DNA from: Prostheceraeus crozeri
Taxonomy: Eukaryota > Platyhelminthes > Polycladida > Euryleptidae
Length of the DNA: 64,000 nt
Direction: 5' to 3'
Assembly: GCA_907163375.1 (NCBI GenBank)
Contig: CAJQUW010001848.1
Span: 67,501-131,500, forward strand
Shown here: piece after piece, positions 1 to 64,000 of the stretch
Layout: each line of letters begins with the position of its first letter
How positions within the stretch are numbered: position 1 is the stretch's first letter
Translations under genes and position numbers: made by a program
Notes under the pieces: generated by a model
What the model was told of the DNA's origin: nothing
The model's input: only the letters and a program-made list of their open reading frames with translations
Database searches by the model: none

Positions 1-137
1 GAATAGACAAAGTGTATGTAAGGAATAATAAAACGCTATCCAGTCAGTCCATTCAAGTAAGCATCGAACTCGAAAGAATTGCTACAGATTTCTTTAAGGT
101 TTATGATTAAAGAATATCTATTTAAAATCAAGGAAAT

Positions 138-290
138 GGTACTGGGTGGCACAGTGGCTAGGTGCTTACCCTCGTGAACTTTTGTCATGTGTTCGATCCC
201 TGTGTGCAACTGGAAGTTGAAAGAAAGGGCATCCGAACTAAAGGAATGACCATCACTCCAGCAAGTCTGAATATATCAGCACTGTCTTAT
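138..290 (+). repeat. tRNA-derived SINE, diverged copy
   Basis: The start (GTGGCACAGTGGCTAGGTGC) matches the pol III A-box region of the SINE family seen eight more times in this window, followed by a B-box-like GTTCGATCCC and a tail with the family's AAGTCTGA...TCAGCAC segment. It is shorter and more diverged than the copy at 780. Confidence 0.65.
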
Positions 291-310
291 TGAAAGAGTG
301 CCGAAGAAAA

Positions 311-779
311 TGCTCTGGTTTTATTTCATTTTTCAAAAATACGAACAAATGAAGATATAATTTTTCGCCTATACTGCTGCTGTGTTCGTGTGGTATATCG
401 TATATGAATGAACCTGTAGGACATCTCAAATGAATGATGCCTGAAAACTCGGGACTGAGAAGTCGGCGGAGCATACATTCATCAGAAAGCTAGTGATAAG
501 AAGTGAATTGAAAAATGAAGAATCATCAAACTATCATCGCCTTATTCTACTTCCTAAAACATTAATTACTACTAGATGTGATAAAATGTGATATAACGGT
601 AAAGTCAAGACAATTATTGTCAAAGCGTGCAAGTTACCTCTGACGATTGGCAATAGGAACAAACACACGTCTCCATTTACCAAATAGCTCGCATGTCATA
701 CAACCCTCATTTAATGCTTGAGTATCACAATCTGTCAGAAACAAGATTAAATCAAAATGCAAGTACTTTTAGTTAGAAA
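311..779. other. gene-free stretch
   Basis: AT-rich DNA between two SINE copies. I see no splice-flanked exon, RNA gene or internal repeat. The short open frames here look like chance. Confidence 0.5.
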
Positions 780-955
780 GGTCTCCGTGGCACAGTGATT
801 AAGTGCTTGCCCTAGCGATCTTTCGGTCCAGAGTTCGAGCCCCGAAAGTGTCATTGGAAGTCGGCTGTAAGGGTTATAAAAGATCTCAACGCTCCACATA
901 AAAGTCTGACTATGTCAGCACCGTCCAAGCCTCCAGCATGGAGAGTAGTGACGCT
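780..955 (+). repeat. tRNA-derived SINE, near-complete copy
   Basis: One of the best copies of the family. The head reads GGTCTCCGTGGCACAGTG, followed by TTAAGTGCTTGCCCTAGCG, a B box (GAGTTCGAGCCCC), then the body GTGTCATTGGAAGTCGGC and the 3' part AAAGTCTGACTATGTCAGCA ending near GGAGAGTAGTGACG. The tRNA-like head places it among pol III-transcribed SINEs mobilised by a LINE. I do not recognise the family name. Confidence 0.85.
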
Positions 956-2645
956 TAAAAGCTTTTTTTCATTTTGGTCATAGGATATTGGAACGTGTTT
1001 GTTTTATTTACTTCAATACTGCGAGTTTCTAATCTTTATATAAATAATCTCTGCAGTAAAACCTTCTACTGTTTCTCCAAGCTAGGTGATTTTGAAATCC
1101 AACTAATATTGTATAGTTGACTCACTTTTAAGTTAATCCTGCTTGTTGGATAAATTTGTGAACAAAATGTAGATTTCTAATGCTACACACTTTTTGAAAG
1201 TAGAAATGCCAATCGCAGCGATGTACGTGAGAAGATCATTGCAACAAGCAGAACAAAGATAATCGATTCAACAGGGCGTTATAAATAGACAGAGAATTTA
1301 TGGTGCAATTGTTCAAGTGAAAAATTTAACAAACGAAATTTCCACAGTGTCTGAGAAAATCAGTGAATAAGAAAAGTACGATTCGACAGACCACACCCAA
1401 AGCAAAATCTGCAATGACGGCTGATTAATGTCAATATCAATTCTCACTTTGATTTTAAATGTTTGGATTGAGTTTTAAATGTTTGGATTGAGCTCGAAAA
1501 ATGGCATAATGCATAAGGGGATTGTGAGTATTACGAGCACTAAGACTGAAATGAAGTTATACGGTTGGTACTCCTCTATTGGGGGGGGGGACTATACAAC
1601 CAACCACATTTGAAAATTGGAAATTTCATCTATCAGCCGTAATAGCTTTAAAGTCATCTCAACAACTATAATTACACTAACTTCATCTTGACATAGTATG
1701 CCAAAATGTAAGTTGTTGTCACAAATCTAAAATCGATGTTCTAAATTTCCTGAATGTATTCGAAAAGAAATACATTCATATCAGTTTCTAATTCCAACTA
1801 AACAAACAACGGATCATGGACAGATCGAAGTGATTTCGGACTAGTTAGTAGCATATTTGAAAATGATTTGTAAATATTCAATGATATTACTTAATGCAAT
1901 TTTTGCTTCTTGTGATAACAGTTGCCAGTATTGATTTAGTGTCAAACTGCTGATATAAGTTCATGGGTTTTGAATTACGGTAATGTAAATCACTGTAAAT
2001 TGTAAGCGAACTTTAGGATGCTACGCCGAAAGTAGTTATCGCGAATAACTGCCGTAAATCTACACCTTGACATTATAGCTTCCCATGGTTTTGCACACAA
2101 AAGGTCAGAGCACATATTTTAGTATTGTCTACCCAGACCTATAATGATTACATAATGTGACGGACATTACTCATCTAGTAATCAAAACTTTCAATTAGCA
2201 ATTGCACACATCTTTATTGCTGACCGATTCATTATTTTAGCCAAACTATTATTGGAGCTGGAGAATTTTAGTCACCAGTACAAGAATAGTTTTAATCGCG
2301 GTGATTAACAATTAATTAATTGAAATTATTAAGGGCAAGCAATCAACAAATTGCAATCAATCAAAGTTAGCAATCAATTGATTTTAATTGCAACAGGAAG
2401 CAATCACTAAATTACAAATATACTTGGTCAATTAATCACATAGAAACAGATTGTTTATCTCAAGGTCGCGGCACATCGGGAGAGCTAAGTTGGGGCATGA
2501 ACCACCAATGAAAAGTTTAGAATTACACGTGACTGATTCTAACCCAATGATTCAGTCGCTGATAAGTGTGTCTAAGTGAAAATGCGTTTCATATAAGTAG
2601 TTAAACAACTCCAAACGACTGATCGATTGACGATGCTAATGATAT
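956..2645. other. gene-free stretch with small repeats
   Basis: No gene recognised. It holds a perfect 20-bp tandem duplication at 1453-1472/1473-1492 (unit TTTTAAATGTTTGGATTGAG), a run of ten G at about 1581-1590, and a cluster of ATTAATT/CAATTGATT words at about 2295-2460. It may be intronic or downstream DNA of the protocadherin-like gene on the minus strand. Confidence 0.5.
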
Positions 2646-2804
2646 AATTGCGAGCACATGATATTTGTGAGAACGTCGTAATTAAATCTCGAAGATGTTA
2701 TTATAAAATGTGTATTCTCCATTTTATAGGATGAATACACATTTTATAATATCATCTTCGAGATTTAACTACGACGGTCTCGCAAAAATCATGTGCTCGC
2801 AATT
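2646..2804. repeat. foldback hairpin element (about 73-bp arms)
   Basis: The segment 2646-2718 is the near-perfect inverted complement of 2732-2804, with a spacer of about 13 bases. Both arms share the words AATTGCGAGCACATGAT, CTCGAAGATG and TATAAAATGTGTATTC in opposite orientation. A 15-bp direct repeat, TAAGTGAAAATGCGT, occurs at 2573-2587 and 2804-2818, bracketing the hairpin. This resembles a small non-autonomous foldback or MITE insertion. No coding capacity. Confidence 0.75.
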
Positions 2805-3030
2805 AAGTGAAAATGCGTGCGATTTTAGTGCATGAAGCTTTGCTTCCATTCTAGAGGGTTTTGTTATCAATTTCTATGCTTAATCAGAAACATTTATTAC
2901 ATTACCATTTATTACATCATGCTAACCGCAAATAACGCATTTTTTCTCTCGTATTAAAGATAATGCAACGTATGAAGCCAGTCAGAGCTGAAAAAAGGTA
3001 GGGAGAATATGAAACAAACAAATTCCTCAC

Positions 3031-4158
3031 CTGCACGTTGATTCGAATTCTTGCAGAAGCTGATCGTGGACTAGGATTTGCATCTCGAGCCATAACCGTG
3101 AATTGGTAATCCTTTTTGGCTTCATAGTCCAGAGGGGATAATAAACTGATTTCGCCATTTGTTGAATCCAATTTGAAATGTCTTAACACCTGCCTGGACA
3201 CTGTGCTTGGAAAATAGTAAGTTATTCTTGCATTATCGCCTTCATCTTCGTCCTTAGCTTTTACTCGAAGAACAAAATGATGGGATCGAGCACTCTCCGA
3301 AATATAAGCTTCGTACGATGATTTCTCAAACTGTGGCGCGTGGTCATTAATGTCCGTTACTTTTACCTTTATAGACACGGAACCAGTTTTCGCATGCTTT
3401 CCGCCATCAATAGCATACAAAGTCAAGTTATACTGTGAGATCATCTCACGATCTAAGAGTCTGTGTAGTCTAATTCGCACTTCTCCACTGCTGAGAGGTC
3501 TGTGGGCCCTGACTACGGCATCAGATTTGTCCAATTGAAATGTGTTGCTAGTATCGATTAGCTTGAATCGCTGAGTAGAATTCCGGCCAAGATCTGGGTC
3601 TGATGGAGCCGGAATGCCAAGGGTATGGCCCATCATCGCATTTTCCGGAATTTTTATCCGATATTCACGCTTTGGCCAAGATGGGGCATGATCGTTGATA
3701 TCTGAGATGAAAACTTTAACGGAAATGATTTGGAAATACTTTTGTGGTGTGACAGATACTTGTAATGGAATGAAACAAGAAAAGCTGTCTCTAGTACAGC
3801 ACAGTTTGAAATTGGTGCGCTCGCATAGCGTGTCACGATCAATACGCGTTGCTACTTTGAGACGTCCGGTCATGCGATTTAGATTGAAGAAATGTGTAGA
3901 GTCGCCATCCAACAAGTTATATCGCAGTGTCCTGAATTGTTCGTGATCATAAGTTTGATCCAACTTGGCTGCTTTGGCAACATCACCAATTCTTAGTCCT
4001 GGCACGGATTCTTCATCGACATGGAAACTGATAGCAACTTTCTCTGCACCGACAAACACTGAGGATAGAAGACATAAGGAGGCAAACAGTTGAAATGCCA
4101 GCAAATTGATGAGTGATGAGGATAATCGCTTTGTCGGCCAGTTCTTCGTCATGATGAC
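3031..4158 (-). CDS. protocadherin-like protein, first coding exon (EC1-EC3)
   Basis: This exon encodes residues 1-374 of a cadherin-superfamily adhesion receptor. The translation starts at ATG 4152; a polypyrimidine tract and AG lie just upstream (exon start 4158), so a 5' UTR exon is spliced on. The exon ends at CAG|GTGAGG (3031/3030), phase 0. Residues about 10-36 form a hydrophobic signal peptide. EC1 (about 38-155) has the FHVDEESVPGLRIGDVAK start typical of protocadherins and an unusual cysteine group (C110, C118, C119, C126). EC2 (about 160-273) and EC3 (from 275) follow. Calcium-binding signatures visible are DINDHAP at 151-157 and 267-273, LDRE at 233-236, LDYE at 341-344, and a DxD/DxN motif near 356. 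Later EC repeats, the membrane span and the cytoplasmic tail must lie on further exons at lower coordinates, probably outside the window. Family assignment is firm; orthology is not. Confidence 0.92.
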
Positions 4159-7100
4159 CTGTAGAAAATAGGAAAATATAAGAAATGAGAGATTGAAAAT
4201 AAATTGGAGATGTCAGCGGTTAACTTTATTCGAACACATTTGTACTCATCACAGCGGAGATTATACGGTCACAAATGTCAAATAATTACGAAATTACCAT
4301 ATAACTACATAGCATTGAATAAATCGTCCGGTTCGCAAATTCTCCTTAATAATGTTCTACGGCATTTGAATCATTCCAATGAAATGAAAATTTCATCAAA
4401 TACAAAAAGAATGCGTCAAAAGTAATGGAATAATTGCCAATTACTATCATTTGACTATGAATTATTTAGAGAGATGACATGTCTTTTGACTTTCTCACTT
4501 AGGATTTTGCTGGTATTTGTTGAAATTATAATTGACAATTTTATTGAATTTGCAGAATGCTGAGTTGCGTTCTCAACAAAAAGATTACCAAGAATGCAGC
4601 CAGGAATGAGAGAGGTTGACAGGTGGAATACTATTAACCGCTTAACGGATCCCCTTTTAAAGTGAGGAACATTACTTTACAGTGACATTGTATGTGACAA
4701 TCTTAAAAAGTCAGTAGCAAACGACTGCATTCAGTTGCATACGTGTAGATAACAAAGTTTGCCTCTTGCATTTTCAGGTAAACATGCTCAGATTAAGGAA
4801 TTGAGAAGCCATTTATGACATAGATTCAAGATTTTGGTATCTTCCGCTACAGAACTTCTCGATTGATATTTTGTTTTCTAAATCTGTAAATGATTACGTT
4901 TTTCGATCACCTCATCAGCATACAAGAGCTCATGATACTGACCCCGAGTAATACTTGCAGGATTTGTTTTACCGATTGCTTCAAAGAAAGTCAGTATACA
5001 CTCTAACATGTATATCGCATGAAATATCAGGGATATATACTTTTCTGACAATGGTTCTCATGGCACATATCAACTTGAGAAGCGTCCTGTTTTGGGTCAT
5101 CCTTTGCAATCTAAATTGATTTCTAATTAATCGCTAAACCTGTTGAAGAGCAACCTCTACCATCTACAGAACTGCGACTTACTCACATGCGTTTGCTGGG
5201 ATTCATTCCCAAATGACAGTTTGACACATTCAATAATAACATAACTCTAAGATTTGCTAGCCGATTGAAAATTCGATTAAAGTCATGGCGAGGAAGTAAA
5301 ACAAATAAGTCAATAATTGAAACAAGCTCACTTACTGTTGCAATGTTCTACTCAAAAATACTCAGTGATCGATCTATCAAAAATTAGTAAAAATCCAATA
5401 TCAAATGCAATGGCAAATTCAACAAAAACCACTCGAAAATTTTCAACTTTCCGTTTAATTCATGGAACGGTTGCTATGCTTTCATCTTTTGAAACAAAAC
5501 CACGAAGGGTTTATCGCATTTCAACAAGAGGTACTTATCTTCTTTGAATGTGACACGCAGCTGTATCGTTTCCTGTTTGAGCTGTGCAATCGAATATGGG
5601 GATCAAACACGTTGTCCTCAGTTAAATTGTAGTTTGAAGTCGAGTACTGTTCTCACCACAATTTCCACCGGATCATAGAAAACTTTACCTACTCCTAATG
5701 TTGATGAAAACCAAGAACTTGTCAATAGAATATTTACTAACACACGTGACCGTTCTAAAATCAGCCACTTATCACCCTTTAATCCATCTGCATTATATCA
5801 TCACATCGATTAGCCCAAAATATTGTTTAAACTGTATGTTTAACAAAATTATGAAGTTTCATCCTATATTCGCTGAAACTTTTTTGTATCTAATGTATGT
5901 TGAATTAGCAACTTAAATATATAATAGGGAAACACCGAAAGGAGCTTGAAAATCAAACTAATACAAAAATGTTTTTTTTCCGTGACAATATCACTTTCCA
6001 CACAGACATACCGCGAAGTCATTAAGTGGGTAAATTCAGAATTCGATGATAAATGCGTGAGGCATTCGATTGAGTCAAAGTTGTCGATAATCTGACAATA
6101 TTTCTCTTCCCACACTACAGTTTCAGAGCAAGCGAATGTGAGAACTCAGTGAGAGGCGGAAGCACCTGCTTATCCAACTCACAGTTAACGTCAATGTTGA
6201 ATGTTTTCTGATTAAATAAATTTCAAGGCAAATACAATTACGGTCTATCAGTTTAGCCATCTTCAACAATAGCATCTTCGTCGTCTCAACAACAATGAAA
6301 TGAAATTTTCAACATTGTGATACATCAGCAGACTTTCACGTGTTTGAGTGTCAACAATTTCGACAATGCAGTAGGTGGGAGTCATGAGCAACTTCATTTT
6401 CTGATGCTTATCATAATGATGTGGCCTTTAGCCGCTGCTTCTATTCATGATTGTAACACCGTCACCAACTTCTGCGTTTGTAAGCGGAATTCAGGATCAA
6501 GCAGAATCGGGCTTTACTCACATATCGGCACGGATTTCTTTCATTGCAATAATGAAAGAATTGAGTAATGTTTTAGACACAGAATTAGATTGTTTAATCG
6601 TATCACTTTGCTAGAAGTGCAAACTGATTCAAACAGATGGCACATGCAGGAACCTAATAAGTGGGCAAAAAGAAATTTTTAATACCTTACAGAGATAGGG
6701 AAAATAGTCGTGCGTCGCTTGCGGATTGCTCTGAATTCCTTCAAAAAAACTTCGATCGCCACGACTCCTTCAGATTCGAAGAATTCAGATCATTGCGGAA
6801 AAGTTTTCTCGATGATGTTGGGCCCTCCGATTATTTTTAAAAAAGTTAGCAGGCGCATGAAAAAACGTTCACAAACTTCACTGTAGAACTTGACATCGAC
6901 TGTCTCTTTGCTGTGTGAACCGGTTGATAACAGTCACTGAAACGTCGCACAATTTGGCGTGTTTAATGTTGAACTGGCTGCTCATTGTTCGATTGCTGTG
7001 GTATTTAGTCAGGAGATTGTGCCATTTCAATAACGTTACATGTTCCAATGCTTCCTTTCTAGTCAAACGGAAGAAGAGACGACCTGTCTAATTCTGTGGT

Positions 7101-7395
7101 TTTAGATGAAATCATAAGGGTAGAATCCTCAAACTAGACACAATCAACCACGAAGTAGAATTATTGATTACCATGTACGGAAAGCATTATTTTTAACCAT
7201 TCATTTGAAAATATAATCCAAAACACTCCCGTTATTGTTATTTTGCAAAAAATAATAATACTTATGAAGCAAAACCGCTAAATCAATATCAGCAACTACC
7301 CGCAAAAGCAATAAATCATCTGAGAATTAAAATTTGCTTATCAGAGTGATCAATCAACCCGGTACTAAAATTATAAGTATTTTCAATGATATTTA
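4159..7395. other. gene-free stretch, probably 5' intron of the protocadherin-like gene
   Basis: AT-rich DNA upstream of the spliced first coding exon. Because that exon begins at a splice acceptor, at least part of this region should be intron. I could not identify the 5' UTR exon or promoter. No repeats or RNA genes seen. Confidence 0.45.
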
Positions 7396-8132
7396 CAGGG
7401 CTGGCCAAAAGTAACGCAAAATATAAATCAGCTGTAATTCTCTTATCACGCAACATTTTGCATAGGATAGAGTATCAGAGACACTAGCACGCTTGAAGGT
7501 TTTTAGAATAATAGCAGAAAGTGATAAAATCATATCTATTCCAAAACTATATGCATGTACAAGTGCATCACAATAAATGTTCAAAATGACCTCCATTAGT
7601 TTCGGTGACAAGTTGAAGTCGTCGAACAGGATGTGACACTACAGCAGAGAACTCGGTAGATGTCAGCATTGAAATCACCGATCGAATCCTGTCTTTCAAT
7701 TCTTCGATAATGCAATGTCATGCGTCATACTTCCATAGGTATGTGTTGATACAGAAACTAACAAGAACTGAACAAAGTCAAACACTTTATTTATTCATTT
7801 ATCCGGATCTCTTGATCACCAATAAACGCGTTGAATATCAATCACAGATATTTGATTAAATATGTGCTTGATGCGCATATAATATATCATAATATATCAT
7901 GTTCGACAACTTCAACTTGTCACCGAAACTAATGGAGGTCATTTTGAACATTTATTGTGATGCACTTGTACATGCATATAGTTTTGCAATGGATGTGATT
8001 GTATCACTTTCTGCTATTATTCTAAAAACCTTCAAGCGTGCTAGTGCCCCTGATACTATATCCTATGCAAAATGTTGCGTGGTAAGAGAATTACAGTTGA
8101 TTTATATTTTGCGTTACTTTTGTCCAACCATA
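7396..8132. mobile_element. inverted-duplication derivative of a mariner-type transposon
   Basis: The outer 237 bp (7396-7632) recur as an inverted copy at 7897-8132. The left terminus is CAGGGCTGGCCAAAAGTAAC preceded by TA, as in Tc1/mariner elements. The right terminus has the same TIR but decayed at its last bases (CCAACCATAA). Both arms encode the end of a transposase (ETNGGHFEHLL then stop), reading toward the outer end of the element in each arm, so both ends descend from the 3' end of one autonomous element. The middle (7633-7896) has no second coding part. Non-autonomous. Confidence 0.75.
7568..7712 (-). pseudogene. mariner-type transposase, C-terminal remnant
   Basis: About 47 codons in one frame read LKDRIRSVISML...RRLQLVTETNGGHFEHLL and then stop at 7568-7570. 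This ending is typical of the C-terminus of a large group of IS630-Tc1-mariner transposases in invertebrates. The catalytic DDE/D core and the DNA-binding domain are absent, so the fragment cannot be active. An inverted second copy of its last residues lies at about 7921-7960 on the plus strand. Confidence 0.6.
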
Positions 8133-10860
8133 AAAGTGATACAGCACAGCTATAAGTGCCCCCAGCCCCATAGCAGCCACACCACGCGAGCATCACAGCT
8201 TCCACAGACCATCATACCTTGTCATGTCATCACCCTAGAAATCAAGTATGATACCACACAAATCTCTTAGAAATTCGATCTGACGCCCATCGTAGCAGTG
8301 TCCCGAATTGGGAGAACGGCAAGGGATCAGTCAGTAAAGTAATCCCGATGCATAGGTTCGTTGCCATCACAATATCAAAAAGGTTCACTGGAGCACTTTC
8401 TGAAATCTTGATGAGAAAGTGAAGCAGGGGATTTTTAAATATGATAAAACTCTTACACACTCAGCCTTCCGATTGTAAATGCTTTTTAGATGCCCATTAA
8501 CAACCGCCATCCAGACACAGTAATGTAAAAGGTCGCACTTTGTGGGATTCGTGAACGAAAGTGTTGAACCTGTCGGCTGTCATAGCTGCGAACAGCCGTG
8601 TTCTACAATTTTCGATCCTTCAGATGATTAGATAGTGCAGGTATTGGAGAGGGATAGTTTTTCATTGAGAAATACGCTTCTTGTCAACATCTGTTGCTCT
8701 TCTCCGACTGACTTTTTTATTTTGGCTTTACACTTCGCTAGTGTGAGTTGATGAGCCAAAATTCCGCTACCAGATAATTCATATAGTCGCAGAGTAAGTC
8801 GAGCGATAAAAAGATAGACAGTTGAATGAGATGTGACAAGTGGGAAGAGGCTCTCTACTGCGCATTGCATTGTTTACTAATGCTATCAGGATTCCACCAA
8901 TTCGGTTGGGTCTTTCTGCTAACTGGCTTCTAGAGTAAATGATGTGAGAAGAGAAATAATCCTCAAATCATCTGTAAAAATCATATGAATGCCTTCATCC
9001 CTGCGAAATCTCAACTGACGATGCGATCATAACTTTTGATTTGACGCATTGTTACAATTCAGCACAGTGTATGCATCAATCAATAGTCATTAGAGGCATA
9101 CAGTTTAATTGAAAAAATCAGAATTCGCTATTTATTCGCTATTTAAATGCCACAATTCGATGCGATGAATTAGATGCTCACATTCAGAATCACGAAAACA
9201 CCGATTTTGTATATTATTTTTTCTGCATTCACCTCTTTTTTTTCTTTGATAGATATAAACAATGTTATGTATAAGGCATTTACGTGTGAAAATGCTGCCA
9301 AAATATCCGTCTGAAAATGACATTCATGCCAAAATGTTTTATTTATTATGTAGAAATGTGACAGTAGCAGCCACCAAAGATGGGAATAATCTGCATAAGT
9401 TAAGGTAGTATTCAACTGTCTATTAACTGCTATTGACTATTAATACAGTTACTTTGAGTTTAATAGTGTAAAAGCAACCCATACAAAATAGTTCAGCTGA
9501 CACAGTCAGCCAACATGGAATAACAGAAAACAAGAAAAAAATGTTTTTAATATCTGATTAATAGCGTACTAGAATGATGTTGTAATAGAAAGAAATTGCA
9601 AAAGGAATATTTTCTCTTCGTCCTACGATTCAATATTTTTATTGTATCCAAAAATTGACTGCATGAATTTTCTTTTGGGCGGTGTGGGTTGATCCTTAAT
9701 TAAACACTGAATGTAAACAATAGGAAGACTGCTTTGGCCAATATCTGTTGGCTTAGATGGTATGACCATGTACTGTACCGTTTATATAATTGTTGTATGA
9801 TTATAGTTGAGCTCACTGATTTCACAGCTATTGACACAAGTTCAACAATATGTTAACGTTTTATGCAAGCGTTCGTCAAATTCATTTTGTTAAAAAATTT
9901 GAAACAATAACAAACAGAAGATTTCAGCATTGGATAAGGAGAGGCAGCATCTGTTCCGAATTGGCAATGCTAGTTACTAGTAACTACTAGATACTAGATG
10001 CTACCTGCTAGTAATAATATATACTAGCATGCTTAGCGCGTACAATTCTCAAAACGCACGTAACAGATCCTACGTAATTTCATATTTGACTTGAGTTTTC
10101 TGATTTACCCTCACTTAGTTCAATATTCTAATTTCATATTTATCAATTTGGTCTAGTAAGTTGAAGAATTTTTCTTTTAATTAAACCAATAAATAGAAGA
10201 TACTGACAATGTCGCATATAATATTTGCTTCTGAAATAATAGTTTCACGTGGGAGCCAATTAAATCTTTTTCTTTCATTTTCTCGGACATAAATGCGTTC
10301 TCTTCCTCTCACATGCACCTTGGCTAAAGAGAAATATAGCACATATTTCTCTAATTGTCCTTGAATATCAGATTTCAATGGAAGAACAGTTATCTTTCAA
10401 CGCCCATCATCGTGTAAAGTGGAAAGGTCGGTACCATTAAAGGAGTTTGAAAAGAGTTCATCTCTCGCATTAAATGAATATTTAAGTTGCTATCAGATTG
10501 GGACAATCAGAATGAATACCAAATATCGAAACAGAACTTGACTGTAAACAGAATCAAATTAGTCAAAGAGCCAGGAAACACCCATCATAACGAGTTAGCA
10601 AGTGCGCAACCTGCATTTCCTAAATTAAGAAATTTAAGTTGACAGGCGAACTTCAACCATGCAAAAAATGCATGTCGTTTATGGCTTCCTTATGGTTTCT
10701 TCGAGGATTAAATTTACACACTGTATTTGACACGAAGATCACTTATGGTAATTAACAGTCAGGACAATTTGATATCTTCGCGCTAGATTTTGCCTAAAAT
10801 GGGATCGGTCAGGTTTTGTTGCTTATCCCCATGTCGAAGATGATACGATCCTATAAAGAA
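8133..10860. other. gene-free stretch
   Basis: No gene or known repeat recognised. Around 9965-10030 there is a local cluster of CTAG words (ACTAGTAACTACTAGATACT and similar) that could fold on itself. The rest is AT-rich unique-looking DNA with only chance open frames. Confidence 0.45.
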
Positions 10861-10864
10861 GCAA

Positions 10865-11046
10865 TGATGTCACTACTACCCCACTGGAGGTTTCACCGGT
10901 GCTGACATAGTCAGACTTTAGTTGGAGCCAGTCCAGATACTCTCCCTGCGGCTTCCAATGACACTTTCTGGACTCGACCTCTAGACCAGAAGATTGCCAT
11001 GTCAAGCACTTAACTTCCGCCCCATGGTTGCCACAAAATGAGACCA
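10865..11046 (-). repeat. tRNA-derived SINE, diverged copy
   Basis: Read on the minus strand it shows the family order: GGTCTCATTTTGTGGCAACC head (degenerate A box), TTAAGTGCTTGACATGGC, a B-box-like GGTCGAGTCC, then GTGTCATTGGAAGCCGC and AAGTCTGACTATGTCAGCAC. It ends immediately left of the Tc1-like element. Confidence 0.75.
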
Positions 11047-11091
11047 TCCTGACATTATAAGTTCTTGAAGTCTAGTTTTCTCTTTGAACTA

Positions 11092-12725
11092 CAGTCCGTT
11101 TCATAAAAAGTGGATCATCCTAAAATTTGACTAAATGAAACATAAGTATGATGCAGAAAGCATTTTTCATGTTATTTCATGTCCCTAATATATTTAAATG
11201 TCCTTATATAATCTGATAAGCTATGATACAGTAACGGTTCTTAAGAAGCTAATATTTTGTGGCCCTACCCTTATTGTCAATGACATTACCAATTCGTCTA
11301 GGCATTGATTCGATGAAATCGTTGATTTTTGACTGATCTAACTTTCTCCACTCTCTTTTTAACAGTGACGTAAGTTGTGATACGCCATCTGTAGGTAGCA
11401 GTGAACGACGAACGTTACGTTTTAGAACACTCCATACATTTTCTATGGGATTCAGATCAGGAGAACGAGCTGGCCGAGATAATGTCCTAAGCCCTAATTG
11501 AGACTTGCATAAGTTGACTCTACTACTCCTGTGACACGTAGCATTATCATCCATAAATAACCAAGTCGATGGATCACCAAGTTGATCTGTCATTTGGCCA
11601 ATGTTCATTCGTAAGACATTCACATAGCGTTCAGAATTCATGGTTCCTTGCTGTATGTGAAGTTCAGAGCGGCCATTGGTCCAAATGCCAGCCCAAATCA
11701 GTAGAGTCGCACCACCTTGTACCCGGGGACGATGTAAATGTCTCGGAATCTCCTGATCAGATTTTATCCATAATCTCAATCGACCATCACTATCCTTCAG
11801 ACGGACTGATGCCTCATCAGACCAGACAACCCGATCCCATTGATTTCGTCAGTGACAATGACTCATTGCCCAGCTGAGACGTCTTTTTGTATGCTGATCT
11901 GATAATTCGATCTGAGAGGGCCTCTTACAGCTCTTGAAATTCGACTCAATAAGTCTTCTACGAATAGTGGACTTAGAAATATACGAGTCTAGTGCAGCCA
12001 TCTCAGTTAACGAGAGACTTGGATCAACTTTAACAAATCTCAAAATTAGGCGGTCTTTACGTTTGGATGTTTTGCGTGGACGGACAGAGTCGAAAATCAT
12101 CATTATGCCACCGATGCACATTTGTGTAAGGGACATTTATTCGCTTGCTTGTAGCTCGCAAAGAAAACCCTATTTCTAGCAAGGCTGACACTTTGCCTTT
12201 TGTGAATGCGATCTCGTTATTGTTCATTTGTGCTTTGTATTGTTTTCAACCGGTAAGAGATAGATTTCTAGCTGAAAGCAATCAGGAGTGCTGCCAACAC
12301 CACCGCAACGAAGTCAGGAAGCTATGGAACATGAAGTCCAGTTAATCACATGTAGCAGTTACATTATTGTTAATGAATAATGGTGCTATACTGGCTCTGA
12401 TTGACCGATTTTCTTTATTTTTGTTTTGCTTGATAGCTTTTGGCTTGTAGAACAGCACATTATATAACAAAGGAAATAAATGTAATTTTATAAGAGTGAG
12501 GCATGATTTTGTGTAACATTGCTAAATGAAGATCAAATTATCTACTACTTTTTTATCTATAACATGAAAACAATATTCATGCTTGAAATTTCCAACAATG
12601 ATATTAGTAAGCACAACTGACATATCTTCCAAATTTCAGAGAAATTCGTTCAAGTTTGGCGGAGTTAGACGAAGTTGAAGTTAAGGCGATGCCTAAGGGT
12701 GATCCATTTTTTATGAAACAATCTG
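11092..12725 (-). mobile_element. Tc1-like DNA transposon, decayed
   Basis: A 1,634-bp element. Its terminal inverted repeats begin CAGTCCGTTTCATAAAAAGT on the left and read CAGATTGTTTCATAAAAAAT (inverted) on the right. TA dinucleotides flank it at 11090-11091 and 12726-12727, as expected for Tc1/mariner TA target duplication. It carries one transposase reading frame on the minus strand. The right end interrupts a LINE reverse-strand ORF, so the Tc1-like copy inserted after the LINE. Confidence 0.88.
11249..12227 (-). pseudogene. Tc1-like transposase, one nonsense and one frameshift
   Basis: A cut-and-paste transposase of the IS630-Tc1-mariner superfamily. The N-terminal helix-turn-helix starts at ATG 12227 (a TKGKVSALLEIGFSLRATSK-like segment), then the frame shifts near 12085 into the PRKTSKRKDRLILRF segment. 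A single in-frame TGA at 11849-11851 separates the DNA-binding half from the catalytic half. The catalytic part shows WSDEAS (first Asp), FMDDNATCHRS (second Asp) and SPDLNPIENVWS, where the Glu is the third acidic residue, spaced as in DD34E Tc1 families. It ends near GRATKY. It is not active as it stands. Family call is firm. Confidence 0.9.
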
Positions 12726-13312
12726 TATATATTGAACATTCTTCTGCAACACCACATCTCAAATACTTCTAGTCTTTTCTCCAATCCTTTATTCAGTGTC
12801 CATGCTTCTACTCCATATAGCAACACAGACCATATATAGCAAACTATCATCCTTTTCCTGGTTGAAATTCCGATTTTCGAATTCGATAGGAACTTTCTGA
12901 GCTTTAAGAATCGCGTTTTCGCCATTGCCATCCTATGCCTCACTTCTCTCTCACTTCTCGCGTCATTATTGATCTCATTGCCCAGATAGCAAAATTCTTT
13001 CACATTCTCCACCACCTCGTTATTGATCATCAGCTGCATCTTGACCTGATATGGAAGTTTTCGAAATAAGTCTGTATCAATTACCATCAACGGATATGGT
13101 GTAGCATGTAAAAGCTTGGCCGGTCTCCTGACGCGCGAGCTAAACATACATGTACATTGATGTTCAATGACATCATGCGATCCTCTCTCAGGATACCTGA
13201 CTCCGTTCAAATGTTCTTTGCGTGACTTTGTTAACAGCGAGATAACGCTCCTATCATATATTTCCCCGCTCAATTGGCGAAGATAGTAAAACCGCATAAC
13301 AATCTTCCTCAC
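12665..13312 (-). pseudogene. non-LTR retrotransposon (LINE) C-terminal fragment
   Basis: The minus-strand frame contains ENVKEFCYLGNEINNDARSE, a KTRFLKLRKFL segment and LLYGVEAWTLNKGLEKRLEV followed by a WCCRRMFNI-like end. This order (FCYLG...LLYG.EAWTL...RRM) is the region after the reverse transcriptase core in RTE/Jockey/CR1-like LINEs. The catalytic (F/Y)XDD part is missing, so it is a 5'-truncated or broken copy. The open frame appears to run into the right terminus of the Tc1-like element at 12725, which truncates it. Confidence 0.75.
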
Positions 13313-14338
13313 GATTCATCATGGTAACTGAGTTGACAAGAAATAATGTAATCAGAAGAGTATGACAGAAAAAGGAGCCATCAATAATTACGATTAATCC
13401 TTATAGCTCTCAGTAAATCAATCGTGATGGCCTGTTACAGTTGTTTCTTTGATAGAATTTTTTCTGATAATTAATCGTCATGAAAAGAGTTCAATTTCCA
13501 CCTGCGACGATTTTCAGTCGATGATTCATTGGCGCCTCGCGATCGTGAATTTGCAATGAGACTGCAGGAATGGCGTCGTCTTCGTCTTAAATCAAGCTGA
13601 TAATTGTTCAGAATTTCTGGAGGGCTGTAGTAAAAAATACACTGGTCTTATAGTAGGCAAAGTCTAATTATATTCATTTAAAATGAATGACAAGTGAGCT
13701 GATTTCGATGGTATAACAACTAATTGTTTCTCTTCTCTTTGGTGTGCCTTGAAACACTTCCAAAAAGGATATTTTTAGATGTAATTTCTTCAAAGCATAA
13801 AAGTCAGATTTAGCAACTATATGGATGAATATCACATGAGAATTTAAGGAAAGATTAAAAAAAAACAGGTAGATGTGCATCAATCTGCAAGAAATAACTC
13901 GCACCAAGTGTACAGACAAGGGTGCAACAATTCTCAACAACTGTCTCAATGCGCAGGGTGAAATTCATGCACTTCATTGCAAAATGCGGCCGCTAAAGTT
14001 CCGCTGTATTGGATTCTACCAACGACCGCGGAGTCCACGGCAGACATACTGCCAAAATACTGAATCAACCAACATCATAATACTCTTAGTATACAATTTG
14101 TTGATTGAAACAATAAAAATCCATAGATAACCATTAAGGTGGTTTGCATGGAGATATCGAAGTGGCCTCGGTCATAGCAGTTGAGAATGATTTGTACTAC
14201 TCTTCGACTCATTTTTTTGTTATTGAACTCTAAATTAGAATATTTGACGTGGAAAGCGAAGACTAGCTGCCAAAATAGGAGTTCATAGGAATGTTGACCT
14301 TTTGCGTCAAAGCCAGACCAGTCATAGCCAACATTATA
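13313..14338. other. gene-free stretch with one exon-like segment
   Basis: Mostly without recognisable content. At 13521-13592 an AG preceded by a weak pyrimidine tract opens into a short plus-strand frame rich in Arg and Leu (RLQEWRRLRLKSS then stop) that resembles a terminal exon. There is no matching upstream exon or nearby poly(A) signal, so I do not call a gene. Confidence 0.35.
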
Positions 14339-16107
14339 CAGGGTGGCGCACGCAAACCGCCGGATTTGAAACTTTCATTACTCCTCAAATATTCATCCGA
14401 TCGTCATGAAATTTCGACTCATACTAGTTTGGAGTATAGGATTTATGATGATTATACCTGTTGTCCTGAGAAATGTCAGAAAATTCTGATTCTATTGACC
14501 GAATGACATGTATTCATTTTGTTGACATCGAAACTCTAGATCAAGTTAATTAACTTAACATGAATCGTATTCTGCACAACGAATTGTGCGCAGTCTTGAA
14601 GTGAATATTGCTCAGTTACTTCCATGTCATATAAAATACCATTCGACGATTATCACTATCCGATCCATCACTATCTGAAAAGAATCGAACATAGAAGAAT
14701 GGATGATTATTCGGTTGCAGAACGAGCAAAATGCGCGGCTTGGTACGAATGGCTCAAGAGTCCAGTGGAGGCTCAAAGGCTTTATCATTCAGAGTATGGC
14801 AAGAACGCGAGAGCACCGGATGACCGTACCATAAAGCGGTGGCACACAAACCTGTTGACCAGTGGTAGTGTGGTGACTGTCAAGCGGGACCGGTCATCTT
14901 CTGAGCGAACGGAGCAGAATGTGGAACGAGTTGTGCAGCACTTCGAGGACTCAAACACGTCTACCCGTCGCGCATCTAATGCACTTCAAGTGAGTCACCG
15001 CACTATCCAGTGCATCCTCCATGACTATGGATGGCATCCGTACAAGGTCCAGGTGATGCAGCGATTACACGAAGAAGATCTGGAAAATCGAATGGAGCTC
15101 GCAGAACAAGAGCTACAGCGCATCCAAGCCAACCCGAGTCATTTAGTGGAACTAACCTGGTCCGATGAAGCTCACTTCCATCTGGATGGTGGTGTGAATC
15201 GCCACAATTGTCGTTATTGGGCCAACCAGAACCCCCACTGGATCAAGCAAGAGTCTATGCACTCTCCACGCACCACCGTCTGGGCGGCAATCTGCCAATC
15301 AGGTATCTACGGACCGTTCTTCTTCGACACCTCCGTCAACAAGGATCGGTATCTCAAGATGCTACAGGAGGAATTTTGGCCAGCGGTGCAGTCGGACAGA
15401 AGAGGCAGGAGCATCATATTCATGCAGGATGGTGCATCTCCACACTGGGGACTTCCTGTGCGTGAGTGGTTGAACAAGAAGATGCATGGGATGGAACAGA
15501 TGGATGAACAGATGGATGGGACGTGGATCTCCTAACATGCCCTGGCCACCGCGTTCACTTGACCTGACGCTTTGCGATTTCTTCTTGTGGGGTTTTGTCA
15601 AGTCCAAGGTTTACCATACACGGCCAGCATCCATGCAAGACCTGAAGGACCACATCATACAAGCATTTCAAGAAGTGACAACTGGGATGTGTCAAGAAAC
15701 TGCTCTGGCCTACCAAAAGCGACTCGAATCCGTCCTCGAGAATGGAGGAGGACACGTTGAAGTTCAATGACTACTAACACTTTTTTCTTATGTTTTTCAT
15801 TTAATAAATGTTTTCTATGACATTTACCTTAATTCGTTTTGGTCATTATTGATAAAGACGTGGGGGAAATAAAAGGAAAAGTTTGTCATCAAATTTTACA
15901 TGTTATGATACATTGTTGGTACGTCAATTTTACTACATGTCATTCGGTCAATAGAATCAGAATTTTCTGACAATTCTCAGTACAGCAGGTATAATCATCA
16001 TAAATCCTATACTCCAAACTAGTATGAGTCGAAATTTCATGACGATCGGATGAATATTTGAGGAGTAATAAAAGTTTAAAATCCGGCGGTTTACGTGCGC
16101 CACCCTG
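14339..16107 (+). mobile_element. mariner-type DNA transposon with 174-bp TIRs
   Basis: A 1,769-bp element bounded by CAGGGTGGCGCACG...and its inverted copy, flanked by TA at 14337-14338 and 16108-16109. The inverted repeats extend over 14339-14512 and 15934-16107 and differ at only a few positions. It has a single transposase frame in the plus direction, with an AATAAA about 35 bases after the stop. The intact TIRs and TA duplication show a fairly recent insertion. The long TIRs are a distinctive trait of this family. Confidence 0.92.
14624..15770 (+). pseudogene. mariner-type transposase, single frameshift
   Basis: A cut-and-paste transposase. An N-terminal helix-turn-helix (SVAERAKCAAWYEWL..., then RTIKRWHTNLLTSGSV) is followed by a second DNA-binding part (TSTRRASNALQVSHRTIQCI). 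The catalytic core has ELTWSDEAHFHLDGG (Asp 1), IIFMQDGASPHWGLPVREWL (Asp 2) and, in the next frame, WPPRSLDLTLCDFFLWGFVK with Asp 3. The break is at 15486-15530, where a small GGATG/ACAGAT repeat has changed length, so the first frame ends at 15535 and the second runs to 15770 (C-terminus SVLENGGGHVEVQ). The first methionine is uncertain: ATG 14702 (MDDYSV) fits the family better than 14624. Inactive as read, although only one lesion is visible. Confidence 0.9.
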
Positions 16108-16109
16108 TA

Positions 16110-17878
16110 TTATTCAGCAAAAAATTAGGAATTTCCGAACAGTTATTGCTAACATAGGCATTATTCAGAAAAAATCAAGGAGTTTCCGAAGACATCAGTA
16201 TTACTTCTTCGCCATAGGCATGATGCTTCTTACCCTAACATTGACCAAGTGTATTTTAAAGTGTTTGAGTAAAATAATATAAATAAGCAAGGTTACGTAA
16301 AATCTGATCAATTGATGAATAAATAAGTTGCTTTATCTGAGGCAGTACACTTAAGGTAACACATCTCATTTTCCTTGTGTAGCATCCAGTGTAGCAAAAA
16401 CTCAGTAATATTCTATGTAGCAGAGTGTAATTCCATCAATCCCCTCACAATCCATTTTTCCATTTTATCCCTCTGTTTCATGTTGATTGATATTAATGCA
16501 TTTTCCTTCAATTTCCTTAACTGTTGTTGACCCCATTGTCCATTTATATTTCCACTACTAGTGTGCGTACAATACATGAGGCGTTTGCGTTGAACGTGTC
16601 AGCGGTGTCGTGCGAAAAAAGTGCTAGCGTAGTAACAGTAGGAATATGCTGTTACTAGTGCTGCAACAGCAACCCCAAGATTTTCATTTTTATCAGTTAT
16701 TGGGCCAAAACTGGTCTATTTTAATTCCTTTGCCACGACAAAGCTACTTTTTAAGTTCTTTTGAGAAGCGGTTCATCCAATAGTTACAACAACATTGCAT
16801 TTATAAACCTACGAATTGCAGAACGACAGTTCTCATGAGCACTACTTTAGTTAATTATTCAAATTACTAAGAATTATATTCCATCATAAATGATTGCTGT
16901 GATGATTTTGATCATCATATGAGAATGAACAACTTTTATGTTTGAATGATAGATGAGATTCACCTTCAAACATTGTTTTCTGATTGCGTGACGTTGTAGC
17001 TTGAGAAATCTCACATTCAAAACACTGATTGCTTAATCGACAGCTAAGAATTAATGTACACTGTGGCTACAGTAGCAATTTTCAAGCATAAAAAGCATCT
17101 GAAATTACAAAACACTGCCGTATCTCTTCAGGCATGTGGACAGCAAATTCGCTAGAGAATTTTTCACATGTAAACAGTAAACAACAGAGCAACTTATCAC
17201 ATTGACTTGGCGAAAGACCCCCGACTGCCCCTTCAGGAAGCTGCGTTAAGATTTGATATGTCTCACAATCTCTTCAAACACTTGTGACACACGTCACTCA
17301 AATATACCTTGCGAACTTGATTCATAGCAATCGTTGTACAACATGAAGACATTCCCAGAAGGTCATGCATCCACTTTTTCAACGCTAAATATATCTGTAG
17401 AATCAAAAAAGATTCGATGGTGTGAAGTTCACTATCGATGCATAATTAAGTTAAGATAACATAAGTATGTAATGCGAATGTGAATTGACCAAAATTGGAA
17501 TCTTATGTAGGAATGATGACAGTTGTGATTTTCGGAGTCAAATTACAACAGAATTGAATGCTCATCATGATAAATTTAGAAGGCAATTAGATCAAGAACT
17601 TGTTATGTCAACTTCGGACCGTCAGACCAACGTTAACAAAAGAAGCAAGCAACAAATTATTAATCATAATCTTTAGCTTTCTTGGGAGGATCGATTTTAT
17701 TTACAAAGAAGGAATCTTTTTGACAGTTCTTTGCAATTGCACTTGACGAATGTACTCTTAAAAGGATCTCCTTTTTCTATGCTTGTACTAACAACAACAA
17801 ATTCACTATTGGAAATTGAAAAAAAGAACTCGCAAAGTTGTAGATGAACTTCAAATTATATTATTGTAAATTACAGTA
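16110..17878. other. gene-free stretch
   Basis: No gene recognised. A short imperfect direct repeat (ATTATTCAG followed by an A-run, then TTTCCGAA) sits at about 16109-16185, next to the mariner-type element. The rest is AT-rich DNA without features I can support. Confidence 0.45.
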
Positions 17879-18072
17879 TGGTCTCAGTGGTGCAGTGGTC
17901 CTCGGCCCTGTGATCTTCTGGCAGTGATGCCGAATCCATCCTGAGTGTCATTGGAAATCGGCATGAAGGGTATTCATTCGGGCCAAAAGTATCACACAGC
18001 TTCAGCAAAGGTCTGTCTGTGTCAGCACTCACCATCCAATATCCAACTTCCAGTGGAGAGTAAAGACAGTTT
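17879..18072 (+). repeat. tRNA-derived SINE, diverged copy
   Basis: The head TGGTCTCAGTGGTGCAGTGG is followed by GTGTCATTGGAAATCGGC, a GGGCCAAAAGTATCA segment, GTCTGTGTCAGCACTCACC, and a tail CCAGTGGAGAGTAAAGACAG. The order matches the family, though the B box is poorly conserved. Confidence 0.75.
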
Positions 18073-19754
18073 CATAGCATTATGACGAACTTTTTTTATC
18101 GAATTCCTTATGGCGAGCTCCAATATCGAATTGTTTCTGAGTGACAAGATTTTGAATTAAGTTCCTTAAGTCGCAGTCAGGAAAATCACCAATCTCGCCA
18201 TCATACCTATCGCACTCAAGCCTACATAATTTAGATAAAAATGATATTTTGAATTTCAAGCTTTTTCATTTCCTCCGTAAATCCGTCTATCTGATTTGAA
18301 ATAAATCTTAAGCATTTCATGTCAGCTTGTTTAAAGTGGTTGTCTTACAAATTATTTCTTAAATAAAGTATTGACGCATGCGATCTAGGAAATATTAGTG
18401 ATTAAAAACGAAATTCGAAATAGGCTAGCTTTCTAAATTGTCAAATTTCGTTCAATTACTAAGATTTTGACAAGTCCCTCCCCCTCCCCCTGATGCAAGA
18501 AGATGATACATGATTTTACTTACACAATCTGAACAATATTGCTTTTTAATTACTAACTTCAGATCCAAACGGAGCAATAACCCTAACCTCCAATGATAAC
18601 AGTCATCCTCTTTCATTCATCTGCTAAGCATTTCTTCCACTATCCCATGATTTATTCCTCAGAAATTGGCGAGTTCCTCTAAATTTCTTATCGGCAGTGA
18701 AAGGTTATCGCCCTGACAGATTTGGATGCCTTCAACTCATGGCGTCTGTCGAATCTTCTTGATAATCTTTAAGCATTCAGTCCTCAGAAATGGACACAGA
18801 ATGAAGTTTTGTCCTTGAACCTAGCCCATTATCGCATAAACTGCCAAGATCAGCAAGGGCTTCGCTTAAGTGTTGTTTGTAACACTTTGGTCGAGGCGAA
18901 TTCCTTATCTCAGCTCTGAGGATGTGATAATGGGATAAAAGCTTGACTTATTCGAAACTTGCTGATTTTAGCTTTGTGCCATTTATCAACAGAATCACGA
19001 GATAGATCGAAGCCAACACTATTTTTTAATAGTACGCATGCAGCTTACTAATATTAAGCACTAATCAACGCGTACTCATACCAGAAGACGGTAATAATTA
19101 AATGAACATTTTCGTATCAGCTTACACATTACTATGAAATGAAGATTTGATTGAATCTGTTGTAAATCGCAATATGCGCTTCTGCAAATCAAGACTCATC
19201 ATGTTTGATAAAATGCTTCCTCAACAGTGCATAGATACTGAGTATTACGTGGTTGCATTTTCGAAGATCTTGCAAGTTAAGCTTCTTTTTTCCTACAGCA
19301 ATGAAGCGGTGTGCGAAATCATAATTAATTGAAGCAGCATATGTATGAACATCAGCACAAAAATTCCGGACATGACAATAACACAGAATATATCAAATTT
19401 CAGATACAAAACAGGTACATTTGAAAATGAATTTAAATTTGCACTCAATCCGTGGTACAAAGATTCGAAAACAAAATAATAGATCTTAGTAGTAAATATG
19501 AAAACAAATCGAAACATGTTTAGCAATTCGTTGAACAAAACACATTTAACGAAAGCAAATAATGCAGTATGGTAAGTAGATTCGCCATAACTGTTTGTTA
19601 TTATTTATTTATAGACATCAGCAAGCCTATATAAGAATTAGACGACTTTCAAATGCAAGAACCACAGAATCAAATATTTTGTTTATCTGCTTCCCGCGCA
19701 GATGAATCTAATTCTGTGATAAGAATTAAGAACAGATGATGAGTAGTGAGTTAG
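18073..19754. other. gene-free stretch
   Basis: No gene or repeat recognised. A C-rich CCCTCCCCCTCCCCC run at about 18475-18490 is the only compositional feature. Confidence 0.45.
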
Positions 19755-19890
19755 ACTTTTATCTGGAGCGTTGTGATCTTTTATAACCCGGATGCCCTTC
19801 CTGCTGACTTCCACTGACACTTGCGGGGCTCGAACTCTGGACCGAAAATTCGCTAGGCCAAGCACTTAACTTTTGAGCGACGGAGACAAC
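19755..19890 (-). repeat. tRNA-derived SINE, 3'-truncated copy
   Basis: On the minus strand it reads GTCTCCGTCGCTCAAAAGTT AAGTGCTTGGCCTAGCGAAT (two adjacent blocks), then GAGTTCGAGCCCCGCAAGTG and the CAGGAAGGGCATCCGG body. It ends within the AAAAGTCTAAC segment, so the last third of the family consensus is missing or decayed. Confidence 0.8.
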
Positions 19891-21914
19891 TGTGCCAAAA
19901 ATTTAACAAGAAGTCTTGACGAAGATCCCTTCGCTTATTTCCCTTCTGAGGAGCATAACTAATGAGCTGAAAGAAAAACGCATGAAAATGCAAAGTAATA
20001 TGCGTAATAATGTGTACTTTTGAAGAGGAGAAAAGCTTATCCAACAGTAGAGATACTACAACAGATCAATAAGAAACGACTTAAAATTTCTTCTTACTAC
20101 TTGAAACTTGACTTTCAAGTCAATTGGAATATCTACAGAAACTCAGAACTATAGATACATTAAGTTAATCCAACACTAGTTCCATTCAATCAAGAATCTT
20201 TTGTTGACTTATTCGCTGATTACCTTTAGTCAATGAACTTGAAATACTTCAGCTTCTCAAGTATCTTGCTCTCCAATTGAAATATTTCCTTTTGTCTTCT
20301 ACCCTTTAAACAGCAGCTGTCTCGTGGTTAAACTGATTTTTTGACTAACACGGAGACACTAATTTCTACAATCTCAGAAGCACTTGATTTATATGAATTC
20401 AAAGTTGACAAAGAAAATTAACTTTCCTTCAAAAATATCAACAACAGCGATAAAAGCTATTGAGTCTTGTCAACCTTTGCATGAAAATCTTTCTATGATA
20501 GAAACAGTCACAACGAACTACACTGAAACTTTTGATGAGATAATGATAAATTTCCTCACTGTCATTATCTCGAAAGATTCGAAAGGCGATCGACAGTGCA
20601 AATGAAATCCTCAGTCTTTCGTGATTGCGTTGTAGAAAGCCACACGAGATAATTCGAGTGTCCAGTTAATTGAACAGAAACTAACCGCTCCATCAAACTG
20701 TTTCCTGACTTTTAACTTTCCATTTTACAAGGAGAAGAACGTCAAATGTCTTTCGAATCTACTAGATTTATTGGCACAGGAAGGCGCCGTAGCCGCCAAC
20801 AAGTATGAGGTGGTTGAAAATCTATTTGTAATTGCTCAGTATTGCGTTACATCACAGCAACCCCCATCGTGCATACGCAGCCAAACATTCATAGAATCAG
20901 TGTTCACCTGTCATCGCTATCTCGTCCGACTGATTACTCGTGTTATCTACATGCTTTCATTCCCCATCTACGTCTTATCTAGCTCTGGTCAATCAAACGG
21001 TTAGTTTCTGTGCGATAATCAAGAATGCACCTGTGAGAATTTTCAACGTAGGAAAAGTGGCGCAGTTCTACTTATATACAAAGGTAGCCGTCGATGCCAG
21101 TGATTCATAAATATTCGAGATAAATTATTGCAGCCAAGGTGTATGATTTCCCGCCGAAATTGCCCATTAGATTGCGCGGCAGTCGTAAAGCCGTGTGCAT
21201 ATTCAGAAGGTAATTGCTGTCTTCTGGCATGTTGGTCTTAAAATAATCATGTAATTGCTAAATGCCAGAGATAAGGATCCAATCACATTATGCTAACTTC
21301 AATGACTGGCACATTACATGAAATCACCGTGTTCTTTACATGGACAAATGCAATTTCTGATACATGTCGCCATAACAATTGTTTGATATGTAGTTTCAAA
21401 TGCAACGAGAATGTTATCGCCACGTTGATTTTTTGGTTGTCATTTTAACTCCTTCAACTACGAACATCATCGCTAATATTCTGGCAGCCCGGTCTCTTAT
21501 ATTATAATCCCTTATTATTTATCTATTACATGTACCTCGCATTATTATTATACTGAGGTTTCTTCTGTTATTCCGTGCAATGGTCGCAAAAGAAAAGCTA
21601 ATTGAAACTGATTTAAACGCTGAAAATTTACAAATGCAATGAGAAATGATTTCATTATGCAAAAAAAGTCTTATGATAGAAAATTCTATAAAGAAAACTA
21701 ACAATATTTGACATACATGCATAATGCATTTAAGCAATGTTTCTAGATTCTTGGTTTCTTGGAAATATTTGACTAAAAAATGACACTTTCAATGATGGCA
21801 GATGTAACCTTATTTTGCAGTTAATTACATCTACGAAGAACATGCTGGAACATACAGTACAACATGTTGACAAATTTCACTTTATTTATATTCGTAAATC
21901 TCATTTGTTTAACG
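19891..21914. other. gene-free stretch
   Basis: No gene, RNA or repeat that I can support. Open frames here are short and have no splice or homology support. Confidence 0.45.
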
Positions 21915-22012
21915 GTTCGTTAACGGCAACTCAAATACTAGGTAGCTTACGTTTGGGGTCATATATGACCCCAAACGCAAGCTAACTAGTATTTGAGTTG
22001 CCGTTAACGAAC
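21915..22012. repeat. near-perfect 98-bp palindrome
   Basis: A hairpin centred at 21963/21964 (GTCATATATGAC). The left arm GTTCGTTAACGGCAACTCAA... is complementary to the right arm ...TTGAGTTGCCGTTAACGAAC, with only a few mismatches over 49 bp (around TAGGTAGC versus GCTAACTA). There is essentially no loop. It directly abuts a minus-strand SINE copy. It could be a MITE-like element or a recent snapback duplication. Confidence 0.85.
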
Positions 22013-22024
22013 AGTTCACAGCCT

Positions 22025-22175
22025 ATCTGTACTGACGTAGTCAGATATTCCTGGAGAGTTGCATCACTTTTAGTACGGATGCCTTTCTTGCAGATTTTCA
22101 ATTACACTTTTGCGATTCGACCTCTGGACCTAAGGATCGCTAGGCCAAGCACTTAGCCACTGTGCCACAAAGAAT
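22025..22175 (-). repeat. tRNA-derived SINE, diverged copy
   Basis: On the minus strand: TTTGTGGCACAGTGGCTAAG, TGCTTGGCCTAGCGATCCTT, then GAGGTCGAATCGC (weak B box), the GAAAGGCATCCGTAC body and CTGACTACGTCAGTACAG. Family order is preserved. Confidence 0.8.
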
Positions 22176-22562
22176 ACAATCATAGTCCCGATTGTATTCT
22201 TTAACAACTGTTAAAATGCCTCAAAAGTATTTGTTTAGATAGAGAAGATTCATTTGTTGCATTTTCTGTGCTTCATTCGATGTTATGTCTGGTGTATGCT
22301 TCATCAGTGCATTACTGCACTTAGCATTGTAATTGATGAGTGACTGAAAAATATGAGGGACTTTCAAGAGTTGTATCACCAGATAGCCGAATCCCTACCA
22401 CGAGGAACTTGATGATAAGGATTTTCACGCTGTTTAAATACAACGTTACTGCGCATTTATCACAGGCTACTGAATGAATCGCATTGTAAAATATTATTGT
22501 GCTTCTAGGCAATTTCTGAATAACTATTTATAAAAATTAGGACTGAATTTTTGTAGCTATGT

Positions 22563-22592
22563 AGTCGTCAGTGGCACAGTGGCGAATGCAGA
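22563..22592 (+). repeat. SINE head fragment
   Basis: GTCGTCAGTGGCACAGTGG matches only the first A-box portion of the SINE family. No B box or body follows, so it is a fragment or chance match. Confidence 0.35.
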
Positions 22593-25500
22593 AGTTGACT
22601 CCTCTGTAGCCAGCGTATGATAAGTACGTAGAAGTCATTTTATGAATCAAAATTCCTTCTAAATACCTTACGTGTACACTCACAATTAGGCATCTCATCG
22701 TGACACATTGAAATAAATTCTACAAAGCCGTCAGGTCAAAGAAGGAACACCATTAATGGAAGCTTTCCGTTATCCCAAATTTCTTTAGGGAAAACGGAAA
22801 TGCACGTCTTACTTAGCCCCAACTTAAATGACATCGGTCGTGAATGAAATTAGTCAACGATTTGCACCTTACCTCATGTATAATTGGAAAGATAAGCGTG
22901 GGAGAATTCAACAAAGACACTACTAATATAAAAATAAATAAAGCAAAGCTGCCAACTTAAATGAGACGATTCCTGTCAGTACTTCTCCTTCAAATTGAAT
23001 TTAATCGTCTCATGCTACCAGCAATACAGCATATAACATTCGGTAAAACCTGTAAGGCTGTAAATAACCGCCTCCTGTGATAGCATGAATAGTGAGTATC
23101 AAGATGATTGTGTAAGACCTACCCGGTATGTGATGTGTTATTGGTGCTTCTTCATGTGTCTTTGTGTCTTCTGAATCTGTTTTTGACCTCTTTGTAATTA
23201 ACAATTGCATTAAATTGATCACCAAATGCCTGTAATATTAATCGCGCTTTGAGTTGCTGGTCATCTTGTTTTCTCTAAAGCAGTCATTTCCAATGCACAA
23301 TATACTATATGGAGGTAGCATGCCATTTTGTTGAGTGCTGAGCCTATATTATTATTATGCAGATAAATTAGGCATAAATGATTATTGTCAATAATACCTA
23401 TAAATCAATTCATTGAATATCGATCAAATGCGCATTGAATAATTCTACAAAATATTCTCTAAATGAGAGTCAAATATGTATTTAGTATCATTTTAAGTGT
23501 CAATCTTAAAACAATAAGTCACATCAATAAGCCGAAATACATTATATCGGATATAATATAAGTTTTACAGATGGAGCATACACAATATACAAGCTTTATT
23601 GAGGCGATAATTCTTGATGCTTTTAGACAGACCGTCACCCTCTAATAGAACGCCACCTGCAATAAACCGCCACCGAAGAGAGAGGTTTGAAAAATAGACC
23701 GCCATGGCGGTCTATTACATGTCTTACGGCATTGACTGTGCAGGCATCGAATTAATTGCCGATGAATCTGATACACTTACATACTACATAGCAGCAAATC
23801 ATAGGCCTGCTGTATAAAATGAGATGCGTATATGTACATAGTACAAGTGAAATGCAACAGTAAAAGCAAAACATGTTTAGCCAACATTACGCATGATACG
23901 CAGCGATAATCGGGGGTCATCCCATACGAATTCCTCTTGGGGTAGGCCAGCATGCTTAAGGTCAACTGCTGGAAAACTGCTCGATGCGTCCTGTTGGTTG
24001 CTACGATTTCGATAATTTCGGAAAGTAGGAAAGTGGCATGCATTTGCTTACATCTTGATTCAATGCTTCAAAATAGTTGTCTTCGATATCTGTTGTTGAG
24101 AAGTGTCCGTCACAAAAGACATCTGACTGAACTTTAACAAATCACGTCATTCTTTTTCCTGTTCTACGACTACAGGCATGGTGCATTTTCACTTTTTTCA
24201 TATATCATACTAATGCACATAAGGATGATTCAATTAACAGTCAACTCAAGTGCTTTGAGCCAGTTCTCCATGAGGTCAGAGCCAAAGTGCACCTTATGAC
24301 ATGATCTTTTTCTTCATTTGATTGGCACTACATCACTAAATTTGATATAATGTGAAAAGTTACATTGACAGATTTGCGTAATCTACTTGACTATACCATT
24401 CGACAACATCTGACACGAAAGGATTTCAAATTATTCATTATGACAATGCATTCTTGAAACGGATTTATCATTTCAATGGGAGAGATGTGTCACTTTGCTT
24501 CCAACAACGGCTCTGCACTTTCAGATGTATTGAAGAAAATTACTTTGTTGCGTCTCCTAATAAATGATATGATTTTCCGAAACTGCTCCTCCCCAGGTTA
24601 TCGGGTAATTTTGACTATTGTCACATCTTTGCCTATTGTTTCGCGAGAGAACGTTCATGTAGCTCTGATAATACTTCAAATGTATTAACTTTCATTGCAA
24701 CTGAGATGTTAGTTAATAGTTAGCTTATTCGTGTAATCGATGCATGACAGTATGGCACACCTGTTGAACAACAATCGTACATTTGTACATGAGTTTCATA
24801 GATGTTAAAAGCATTCATGATCGAATTGTCTTCAGGAAAATCCTTTCATTGGGAACGCCGGAAGTTACATAAAGCAACGACAGAATTGTCGGAAATGTGC
24901 TGTATAATTCTACCGTATAGAATCAAACGAAATCCAAGCGAGCGTAAAAGGTCAAATTTAATGCTCAGATTTTGATTTCCTTGTTGCGTTGTTCTCTATA
25001 TATTAGATGTCAAGACAATCATGTTGCTTTCCGCTAATGAGATGTAGCTCACGTGGTAGGGTAAATGGGATAAATATCCTCTCCTCGCTCTCAACACGGT
25101 CTTTCCTTTTCGTCCATCGAGATAGATCGACATAATGAAAGCAAAAGGAAAACAGACTCTTAAAAATGCAATTTTCTTTGATTAAAACAAGCCGATTATT
25201 ACTAACAATGTACTCGCTTACTAGATGAACATTTGTAGCAAAACTGATGACTTTTTCCTTAACGAACGGGAAAAATGACAGACATGTAGTTAGATTTCGG
25301 TCTTTGACGGCGAAAGAATACAAAATTGAAGAAATGAGCCATAAGCTCTGACCTCTTAGCTGGCCTCTCGGGTATGAACTCGTTAAGAAAAATGTATAAA
25401 TGTGGATACAGTCATATGATCGGCATTTTCTGATGCAGAATACAACGATGGAGCAAAAATTAATTGTTTTATATCGTTCGCTTGAGGATTGCTACGTTGG

Positions 25501-25775
25501 AGAGCTTGAGTGGTTTTATGCTGTACATCATTATGCACATCTCTTCAAAATCCATTACACTTGAGTTAAAATCATAAATTGCATACACACTGCACAGGAC
25601 ATCTATCGTTCGCTCTGATGACAAGAGTATCATGAGGATAAAATGCAATCCATGAAAATTTCATTTCAATTTTCCATATCATCCCGATACTGATCTGATG
25701 ACATGAATGATGACAAGCTTCGGCTCTCTCTCAAGATATTTCGCTTACAGTTGATATCATTCTCCAATAGAAAGG
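22593..25775. other. gene-free stretch with a CCGCC palindrome
   Basis: No gene recognised. At 23694-23715 there is a perfect 22-bp palindrome, ATAGACCGCC/GGCGGTCTAT around ATG-like CAT, preceded by two related words (AATAGAACGCCACC and AATAAACCGCCACC) at about 23644 and 23661. This small cluster may be the terminus of a decayed transposon. Confidence 0.45.
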
Positions 25776-25955
25776 TGGTCTCCGTGGCACAGTGGTTGAC
25801 TGCTTGGCCTAGCGATCTTATCGTACAGACGTCGAGCCTCGAAAGTGTCACTGGAAGTCGTCAGGAAGGGCATCCGGACCAAAAGATCATAACGCAGATT
25901 AAAAGTCTGACAATGTCATCAACGTCCAAACTCCCAGCATTGGGGAGTAGTTGCA
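25776..25955 (+). repeat. tRNA-derived SINE, well-preserved copy
   Basis: One of the clearest members: GGTCTCCGTGGCACAGTGGT, TGACTGCTTGGCCTAGCGAT, GACGTCGAGCCTCGAAAGTG, then CAGGAAGGGCATCCGGACCA, AAAGATCATAACGC, AAAAGTCTGACAATGTCATC and a CCAGCATTGGGGAGTAG tail. Confidence 0.88.
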
Positions 25956-27682
25956 TAAACCATCAATGCTCTTCCTGTAGATTTGCAATGACACTCTCGC
26001 GATTCGAATACACGGTCAAAGGATCAAGAGGCAACATAAAAGTAGTCATGTTCAAATATGCTTGGGGAATTATGCGATGCTCTTTATGAATGATAAGATA
26101 GATCGTAAATGAATGCCAAGACGTCATCAATAGAAAGAAGAATTAGCAATAATTTGATAATCGACCTGCTTGGACATGTTTCGTCGACTTTGTCCTCAAT
26201 AATGAGTAGAAGAAATACTTAAAAAATCGTAGAAGAGAACAATGATTGAACCAAAGCTTCTAGAATGCTGGGAGGGAACAGTAGGACAATACACATGTAG
26301 CTACTAAGTAAAGGATATTTGTGATAAGATTCATGCATCACGATATTTGCTCAGCAATGATAACTTACATTGTCGAAAAATTGTAGAGAACTTCCTAATA
26401 TCAAAGTGAGAAGCACAAAATGATAACTGCTCTTTGAAAATGCAAATGAGAGAATGAAATGAGGTCTAACTTTACTATAGCCGTTTGTTTAAAATATTGC
26501 TCCGTCTTGCAAATTCGATTAAGGCTTAGCAATCACCAAAGCATGTTTGTGCGAGGAATCCCCGAAGACCTCCAAGTGGAAATTTGATTTTCTGTCCCCA
26601 GCTCTCAAAACACAAGTCTCAAAATGCATTCCTTCTTGTCCGATCTATCCAAAGTCCAGTTCAATTTTTTCTTTGATTTTGCCTGTTACTTTTCCTCATA
26701 CAATTCTACTCTCGCAGCCTTGAACAACCCTTTCGCTGTCCCGAAATCCAATTGAATCTCAGCATAACCACAGTCGAATAGTTTTGATGACACAGCTGCC
26801 GTAAATGATTAAAGATGGGTGCGAAAATTTCATTACGAAGTTGTAAACTTCATTGCGAAGTAAATGATAGCACTCTACGGAGGAACATCTCTGAGAATAT
26901 CATTAATGATAAACAGAGATTATAAAAAATTGATCGCAATTAAATTGCTCTTTTCAACAGATTAATTGCAATTGAAATTTCTGAGCAATCAATTAATTGA
27001 AATTCAATTAATTTTTTGATAATCCCTGGTGGTAAATAAATGAAATAATGCATGGCTAGCGTAAAGTAATTTTCTTCATCGCTGATCTGTAGCACTTTCA
27101 GATTTTGAGATTTTGACACCACAGACTGAATTTCAATAAGAAGGCCAAAACCGCAATGTTAACGTCTTAATAGCGAATGCTTGATTGTGCACTTGTGCGT
27201 TTAATTAGTAAAGTGATAGATAGTCTGATTAATGAACCGATATCTAACGATCGATTAATCAATTTTTGCTATTGTTCACGATAGTGGGTGCTGTTCACCA
27301 GGTATGAGGCATAAATGACGTCATACTGAACATTCATAGTGCAAAGTTCATTTATTGTTCCATAGCATCATAGAAGAGCTGCGCTTCTATAATATTAATA
27401 TTCAACCATGTAACTCTGATCATCAAATGCCTCAATTTTACTTGCGAAAACCTAGCGGATGTGGACATTTCTAATGCAAATTGGAGGATGCGAAAGTTGG
27501 AAGCCTTTTCATAGTTGAGATTCATCTATCACATGATGAGAATGAATTATACTCACTCTCTCACTTTTATAAGCTAGTTGTTCCATTTTGTCAACGAATC
27601 TTCGCACACACTTTGTTAGCCTAGTTTGACATAAAACAATCGAACACGGGGATATATAGGTTCAGTGGTTGCCATTATTAGT
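25956..27682. other. gene-free stretch
   Basis: No gene recognised. About 26930-27010 is rich in ATTAATTGCAATT/CAATTAATTG words, similar in composition to the cluster at 2295-2460. I see no other structure. Confidence 0.45.
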
Positions 27683-27868
27683 CTCGTGGTCTCAGTGGCA
27701 TAGTGGTTAAGTGCTACAGCTTCTGATTCATTGGTCGTGTGGTCGAACCCTGAGAGAGTCAGTGAAAGTCGACAGGAATACATCAGGAATTAAAATAATC
27801 ATAACGTTCCATCTGAAGTCTGATTGTTTCGGCACCTTCCAAGCTTCTGGAGGGGAGTAATGACGTTA
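27683..27868 (+). repeat. tRNA-derived SINE, diverged copy
   Basis: GTGGTCTCAGTGGCATAGTG, GTTAAGTGCT, GTGGTCGAACCCTGAGAGAG (B box region), GTGAAAGTCGACAGGAATAC, then ATCATAACGTTCC, GAAGTCTGATTGTTTCGGCA and GGAGGGGAGTAATGACG. All family blocks are present in order. Confidence 0.82.
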
Positions 27869-28734
27869 TAGCTAAACAACAGTCAACATACATGCTAACT
27901 TGTACTATTTAGTGTCACTTTAATTGATTGAGGTGAATTTTGATGTGGTAAGTTAACTTTCAACGATTCCTCAATCAACTCATCCATCAATGATAATACA
28001 CATGTGGCGCCTTATTATGACGACCGGGCAAGATCGGTGGTCTTCTTCCCATAAAATACACAACGTTCACACCAGAGACTCTACGTAAACCACAACAACC
28101 TCCCCGCAATGAAGCAACAGGCGTGCCCGGTGATGGATGGTAAACGCGTAAGATATCGCAGGAAACCCATCTCAGAGGCCATTTTTCGGTCAACTAACAT
28201 TCATCACTCACACCGTTCAACGAAATTCAATCTCCCTGGCTTACTGGCGACTTGAAACCGATCTAACGTAAAAAATAATCATGCTGATTATCTCAATCCA
28301 AATTGTCACCGTGAAATCAATGCCAAATGAGAAAATATGAAAAGAAAACAATGAAATTCAGTGGATAATCAAAAAAATGCTTTGTCCACTGATTAGGCAG
28401 CAAGAGAATTAAATGGAATTATCAAACAGGAACAAAAGGTTAATTGAGAATGAGAACGATCACTTTGAAATCGGAGATCAAATGCCAAGCTGAAATTGAA
28501 AGTAAATAATGAAGAGTTTAACTTCCGAAGTTTAAAACATAATGTCTTCCTACGCTCTGGAATCAGCAGAGGAAAGGTCAGTGGTCTGGAAGATGAGTTG
28601 GAGTAGAAAACAAACGTAGGAAATTGGATAAGGAAGTTGACCTTCATTGAGAGTAGATATCAAGGAAGACACACATATGGATAGCATTATATAACGAGAA
28701 TATGGGATGAGTTACTTTTTCATGGTTTTTAAGT
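27869..28734. other. gene-free stretch with a GC-richer patch
   Basis: About 28010-28170 is richer in G+C than its surroundings and is open on the minus strand for 68 codons, but I see no homology and no clear splice sites. No gene is called. Confidence 0.4.
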
Positions 28735-28935
28735 GAGTCACTCATCGTCCACGCCAATTTGTCATGAGTTCTATTTTTTAATTTCACAGTGGTTGGGAGA
28801 GCACAAGAAAAAATAGATAGAAATAATGACAGTTTTATGAAAAAACGTGACAAAAGTAAGAGCTAGTAAACGTTGGCCAAAACACGGACAACAATTTCAA
28901 AACGCGAACTAATGGATATTAAGGAATGAAAGCGG
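28735..28935. repeat. diverged dispersed repeat, copy 1
   Basis: It shares a series of words with 29768-29985 in the same order and orientation: CATCGTCCACGCCAATTT/CTTCGTTCATGCCAAATTTT, a T-run with CTTCACAATGG or TTTCACAGTGG, AAAACGTGACAAAAGT, and GCGAACT near the end. Roughly 200 bp long and clearly diverged. Identity unknown. Confidence 0.6.
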
Positions 28936-28967
28936 CTAGAAAAATGATGGTTTAACGTCTCTATTCC

Positions 28968-29126
28968 CCTTTACTGGAGGCTTGGACGGTACTGACATTG
29001 TCATGCTGTGATCTGGAGGGCTGTACGGATGCCCTTCCTGACCACTTCTACTGACACTTTCGGGGCTCGAACTCTGGTGCAAAAGATATCTAGGCCAAGC
29101 ACTTGACCACTGTGCCACGGAGATCA
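28968..29126 (-). repeat. tRNA-derived SINE, internally shortened copy
   Basis: On the minus strand: GATCTCCGTGGCACAGTGGT, CAAGTGCTTGGCCTAGATAT, CAGAGTTCGAGCCCCGAAAG, TCAGGAAGGGCATCCG, then ATGACAATGTCAGTACCGTC and CCAAGCCTCCAGTAAAGG. The AACGCTCC/AAAAGTC part is reduced compared with other copies. Confidence 0.88.
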
Positions 29127-29767
29127 CCCAAACCATCAATATCTTAAGGAACCATGGCGGCTAGAGAAGGATTCCGTCACGACAAGGATATATGATTATT
29201 GGCGACAATGTTCATCTGCTACAAATTCCCATCTCGCGTATATACTTTCATCATTAGGTCACAGCTTCATTTGTCATATCTGCTACTGCAAAAATGAACT
29301 TTGAATATATTGAAAGTCGGAAGGACTCGACCTTCTTGAAGAAAAGAAGGCTGGAAGATGGTGACATAGAAGCGTGGGACCACTGTGGTAGCTGTAATGC
29401 AGTATCCATTTCCCAAAAACTTCTTTCATAAGTCTGTGTCGAGTCTCCGTATACTGTACGTGGGGAGTTGCTTGAATTGTTTTGATGTTAATGTTCTATA
29501 TGAAACTCTATACCGATTGTTTGTCAGCGTTAACCAGCGGGATCTGTCAGCACGAAACAGCGGGAGGTGCCATTAATAGATAAGGAAATCCGCGGCCCAG
29601 TGATACACTGAATTCATCACGCGGTCCAGTTAGATGTCACCCTCTAAAACATCATGGTACCAAGAAACTAAACATCCTGCAGATGTTCTTGTCCAGCCGC
29701 GACAATACAACTCTTGGAAAAGCAAAACTTGAATATGTGATGCCTTAATTATCACATTTATACTTTT
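29127..29767. other. gene-free stretch
   Basis: Lies between a SINE and the second copy of a diverged repeat. No gene supported. Confidence 0.45.
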
Positions 29768-29985
29768 GAAGCGAATCGCTCTTCGTTCATGCCAAATTTT
29801 CATCCGACAGTCTCTCTTTTTTACTTCACAATGGTCTAGAGATAATGTGAAGAGGTTAATTATTATGGCAGTATTTAAAGTTGATGTTTAAAAAGAAAAA
29901 CGTGACAAAAGTCAGACCTGGAAAACAGGATCCAAAAACATGGATAACAAATTTCCGCACGCGAACTTGTCAGAAATGAAATATA
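29768..29985. repeat. diverged dispersed repeat, copy 2
   Basis: Second, same-strand copy of the segment at 28735-28935, recognised by AAAACGTGACAAAAGT, the CCAAAAACATGGATAACAA/CCAAAACACGGACAACAAT pair and GCGAACT. It has small insertions relative to copy 1. Confidence 0.6.
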
Positions 29986-32900
29986 GAACAGGACAGAAGA
30001 AGATTCCCTCACTTAAGTTTGATATTTGCATCGCTCGACCACCTGATACAATTAGGGAAACATGAATGATAGGAAGTGGGAGGTATTCGATGTCTATTGC
30101 ATTCCAGATTAGAGATCGTCCAACAGTCGTAGAAAATGGAAATAATCGAAGGATTTTGTTCGGGACAGAAAGTCTCGCCGATAAAATACTTCCCCAGTCC
30201 ATCAGACAGAGATTTCTTTGGCGCTGTAATCATTTAAACCTATCTTACCATTTTCATCTTAAATGTAGGTCAAGAAAACCGATTGGAGAAAAGATATATC
30301 TAACTCACGATAGTTTTGACCTCAATCACATGAATTTATAAGAATTGTGTTTTTTATATCTCAAACTACATAATTTGTGACTTACAAGGTATTTATATTT
30401 TTCATAACTAGACTTGTGGTGATACTCAAGGTGCGATTTGCATGGAGTTTCGATAGATATTTTTATGTGAAATTTGTACCTCTGAAAAGAGAATTTAGAA
30501 TATCTTCTAAACTGGTTTGGATAGGACTCAGTAGCATTCAGAAAAATTGGACATCTGAAGCTCCCATTGACTTTTGAAAATGCATTATCATGCTATATGT
30601 TGAATGAAATGGTTCGTTTTTAAATACAATGCACTGTAGACAAGTTTTAATTATCTTCTACCACTTTGAAAGCAACTAAAAGGTCAAAACCTTTTGATGA
30701 AATTGCAGAATTGTTGAAACATTGAATACTTTTTATTTGATTGGTGATAAATGCCTTCGGGGATTCAAGTTTTTCGGTATATTTGTGAGTAACATTTAAT
30801 TATGCAAGAAATATGAGCAAGAATTTACAATGTTGCATGAAACTGTCAAGCAGATCTAACAACACAAGAAAGTAATATTTGAAAATTGGCAACTGTCGGC
30901 TACTGAATTATTTTTCAATTGTTTAAAGAAACACCCTAACTTGGTTGATCTGTAGAAAATTCACATCGAAAACAATGATGATATTACTCGCCCTACGATA
31001 TTTCCGTGACCGAATGAATGTTGAATACCTTTCATTTTGACATCAAAGTATAGCCAACTGAAGAGTGCAAACCTGCTCAAATAATCTTAAGTAGAAATTC
31101 AACAATCGGAATTCAAACTCGCAACTCGAATAAACAAATAATTTGGCCAACAAGCGGCATGGCTTCTGTCAACTACAGAACTAAGCCAATCGCTTGTGTA
31201 CTTCATTTCCAGCATCTGTACTCGAACTACATCAGAAAAGGTAGGAGGGCGAATGAATGACGAGAGCTGAAGTTCTCTATAACTTTTTGCGCGGTATTTC
31301 TCAAGTACAAGCCGTCAATTTCACAAAGCCTTCACTTCTCAAAGATGAAATCTTCGAACGTCACGTTTGAGTCGACGCATTTGTTAAATTTATGCGATGA
31401 TGTGGAGTAAAAACAAAATCATCCTATGAGTTGTAGAAGAGCTAAAAGCACGCATTTTCACTCTCAATAAGTCACTTTGTATGTAAGCGGGCAATTCACT
31501 CCCTGATTCAAACGAACTTTCAGAAATTGCTCTTTGCGTCAATTGAAATGAAATTCTTTGAATATTAATCAACAGCTAGAATAAGGCGTTCTATGAAAAT
31601 GTGAACTCAACTGCGGAGATTGCAACACGAAATAATTTGACAGAAAACTACAGATTTGAGAAAATGTAACGAAATGCTTGATTTTCAATCTGGTCACGTT
31701 TGTGGAGCAGTTTCAACAATTCTTAATGCATAATTGTTTATTCAAGCCCTCGAAGGCGAGGTAATACATTTTCCTCGCTTGAAATAAACTCTGACTCACG
31801 CAGTAGACAACTATATAAATATTGGTGTTTATGTGAATGACAATGACAGAAATATAATTTTAGACATCGGTCTAAATGCCGGCCAATACGCTGAGATAAA
31901 GTCTGGTCCACTGAGGCTCATAATCAATCCTGTCGTTGTAGTGTCCATTCATAACATATGTTGAAAGTTTGCAATAAATTAAATTTAAATCCAATTTTTG
32001 ATTTCATCTCTAATAGCATCATTTATTAAAAACAAAATTTTAACTATGCGAATTTCGTGAGGCCATTTTATCATTTTTACCGCCCAGTCTGTTATATTTG
32101 CGTGGTCCATTGATTATGTACGGTCAGCTGTCAGACAAAATGCCGACTTTGGTCCAAAATCCTATAAAGATCGTTATAGCATCAAGGAATATAACGAATA
32201 CATGGTAATGCCACTTATCCGGATGCCTTCAGATAGATTATCAATAACTGGTAAATGCATTCATTGCAATCTTCTGTTACACTAAATTCGTTATCTATTT
32301 ACCTTTGACCTTTTTGTACATGGTTGGACAACCTGCACCTGTCTGAAACTTTTTTTCTTAATTTTTGAGATATTTTTCAAAATTTTTCTAAATTTCTTTA
32401 TTGCATTTCCTCTAGGACAGTAGAAGTCAACGAGGTGTCACGTCAATGAATTTGTAATAATGTACTCCACCCATTGAAATTCTCTTTCTACGTTCGGGTT
32501 TTCAAACCAAAAGCCTACACGAAGCTATAGCTTTTCAACAGAGACTTAGACTGCACGTCTTGGCGTAAACAGACTGCAAGGAAAATAACTGCACGTCTGA
32601 CGGATTTGAACCACCAACAAGTGAAAGATCAAGTTTGACGACGGTTCTCATCTTCTTCAATGTTGATAGAAAGCTTCATCATTTGTCTCCATTTCAAATA
32701 AGGTCATCTACTCAGGAAGGTACCTTCGGCTACCGTAAACATTCGATGACAAGCGAGAGAATAGCTGAGCTCTTGCTTAATTTCGTGCGTGATATTTCTC
32801 ATGGGGAAACATTTAGATTATCTAAAAATTGCAATCGTATTCAGATATCTGATAAGAATACAATTCGTGGTAGGAAATCAGAGAAAAATTTAATCGGTTA

Positions 32901-35429
32901 CAAACTATTCCTTATGTTACAGCAGATTGTGACTTTGTAATGAATAACTTTCTGATATGAATCAATATTATTGGTGAGTCACAGTGGCGATTTTATGAAA
33001 TAGCATTCTGTGTCTATCTTTCTGTTACACAGTCTCTAATCTTTTCCAACAAATGAACTTTTTAAACTTTCATGTATGCCCAACATGACAAAAATTCTGT
33101 CAACATAAATCTTTTCTATTTTTTTTTATTTTTTTATTACTTGTCTTTAAATGATTAAGTGGCTGAGACAAGTGAGTAAAAGCACTTGCTAATGCTACTT
33201 TCCTTGCAATGGCTATCTGCCTCCCATTTTGTTGCCAGTTGAATAAATATTAAATACCCAAATGTTTTATTGAATTTGTCATGAACAAAGAAGATGGACT
33301 AATACATAATGGGTAAATAAATTTCAACAATAACTACAATTGCAATATTTCGAAGAATAGTGTTCAGTCTTTTAGACACGGGAAGTGGATTTGCGTGTTT
33401 AAGATCCAATTAAATAGTTCAACTCATTCAAAACTTTGGTTTCAACATGTTTCAGATAAACATCAAAGCAAATTTGTAAAAGTTACACTACGAGGCTTGT
33501 TGTTCAGAATGTACCATTTTCGGATAGGAACAATTGATGTAATGACAATTGGAGATACTTTTAGTGTATTAAAAGGCATAAGGATGAGAATTTACTCCGT
33601 TTTAAGACAGCTAGCCTACTTCTATACCATGCTAGGTAGCTGATTATAATTGTACATGCAAAGTCAAAATCATAATTCATTATCTTCTTTCATAGCACAA
33701 TGCACACGTAGGTCTAAGCTTATGTTTTGAAATTTCGTGGCAAAAAGATGGCCATGACCATGTGGAAAGTGCGGAAACCAATGGAAACTGGTGGAAATAA
33801 TTCAAAAATGTATGTTTTTCAAGATGCTTCATGTGTTCATTTCAAAGAAGAACCCAACTGCAGAATTTACGTTTAAATGTAAGATTATTTTGAAAAATGG
33901 CGAGGATATTAAGAATGACATATTTCATTCGAAACTTCTATCTAAGTTGGGGCAAAGGCACAGCTTCCTGTAACATTGTGGACACGGACTGGACCTCAAC
34001 AGTTGTCTCACGGTTGTGTGATTACCGATCACATTTTCACTTTAAAGAAACTCTGTTATGAAACTCCTTAAGATGGTTTTGCTATTGAATTGACATATGG
34101 AATAGCGGAGGAGTCTAAAATTTTCCTGACTCCTCAACACTTCTGAAATCGCACTAAACATTTTGACTATGGTTGACATGAAATTCAGCACATGTTTAAA
34201 TTGTGATAAAATGAATACATGATTTGGGTCACAATGGTCGGCTAACTCATTGCAATTCAATAAAATGGTACAATTACAGACAAAGAACATGCAGCATGAA
34301 ATAAATATATCCAACAGCAAGTCTGTCGAATCAAATAAACACAAAGGAGTTGGAAAATCCTTTCGCTGACACAGGAGACACTGTCAATCGTCAAATTTTC
34401 TGGACGTAGATCTCTCACGAAACATGGTACAGTGAGCGAATACCGAATATTAGACTCAGTCAGACGAAATAACTTTAAACAAAGATAATCAGGAGAAAGA
34501 GGAAAAGGACAAAGTAAACATCATTGAAAAAAATCTGGCAGCGTGATGTTCTACACGTGACAAATCTGACAGAAGATGCTCGTATCGCTAGTTTACAAAA
34601 ACAAGGAAAGGCGCAAGTCAAAATGAAAGCAATACAACATCTAAAAATGACTTCTGACGGAAATGTAGCTCTCCTAAAAATACGAAGGATATCTTCCAAG
34701 CTAACATTCAAAGTGAAAGTTCAAGTGATACATTAGGTATATCGCTAGGACATAATACACAGTCAGGCCATGTGCAAATGAGCCTGTGGTTAGAGTATGA
34801 TATGAAAGTAACAGTTCACTATTTCCGACATGCAGACATCTGCGAGCAATTTTAACTACGTCTACCCAAGAGAGACAGACAACGAAGAAGTCCATGGTCG
34901 TCAGTTAGATATCAATTGTAGGCCTGCTGTATGCGCAAACGTCCACATGGCGAAATATGCCTACTTTACGTTGCCACTGCGTAACAGTTGTGACTACTGA
35001 CCAGGTTGAGAATGTTTAGAAGCATTACTTAGCTCGCCATACTCAAAATCATCAAATAAGCTGTGCATGTGAAGAATATTTTCACTCCAAATCACTCCAA
35101 AAATTGATCAACAACAAGCCATGAAGCTTCTATTTCGCATAGTGGCTATTGGCCAATATTAAAACACGTATAAATTGGAAATTTTGGAATTCGGGCAGTG
35201 ATAAATGAAAATATGAGATGCCGAGGCTGTTCAGTGTTTAATTTCTCACCTTTATTGATGGTCCAAGTTTGAATGATGAGAGCTGATTGTGTATTTTCCT
35301 AATATGATCCGTTTGCAGCGTCAACGATAATGGATAATTCGAATCCGAAAAGATGAAATGGCACAATAACGGAATTCAAACACATATAGAGTGCAAAACA
35401 CTGCAGTAGTTGATAGACCAGTCACGACA
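29986..35429. other. gene-free stretch
   Basis: More than 5 kb of AT-rich DNA in which I recognise no exon, RNA gene or mobile element. Open frames of 60-100 codons occur on both strands, as expected by chance at this composition. Confidence 0.45.
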
Positions 35430-35960
35430 GTGCGAGTAACCGGTCGTCCACTTTACTGGCAAGTGTCAGTTTTCATGAAATTTACACATCTTCGAAGCTC
35501 TCAGTAATCCGTTCTCTGAAGCAGTGCCCAGACGCTCCACTAATTGGCGCGCACGACAGCCAAAGACAAGAGAATCAGGTGGTTTCGCCGCCTGCGATTG
35601 GCTGATAGCGCTTCGACATCCTTTCATCTGTTGATGTTTACCTGAAAGAAACGAGCTTTTATTATCGTCTGAGATCACAGATTGCCAAAGATTATCCGAG
35701 TCTCCGAGAAGAAGGGACGAAATTACCCTCCCCAGACAGGGGCGCGACGGCACTTTCAAATTAAGGGGCGGAAGATAAATCGATCATTCAAAGAGCGCAA
35801 ACTTTATATATATGCTTCCTATCAATATAAGCAGTGTTGAATTTGAGGGGATGGAGAGTGCGGAAGTTCCCATGCACTGCCTCGCCTCATCCCCGGTACT
35901 GAAGATATGCCCTCCTTCCCTGAGGAGGAAGAATATTTCCAGTGTATATAGATAAACCTT
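35430..35960 (+). promoter_or_regulatory. GC-richer promoter-like patch
   Basis: This patch is richer in G+C than its flanks. It contains ATTGG boxes (inverted CCAAT) at about 35544 and 35599, a TTTATATATATGC TATA-like stretch at about 35801-35813, and, about 45 bases further on, ATG 35851 opening a 34-codon frame that ends at 35955. A TTTCTTTCAGGTAAAC word on the minus strand at about 35645-35660 could be a splice site. A promoter with a short first exon is possible, but no protein family is recognised. Confidence 0.25.
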
Positions 35961-37324
35961 ATATTGCCTTAACCAGATTGATCGAGCATCAATTGATTAT
36001 TTTTGTGAAAATAAGAAACATTGACTGGTGCAGGCCTAATTTCCTCACGATTCTTCCTGAACTACGTTGTCTAATCATCAATAATTAACTTTCTTTGTTC
36101 AGAAGGATGACAAATGAATTCAAGAAGCAGAAAATGCTTAAAGGAATTATAAGTATAACGAAACCATCACAAAAAGAGTGGAATCCAGAAGGCCATCTTG
36201 TTTCTTTCAAGGTCTTGTCGACAGCGTACACATTGCATTGTAATAAAATTCTTCACAATCCAGAAAATCAGGTTTGGGAATATTGTTTACCTTTTGCTCT
36301 GTGAATGTTGATAGAAGTCCGATACGTGTGAATTCAGTATAGGTCTACTTGCAGCAAATTTCAGAATGATCCTCTTTTGGAATATTTATTCTGATCTTCT
36401 CATGCGTAGATCTACCACACATTTCTTATTCATAAGGGTATCTAAGGACCTTATTTGAAGCATTATTTGACTAAATACGGATGGCACCAAATGTATGCAT
36501 TGAAGAGTCCCTTTCAAGCATCAAATAGGCCTATCTCCTCCTTGTTCCATTTATGGTTCCATCTAGTCGAGAGCAGTTCTAGGTGCGAGGATGATAGTGG
36601 TGCTATAAGAATCGCTATCCTCTTCCTTTTGATCACCATTTTTTCCGGCTTTGGTAACGACGTCGACCCAAAAAACTTTCGCGTTGAAAACTTCCCCCTA
36701 CTGCAATCAAGCTCAAATCCAACATTGAATAGAAGTGTAATAAAAAATATTTCAGTAGATAATGAAATGTCAGGGTGTGGGAATCTATAGAAAAATAGCA
36801 TTTTATAATCGAGAATACATACTATACTAGCAAATAAAAATGCTTTGCAAATTGACAATGAATGCTATCAACGTTTCCACCACTACCCCTCTGTTTCTAT
36901 ACCCCAGCGTCTATAGAATGACCCAGTTTTCTATCGGCATCTAATGGTCTTCGCGCAGAATGGTCTATAAGATGATCTTGATAAAACTGTCCCAGAGAAA
37001 GCCACAGAAATGTTTTGATGGTAAAAGTGACGATTTCAGCAACATCTAAAACGTGGGTTTCAGTTAAATTTTTAGCCGAAAGTTCAATAGCCTCTGACAG
37101 TTTGAAGGTAGGCCTATTTGGGCCTGCTTCCATGAACGGTTAGAGATTATCGACTTTCTGGCTAAAATAGCCTAGGTTTATTAAACTGAAACCTAGGTTT
37201 TAGAAATTGCTGAGAACGTTTTTGCTACTCAAATTCCAGTTTATGGCTTTCCCCTTGCACAGCTTCACCAAAATTAAGTTTCACAACCATTTTGACCTGG
37301 AAACTTTCTATCCAGTGCTTTTAC
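35961..37324. other. gene-free stretch
   Basis: No gene or repeat that I can support. Confidence 0.4.
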
Positions 37325-37800
37325 CTGTTACCCGTTACCACCTACGCCGACTGACGCAAAGGGCCTTGGTGATATTTCTCCATGCACTTCTGTCCTGAGC
37401 TCGTCCCTCGATGTTCTCTCAACATTCTGCAGCTTCCTTCTTCATCGTCCGCAGCCAAGTGGGCTTAGGTCGACGTCTTCTCCGTGACCCGTTTGGTTTC
37501 CACATGTTGTCCGTAGTATGCTGTGTGACTCCCGTCTCGAGGTGTGTCCGAGTCATCGCCATCTCCAGTTCATTAGCACTTCATCCAACCATGACACTTT
37601 CGTTGTTTTACGGATATCAACATTTGTTACTTTGTCCTGCCATTTCACTCCCAGGATCCTTCGTAAGGCTTTAATCTCGGACACACTGAAACATATGGAA
37701 ATGGTCTCATTGTCGTACCAGCCTTCACAGCCATTTGCTTGTACAGATCTCGCTAGCGTTTTGTACAGAGGCACTTTTGAATGGATCATCAATCTGCTTT
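37325..37800 (-). pseudogene. LINE C-terminal/3' fragment
   Basis: The minus strand encodes IHSKVPLYKTLARS, CEGWYDNETISI, then EIKALRRILGVKWQDKVTNV, DIRK and a WRWRW...LGHTRDG segment. The order ALRRILG..WQD...T...V, then RLRWLGH, is the hallmark of the region after the reverse transcriptase in RTE/Jockey-like LINEs. Frameshifts and stops are present. The reverse transcriptase core is absent, so this is a dead 5'-truncated copy. Its family relation to the fragments at 12.7-13.3, 43.4-44.0 and 44.8-45.3 kb is unclear. Confidence 0.7.
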
Positions 37801-40800
37801 ATCGCCACACTTTTCCTAACATACCCATAATTGATTTTTTCATCATGCCCGCCGATAATCAATGAGAGAGATAGAGTGTGTTTTTTTTTATCCGCATCTA
37901 AAGCAAAAACAAAAACAAAGTGATCAAGACCGAGATCAAAAACTTTCGAATTCGGGTCTGTGTTGTAGTTATTTTACTACGTAGTTACGTAACACTTAGT
38001 TTTATTATATGTGTAGTATATTTCCTACGGTGTTTCAATTTCGTGTTGTATGAAAACGTCTCAAACTTTGAACTATTTCGTCTGCTCGTGAACTGATCGC
38101 ATTCAGCAGACGACCTCATAATTTGATATTACAAAGAAGAATCATCCAATGCACTTATCACCGACTAGCTTTTTCGTGTCAATCATGGTGCTATAATTTG
38201 ATACAACACTGTCATTCTAGAAGAAAAATCACTGTCAGACTTCATTGCAGACGTGCACTTTGCAAACTATTTATCAAGATCGGTTTGCAAACTTTTTAAA
38301 TTTAACATTAATACAGAAATAATATTTTCTGGAAGAATGATGTATGAAAATAATTAAAGAGAGAGGTTAAAGGAATGACTTGATTGGGCGTTTCCACAGC
38401 ATTCACATTTCACATCTATGGATGTATATTTATCGGATCGTTAAATAACGAGATGTTGACCAAAAAAAAAAAAATTAAATAGAATATGTGCCAATGCATG
38501 TGATCAGATATACAAATTTTATCCCAAATAAAAAATGTTTTAGATTCAAGAATCAATGATCGTTAAAGGAAACAAGGTCTTGAAACAATGCAAACAACAA
38601 GGTTTTGATGAAAATTGGTTATCACATGGAAATGGAGCACAGCTAGCAGAGCTTTATTTTTTTACTTTTCTCTTTTTACTTTCCGATCGCGGTCGCGGTT
38701 TCGCTCTCTTTCAGTTCCCTGGTAGGAAAAGAAAGCAATTTCGAACATTTGATAAAGTAAAAAACAAAGGAGAAGCGCTTCGTTGTTTTTAAAATAGCTT
38801 ATTCGTTCACAAGACTATCAATGACAATAAATTAATATCAGAAGATACAGCTTAGCGAGTCAGATTTTATCCTTTTACTGACTTTGCTTCTAATGTGTAT
38901 ACTCCTATATCCACCTGTCTATAAATTAAAGCAAATAATAAAAGCTCAATGCCAATCAAAAATTTTTTTTTCAAACTTGACAAATTCACCGCCGTCCAAT
39001 TTGATATACCTAGGTAAATCACCGTAGGTAACACCTAGGATAAGACTTACTAAACTTGGCCTCTAAACCTCTAAACTAAACCTCTAAACTTAGCAGGTAC
39101 CTGCCAATTTAGACATTCGTTCATAGTAAGTCTTATTATATCAATGCACAGCGTATCTGCAGAAGTGTATCTGCAGCCATAGCCTTCACGGTATATAACT
39201 TCATTTCTGATTAAATTTGAATTCACAAGTCAAAATGATTTCTACCAAATATTTCTAATAACTACTACCAATTCTATCTATCCTACAAACTCCTGATTTA
39301 TATTTATTTTGAAAGTAAGCATGACGCAGAGTTACTGTCACATCACTGATTAGACTTGAAATTCGATGTAATAATGCTGTGGAAAGTAGCGTAGTCCCCA
39401 ACAGTGATTTGATATTGATTTAACCATAAGCTAAGAATATACTTTTGATTGTAATTATGTAGACCAAATTAGACCTGTTATCGACAATGACAATGAATTC
39501 TGTGTTGCACTTTTTTGCATATTCTAATACGGATTCGGGGAAGTGCTGAACTTCTATGATTCAGACTATAGTAATGTTATGCAATATAACATATATGTTA
39601 TGAAATATTCTTATCGTGTTATTCTAGCATCTAGATAGATCAAGACAGCGGCTGCTCATGACTCGCGTCATTTATGCAGTACGCAACTGCAGTACGCAAC
39701 CTCGCATTTAAACCAGACATTAATGTCTCTAACATTTTCAAGTCCGGCCTGGCGTGTTATCTGACCGTCAACCTACAAATAGGAAAAATTTTACAAGGAT
39801 CACAAACACATCTATGATATCTTGTTCAAAATAGTGAATGAATTTCCTGAGCCACAGAGATAAATATCAAAAAGCTCGTATTGAGCACATGAGCACAACA
39901 TACAACATGCTCATAATGCTACTGCCAATATTACTCATAATACAAAACGATGACATACTGGCATTGAAGTCAGATATCTGGCAAAAAAGTATAGACTATT
40001 TCTCACAAAGCATTATCGAATTTATAATTTCAATGTAAATATACAGTTTTAATGACCTCCAATAATACATTTTTAGTATGAAGTTACAATTTTTTAGTCA
40101 TGCACTTAGTCAAAGATACAAAAAATACATAAATTTAGTAACATTTTACAAGCTACATATAATATGTAGGTTCTTATATGGAACTCATGGTTGAACTTTT
40201 TCAAAGCAAATAAATAGAAAAATGCAATTTGACAATGAGTTTATCATTGACAAAATTATTCAAATGGAAAGTTCATACTGTGAACATTCGCTCATATTTT
40301 TAATTGCTTATTCTCCATCCATCCCATTTTTAACATTGTTTGATCTTCAAACAAAGATATTTAATTTCAGCAAGTTTTACTTTCTATTTTGCCTTTTATA
40401 TAGCTGAAAGTTCTATTGACGACAATGTAAAAGTTGAAAGAATATTAAAGGAATAAAAACTGTCACACATTCGCTCGAGAAATTCCAACGTCAGAGAAAT
40501 AAAGAATTAAAAAGTCCGTCTGGAATGTGGGATATATTTTCTATCGTCTCAATTTCGTTAGGAGAAATTCAATGTCTTTTGAAGCATAAATTATAATGGA
40601 AAACAAATACAGAAGAAAAGCATAGCTATTGACTTTTCTCTTCGTAAATACCTGAATTATTCCACAATTTCGGCGAGTAAACACTTCTTGAATTTTGGAA
40701 TCTTTCTGTCTGTCGTGTTATTATTTGATTTTGAGACTCCTGTCGCCTTGAAATTTGCGCAGCGTTCAAGTACTACATACTGATTGTTCAAGTAAACAAT

Positions 40801-40977
40801 TAAATGTGTTAGTGGATAAGTCACTTGTGAGCATAAGGCATGAGCACATGACCCGATATAAGTTCAGTTCATTTTATTAATTCTTCTGTCATAGGTTATC
40901 CACATCTACCATACAACTGATGACAACTGATGTGTGGTGGTGAGGGTCTGATCCTGCCAACTGACACAGTCGCGTAA
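37801..40977. other. gene-free stretch
   Basis: No gene recognised. Small features: an A-run at about 38462-38474; four CCTCTAAAC-type words at 39059-39092 enclosed by an inverted pair (ATAAGACTTACTA at about 39042 and TAGTAAGTCTTAT at about 39125); and a tandem pair GCAGTACGCAAC at about 39677-39702. Confidence 0.45.
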
Positions 40978-41053
40978 GTGGCTCGTAGCTCAGTTGGTTA
41001 GAGGACAGGTCTAGTTATAACCTTGGTCGTAGGTTCGAATCCTACCAGCCGCA
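40978..41053 (+). tRNA. tRNA-like gene, possibly degenerate
   Basis: An exact-consensus A box (TAGCTCAGTTGG) and B box (GGTTCGAATCC) occur at the right spacing. The T arm GTAGG-TTCGAAT-CCTAC is perfect. The 3' acceptor strand CAGCCGC plus discriminator A pairs with GTGGCTC at the 5' end (six of seven, with one G-U), but one extra base then sits before position 8. The anticodon arm pairs poorly (AGGT/ACCT around a 9-base loop CTAGTTATA), so the identity is uncertain; AGT (Thr) is one reading. It could be a tRNA pseudogene or a tRNA-derived remnant. No CCA is encoded. Confidence 0.55.
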
Positions 41054-41801
41054 CATATTTTGCATGGCAGTTTGATCTATCGTTTATTTAATTCCATTGT
41101 TGTTAATATATATTGTAAACAATAAATGTAGAACATTTTTTTTCATTTAATTTATTTAATGAAAATATGAAATCTGATTTTAGTTTCAATCAAGTTGAAT
41201 TTGGCAGTGTTAGACTTGATAAGTTTCTCGGTGAGCAGGAAACGAAAGGAGTTATGTGAATTCAGTAGCCAGGCGAAAAAAACATCTACGAGTTTCCGTA
41301 TCTAGTGCCAACAACAGTTTCAATCTATTCATGGAAAATCCACCTATAAAGTCCAGCATCATTTTTTCAGTAAAATATGTCTAAGTATCGTTACAAGTCT
41401 ATGAGTTTGGCTGTTTCTCACATCGTTGGATCCCTTTAATCGTTGGAATGCATAATTGACATGGTGCTACATTGATTTTAAAGCAGGTCTACTCGTATAT
41501 TTAGTTTGCACTAAATTTTTCTCTCAACTGTACATTCTCATGTTTGGGGAGGCTTTCCCAATGCTTTACTCGATTAGGTCGGTACAGCCTCATCGTCTGA
41601 CAAAGAGTGGGTGGAGGAAAGGGGCCGAAACCATGCTTTTGGCAGGCACTGATTGCACTGCGATATTTCTCCTCGACAATAGCCACCCTGGAGTAATAGC
41701 AGCAACTAAACTTATCAATTAAGAAGTTTTTGCGAGTTTTATGATAAAACCACTGCAGTTGGAGTGACCGCATAAACTTCTGGCGCTTAATAACTCTAAA
41801 T
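41054..41801. other. gene-free stretch
   Basis: No gene recognised. A minus-strand frame enters the minisatellite from 41863 and runs to 41501, but that is explained by the repeat length being a multiple of three. Confidence 0.4.
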
Positions 41802-42568
41802 GTAACTCTCTTGTCCAACGTTGAATCCTTCTTGTCAGAATTTGAATCTTTCTTATCAGACATTGAATCCCCCCTTGTTCGACATTGAATCCCTCTTATC
41901 CGACATTGAATCCCTCTTATCCGACATTGAATCTCTCTTGTCAGAATTTGAATCCTTCTTATCCGACATTGAATCCTTCTTGTCCGACATTGAATCCCTC
42001 TTATCCGACATTGAATCCCCCTTGTTCGACATTGAATCCCTCTTATCCGACGTTGAATCCCCCTTGTTCGACATTGAATCTCTCTTGTCCGACATTGAAT
42101 CCCCCCTTGTTCGACATTGAATCCCTCTTATCCGACATTGAATCCCCCTTGTTCGACATTGAATCCCTCTTATCCGACGTTGAATCCCCCTTGTTCCACA
42201 TTGAATCTCTCTTATCCGACGTTGAATCCCATTTTTCGACATTGAATCTCCCTTGTTCGACATTGAATCTCTCTTGTTCGACATTGAATCTCTCTTGTCC
42301 GACATTGAATCTCTCTTGTTCGACATTGAATCCCTCTTGTCCGACATTGAATCCCCCTTGTTCGACATTGAATCCCTCTTATCCGACGTTGAATCCCCCT
42401 TGTTCGACATTGAATCCCCCTTGTTCGACATTGAATCCCCCTTGTTCGACATTGAATCCCCCTTGTTCGACATTGAATCTCTCTTGTCCGACATTGAATC
42501 TCTCTTGTCCGACATTGAATCTCTCTTGTCCGACATTGAATCTCTCCTGTCCGACATTGAATCTCCAT
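41802..42568. repeat. 21-bp minisatellite, about 36 units
   Basis: Tandem units of the form TTGAATCCCTCTTATCCGACA. The main variants are CTCTTATCC, CCCTTGTTCG and CTCTTGTCC in the middle of the unit; a rarer one carries AGAATTTG. Variants occur in runs, and higher-order groups recur (for example the alternation of the TTATCC and TTGTTC types at about 42000-42200 and 42360-42420). Two units have one extra C and one is a base short. Because 21 is a multiple of three, long frames without stops appear on both strands; these are not evidence of a gene. Confidence 0.95.
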
Positions 42569-43386
42569 TGTGTGTGAGAGTAAATAAATCTATAACAACA
42601 GCGACAAGAAATTGGAGAATTCCTTTATTGTCACTGATCTTTTTAACATTTCACTGTACTATTCTACCTAGAACAGCAACTCAAAACTAAAGAATCAATT
42701 CCTCGGAGCAGGAGTTTCTTTATTTACAGAAGTATCATAGTCAGGTTAGGCATAATGAAAAGATATTCGAAATTATGTTTTTCAATAATTCGCATTTTAA
42801 TTTATCCTGTATGCTCTACATTTGGAAACTGTATGCCGTAGCGGTTCGCTGATCCGAAACCAATGCAGTCATCATTCAATCAAAGTTTATATTTTCATCT
42901 CATTGAAACAACGAGGTAGCTCATTTCGACAGGAAGTGCATTTGAAGCCGTTTCTTCATCGCCTTCCTCCTCGTTCCAGTCAATTATGAAATAGCCCAAA
43001 TTATAGGAGACCTGTAGGACTGATTGCTTGCGGTGTTTCTGTTATCATCCATCAATTAGGTATAGACAATTGCTAATTGAGTAAAATGGAAAATTAACAA
43101 TAGCCGGAAGGTTAATATAGCTTCAAAACCATCTGTTTCCCTTTTTTGATTCAAATAATTGAAAGACGATTATTACGAGTATATTGCCTAATATAGGGTG
43201 ACAATGCTATGCATTAAAAGTCAAAGTTCGGTCAATTACAGATTATTTCTTTAACTCAGTAATACATGCAGTTGAATTCTCTTGTTGAAAGTTGTGCAGC
43301 GCATTTGATGGCTTCCAGTTAACTGAACAAGTGCATATCAATATGAAGTGAATTTGAGGGCATGAATTACTTACTTACTTGCTTAA
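42569..43386. other. gene-free stretch
   Basis: No gene or repeat recognised between the minisatellite and the next LINE fragment. Confidence 0.4.
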
Positions 43387-44040
43387 TTACTCTTTGTTTA
43401 TTGTCTCTTCTTCCCTAGGTTTGAGGGTTGAACACTTGGGCTGTGTCGGTTGTTGGGATGGATGCGCCTTTTCCATTCTGTTTGGTCTTTGCTTCGATTG
43501 ATGTAGGAGCTCAAGATCTCTCTTGACATTGTGCCACCATCTCTTCCTTTGGCCACCTCTGATGTTCGGTACCGTCACTTCTCAAATCAAAATTCTCTCT
43601 GACCTCTTCAGGCCCGGCATCCGTAGCAGGTGACCAAACAAGTGCAAGCGATTTTGGCGGAGGACTGATTATAGGTCATGCAGGTGGAGCATGCCTCTCA
43701 ATTCGCGCATGGAGCGGCGTTCACGAAGTTTGATGGAACACATCCATCGGATGATAGCATTTTCATTTCTTGCCAGGCGTGTAAGGTCATCAACTTTTAT
43801 GGGCCATTTCTGCGACGCATGCAGTGAGACACTTCTGATACAGGCATTGTATACTTGACCCCTGCGCTTCAGCGAGATATTCTTGTTGGTGAGGACAGGT
43901 GCTTCTTATATAAGCTGATAAAGCCTCAAAACAACCTCCAGAATTCCCTAGTCTATCGCCCAGGTAACAGAAGTCATCAACCACTTCAATGGAGTCTTCG
44001 CCAATTACAATCTCACTGACCATTGCTTGAGACACGGGAA
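43387..44040 (-). pseudogene. LINE 3' fragment
   Basis: Minus-strand frames encode DSIEVVDDFCYLGDRLGNSG, a SAYIRST-like segment, then (in another frame) RLHLFGHLLRMPGLKRSERI and VPNIRGGQRKRWWHNVKRDL. The order FCYLGD...LFGHL.R...RG..KRWW..V..DL is the standard C-terminal end of RTE-like LINE ORFs. Several frame changes and an internal deletion (no LLYG block) show it is dead. Confidence 0.75.
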
Positions 44041-44489
44041 ACTCTCCCCTACATCGCCGCCCGCCGGCACTTGAAACTTGGGTCTTTGCGGAGATTATTT
44101 ACAGCGCGGCATTCAGCAGTCAGTAGGAATGTATGAATTATTGCATCCAATATGCATGCATAATAGTAGGCTTGCACAAGTATTACAAAATGCGCCCAAC
44201 AAACAATCGTTTCATTAGGTTTACAAAATGATTCCAATTACATAAATATTTGCATCTTTAAAAGTAACAGATTTCAGTTTTGATCCAAAAGATTTTCATA
44301 TCATCCTCATTCGTTGTTATTCCACTGACCCAAGGTGCAAGACAAAGTAGCTCTATGCTTTCTTCCGATTTTTCTTATCTATCAGAAAAAAATGATAAGT
44401 TCATTCGCCACACCATCAGATTAAGAAAGTTTCAAAAATTTCAATTTCTTGCTGAATGAAAACATGACGTGCAACGCTCAAGGCCGTGT

Positions 44490-45575
44490 GCCTGACGTAC
44501 ATCGATCTGGACCCCGCCCGGACCCGCATCGACTTCAAAATATTAGGCCCGGACCGGCCCGGGTGACAAAGTGAATCGTTTTGCGCACTTAATCCTTTAT
44601 GAAAGCATCAATTACGTTAGTTGAGTGTAATCGCCTTAAAGATCATTCTAAAAAGCCAATTATTGATTACATGATCCTGTGTTGTAGGGACCTATGTAAG
44701 CACTATTTGTAAGTAAATTGATTATTGTTGAGCTGCAAGGTGATTTTTAAACATTTCATACATAATCAAATTTTATTTGTTTTAAAAATTGTAACTTACA
44801 TGTAACGCGTTTGTGTAAATTGGATCTTATATATTCTGCGTCCGCGTCTGATTATTCCCAGTAGGTGGGGTCGGCGGCCCGAATCCTTGCGCCCAGAGGC
44901 TCCTGTCCAGAGCGTCCACTGAGTCCACTCGTAGTGTCATTAAATCCTTTTGTAAGCAGTCTATCCATATCAGTGCCATCTCATTCGGATCTCTCTCACT
45001 CTTTCCACAATAGGGGTCACTCAAGCTCCTTTCTTATCACTTCGCTTCTTACTCTGTCCTTTAGAGTTACTCCTCTGATTCTTCTTGGCATTCTCATTTC
45101 TGTCCTTTCCAGAAGTTGCTCCTCTTTCAAAGTCATCGTCCAACATTCTGAGCCATATAGAAATACTGGTCTGATCATCTCCTTGTACACTTTCGTTTTT
45201 ATTTTCCTTGACATCTTCTTATCGCACATGACTCCTGTCAGTTCTCTCCATTTTGTCCACACCGCCCTCACTCTGGCCTTGCCTGCCATCTTATATGTAC
45301 GTATCTTACATGACTACCATCTTGACTATACATCTTATATGATGTACCGATATATGATGATCGTCTATCGATTGTTGTTTATCGATATTGCTTTCATCTT
45401 ATTGCTTAAGAATCATCTTGATAAGCCATCAAATGAATTGATTCAGACACCTTGAATGATTCAATGAGGAAAATATTTTGACTTCAAACATAACAAATGT
45501 CAGCCCGGGTACATAATATTTGAGGCCCGGGTCCGAGATGAGACCGCGCACAAATGTGCGTCATAGGCTGTTATT
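44490..45575. mobile_element. possible hAT-like element with GC-rich ends, LINE nested inside
   Basis: Two unusually GC-rich segments, at about 44505-44572 (GGACCCGCATCG, AATATTAGGCCCGG, GGCCCGGGTGAC) and about 45500-45560 (CAGCCCGGGTACATAATATT, GAGGCCCGGGTCCG), are inverted relatives of each other. They look like degraded inverted ends of a non-autonomous element. The inner 1 kb contains a LINE tail. Ends and target duplications could not be fixed. Confidence 0.35.
44827..45289 (-). pseudogene. LINE 3' fragment with internal deletion
   Basis: The minus strand reads VRAVWTKWRELTGVMCDKKM, then KIKTKVYKEMIRPVFLYGSE, CWTM...EMRMPRRIRGVTLKDR, VRSEVIRKELE; then in a second frame IWIDCLQKDLMTLRVDSVDA, LDRSLWAQ. 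This is a common RTE-type LINE C-terminus. The usual RLRWYGH...GRPKKRW stretch between RKEL and W.DC is missing, so about 60 residues were deleted. It lies inside the possible GC-ended element. Confidence 0.8.
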
Positions 45576-46369
45576 CACGCTTGTGCATCCCTATATTAGA
45601 GATTCATAAATAGTCGTATAATTTTGACTTGTATCTCCTTTTCAATGACTCATCAAATCACTTTTTCATCCAAAGTCAAAGAGAAAGAATCACGACGATT
45701 TTGACTATTTGGCCGATCGTTTTTCTTCCGTTCAACGATATTTCGACAGAGGACATTCAAAATGAATGCCAAATATGCAATTGGTTTTCATCAACTTTCA
45801 TTTCTTTTTATCCTAATCTTAAATATCTTCTTTATCCTTCCTTCTTCGTCAACAGCTTTCTTCTCGAGGGACTGATAAAAGAGATGTTTCATTTGCATCC
45901 CGGATTACGATCACCTCGGGCAAAGATTAAGAGTTCCATGTTACTGGCGCATCTGAATTGAAGAACCGGAAACATGTGCACTCGGGACATGCATGAATTC
46001 GAAAGCAGCCTAAACGGAGCGTCGAGCGCCTAAGGCGGATGCACATCAACATTCCTGCGAGAATGGGACTAAAAGTTCAAAGATTAAACGCCAACAAGGT
46101 CGAAATCTGTTTCCTAGCAATATACGAGCTCGTAGAATAACAAGTACTTAAATCTCGCTTGATATAACGGTTGTTGTTTGTTGAATTATTGTAGAAATTT
46201 ACTCAAAGATGACGACGAGAGAATCAATTCGACAAGTTTGCATTTAGCACTGCTTGGTTTCTCTGTTCGCTTAAATTTGCGGATATGTTGTTGTCAGATA
46301 TAGGACGTTCGAACAATTATAATACATGAGTAGAAAAATAACTATATTCAATCAGTGTAATTATGGGTC
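45576..46369. other. gene-free stretch before the palindromic region
   Basis: Ordinary AT-rich DNA with no recognised features. Composition and repeat content change sharply near 46370. Confidence 0.4.
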
Positions 46370-46860
46370 ATCTCCCCCAGTAGTAAGGAAGTGACAAACA
46401 CCAGATAGCGCAAGATGGCCGCCATCGCTGACGTCCCCCCTCCCCCTCCCCCCCTCTGGAACGGCAGAGTGTCGTGGTCGGCCGCCGTGGTGCTTCGAGT
46501 CTGACCCCCCCCCTCCCCTCCCCCCTGGAACGACAGAGGTTGTAGTCTGTCGTGGTGTGCCGACCAGGTTGGTTCACGTTCACAAAATGTTCGCTGACTC
46601 CCCCCCTCTGGAACGACAGAGTGTCGTGGTGGACTTGGGCGACCGCCAGGATTAGTCTTGAGGCTATAGTGTGTGATGTTTTTCGTGCAATCTGCTGAAT
46701 GTTGGGTTGTAAAATGGGCTGTTTCGAGTGGAAGGAGTGCTCGGATGAGAAAACGGAGGCCAGATTCGGATTCAGCGTGAAATTCTGCATCGGTATGGTG
46801 AATTTGAACGCCATCGGAGAGAAAAATTTTCGCTGACGTCCCCCCCCCCTCTGGACAGCT
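46370..46860. repeat. C-run / CRE-like repeat cluster
   Basis: Three related units begin near 46428, 46588 and 46831 with CGCTGAC(GT) followed by a long C-run and CTCTGG. Two or three of them continue into GAACGACAGAGTGTCGTGGT, itself a small inverted repeat (CGACA-GAG-TGTCG). The G-runs on the minus strand could form quadruplexes, and TGACGTC is a CRE/ATF-type site. It lies at the outer edge of the left palindrome arm and may be its terminus or an enhancer. Confidence 0.7.
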
Positions 46861-47335
46861 CGCTTGGATTTTGGCTTCCAGTGAACGGATTTAGTCGTGC
46901 CATAGCTCGTTTGAAAGCTAAGAGTGAGACAAATTCACTGAAAGAATCGGCTTGTTCCTATCTGTCTTCGTTTAGATGTGAGACGCCATTTAAGATTTTG
47001 GGACATTGGCGAAAAACGACAGAGTTAGAATTTGGGACGTTTTGGGCTGTAGCTTCAAAACGAAGCATCGGATTGGAAAACGGATTTCAGATTTGGAATC
47101 AGCGTGAAATTCTCTCTCTGTATGGTGAGTTTCATGTCAATCGGAGTGTTTTAAAGTCAATCGGAGAGAAAAATTTTCAACATTTTTCGAAAAAACGAGT
47201 TAGAATTTTTGCGATGGCTGCCTACTGTAGAGCCAAAAGGAAGCATCGGATGGGAAAACGGAGGCCAGATTCGGATTCAGCGTCAAATTCTACATGGAAA
47301 TGGTGTATTTCCAGCTCAATAGGAGCACTAGAACC
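46735..47335. repeat. three diverged copies of a roughly 90-bp unit
   Basis: Copies at about 46741-46832, 47060-47180 and 47245-47330 share GAAAACGGAGGCCAGATTCG, ATTCAGCGTGAAATTCT, and ATCGGAGAGAAAAATTTTC. On the minus strand all three read in one frame as NFTLNPNLASVF...SDASF-like peptides, so they may be coding remnants. On the plus strand a 161-codon frame (46881-47366) crosses two of them in different phases and is probably not a gene. Confidence 0.65.
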
Positions 47336-47362
47336 GGAGATAGACGGGTTTTTAGTGTTTGG

Positions 47363-47453
47363 ATGATGGGTATTACGTCATCAGCTGATCGCCACACACT
47401 ATATAAGCTGGGAACCGACAGAGACTTGTCATTCAGACGAGAGATTGCCAACG
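47363..47453 (+). promoter_or_regulatory. TATA promoter and leader exon 1 of the coiled-coil gene
   Basis: TATTACGTCATC (CRE/ATF-like) lies upstream of TATATAA at 47400-47406; TCATTC at 47429-47434 places the initiator A at 47431, about 31 bases after the TATA start. The transcribed leader ends at 47453 before GTAAGT. It then joins the acceptor at 48477-48478 across a 1,025-base intron. The right arm lacks this whole block. Confidence 0.75.
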
Positions 47454-48478
47454 GTAAGTCGTCTCTCTGAGCTCCGATGATAGCTTCGGACATTCCAAAT
47501 CCCGAGTTTCTGTAAGAAACCGACTTAGAAAATTTCATTGCTGATATCAGCTAAGGCGTCAGACTTAGAGGTTCGCCAGGAGATGGCCTTCGTCTCCAGG
47601 CCATAAAAGACTTCAAAACTTTAAAGGCTTGTAACTTTCCTTCTACAAGTCCGTTTGACTTGATTCAAAAAAGGTTCGGTCGCTATTGACCTGCCCTAAG
47701 TGATAGACTACTTATAAAATTTCATAAGTAGTGCTAAAAATTTGAAAATTTTAAATTCACTATTTTTGGAGGTTTTCTGGAGTTTTCGACCCTGCTGAAG
47801 TCAATGAAAGCATTTTTAATGATGTCTGAGCCAGTCTTCTCATGGTATAAGCGACTTTTCACTGAAAGCGAGCAAGACACGGAGAGTTTTGCTGTAATAT
47901 TCCACTGACAGGGTGTTCCTTCGGGACGGCGGACGATGCCGTAGTGATAAGTGTGGCAAGGGAGTGTGTCATAGTTTAGACCGTAACCGCTGGGACAACT
48001 CATGTCTCATGTTGGGCATTTGACACAGTTCTCAACGTAGCACTTTGAACGCCAATCGGTTGAGTCTTAGCTATCTTGTCATGGGTGGCCTCTAAACATC
48101 TCCATTGCAAAACGCTGGTGAATCAAGCTCTCTACGGCTTGCTATCAAGCTGATCAAAGCAATAACTTGGGATGTTTCCTCAAGGTTTTCAAGTATGTAA
48201 GTTCAAATGTGCTATCAGATTTCAAATTTAACTAAGTCTAAGGCAGCTTTGAGGGGTTAGATCCCAGCTACTGTTGACTCGGCGTTGCTGTTACCACTTC
48301 GGGGCAGTGACAATGATGTCTTCAGCTGTAAATAGCGGGTATCGGGGAAGATCTCTCACTTCCCTAGTGATCAGTACAAGGCCTTCGGGCTGTCGACGGG
48401 ATCGAGTGCCACTCACTATACTCAAATATATCATTCCTCACTAAGTGTAAAATCATTGTTTTCCGTTTTTCGCTTCAG

Positions 48479-49650
48479 AAATGCCGAAATACAATAATAT
48501 GAAGACCAGTTTCAAACTGTGTCAATGCCGGAAGGTATTCCGGGCTGACGCCTACAAGAAACACGCTTGCACTAACAAGAAACAGATAGGGGTCGCTCGC
48601 TACTATTGCGGAGCCCACAAAGTCAGTCGCTTAAGTGAGCGGCTGGAGGATTGGCACTCACAACACAGCGAGTGTCAAACAGGCGAAGTAGGCGAAGAAG
48701 AACGGAGTTCACTCTTCGCCACTGAGCTCCGTTCTTTGGAGCTACAATCTGCCAACGAGCAAGAACGGAGTTCACTCTTCACCACTGAGGCCACTGAGCT
48801 ACAATCCGCCATTGAAGCGATTGCCGCTATATCCTCACTTAGTAGCGAGAGCTCGCTGTCCAGCAGCGATAGTGAGGAGGAGGGAGAGCTACAGTCGCAA
48901 CCTATCGAGGACGTCGACCTCGATCGCGAGACCCCTACAGCCGTGACTGCGAGTGGAATTGCAACACAATGTCGCAATTTTGTCAAGCGCCCGCCGGTGA
49001 TCGCCGAACGGGATAGACTAAAGAAAGAGGTGGAGAAGTTGAAGGAGGAGGCCTTCTCATACAAGTCAAAGTATGAGGACCTAAAGAACGTGGCCGGAGA
49101 GATGAAGAAGGTGAAGGAGAGATTAAGCGAGCGGGATGGCGAGTTGGATCAGGAGAGGCTCAAGACTCTCGAGGGGAAAGCCAGAGAAGAGGCTTTGCTA
49201 GCAGAGAGGGAAAGTAGGGAGAAGGAGATACGAAGGTTGAAGGAGGAAGTGGAGAGACTCCGTGTGCAGATGGCTAAGGTGGTTGAGACGAATCACGAGC
49301 TGCACCGTTCGGCGCAGCTGGTGGATCGCGATCGAAGGGTGCGTTCCAGCCGTCTGCACATCCCTATTAGAAAGGGGAGAGTAGCAGAAACTCCTCTCTT
49401 GTACGAGCGTGGAAGAGGGGAGAAATGCTACTCTCGGGTGAAGAAAGGGGTGGAGTGTCTACACTTCACCTTCGATCATCGTGATCCGATCTTGAATTTC
49501 CTTTATGAGGAAGCGTCCGAGAAGATCTGTAAGTAAAAATGACTAAATTAAAATGTAAGATGATAACTCACTACTTCTTTCTTTACAGACATCCAAGAGA
49601 AGCGACCACCCGCCCCGTTACCGGAGCCGCAGTCGAAACATCAAGCCTGA
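48479..49650 (+). CDS. zinc-finger/coiled-coil protein of the palindromic element, left copy (intact)
   Basis: A spliced gene predicted to encode 369 aa: exon 2 is 48479-49528 (ATG 48481, two bases after the acceptor TTCGCTTCAG), the intron 49529-49588 has GTAAGT and TTCTTTACAG ends, and exon 3 is 49589-49650 (TGA). With the short 60-base intron removed, the frame stays open. Residues 14-30 form a C-x-C-x11-H-x-C finger-like motif, with further C43, H46, H59, H62 and C65. About 66-150 is Glu/Ser-rich and acidic. About 180-275 is a charged coiled coil. A basic patch (about 285-305) and a VECLHFTFDHRDP-like segment follow. The architecture suggests a nuclear DNA- or protein-binding regulator. 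No family recognised. Compare the broken right-arm copy. Confidence 0.75.
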
Positions 49651-50033
49651 GTCCCTACCACACACCCCGAGAACGAACCACCGGCTCTCTTAAGGGCCAC
49701 CATGGGGCAAGACATGATAGAACCTCCACGCGGTTTGCCCTGGGCAGTCTTCGGACTGGCGAATACTATCATTAAGTTGAATCTGCTATCAGTCAACTTG
49801 AACGTTGCAAATGAAGTTCGGTGTAATACTTCCTTTCGACGGGCGTTCCTGTAAAGGGCGGCGGTGAAACCCGTAGCTATGTATACCGCAAGGGACATTC
49901 GGCAATGGTCAATCTTGTTAAACCTCTCTGCGTCATGTTTGCAAGTGATTGCCTCTGTCTCAACGTAGTATGCATTCGCGCCAGGGCGACATTTAGCCAA
50001 CTGTCGAAGGTTGCCTAAAACTTTCCATTGCAT
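49641..50033 (-). CDS. 130-aa ORF of unknown function, left copy
   Basis: An ATG-started frame opposite the 3' end of the coiled-coil gene; the two coding ends overlap by about 10 bases. The protein has several Cys residues (for example C15 and CKHDAERF...HC), a central hydrophobic stretch and a basic ALYRNARRKEVLHRTS segment. It is predicted identically from the right arm, although neighbouring coding regions differ between arms. I see no TATA box or own poly(A) signal, so its expression is doubtful. It may be a conserved frame inside the 3' UTR of the plus-strand gene. Function unknown. Confidence 0.45.
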   Translation of the reverse strand: MQWKVLGNLRQLAKCRPGANAYYVETEAITCKHDAERFNKIDHCRMSLAVYIATGFTAALYRNARRKEVLHRTSFATFKLTDSRFNLMIVFASPKTAQGKPRGGSIMSCPMVALKRAGGSFSGCVVGTQA

Positions 50034-50388
50034 ACGTTATGAGAACCATGAGTTCTACCTGTCTCTATCAATGAGACGAATTGATGAATGGAATGAAATG
50101 GGAGGACACTCACGCGCCACACGCAACATAACACACTTCTCTCTTCCGTAGTCTAACAAGCTACACAAGCTTTACACATGGATCGCAGTCGATTGCTATC
50201 CCTGTATCAGAAGTGTAAGCTATCTTAATTTTATCTAACACTATTTCATCTATCATCATCGCCCATATGAAATGTTATAAGAATTGCAAGTTAAACTAAG
50301 TGTGCTACTATTTCCAAATGAAAAAGTATACATGGTTAAATCATCCACTGAAGCCCCATTCAAGTAAGTCAGTATGAAAGCAAAGATA

Positions 50389-50408
50389 ATATGAAATAAA
50401 AATTTATT
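50389..50408. terminator. back-to-back poly(A) signals
   Basis: ATGAAATAAAAATTTATTAT carries AATAAA on both strands within about 15 bases. The plus-strand signal would end the coiled-coil gene transcript, and the minus-strand signal sits on the stop codon of the 70-aa gene. It is conserved in the right arm. Confidence 0.7.
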
Positions 50409-50619
50409 ATGGCATGTATTTCAAAAGGTCTTCATCGTCAATATCATCCCAGAGTCTGGCTTCACATAGATCACAAAAACAGTTCACTTGCTTCAATCGT
50501 TCTTCTACCGCGAGGCTCACTTTGTCGATGTACTCCCACTCCGCCATAGTTCGTGGCTGGGAGTTAGGGGTGTACCATTCCCATAATTGGTGGAGGAATT
50601 TGGTGCTGGCGATCTCCAT
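50407..50619 (-). CDS. small Cys-rich acidic protein, left copy
   Basis: A 70-aa frame from ATG 50619 (a GTG precedes it). The N-terminal half is Trp-rich (HQLWEWYTP...MAEWEYIDK), then comes a C-x-C-x2-C cluster (NCFCDLCEARLW, about residues 47-52) and a strongly acidic end (DDIDDEDLLKYMP). The stop overlaps AATAAA, as in compact viral genes. The right-arm copy differs by a single Thr/Ser change, so both copies are intact. The cysteine cluster may bind a metal, though three cysteines alone are not diagnostic. Not recognised; a role cannot be assigned. Confidence 0.6.
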   Translation of the reverse strand: MEIASTKFLHQLWEWYTPNSQPRTMAEWEYIDKVSLAVEERLKQVNCFCDLCEARLWDDIDDEDLLKYMP

Positions 50620-50639
50620 CACTATTCGCGAGTGTCGTT

Positions 50640-51200
50640 AGAAAGTGTATCATGGTTTGTAAAAGTTTTACTGCAACACAGGTTGATGTATAGTTAGAAA
50701 AGTTTGATCATCAACGTTGTATTCGTAAGTCTAGTCAGAAACTTTATCATGTTGTACAAAAGTTTTATTGCAACACAGGTTGATGTATAGTTAGAAAGTT
50801 TGATCATCAACGTTTTATTTGTAAGTCTAGTCAGAAAGTGTATCATGGTTTGCAAAGTTAGTGTAGTCAAATAATTTTACTGTGACACCCGTTTGAGAAA
50901 GTAAAGTCTGATCATCGAAGTTGTATTCGTGAGTGTCGTTAGAAAGTGTATCATGGTTTGTAAAAGTTTTACTGCAACACAGGTTGATGTATAGTTAGAA
51001 AAGTTTGATCATGACGTTTTATGAAACACACATGTCATGAAATGTAAGCGTTAGTGTAGTCAAATAATTTACCGCGACGCACGTTTGTGAAAATAAAGTT
51101 TGATCATTGACGTTATATGACTGACCGAACTCATCACAGCACTAGAAAGTTTTAGAAGGTTTTACTGCACAGTGTAGATTGTCTTGTAACTTACTTTCAC
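50640..51200. repeat. roughly 97-bp direct-repeat cluster, left arm
   Basis: Repeated blocks contain AGAAAGTGTATCATGG, AAAGTTTTACTGCAACACAG, GTTGATGTATAGTTAGAAA and GTTTGATCATCAACGTT (with an internal TGATCA palindrome). Units are imperfect. The cluster separates the divergent 70-aa gene and the TATA promoter at 51776, the position expected for an enhancer or origin-like region. The right-arm equivalent is 204 bp longer. Confidence 0.8.
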
Positions 51201-51775
51201 AGTGTTAGAAAGTTTTATTGGAGACAGTTGCCAAATGTTTCCCTATTAGAAATTCAAACTTCATGACTGTTAGATTAGCTTCATCAGGTTTAGTAAAAGC
51301 AGTTTTCTACTGCAGTAAGACTGCGAGTTTAGAATGTTATATGAAAACAGTGTTCATCACAGCGCTAGAACGTTTTACTGCGCTGTGTAGATTGTTTCAC
51401 ACAAGGTCTTATAGTCAGCGTTGAATGTTTTATAAAACCAGATGTTGTCACACACGTTGAGTGTACGAGAGCTAGTTCCATGACATTGAATCACATGGAT
51501 TGTAAAGTTCATAATCCAAGGCTAGGCTCCTCTACGGTTGGATTTAGGGTTTTATATTACATGCGTTAACCGTTCGTGTAGAATATGTGAAGCACATGTT
51601 CACTTAAATGCAAATGTTGAAATAAGTTTGTAAGAAGTCTTTGACAGCTTGTTGTGAAACGTAGCGAACGTTGAAGAAATGTTTCTGCAGTCACACTCGT
51701 TAGCGTGTCAGATTTGGAATCAGCTTGATGTTATTGTCGAATGAGGATCATCATCCAATGAGAATCAAGCATTTC
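51201..51775. other. upstream region of the inner promoter
   Basis: Contains further degraded repeat words and a 68-codon frame (51218-51424) that is identical in both arms but sits in repeat-derived DNA. I do not call a gene. A conserved, otherwise featureless stretch runs up to the TATA box. Confidence 0.4.
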
Positions 51776-51882
51776 TATATAAATAGCGAGCCTTCCACAG
51801 TGAGAATCATTCCATCGTTGAATCACACGAGTGACGGACGCACATTTTCTCTCTCTCTCTATTCTATTATCCAACTAAAATG
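51776..51882 (+). promoter_or_regulatory. TATA promoter and ATG-ending leader exon, left arm
   Basis: TATATAAATA at 51776-51785 is followed by TCATTC at 51807-51812 (initiator A at 51809). The leader exon contains a CT-run and ends AAAATG|GTAAGT, so the initiator codon 51880-51882 is the last codon of the exon. This leader can serve any downstream exon beginning in phase 0. Confidence 0.8.
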
Positions 51883-52369
51883 GTAAGTCGCTACTTTCCT
51901 CCCTCTCCTCCCTTGAACGTAAACTTAATACAATCTTTTTCATTTTCAGGCATCTACTCCATCTGCTGCACTAGTAGGACAAAATGGCGGTCAAACGTTA
52001 CAAGGTTCGCTACGATCAGATCATCTACAACTGAGGCCAGTGGAAGAAACAACCAAGGTACATAATCCTACACCGCTACAGCGTAAATTTAAACAAGTCT
52101 TACGTTATGACGATCATGACGTAGTACTCCAAACGGGAATGCTCCCTTCCACGGATGTCAAGATAATGCACAATCAGTATGGGGACTACATACTGATCCC
52201 CGTGAGTCCGTACATTCGCCGCCAACTTGATATTATTGAGGAGTACGTGACATTAAATATGGACATTCCTACTCCTCTTGCTCAAGAGTGGAAGGCGAGA
52301 GATGACAAGGATACTCCCTATATAAAGATTTGGGATGGTAATCACATTTGCCTACCGCTATCACATTGA
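51880..52369 (+). pseudogene. basic-tail nuclear-type protein, left copy (broken)
   Basis: CDS joins 51880-51882 (ATG) to 51950 onward, across a 67-base intron with GTAAGT and CATTTTCAG ends. The product begins Met-Ala-Ser and is read for 140 codons to a TGA at 52367-52369; the right arm has Trp at this codon. Beyond it the frame continues recognisably but with a further small deletion near 52550. The full-length family member would be about 235 aa, ending in a Lys/Arg-rich tail (KRKSEKN...KRKSKKE-like) typical of nuclear import signals. The middle part has no domain I recognise. It is interpreted as a decayed virus-like gene. Confidence 0.7.
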
Positions 52370-52612
52370 TGGGCTTACTATAAGAAGGAGGGAGATCATT
52401 CAATACCCATCAGATGTGATGAGCTCGGAGAAGGTACTTGGGATATCCTTTTCAAAGTGAATGGGCTATATTATGGTCGACACAAGGATAATAAAATAGC
52501 CTCTCTCTCCATGCATATGGAATCCATCCTATATATTCCAAAACCACCAATGTTGACGACATAATTGATCAAATCCTTAACAGCAGTGGTACGAAGCGCA
52601 AGTCGGAGAAGA

Positions 52613-52813
52613 ATGCTGCCTCAAAACGCAAATCAAAGAAGGAGAATTACTAGTCCTTTCCTAACTCTACCCTATGACAATTCGCTTATGTGCTTTGAGT
52701 GTCGTAGACGTGGTCTTATTAGATACATTTTACTTCTTCGTTGCCATCATATCATTTGTGTATTTTGTCGTGAAAAGCATCGATGTAATTCTTCATTTTG
52801 TGATATGTTATAG
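52613..52813 (+). CDS. small RING-like ORF, left copy
   Basis: A 66-codon frame that overlaps the 3' end of the basic-tail gene in another phase. Its second half has the spacing C-x2-C-x13-C-x-H-x2-C-x2-C-x5-C-x4-C (from MCFECRRRGL through LRCHHIICVFC to CNSSFC), close to a RING finger, although the last pair is wider than the usual C-x2-C. The start could instead be ATG 52689 (41 aa), which keeps all the cysteines. It is identical in the right arm. Small RING proteins are common in large DNA viruses as ubiquitin ligases, but that role is only an inference. Confidence 0.45.
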   Translation: MLPQNANQRRRITSPFLTLPYDNSLMCFECRRRGLIRYILLLRCHHIICVFCREKHRCNSSFCDML

Positions 52814-52846
52814 AACGTTTCCTTAGATGTGTAATTTCCGTTTTAG

Positions 52847-53395
52847 GCTTCTATCATCATTTTTATGGATTGTGAAGGTGAACCTGTGCAGGAGCTCAGT
52901 GCTATTGCTATGAACAATTGGACATATCAGATTGTTAGTGTCTATCATCAACATGCCAACTGTGATCCCAATGTTGATCAATGGGCGAGAAAACACATTC
53001 ATGGACTTAATCTGAAATATTTGCAAGACTATGGCTTTTCTTGTGAGACTGCTCTTCTTATTGACTTTAAACGATGGTTAGCTGCTTTCAATGTTATACG
53101 CATTTTTTGTAATAATCCTGGTAAGGAGAGGAAAGTATTTCCCAATCTAGTCATTAATGATATTTTGCTCCCACCTTGGGATAGTAGAGTGAATCAACAC
53201 TATCATGAAGTCACGAAACGTTTTAAGGATTTGTGTGTTCCTATTTTGTCTGTTCGTTGTAGTAGCTACGTTCATAACCAATGCTTCTTTCCTCCTTACC
53301 TCAACACTGTCAAAGTCCTATATGGTTATCATTGCTCGCTATATGACAGTTACCAGCTGTATCTATTTTATCTGTTTCAAACCATTGATTTGTAA
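52847..53395 (+). CDS. DEDD exonuclease-like protein, left copy (intact)
   Basis: An exon opening after TTCCGTTTTAG (AG 52845-52846). Joined to the ATG leader exon at 51882, the frame reads Met-Ala-Ser and then a hydrophobic strand (IIIF) running into MDCEGEPVQELSAI, giving about 183 aa. An internal ATG at 52865 would allow an unspliced start. The hhhh-D-x-E ... ELSAI pattern (Asp 9, Glu 11) matches motif I of DnaQ/DEDD 3'-5' exonucleases. HGLNLKYLQDYG, the FCNNPGKE segment and HYHEVTKRFKD are plausible later motifs, but the remaining catalytic acids are not certain. AATAAA follows at about 53418. It could act in processing nucleic acid ends, or be a non-catalytic RNase H-fold protein. Confidence 0.6.
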   Translation, partial: ASIIIFMDCEGEPVQELSAIAMNNWTYQIVSVYHQHANCDPNVDQWARKHIHGLNLKYLQDYGFSCETALLIDFKRWLAAFNVIRIFCNNPGKERKVFPNLVINDILLPPWDSRVNQHYHEVTKRFKDLCVPILSVRCSSYVHNQCFFPPYLNTVKVLYGYHCSLYDSYQLYLFYLFQTIDL

Positions 53396-53579
53396 TGCAT
53401 GCTTGTTACAGTTATTCAATAAATGTTATTATGCGAAGAGTTGTTGTTATCATGCAACGGATGGGTTAGATGAAGGGTGATCATATCTTTTTCAAATGAC
53501 TGTGAAACATTGATTTCCATGATGAAGATTTAAACAGATAGATTTGATGACGAATAAGATTTACTAGTTTGCAAGTCAG

Positions 53580-54740
53580 ACTAAGCGTTCTATTATTTGT
53601 AAATAAAAGATATAGTTTCAACAGTTTACAGATTAAAAATAAAGTTTCAATAGTGTATGTGTTAGAAATAAAGTTTAAGCTGTTTCTATGTTAGAAATAA
53701 AATAAAGTTTCAAGAGTTTACAAGTTAAAAATAAAGTTTCAACAGTGTGTACGTTAGAAATAAAGTTACATCTGTTTGTAAAAATAAGATTGCGGGATTA
53801 AATAGTTTGTAAGTTAGACTAAGCGTTCCACTATTTGTAAATGAAAGATATAGTTTCAACAGTTTACAGATTACAAAATAAAGTTTCAATAGTGTGTATG
53901 TTAAAAATAAAGTTTAAGCTTTTTGTGTGTTAGAAATAGAATAAAGTTTCAACAGTTTGTAGATTAAAAATAAAGTTTCAACAGTGTGCACGTTAAAAAT
54001 AAAGTTTCAATAGTGTGTATGTTAAGAATAAAGTTCTATCTGTTTATATGTTAGAAATAAAAATGAAGGTTCACCAGTTTACAAGTTAAGAATAAAGTTT
54101 CATCTGCTTGTATGTCAGAAATGAAAAAAAGCTTCACCAGTTTACAAGTTAAAAATAAAGTTTCAATAGTGTGTATGTTAGAAACAAAGTTTCAACCGCT
54201 TACAAGTTAAAATTAAAGTTTCAATAGTTTACAAGTTAAGAATAAAGTTTCAATAGTGTGTATGTTAAGAATAAAGTTCTATCTGCTTATATGTTAGAAA
54301 TAGAATGAAGTTTCACCAGTTTACAAGTTAAGAATAAAGTTCTATCTGTTTGTATATTAGAAATAAAACAAAGTTTCAACAGTTTACAAGTTAAAATTAA
54401 AGTTTCAATAGTTTACAAGTTAAGAATAAAGTTTCAATAGTGTGTATGTTACGAATAAAGTTCTATCTGTTTATATGTTAGAAATAGAATGAAGTTTCAC
54501 CAGTTTACAAGTTAAGAATAAAGTTCTATCTGTTTGTATATTAGAAATAAAACAAAGTTTCAACCGTTTACAAGTTAAAATTAAAGTTTCAATAGTTTAC
54601 AAGTTAAGAATAAAGTTTCAACAGTGTGTACATTAGAAATAAAGTTTTAGCTGTTTATATGTTAGAAACAAAATAAAGTTTCAACAGTTTACAGGTTGAA
54701 AAATAAAGTTTCAACAGTGTGTGCGTTAGAAATAAATGAA
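53580..54740 (+). repeat. poly(A)-signal tandem array, left half
   Basis: Imperfect units of about 27-36 bp alternate between GTTTACAAGTTAAAAATAAA-type and GTGTGTACGTTAGAAATAAA-type blocks, each followed by GTTTCAAC or GTTTCATC. Almost every unit carries AATAAA on the plus strand, downstream of the exonuclease-like gene. Not CRISPR: there are no unique spacers. Confidence 0.9.
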
Positions 54741-54920
54741 AGTAAGAACTTCATCGTATGAGTATTCAAAGTATGTTTTGTAAATCAAATGTGTGTAGTA
54801 CTGACATGATAGAATCAAGCTTGACAAACGCGTCAAGCTTGATTCTATCATGTCAGTACTACACACATTTGATTTACAAAACATACTTTGAATACTCATA
54901 CGATGAAGTTCTTACTTTCA
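54741..54920. other. palindrome centre
   Basis: A non-repetitive core of about 80 bases per side (containing GTAGTACTGACATGATAGAA) folds back on itself across AAACGC (54826-54831). No gene. A related non-inverted copy of part of this core recurs in the right array at about 55085-55170. Confidence 0.85.
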
Positions 54921-57900
54921 TTTATTTCTAACGCACACACTGTTGAAACTTTATTTTTCAACCTGTAAACTGTTGAAACTTTATTTTGTTTCTAACATAT
55001 AAACAGCTAAAACTTTATTTCTAATGTACACACTGTTGAAACTCTATTTTTAACTTGTAAACGCCTGAAACTTTATTTCTAACGCGATTCTATCATGTCG
55101 GTACTACACACATTTGATTTACAAAACATGCTTTGAATACTAATACGATGAAGTTCTTACTTTCATTTATTTCTAACGTACACACTGTTGAAACTTTATT
55201 TTTCAACTTGTAAAGTTTTGAAACTTTATTTTGTTTCTAACATATAAACAGCTAAAACTTTATTTTTAACGTGCACACTGTTGAAACTTTATTTTTAACT
55301 TGTAAACGGTTGAAACTTTATTTCTAACGCACAAAGCGCTTAAACTTTATTTCCATCATACACACTATTGAAACTTTATTTTAATCTGTAAACTGTTGAA
55401 ACGATATCTTTCATTTACAACTAGTAGAATGCTGAGTCTAACTTGCAAACTAGTAAATCCTACGATCGTACTTTACAAACAGATAAAATTTTATTTCTAA
55501 CGTAGACACTGTTGAAACTTTATTTTTAACTTGTAAACGGTTGAAACTTTATTTCTAACGTACACACTATTGAAACTTTATTTTTAACTTGTTAACGGTT
55601 GAAACTTTATTCTATTTCTAACATGCAAACAGATAAAACTTTATTCTTAACTTGTAAACTGATGAAACTTCAATTTATTTCTAAAATACAAGCTGATAAA
55701 ACTTTATTCTTAACTTGTAAACTGGTAAAGCTTCATTCTATTTCTAACATACAAACAGATAAAACTTTATTCTTAACATACACACTATTGAAACATTAGT
55801 TTTAACTTGCAAACTATTGAAACTTTATTTTTGACTTGTTAACGGTTGAAACTTTATTCTATTTCTAACATACAAACAGATAAAACTTTATTTTTAACTT
55901 GTAAACGGTTGAAACTTTGTTTTATTTCTAACATACAAACAGATAAAACTTTATTCTTAACTTGTAAACTGGTGAAACTTCATTCTATTTCTAACATATA
56001 AACAGACAGAACTTTATTCGTAACATACACACTATTGAAACTTTATTCTTAACTTGTAAACTATTGAAACTTTAATTTTAACTTGTAAACGGTTGAAACT
56101 TTGTTTTATTTCTAATATACAAACAGATAGAACTTTATTCTTAACTTGTAAACTGGTGAAACTTCATTCTATTTCTAACATATAAACAGATAGAACTTTA
56201 TTCGTAACATACACACTATTGAAACTTTATTCTTAACTTGTAAACTATTGAAACTTTAATTTTAACTTGTAAACGGTTGAAACTTTGTTTTATTTTTAAT
56301 ATACAAACAGATAGAACTTTATTCTTAACTTGTAAACTGGTGAAACTTCATTCTATTTCTAACATATAAACAGATAGAACTTTATTCTTAACATACACAC
56401 TATTGAAACTTTATTCTTAACTTGTAAACTATTGAAACTTTAATTTTAACTTGTTAACGGTTGAAACTTTATTCTATTTCTAACATACAAACAGATAAAA
56501 CTTTATTTTTAACTTGTAAACGGTTGAAACTTTGTTTTATTTCTAATATACAAACAGATAGAACTTTATTCTTAACTTGTAAACTGGTGAAACTTCATTC
56601 TATTTCTAACATATAAACAGATAGAACTTTATTCTTAACATACACACTATTGAAACTTTATTCTTAACTTGTAAACTATTGAAACTTTAATTTTAACTTG
56701 CTAACGGTTGAAACTTTATTCTATTTCTAACATACAAACAGATAAAACTTTATTTTTAACTTGTAAACGGTTGAAACTTTGTTTTATTTCTAATATACAA
56801 ACAGATAGAACTTTATTCTTAACTTGTAAACTGGTGAAACTTCATTCTATTTCTAACATATAAACAGATAGAACTTTATTCGTAACATACACACTATTGA
56901 AACTTTATTCTTAACTTGTAAACTATTGAAACTTTAATTTTAACTTGTAAGCGGTTTAAACTTTATTTCTAACATACACACTATTGAAACTTTATTTTAA
57001 CTTTTAAACTGGTGAAGCTTTATTTCATTTCTGACATACAAGCAGATAAAACTTTATTCTTAACTTGTAAACTGGTGAACCTTCATTTTTATTTCTAACA
57101 TATAAACAGATAGAACTTTATTCTTAACATACACACTATTGAAACTTTATTCTTAACTTGTAAACTATTGAAACTTTAATTTTAACTTGTTAACGGTTGA
57201 AACTTTATTCTATTTCTAACATACAAACAGATAAAACTTTATTTTTAACTTGTAAACGGTTGAAACTTTGTTTTATTTCTAATATACAAACAGATAGAAC
57301 TTTATTCTTAACTTGTAAACTGGTGAAACTTCATTCTATTTCTAACAAATAAACAGACAGAACTTTATTCGTAACATACACACTATTGAAACTTTATTCT
57401 TAACTTGTAAACTATTGAAACTTTAATTTTAACTTGTAAGCGGTTGAAACTTTGTTTCTAACATACACACTATTGAAACTTTATTTTTAACTTTTAAACT
57501 GGTGAAGCTTTATTTCATTTCTGACATACAAGCAGATAAAACTTTATTCTTAACTTGTAAACTGGTGAACCTGCATTTTTATTTCTAACATATAAACAGA
57601 TAGAACTTTATTCTTAAAATACACACTATTGAAACTTTATTTTTAACGTGCACACTGTTGAAACTTTATTCTATTTCTAACACACAAAAAGCTTAAACTT
57701 TATTTTTAACATACACACTATTGAAACTTTATTTTGTAATCTGTAAACTGTTGAAACTATATCTTTCATTTACAAATAGTGGAACGCTTAGTCTAACTTA
57801 CAAACTATTTAATCCCGCAATCTTATTTTTACAAACAGATGTAACTTTATTTCTAACGTACACACTGTTGAAACTTTATTTTTAACTTGTAAACTCTTGA

Positions 57901-58010
57901 AACTTTATTTTATTTCTAACATAGAAACAGCTTAAACTTTATTTCTAACACATACACTATTGAAACTTTATTTTTAATCTGTAAACTGTTGAAACTATAT
58001 CTTTTATTTA
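54921..58010 (-). repeat. poly(A)-signal tandem array, right half (expanded)
   Basis: The inverted counterpart of 53580-54740 but about 1.95 kb longer, with higher-order blocks of about 220-300 bp repeated several times (compare 56040-56300, 56390-56640, 56640-56900 and 57120-57390). TTTATT on the plus strand is AATAAA on the minus strand, again downstream of the inward-transcribed right-arm genes. Confidence 0.9.
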
Positions 58011-58214
58011 CAAATAATAGAACGCTTAGTCTGACTTGCAAACTAGTAAATCTTATTCGTCATCAAATCTATCTGTTTAAATCTTCATCATGGAAATCAA
58101 TGTTTCACAGTTATTTGAAAAAGATATGATCACCCTTCATCTAACCCATCCGTTGCATGATAACAACAACTCTTCGTATAATAACATTTATTGAATAACT
58201 GTAACAAGCATGCA

Positions 58215-58752
58215 TTACAAATCAATGGTTTGAAACAGATAAAATAGATACAGCTGGTAACTGTCATATAGCGAGCAATGATAACCATATAGGACTTTGG
58301 CAGTGTTGAGGTAAGGAGGAAAGAAGCATTGGTTATGAACGTAGCTACTACAACGAACAGACAAAATAGGAACACACAAATCCTTAAAACGTTTCGTGAC
58401 TTCATGATAGTGTTGATTCACTCTACTATCCCAAGGTGGGAGCAAAATATCATTAATGACTAGATTGGGAAATACTTTCCTCTCCTTACCAGGATTATTA
58501 CAAAAAATGCGTATAACATTGAAAGCAGCTAACCATCGTTTAAGTCAATAAGAAGAGCAGTCTCACAAGAAAAGCCATAGTCTTGCAAATATTTCAGATT
58601 AAGTCCATGAATGTGTTTTCTCGCACATTGGGATCACAGTTGGCATGTTGATGATAGACACTAACAATCTGATATGTCCAATTGTTCATAGCAATAGCAC
58701 TGAGCTCCTGCACAGGTTCACCTTCACAATCCATAAAAATGATGATAGAAGC
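58215..58752 (-). pseudogene. DEDD exonuclease-like gene, right copy (broken)
   Basis: The mirror copy of the left exonuclease-like exon (acceptor at 58753-58754). Relative to the left arm it lacks 10 bases near 58624 and one base in a T-run near 58540, so it is frameshifted twice. The motif I region at the start is unchanged. The last 76 codons remain open. AATAAA lies downstream as in the left arm. Confidence 0.75.
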
Positions 58753-58785
58753 CTAAAACGGAAATTACACATCTAAGGAAACGTT

Positions 58786-58986
58786 CTATAACATATCACA
58801 AAATGAAGAATTACATCGATGCTTTTCACGACAAAATACACAAATGATATGATGGCAACGAAGAAGTAAAATGTATCTAATAAGACCACGTCTACGACAC
58901 TCAAAGCACATAAGCGAATTGTCATAGGGTAGAGTTAGGAAAGGACTAGTAATTCTCCTTCTTTGATTTGCGTTTTGAGGCAGCAT
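58786..58986 (-). CDS. small RING-like ORF, right copy
   Basis: The protein is identical to the left copy at 52613-52813, including all cysteines and the histidine of the RING-like pattern. It overlaps the 3' end of the basic-tail gene, which in this arm retains its proper ending. No separate promoter is visible; it would rely on the shared leader or on leaky initiation. Confidence 0.45.
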   Translation of the reverse strand: MLPQNANQRRRITSPFLTLPYDNSLMCFECRRRGLIRYILLLRCHHIICVFCREKHRCNSSFCDML

Positions 58987-59719
58987 TCTTCTCCGACTTG
59001 CGCTTCGTACCACTGCTGTTAAGGATTTGATCAATTATGTCGTCCACATTGGGTGGTTTTGGAATATATAGGATGGATTCCATATGCATGGAGAGAGAGG
59101 CTATTTTATTATCCTTTAGCCGACCATAGTATAGCCCATTCACTTTGAAAAGGATATCCCAAGTACCTTCTCCGAGCTCATCACATCTGATGGGTATTGA
59201 ATGATCTCCCTCCTTCTTATAGTAAGCACACCAATGTGATAGCGGTAGGCAAATGTGATTACCATCCCAAATCTTTATATAGGGAGTATCCTTGTCATCT
59301 CTCGCCTTCCACTCTTGAGCAAGAGGAGTAGGAATGTCCATATTTAATGTCACGTACTCCTCAATAATATCAAGTTGGCGGCGAATGTACGGACTCACGG
59401 GGATCAGTATGTAGTCCCCATACTGATTGTGCATTATCTTGACATCCGTGGAAGGAGCATTCCCGTTTGGAGTACTACGTCATGATCGTCATAACGTAAG
59501 ACTTGTTTAAATTTACGCTGTAGCGGTGTAGGATTATGTACCTTGGTTGTTTCTTCCACTGGCCTCAGTTGTAGATGATCTGATCGTAGCGAACCTTGTA
59601 ACGTTTGACCGCCATTTTGTCCTACTAGTGCAGCAGATGGAGTAGATGCCTGAAAATGAAAAAGATTGTATTAAGTTTACGTTCAAGGGAGGAGAGGGAG
59701 GAAAGTAGCGACTTACCAT
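58946..59719 (-). pseudogene. basic-tail nuclear-type protein, right copy (frameshifted)
   Basis: ATG 59719-59717 ends the leader exon, the intron runs from 59716 to 59650, and exon 2 starts at 59649. One C is missing from a C-run at about 59450 compared with the left arm, which breaks the frame early. From an internal ATG (59434) the rest of the protein is open to 58946, including the Trp that is a stop in the left arm and the Lys/Arg-rich C-terminus. The two arms therefore carry different lesions in this gene. Confidence 0.7.
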
Positions 59720-59825
59720 TTTAGTTGGATAATAGAATAGAGAGAGAGAGAGAAAATGTGCGTCCGTCACTCGTGTGATTCAACGATGGAATGATTCTCA
59801 CTGTGGAAGGCTCGCTATTTATATA
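59717..59825 (-). promoter_or_regulatory. TATA promoter and ATG-ending leader exon, right arm
   Basis: The mirror copy of the left promoter: the TATA motif lies at 59816-59825 (plus strand TATTTATATA), the initiator near 59792, and the leader ends in ATG|GTAAGT at 59717/59716. All elements are intact. Confidence 0.78.
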
Positions 59826-60179
59826 GAAATGCTTGATTCTCATTGGATGATGATCCTCATTCGACAATAACATCAAGCTGATTCCAAATCTGACACGCTA
59901 ACGAGTGTGACTGCAGAAACATTTCTTCAACGTTCGCTACGTTTCACAACAAGCTGTCAAAGACTTCTTACAAACTTATTTCAACATTTGCATTTAAGTG
60001 AACATGTGCTTCACATATTCTACACGAACGGTTAACGCATGTAATATAAAACCCTAAATCCAACCGTAGAGGAGCCTAGCTTGGATTATGAACTTTACAA
60101 TCCATGTGATTCAATGTCATGGAACTAGCTCTCGTACACTCAACGTGTGTGACAACATCTGGTTTTATAAAACATTCAA

Positions 60180-61165
60180 CGCTGACTATAAGACCTTGTG
60201 TGAAACAATCTACACAGCGCAGTAAAACGTTCTAGCGCTGTGATGAACACTGTTTTCATATAACATTCTAAACTCGCAGTCTTACTGCAGTAGAAAACTG
60301 CTTTTACTAAACCTGATGAAGCTAATCTAACAGTCATGAAGTTTGAATTTCTAATAGGGAAACATTTGGCAACTGTCTCCAATAAAACTTTCTAACACTG
60401 TGAAAGTAAGTTACAAGACAATCTACACTGTGCAGTAAAACCTTCTAAAACTTTCTAGTGCTGTGATGAGTTCGGTCAGTCATATAACGTCAATGATCAA
60501 ACTTTATTTTCACAAACGTGCGTCGCGGTAAATTATTTGACTACACTAACGCTTACATTTCATGACATGTGTGTTTCATAAAACGTTGATGATCAAACTT
60601 TCTAACTATACATCAACCTGTGTTGCAGTAAAACTTTTACAAACCATGATACACTTTCTAACGACACTCAGGAATACAACTTCGATGATCAGACTTTACT
60701 TTCTCAAACGGGTGTCACAGTAAAATTATTTGACTACACTAACTTTGCAAACCATGATACACTTTCTGACTAGACTTACAAATAAAACGTTGATGATCAA
60801 ACTTTCTAACTATACATCAACCTGTGTTGCAGTAAAACTTTTACAAACCATGATACACTTTCTAACGACACTCACGAATACAACTTCGATGATCAGACTT
60901 TACTTTCTCAAACGGGTGTCACAGTAAAATTATTTGACTACACTAACTTTGCAAACCATGATACACTTTCTGACTAGACTTACAAATAAAACGTTGATGA
61001 TCAAACTTTCTAACTATACATCAACCTGTGTTGCAATAAAACTTTTGTACAACATGATAAAGTTTCTGACTAGACTTACGAATACAACGTTGATGATCAA
61101 ACTTTTCTAACTATACATCAACCTGTGTTGCAGTGAAACTTTTACAAACCATGATACACTTTCTA
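60180..61165. repeat. roughly 97-bp direct-repeat cluster, right arm
   Basis: The inverted counterpart of the cluster at 50640-51200 and its flank, with 204 extra bases. The words AACGTTGATGATCAAACTTT, CTAACTATACATCAACCTGT, GTTGCAGTAAAACTTTTACA and CATGATACACTTTCT recur four to five times, one clear unit more than on the left. Confidence 0.8.
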
Positions 61166-61184
61166 ACGACACTCGCGAATAGTG

Positions 61185-61397
61185 ATGGAGATCGCCAGCT
61201 CCAAATTCCTCCACCAATTATGGGAATGGTACACCCCTAACTCCCAGCCACGAACTATGGCGGAGTGGGAGTACATCGACAAAGTGAGCCTCGCGGTAGA
61301 AGAACGATTGAAGCAAGTGAACTGTTTTTGTGATCTATGTGAAGCCAGACTCTGGGATGATATTGACGATGAAGACCTTTTGAAATACATGCCATAA
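61185..61397 (+). CDS. small Cys-rich acidic protein, right copy
   Basis: The mirror copy of 50407-50619, 70 aa from ATG 61185, with one substitution (Ser for Thr near residue 6). The Trp-rich start, the C-x-C-x2-C cluster and the acidic end are retained, and the stop again overlaps AATAAA. Preservation in both arms supports a real gene. Function unknown. Confidence 0.6.
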   Translation: MEIASSKFLHQLWEWYTPNSQPRTMAEWEYIDKVSLAVEERLKQVNCFCDLCEARLWDDIDDEDLLKYMP

Positions 61398-61770
61398 TAA
61401 ATTTTTATTTCATATTATCTTTGCTTTCATACTGACTTACTTGAATGGGGCTTCAGTGGATGATTTAACCATGTATACTTTTTCATTTGGAAATAGTAGC
61501 ACACTTAGTTTAACTTGCAATTCTTATAACATTTCATATGGGCGATGATGATAGATGAAATAGTGTTAGATAAAATTAAGATAGCTTACACTTCTGATAC
61601 AGGGATAGCAATCGACTGCGATCCATGTGTAAAGCTTGTGTAGCTTGTTAGACTACGGAAGAGAGAAGTGTGTTATGTTGCGTGTGGCGCGTGAGTGTCC
61701 TCCCATTTCATTCCATTCATCAATTCGTCTCATTGATAGAGACAGGTAGAACTCATGGTTCTCATAACGT

Positions 61771-62163
61771 ATGCAATGGAAAGTTTTAGGCAACCTTCGA
61801 CAGTTGGCTAAATGTCGCCCTGGCGCGAATGCATACTACGTTGAGACAGAGGCAATCACTTGCAAACATGACGCAGAGAGGTTTAACAAGATTGACCATT
61901 GCCGAATGTCCCTTGCGGTATACATAGCTACGGGTTTCACCGCCGCCCTTTACAGGAACGCCCGTCGAAAGGAAGTATTACACCGAACTTCATTTGCAAC
62001 GTTCAAGTTGACTGATAGCAGATTCAACTTAATGATAGTATTCGCCAGTCCGAAGACTGCCCAGGGCAAACCGCGTGGAGGTTCTATCATGTCTTGCCCC
62101 ATGGTGGCCCTTAAGAGAGCCGGTGGTTCGTTCTCGGGGTGTGTGGTAGGGACTCAGGCTTGA
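61771..62163 (+). CDS. 130-aa ORF of unknown function, right copy
   Basis: Predicts the same protein as the left copy at 49641-50033 over all 130 residues. It overlaps the end of the inverted coiled-coil gene by about 10 bases. As on the left, no promoter or poly(A) signal of its own is evident. Confidence 0.45.
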   Translation: MQWKVLGNLRQLAKCRPGANAYYVETEAITCKHDAERFNKIDHCRMSLAVYIATGFTAALYRNARRKEVLHRTSFATFKLTDSRFNLMIVFASPKTAQGKPRGGSIMSCPMVALKRAGGSFSGCVVGTQA

Positions 62164-63329
62164 TGTTTCGACTGCGGCTCCGGTAACGGGGCGGGTGGTC
62201 GCTTCTCTTGGATGTCTGTAAAGAAAGAAGTAGTGAGTTATCATCTTACATTTTAATTTAGTCATTTTTACTTACAGATCTTCTCGGACGCTTCCTCATA
62301 AAGGAAATTCGAGATCGGATCACGATGATCGAAGGTGAAGTGTAGACACTCCACCCCTTTCTTCACCCGAGAGTAGCATTTCTCCCCTCTTCCACGCTCG
62401 TACAAGAGAGGAGTTTCTGCTACTCTCCCCTTTCTAATAGGGGTGTGCAGACGGCTGGAACGCACCCTTCGATCGCGATCCACCAGCTGCGCCGAACGGT
62501 GCAGCTCGTGATTCGTCTCAACCACCTTAGCCATCTGCACACGGAGTCTCTCCACTTCCTCCTTCAACCTTCGTATCTCCTTCTCCCTACTTTCCCTCTC
62601 TGCTAGCAAAGCCTCTTCTCTGGCTTTCCCCTCGAGAGTCTTGAGCCTCTCCTGATCCAACTCGCCATCCCGCTCGCTTAATCTCTCCTTCACCTTCTTC
62701 ATCTCTCCGGCCACGTTCTTTAGGTCCTCATACTTTGACTTGTATGAGAAGGCCTCCTCCTTCAACTTCTCCACCTCTTTCTTTAGTCTATCCCGTTCGG
62801 CGATCACCGGCGGGCGCTTGACAAAATTGCGACATTGTGTTGCAATTCCACTCGCAGTCACGGCTGTAGGGGTCTCGCGATCGAGGTCGACGTCCTCGAT
62901 AGGTTGCGACTGTAGCTCTCCCTCCTCCTCCTCCTCACTATCGCTGCTGGACAGCGAGCTCTCGCTACTAAGTGAGGATATAGCGGCAATCGCTTCAATG
63001 GCGGATTATAGCTCAGTGGCCTCAGTGGTGAAGAGTGAACTCCGTTCTTGCTCGTTGGCAGATTGTAGCTCCAAAGAACGGAGCTCAGTGGCGAAGAGTG
63101 AACTCCGTTCTTCTTCGCCTACTTCGCCTGTTTGACACTCGCTGTGTTGTGAGTGCCAATCCTCCAGCCGCTCACTTAAGCGACTGACTTTGTGGGCTCC
63201 GCAATAGTAGCGAGCGACCCCTATCTGTTTCTTGTTAGTGCAAGCGTGTTTCTTGTAGGCGTCAGCCCGGAATACCTTCCGGCATTGACACAGTTTGAAA
63301 CTGGTCTTCATATTATTGTATTTCGGCAT
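62154..63329 (-). pseudogene. zinc-finger/coiled-coil protein, right copy (nonsense, no promoter)
   Basis: The mirror copy of 48481-49650: exon 2 is 63329-62276 and exon 3 is 62215-62154, with the short intron's splice sites kept. A TAA at 63006-63008 replaces the Gln codon of the left copy after 107 codons. A GAG-repeat expansion adds two Glu. Downstream, the coiled-coil region is fully open (62861-62276). The leader exon, TATA box and CRE-like site are missing because of the 0.7-kb deletion beyond 63925, so this copy is unlikely to be expressed normally. Confidence 0.75.
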
Positions 63330-64000
63330 TTCTGAAGCGAAAAACGGAAAACAATGATTTTACACTTAGTGAGGAATGATAGATTTGAGTATAGTGAGTG
63401 GCACTCGATCCCGTCGACAGCCCGAAGGCCTTGTACTGATCACTAGGGAAGTGAGATATCTTCCCCGATACCCGCTATTTACAGCTGAAGACATCATTGT
63501 CACTGCCCCGAAGTGGTAACAGCAACGCCGAGTCAACAGTAGCTGGGATCTAACCCCTCAAAGCTGCCTTAGACTTAGTTAAATTTGAAATCTGATAGCA
63601 CATTTGAACTTACATACTTGAAAACCTTGAGGAAACATCCCAAGTTATTGCTTTGATCAGCTTGATAGCAAGCCGTAGAGAGCTTGATTCACCAGCGTTT
63701 TGCAATGGAGATGTTTAGAGGCCACCCATGACAAGATAGCTAAGACTCAACCGATTGGCGTTCAAAGTGCTACGTTGAGAACTGTGTCAAATGCCCAACA
63801 TGAGGCATGAGTTGTCCCAGCGGTTACGGTCTAAACTATGACACACTCCCTTGCCACACTTATCACTACGGCATCGTCCGCCGTCCCGAAGGAACACCCT
63901 GTCAGTGGAATATTACAGCAAAACTCTCCGTTGAAATGTTGAAAATTTTTCTCCCCGATTGACTTTAAAACTCTCCGATTGACATGAAACTCACCATACA
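63330..64000. other. outer part of the right arm, deletion junction at about 63925-63936
   Basis: The inverted copy of the long 5' intron region of the coiled-coil gene (left 47880-48478). At about 63925-63936 it jumps directly to the sequence matching left 47120-47185, skipping about 690 bases. A short Cys-containing frame (SCPSGYGLNYDTLPCHTYHY at about 63808) exists in both arms but is too short to call. Confidence 0.7.

What the first reader, a model, noticed from the sequence alone, without database searches (positions are those of the whole stretch)
47120..64000. Head-to-head palindrome of a compact, gene-bearing virus-like element
Two arms of at least 7.7 and 9.2 kb meet with a 6-base loop and carry the same gene set in mirror order: zinc-finger/coiled-coil, 130-aa ORF, Cys-rich acidic protein, basic-tail protein, RING-like and exonuclease-like. 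Spliced transcripts, TATA/initiator promoters, overlapping genes and stop codons merged with AATAAA are typical of nuclear-replicating large DNA viruses. I do not recognise a known family. A concatemer junction, the inverted repeats of a large viral genome, or a giant transposon terminus are the main readings.
Basis: partly seen in the sequence, partly recalled or inferred. Interest (0 to 1): 0.88.

Follow-up and report, generated by a model that had tools for sequence, protein, structure and literature searches.

The report
Palindromic satellite of a Maverick virus-transposon
An animal chromosome carries a mirror-image mobile DNA element, a stripped-down relative of a virus-like Maverick that keeps only genes from the parent's two ends, and the copies compared suggest that its two halves are kept matching each other.

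Summary
The palindrome is real and larger than reported: 18,900 bp, from window 46379 to 1,278 bases past the window end, with a perfect 6-bp target duplication (TCCCCC) and (AGT)2//(ACT)2 ends. Three of three palindromic copies with both ends readable have such duplications, so the whole palindrome inserts as one unit; a host inverted duplication or read artefact is very unlikely. In the same 2.05-Gb genome, full-length relatives carry a Maverick/Polinton gene set (PolB by motifs, integrase, protease, ATPase, capsid-like proteins, even a TATA-binding protein). Each palindrome arm fuses left-end and right-end modules of that parent to a private spacer and an AT-rich array; the core is missing. 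A palindrome-specific probe gave 2375 unscored candidates; of 40 scored, 30 form 15 convergent pairs. Exonuclease modules of palindromes group apart from full-length copies; outer modules do not; yet the arms of one element match each other best in most comparisons. Best reading: a non-autonomous Maverick satellite mobilised in trans, whose arms are re-copied from each other by snap-back/hairpin replication. Identity and insertion are shown; mobilisation and replication mechanism are inferred. New variant of a known kind.

The parts
46373..46378 (.). left target-site duplication TCCCCC (right copy lies beyond the window at C1521:132779-132784)
46379..64000 (.). palindromic element; continues 1,278 bases beyond the window end (total 18,900 bp)
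46379..47325 (+). terminal region: end motif AGTAGTAAG, G/C-rich block and degenerate tandem repeats shared with full-length Mavericks
47399..47408 (+). TATA box of the zinc-finger gene; not found in the right arm
48481..49650 (+). zinc-finger/coiled-coil gene (exons 48481-49528 and 49589-49650; 5'-UTR intron 47454-48478; exons inferred from splice signals)
49700..50074 (.). hyperconserved block (2 variable columns of 375 in 9 copies), overlapping the 130-aa ORF on the minus strand
50407..50622 (-). truncated copy of the Cys-rich acidic protein gene; end of the left-end module
50623..51706 (+). palindrome-specific spacer with 97-bp tandem repeats (50640-51012)
51707..53511 (+). right-end module of the parent Maverick (TATA at 51776; ATG 51880-51882 directly followed by splice donor)
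51950..52651 (+). OB-like (guess) basic-tail protein, second exon; frame broken in this arm
52688..52813 (+). short RING-like ORF (weak: zf-RING_5 E=0.32)
52847..53395 (+). DEDDh 3'-5' exonuclease (exon after an acceptor ending at 52846), open frame
53512..58098 (.). central AT-rich tandem array around the axis, longer on the right
54826..54831 (.). 6-nt loop at the palindrome axis
58215..58752 (-). mirror copy of the exonuclease, broken by small deletions
58946..59649 (-). mirror copy of the OB-like gene, frame broken
62268..63329 (-). mirror copy of the zinc-finger gene with a premature stop

Best explanation
A palindromic, non-autonomous satellite of a resident Maverick/Polinton (adintovirus-like) element. 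SHOWN: it is inserted as one unit with a 6-bp target duplication and (AGT)2//(ACT)2 ends; its arms are made of the two end modules of full-length Mavericks in the same genome, without the replication/capsid core; it is present in many copies; the exonuclease frame has evolved under constraint. INFERRED: it borrows polymerase, integrase and probably capsid in trans from full-length copies, because both ends carry the Maverick end. INFERRED: it arose when a protein-primed, strand-displacement replication intermediate lost its core, snapped back at a small dyad and was copied into a head-to-head dimer. INFERRED: the same snap-back or hairpin copying (or mismatch correction in the hairpin) still resets one arm from the other before insertion, which is why the arms of one copy agree even where that copy carries a different outer module by recombination with a full-length element.
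For: Perfect 6-bp TSDs in 3 of 3 palindromic copies with both ends read: TCCCCC, CTCAGC, AGTGAG; a fourth (C1353) has an assembly gap at its left end. Such ends and TSDs are as published for vertebrate Mavericks (PMC8097293, passages). Full-length copies: rve integrase E=1.2e-11 and TBP E=1.1e-20, both above Pfam's cut-offs; Ulp1/adenovirus-type protease E=0.0013/0.044 and Adeno_PX E=0.0018, below cut-off; PolB motifs; ATPase (PHROG E=0.0018) with a GPSHAGKT loop. Arm = window 46379-50622 (one parental end) + 51707-53511 (the other end). The junction into the array (53511) is shared by the four copies read, the spacer with its junctions by three (C1521, C1353, C4873). 30 of 40 scored spacer hits form 15 pairs, all convergent. 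True arm pairing is the best of all 105 pairings of 8 palindromic arms for each of two markers; 8 of 8 and 6 of 8 arms have their own mate as (joint) nearest. For 14 pairs seen through probe scores the two arms agree more than in all but 21 of 100,000 reshuffles. In unrooted trees the exonuclease modules of palindromes split from full-length ones at 100/100; in the zinc-finger module both arms of PAL1340 group with full-length C12099 at 100/99. Exonuclease pN/pS 0.11 palindrome vs full-length, 0.19 among palindromes (21 non-independent pairs each).
Against: No mobility, particles or extrachromosomal DNA were observed. Arm agreement could also come from gene conversion after insertion. One of four elements (C1353) fits poorly: its right exonuclease arm is nearer to C1521 (0.50%) than to its own mate (1.00%). 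A symmetric axis was found in three of the four copies (C1340 only with 9-10 mismatches in 120); in C4873 the script found none, 66 mismatches in 120. C1340 lacks the spacer. The origin of spacer and array is unknown. Pfam, PHROGs and PDB gave no DNA polymerase B match; that call rests on motifs. Only 4 palindromes and 3 full-length copies (plus two partial) were read, out of hundreds of candidates.
Confidence: 0.78

Rival explanations
1. Same element, but the arms are kept alike by gene conversion between the arms in the chromosome, as in Y-chromosome palindromes, not by re-copying during replication.
For: Within-element similarity by itself does not tell when homogenisation happened.
Against: In the window copy large differences persist (691-bp deletion, 2 kb of array, a stop in one arm only), so conversion after insertion is not thorough. 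In PAL1340 both arms carry the same exchanged outer module and the same variant OB region, which either process could produce.
Confidence: 0.3
2. Palindromes arose many times independently from full-length Mavericks (ordinary defective genomes) and each inserted once.
For: Protein-primed replicons are known to give symmetric defective molecules (recalled: Ad12 SYREC, yeast pGKL derivatives). C1340 lacks the spacer and C4873 shows no symmetric axis.
Against: Shared array junction in the four copies read, shared spacer in three, and one exonuclease group.
Confidence: 0.1
3. Inverted duplication of host DNA containing a transposon, or an assembly/fold-back read artefact.
For: Palindromes are a typical artefact; the window alone could not exclude it.
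Against: Target duplications at the outer ends in three elements, different flanks, structural differences between arms, 15 convergent pairs on 14 contigs.
Confidence: 0.03
4. Terminal inverted repeats or concatemer junction of a large nuclear DNA virus (herpes- or pox-like).
For: Gene-bearing inverted repeats, AT-rich array and hairpin-like axis resemble such junctions.
Against: Complete unit with ends and target duplication on both sides; relatives are Mavericks.
Confidence: 0.02

Closest known systems
Maverick/Polinton elements, adintoviruses (PMC8097293, passages read)
   Same: (AGT)2//(ACT)2 ends, 6-bp target duplication; the full-length relatives have PolB motifs, integrase, protease, ATPase and capsid-like genes.
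   Different: The palindrome lacks the whole core, is mirror-symmetric, and has private spacer and central array.
Symmetric defective adenovirus genomes (Ad12 SYREC) and palindromic derivatives of yeast linear plasmid pGKL1 (both recalled, not read)
   Same: Protein-primed replicons giving molecules with the same end at both termini.
   Different: Here the form is integrated at many loci, carries open genes and appears to exchange ends with the parent.
Invertron mitochondrial plasmids such as pAL2-1 (PMC1864894, passages read)
   Same: Protein-primed replicons; the paper mentions a snap-back mechanism, panhandle/racquet intermediates, and inverted repeats at integrated copies.
   Different: Those inverted repeats are host mitochondrial DNA flanking a plasmid copy.
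KolobokD DNA transposons (PMC9587614, section 11 read)
   Same: Animal mobile elements encoding a DEDDh exonuclease.
   Different: No Kolobok transposase was seen here; the full-length parent is a Maverick; 6-bp target duplication.
Foldback elements (FB, TU, Galileo; recalled)
   Same: Very long inverted repeats with internal tandem repeats.
   Different: Here the arms carry genes with splice signals and Maverick ends.

Membership tests
Maverick/Polinton | 6-bp target duplication and AG..CT / (AGT)2 ends | tested here: met
   3 of 3 palindromes with both ends read; target duplications of full-length copies were not tested, no copy had both ends resolved
Maverick/Polinton | protein-primed PolB, rve integrase, protease, packaging ATPase, capsid genes | tested here: not met
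   Not seen in the window palindrome or in the three other palindromic copies read, whose centre is array; present in full-length relatives. Hence filed as a derivative, not as a Maverick.
Maverick/Polinton (full-length relatives) | PolB by profile | tested here: inconclusive
   Motifs YADIE, YYDQNNLYG, GGDTDSF found, my pattern for motif B not (motif names recalled); no PolB profile match in Pfam, PHROGs or PDB
Symmetric defective genome of a protein-primed virus | same parental end at both termini, core deleted, palindromic | tested here: met
Symmetric defective genome of a protein-primed virus | replicates extrachromosomally with helper | not testable with these tools
   no read or particle data
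KolobokD | Kolobok DDE transposase | tested here: not met
   no transposase in the arm by ORF list and Pfam scan of the main ORFs
DEDDh exonuclease (RNase_T-like) | DxE, H-x4-D motifs and RNase_T profile | tested here: met
   D2, E4, E88, H156, D161 invariant in 66 aligned sequences; RNase_T is the profile matched by most members, 8 of 66, best E=4.9e-4; the window's own copy has no Pfam match; fold prediction not available
Foldback transposons | non-coding inverted repeats | tested here: not met
   open, constrained frames in the arms

The most novel reading that the evidence does not exclude
The palindrome is not junk but the second part of a two-part (helper plus palindromic segment) Maverick: it keeps end genes (zinc-finger, OB-like, exonuclease) in duplicate and mostly open, while the OB-like gene is broken in all 3 full-length copies examined, so the two parts may depend on each other; and it proofreads itself by copying one arm from the other in each replication cycle.
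Probability: 0.12. Interest if true: 0.92.

Novelty: new variant of a known kind. Interest (0 to 1): 0.74.

Why it matters
Mavericks are suspected to be animal viruses, but their replication is little known (PMC8097293 abstract: particles not observed). A palindromic lineage that inserts as a unit, appears to exchange ends with full-length copies and keeps its arms matched would be a genomic record of protein-primed replication with snap-back intermediates, and gives testable predictions (identical arms in new copies, hairpin forms, helper dependence). It would also be a gene-carrying satellite of a Maverick, analogous to defective or satellite viruses. On print: searches (terms incl. palindrom, maverick, polinton, adintovirus; 58 papers, 15 listed; maverick, polinton, adintovir, 6-bp target site, fold-back, defective interfering; 16 papers, 15 listed) showed no title or abstract about such a form, and 'palindrom' occurs 0 times in PMC8097293, PMC8363768, PMC11071308 and PMC12220804. 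Most subscription papers are not held, so absence in print is not shown.

Tried and rejected
KolobokD as the element's identity: suggested by the exonuclease, rejected when the full-length relatives proved to be Mavericks. Herpes- or pox-like telomere junction: rejected by the target duplications. Loop orientation (AAACGC in C1521, GCGTTT in C1353) as flip-flop evidence: rejected, because insertion orientation alone gives it. RNA structure in the conserved block: none beyond shuffles (z 0.22 and 0.79). Rfam: nothing in the element at the gathering threshold; the 7 weak matches of a permissive search were all below it. IMG/VR: 5 scans, no relative; bacterial/archaeal genomes: 2 scans, none; phages: none. 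PDB by sequence: no meaningful match. OB-fold for the basic-tail protein is a guess from sequence pattern; no profile supports it. Copy counts for the exonuclease and polymerase probes could not be obtained (unanswered; also 109 for a PAL1340 probe).
Full report
Check of the observation. The window is C1521:67501-131500 of a genome of 2.049 Gb in 14,165 contigs. Bases 1 to about 46 kb look like animal DNA: a cadherin exon and a mariner-like element by Pfam, and by eye tRNA-derived short repeats and retroelement remnants. From 46379 two mirror arms run to an axis with a 6-nt loop at 54826-54831. Outside the 97-bp repeats and the AT array they differ at 17 of 4859 columns (0.35%; the three left-out repeat bins have 12 of 750). 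They are not copies of one read: the right arm lacks 691 bp with the TATA box and first exon of the zinc-finger gene, its AT array is about 2 kb longer, and it has an extra 204-bp block.

Ends and insertion. The bases beyond the window (L009) show the right end at C1521:132778. Both ends read AGTAGTAAGGAAGTGACAAACACC inward and are flanked by TCCCCC on both sides: an 18,900-bp unit with a perfect 6-bp target duplication. Two other palindromic copies show CTCAGC/CTCAGC (C4873, 30,662 bp) and AGTGAG/AGTGAG (C1340, 20,098 bp). A fourth (C1353) has an assembly gap at its left end and could not be scored.

The parent. A 393-bp probe from the left arm gave 741 first-look candidates, of which 40 were scored, all at 99-100%. 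Of the 8 loci cut out, 2 are the window's own arms; the other 6 match the window only up to about 50622. Read piecewise at C9429, C12099, C6789 and in part at C10593 and C10123, the sequence further in encodes a 1271-aa frame with B-family polymerase motifs and an endonuclease-VII-like stretch, two frames of 476 and 519 aa with a WEVGV pattern (its link to Polintons is recalled), a TATA-binding-protein homologue, an Ulp1/adenovirus-type protease, capsid-like proteins (no profile match; assigned by position and recalled pattern), a retroviral-type integrase, an ATPase with a GPSHAGKT loop, an adenovirus-PX-like protein, a RING-like protein, and at the other end the exonuclease and OB-like genes, read inward from that end. 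The profile matches are from C9429 except the polymerase stretch (C9429 and C10593). Protease and PX scores are below Pfam's cut-offs. This is the Maverick/Polinton gene set as described for vertebrates (PMC8097293, passages). No full-length copy had both ends resolved, so their target duplications are untested.

Anatomy of the palindrome. Each arm is one end module of the parent (to 50622, inside the Cys-rich gene), a private spacer with 97-bp repeats (50623-51706), the other end module (51707-53511) and the AT-rich array up to the axis. C1353 and C4873 have the same order; C1340 shares the modules and the junction into the array, but has no spacer: array-like and unmatched sequence stands there. 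No copy of the four has a centre other than array in the matches listed. The axis is symmetric in C1521 (0 mismatches in 120), C1353 (2) and, imperfectly, C1340 (9-10); in C4873 no symmetric axis was found (66).

Copy number and orientation. The spacer probe gave 2375 first-look candidates, of which 40 were scored, all at 99-100%. Of the 40, 30 form 15 pairs on 14 contigs (C1353 holds two pairs), all convergent; 10 are single. The distance between paired probes runs from 4.7 to 22.5 kb, so array length varies greatly. First-look candidates are unscored and are not copy counts.

Ancestry. In the exonuclease module the eight palindromic arms split from three full-length copies at 100/100 in an unrooted tree (0.5-1.8% between palindromes, 3.2-4.4% to full-length). 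In the zinc-finger module they do not: both arms of C1340 group with full-length C12099 at 100/99 (tree of 9 rows; four rows of the shorter marker, PAL4873_L, PAL1353_L, FL10593 and FL10123, were left out because a fetched stretch ends inside). So palindromes share an inner module but seem to exchange outer modules with full-length elements. In the OB region C1340 differs by about 8% from the others, yet its two arms are identical there (this marker had only three complete pairs and was not permuted). Over four elements the true pairing of arms is the single best of 105 pairings for each of two markers. 8 of 8 arms (outer marker) and 6 of 8 (exonuclease) have their own mate as (joint) nearest palindromic arm; the two exceptions involve C1353_R and C1521_L. 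For 14 pairs seen only through probe scores, mates agree more than in all but 21 of 100,000 reshuffles; this used only hits among the top 40, and left out C1521, the source of the probe.

Genes. The exonuclease frame shows no gap or stop in 9 of 10 copies compared (not the window's right arm); pN/pS is 0.11 between palindromes and full-length copies, 0.19 among palindromes and 0.25 among full-length copies (21, 21 and 3 non-independent pairs). The zinc-finger frame has no stop in 6 of 7 copies compared (a stop in C4873's right arm), pN/pS 0.37-0.48. The OB-like gene is open in 5 of 7 palindromic arms tested and broken in 3 of 3 full-length copies, one of these read only in part; pooled pN/pS 0.34 in 9 copies. 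The Cys-rich fragment has pooled pN/pS 0.13 in 10 copies, 4 of them full-length. The exonuclease belongs to a broad family: the profile search found 122 proteins with E up to 0.1 among 1230 candidates, 120 listed, sources given only as ena, lgn or jgi. DxE and H-x4-D residues are invariant in 66 aligned members, and RNase_T is the profile matched by most members (8 of 66, best E=4.9e-4).

Mechanism. Shown: insertion as a unit, derivation, high copy number, matched arms in most comparisons. Inferred: one lineage, exchange of ends, mobilisation in trans by full-length copies, origin and maintenance by snap-back or hairpin copying during protein-primed strand displacement. Gene conversion after insertion is not excluded. 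Defective symmetric adenovirus and linear-plasmid genomes are the nearest recalled precedents; a snap-back mechanism and panhandle intermediates are mentioned for invertron plasmids in PMC1864894 (passages).

Limits and odds. Statements on array length depend on the assembly. On checking I found the symmetric axis in three, not four, copies and the spacer junctions in three; I therefore raised the independent-origin rival from 0.07 to 0.10 and lowered the best explanation from 0.80 to 0.78.

Noticed in passing
L026:6102-6800 (C9429); similar frame L030:5218-5919 (C12099, not scanned): A full-length Maverick copy encodes a TATA-binding-protein homologue (Pfam TBP E=1.1e-20); the element's own promoters have TATA boxes.
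   Followed up: partly
window 49700-50074 and copies: A 375-bp block with only 2 variable columns in 9 copies although neighbouring 75-bp bins usually have about 4; overlaps the 130-aa ORF, synonymous sites are conserved too; no RNA structure beyond shuffles.
   Followed up: partly
L034:2627-5260 (C6789): A Gypsy-like retroelement reading frame inside a full-length Maverick copy (by eye).
   Followed up: no
L029:373-2033 and L031:4977-6619 (C12099): Sequence of window 11090-12728 lies in opposite orientation on the two sides of this full-length copy.
   Followed up: no
window 41806-42571: Short-period tandem repeat with open frames on both strands; Pfam Halo_GVPC 24.8 bits (cut-off 22.4) without a significant single stretch, probably repeat composition.
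   Followed up: no
window 14333-16113: Mariner-like element with 180-bp inverted ends at 96% and a DUF4817/DDE_3 frame.
   Followed up: no
L019:4785-4800 (C1340 axis): The axis core is fully symmetric here (GACAAACGCGTTTGTC), whereas C1521 and C1353 have a shorter core with an asymmetric loop; possibly a central deletion that stabilises the palindrome.
   Followed up: no
L016 around 5443 (C4873): Half of the axis sequence is present but no symmetric partner was found beside it; perhaps a larger central deletion.
   Followed up: no
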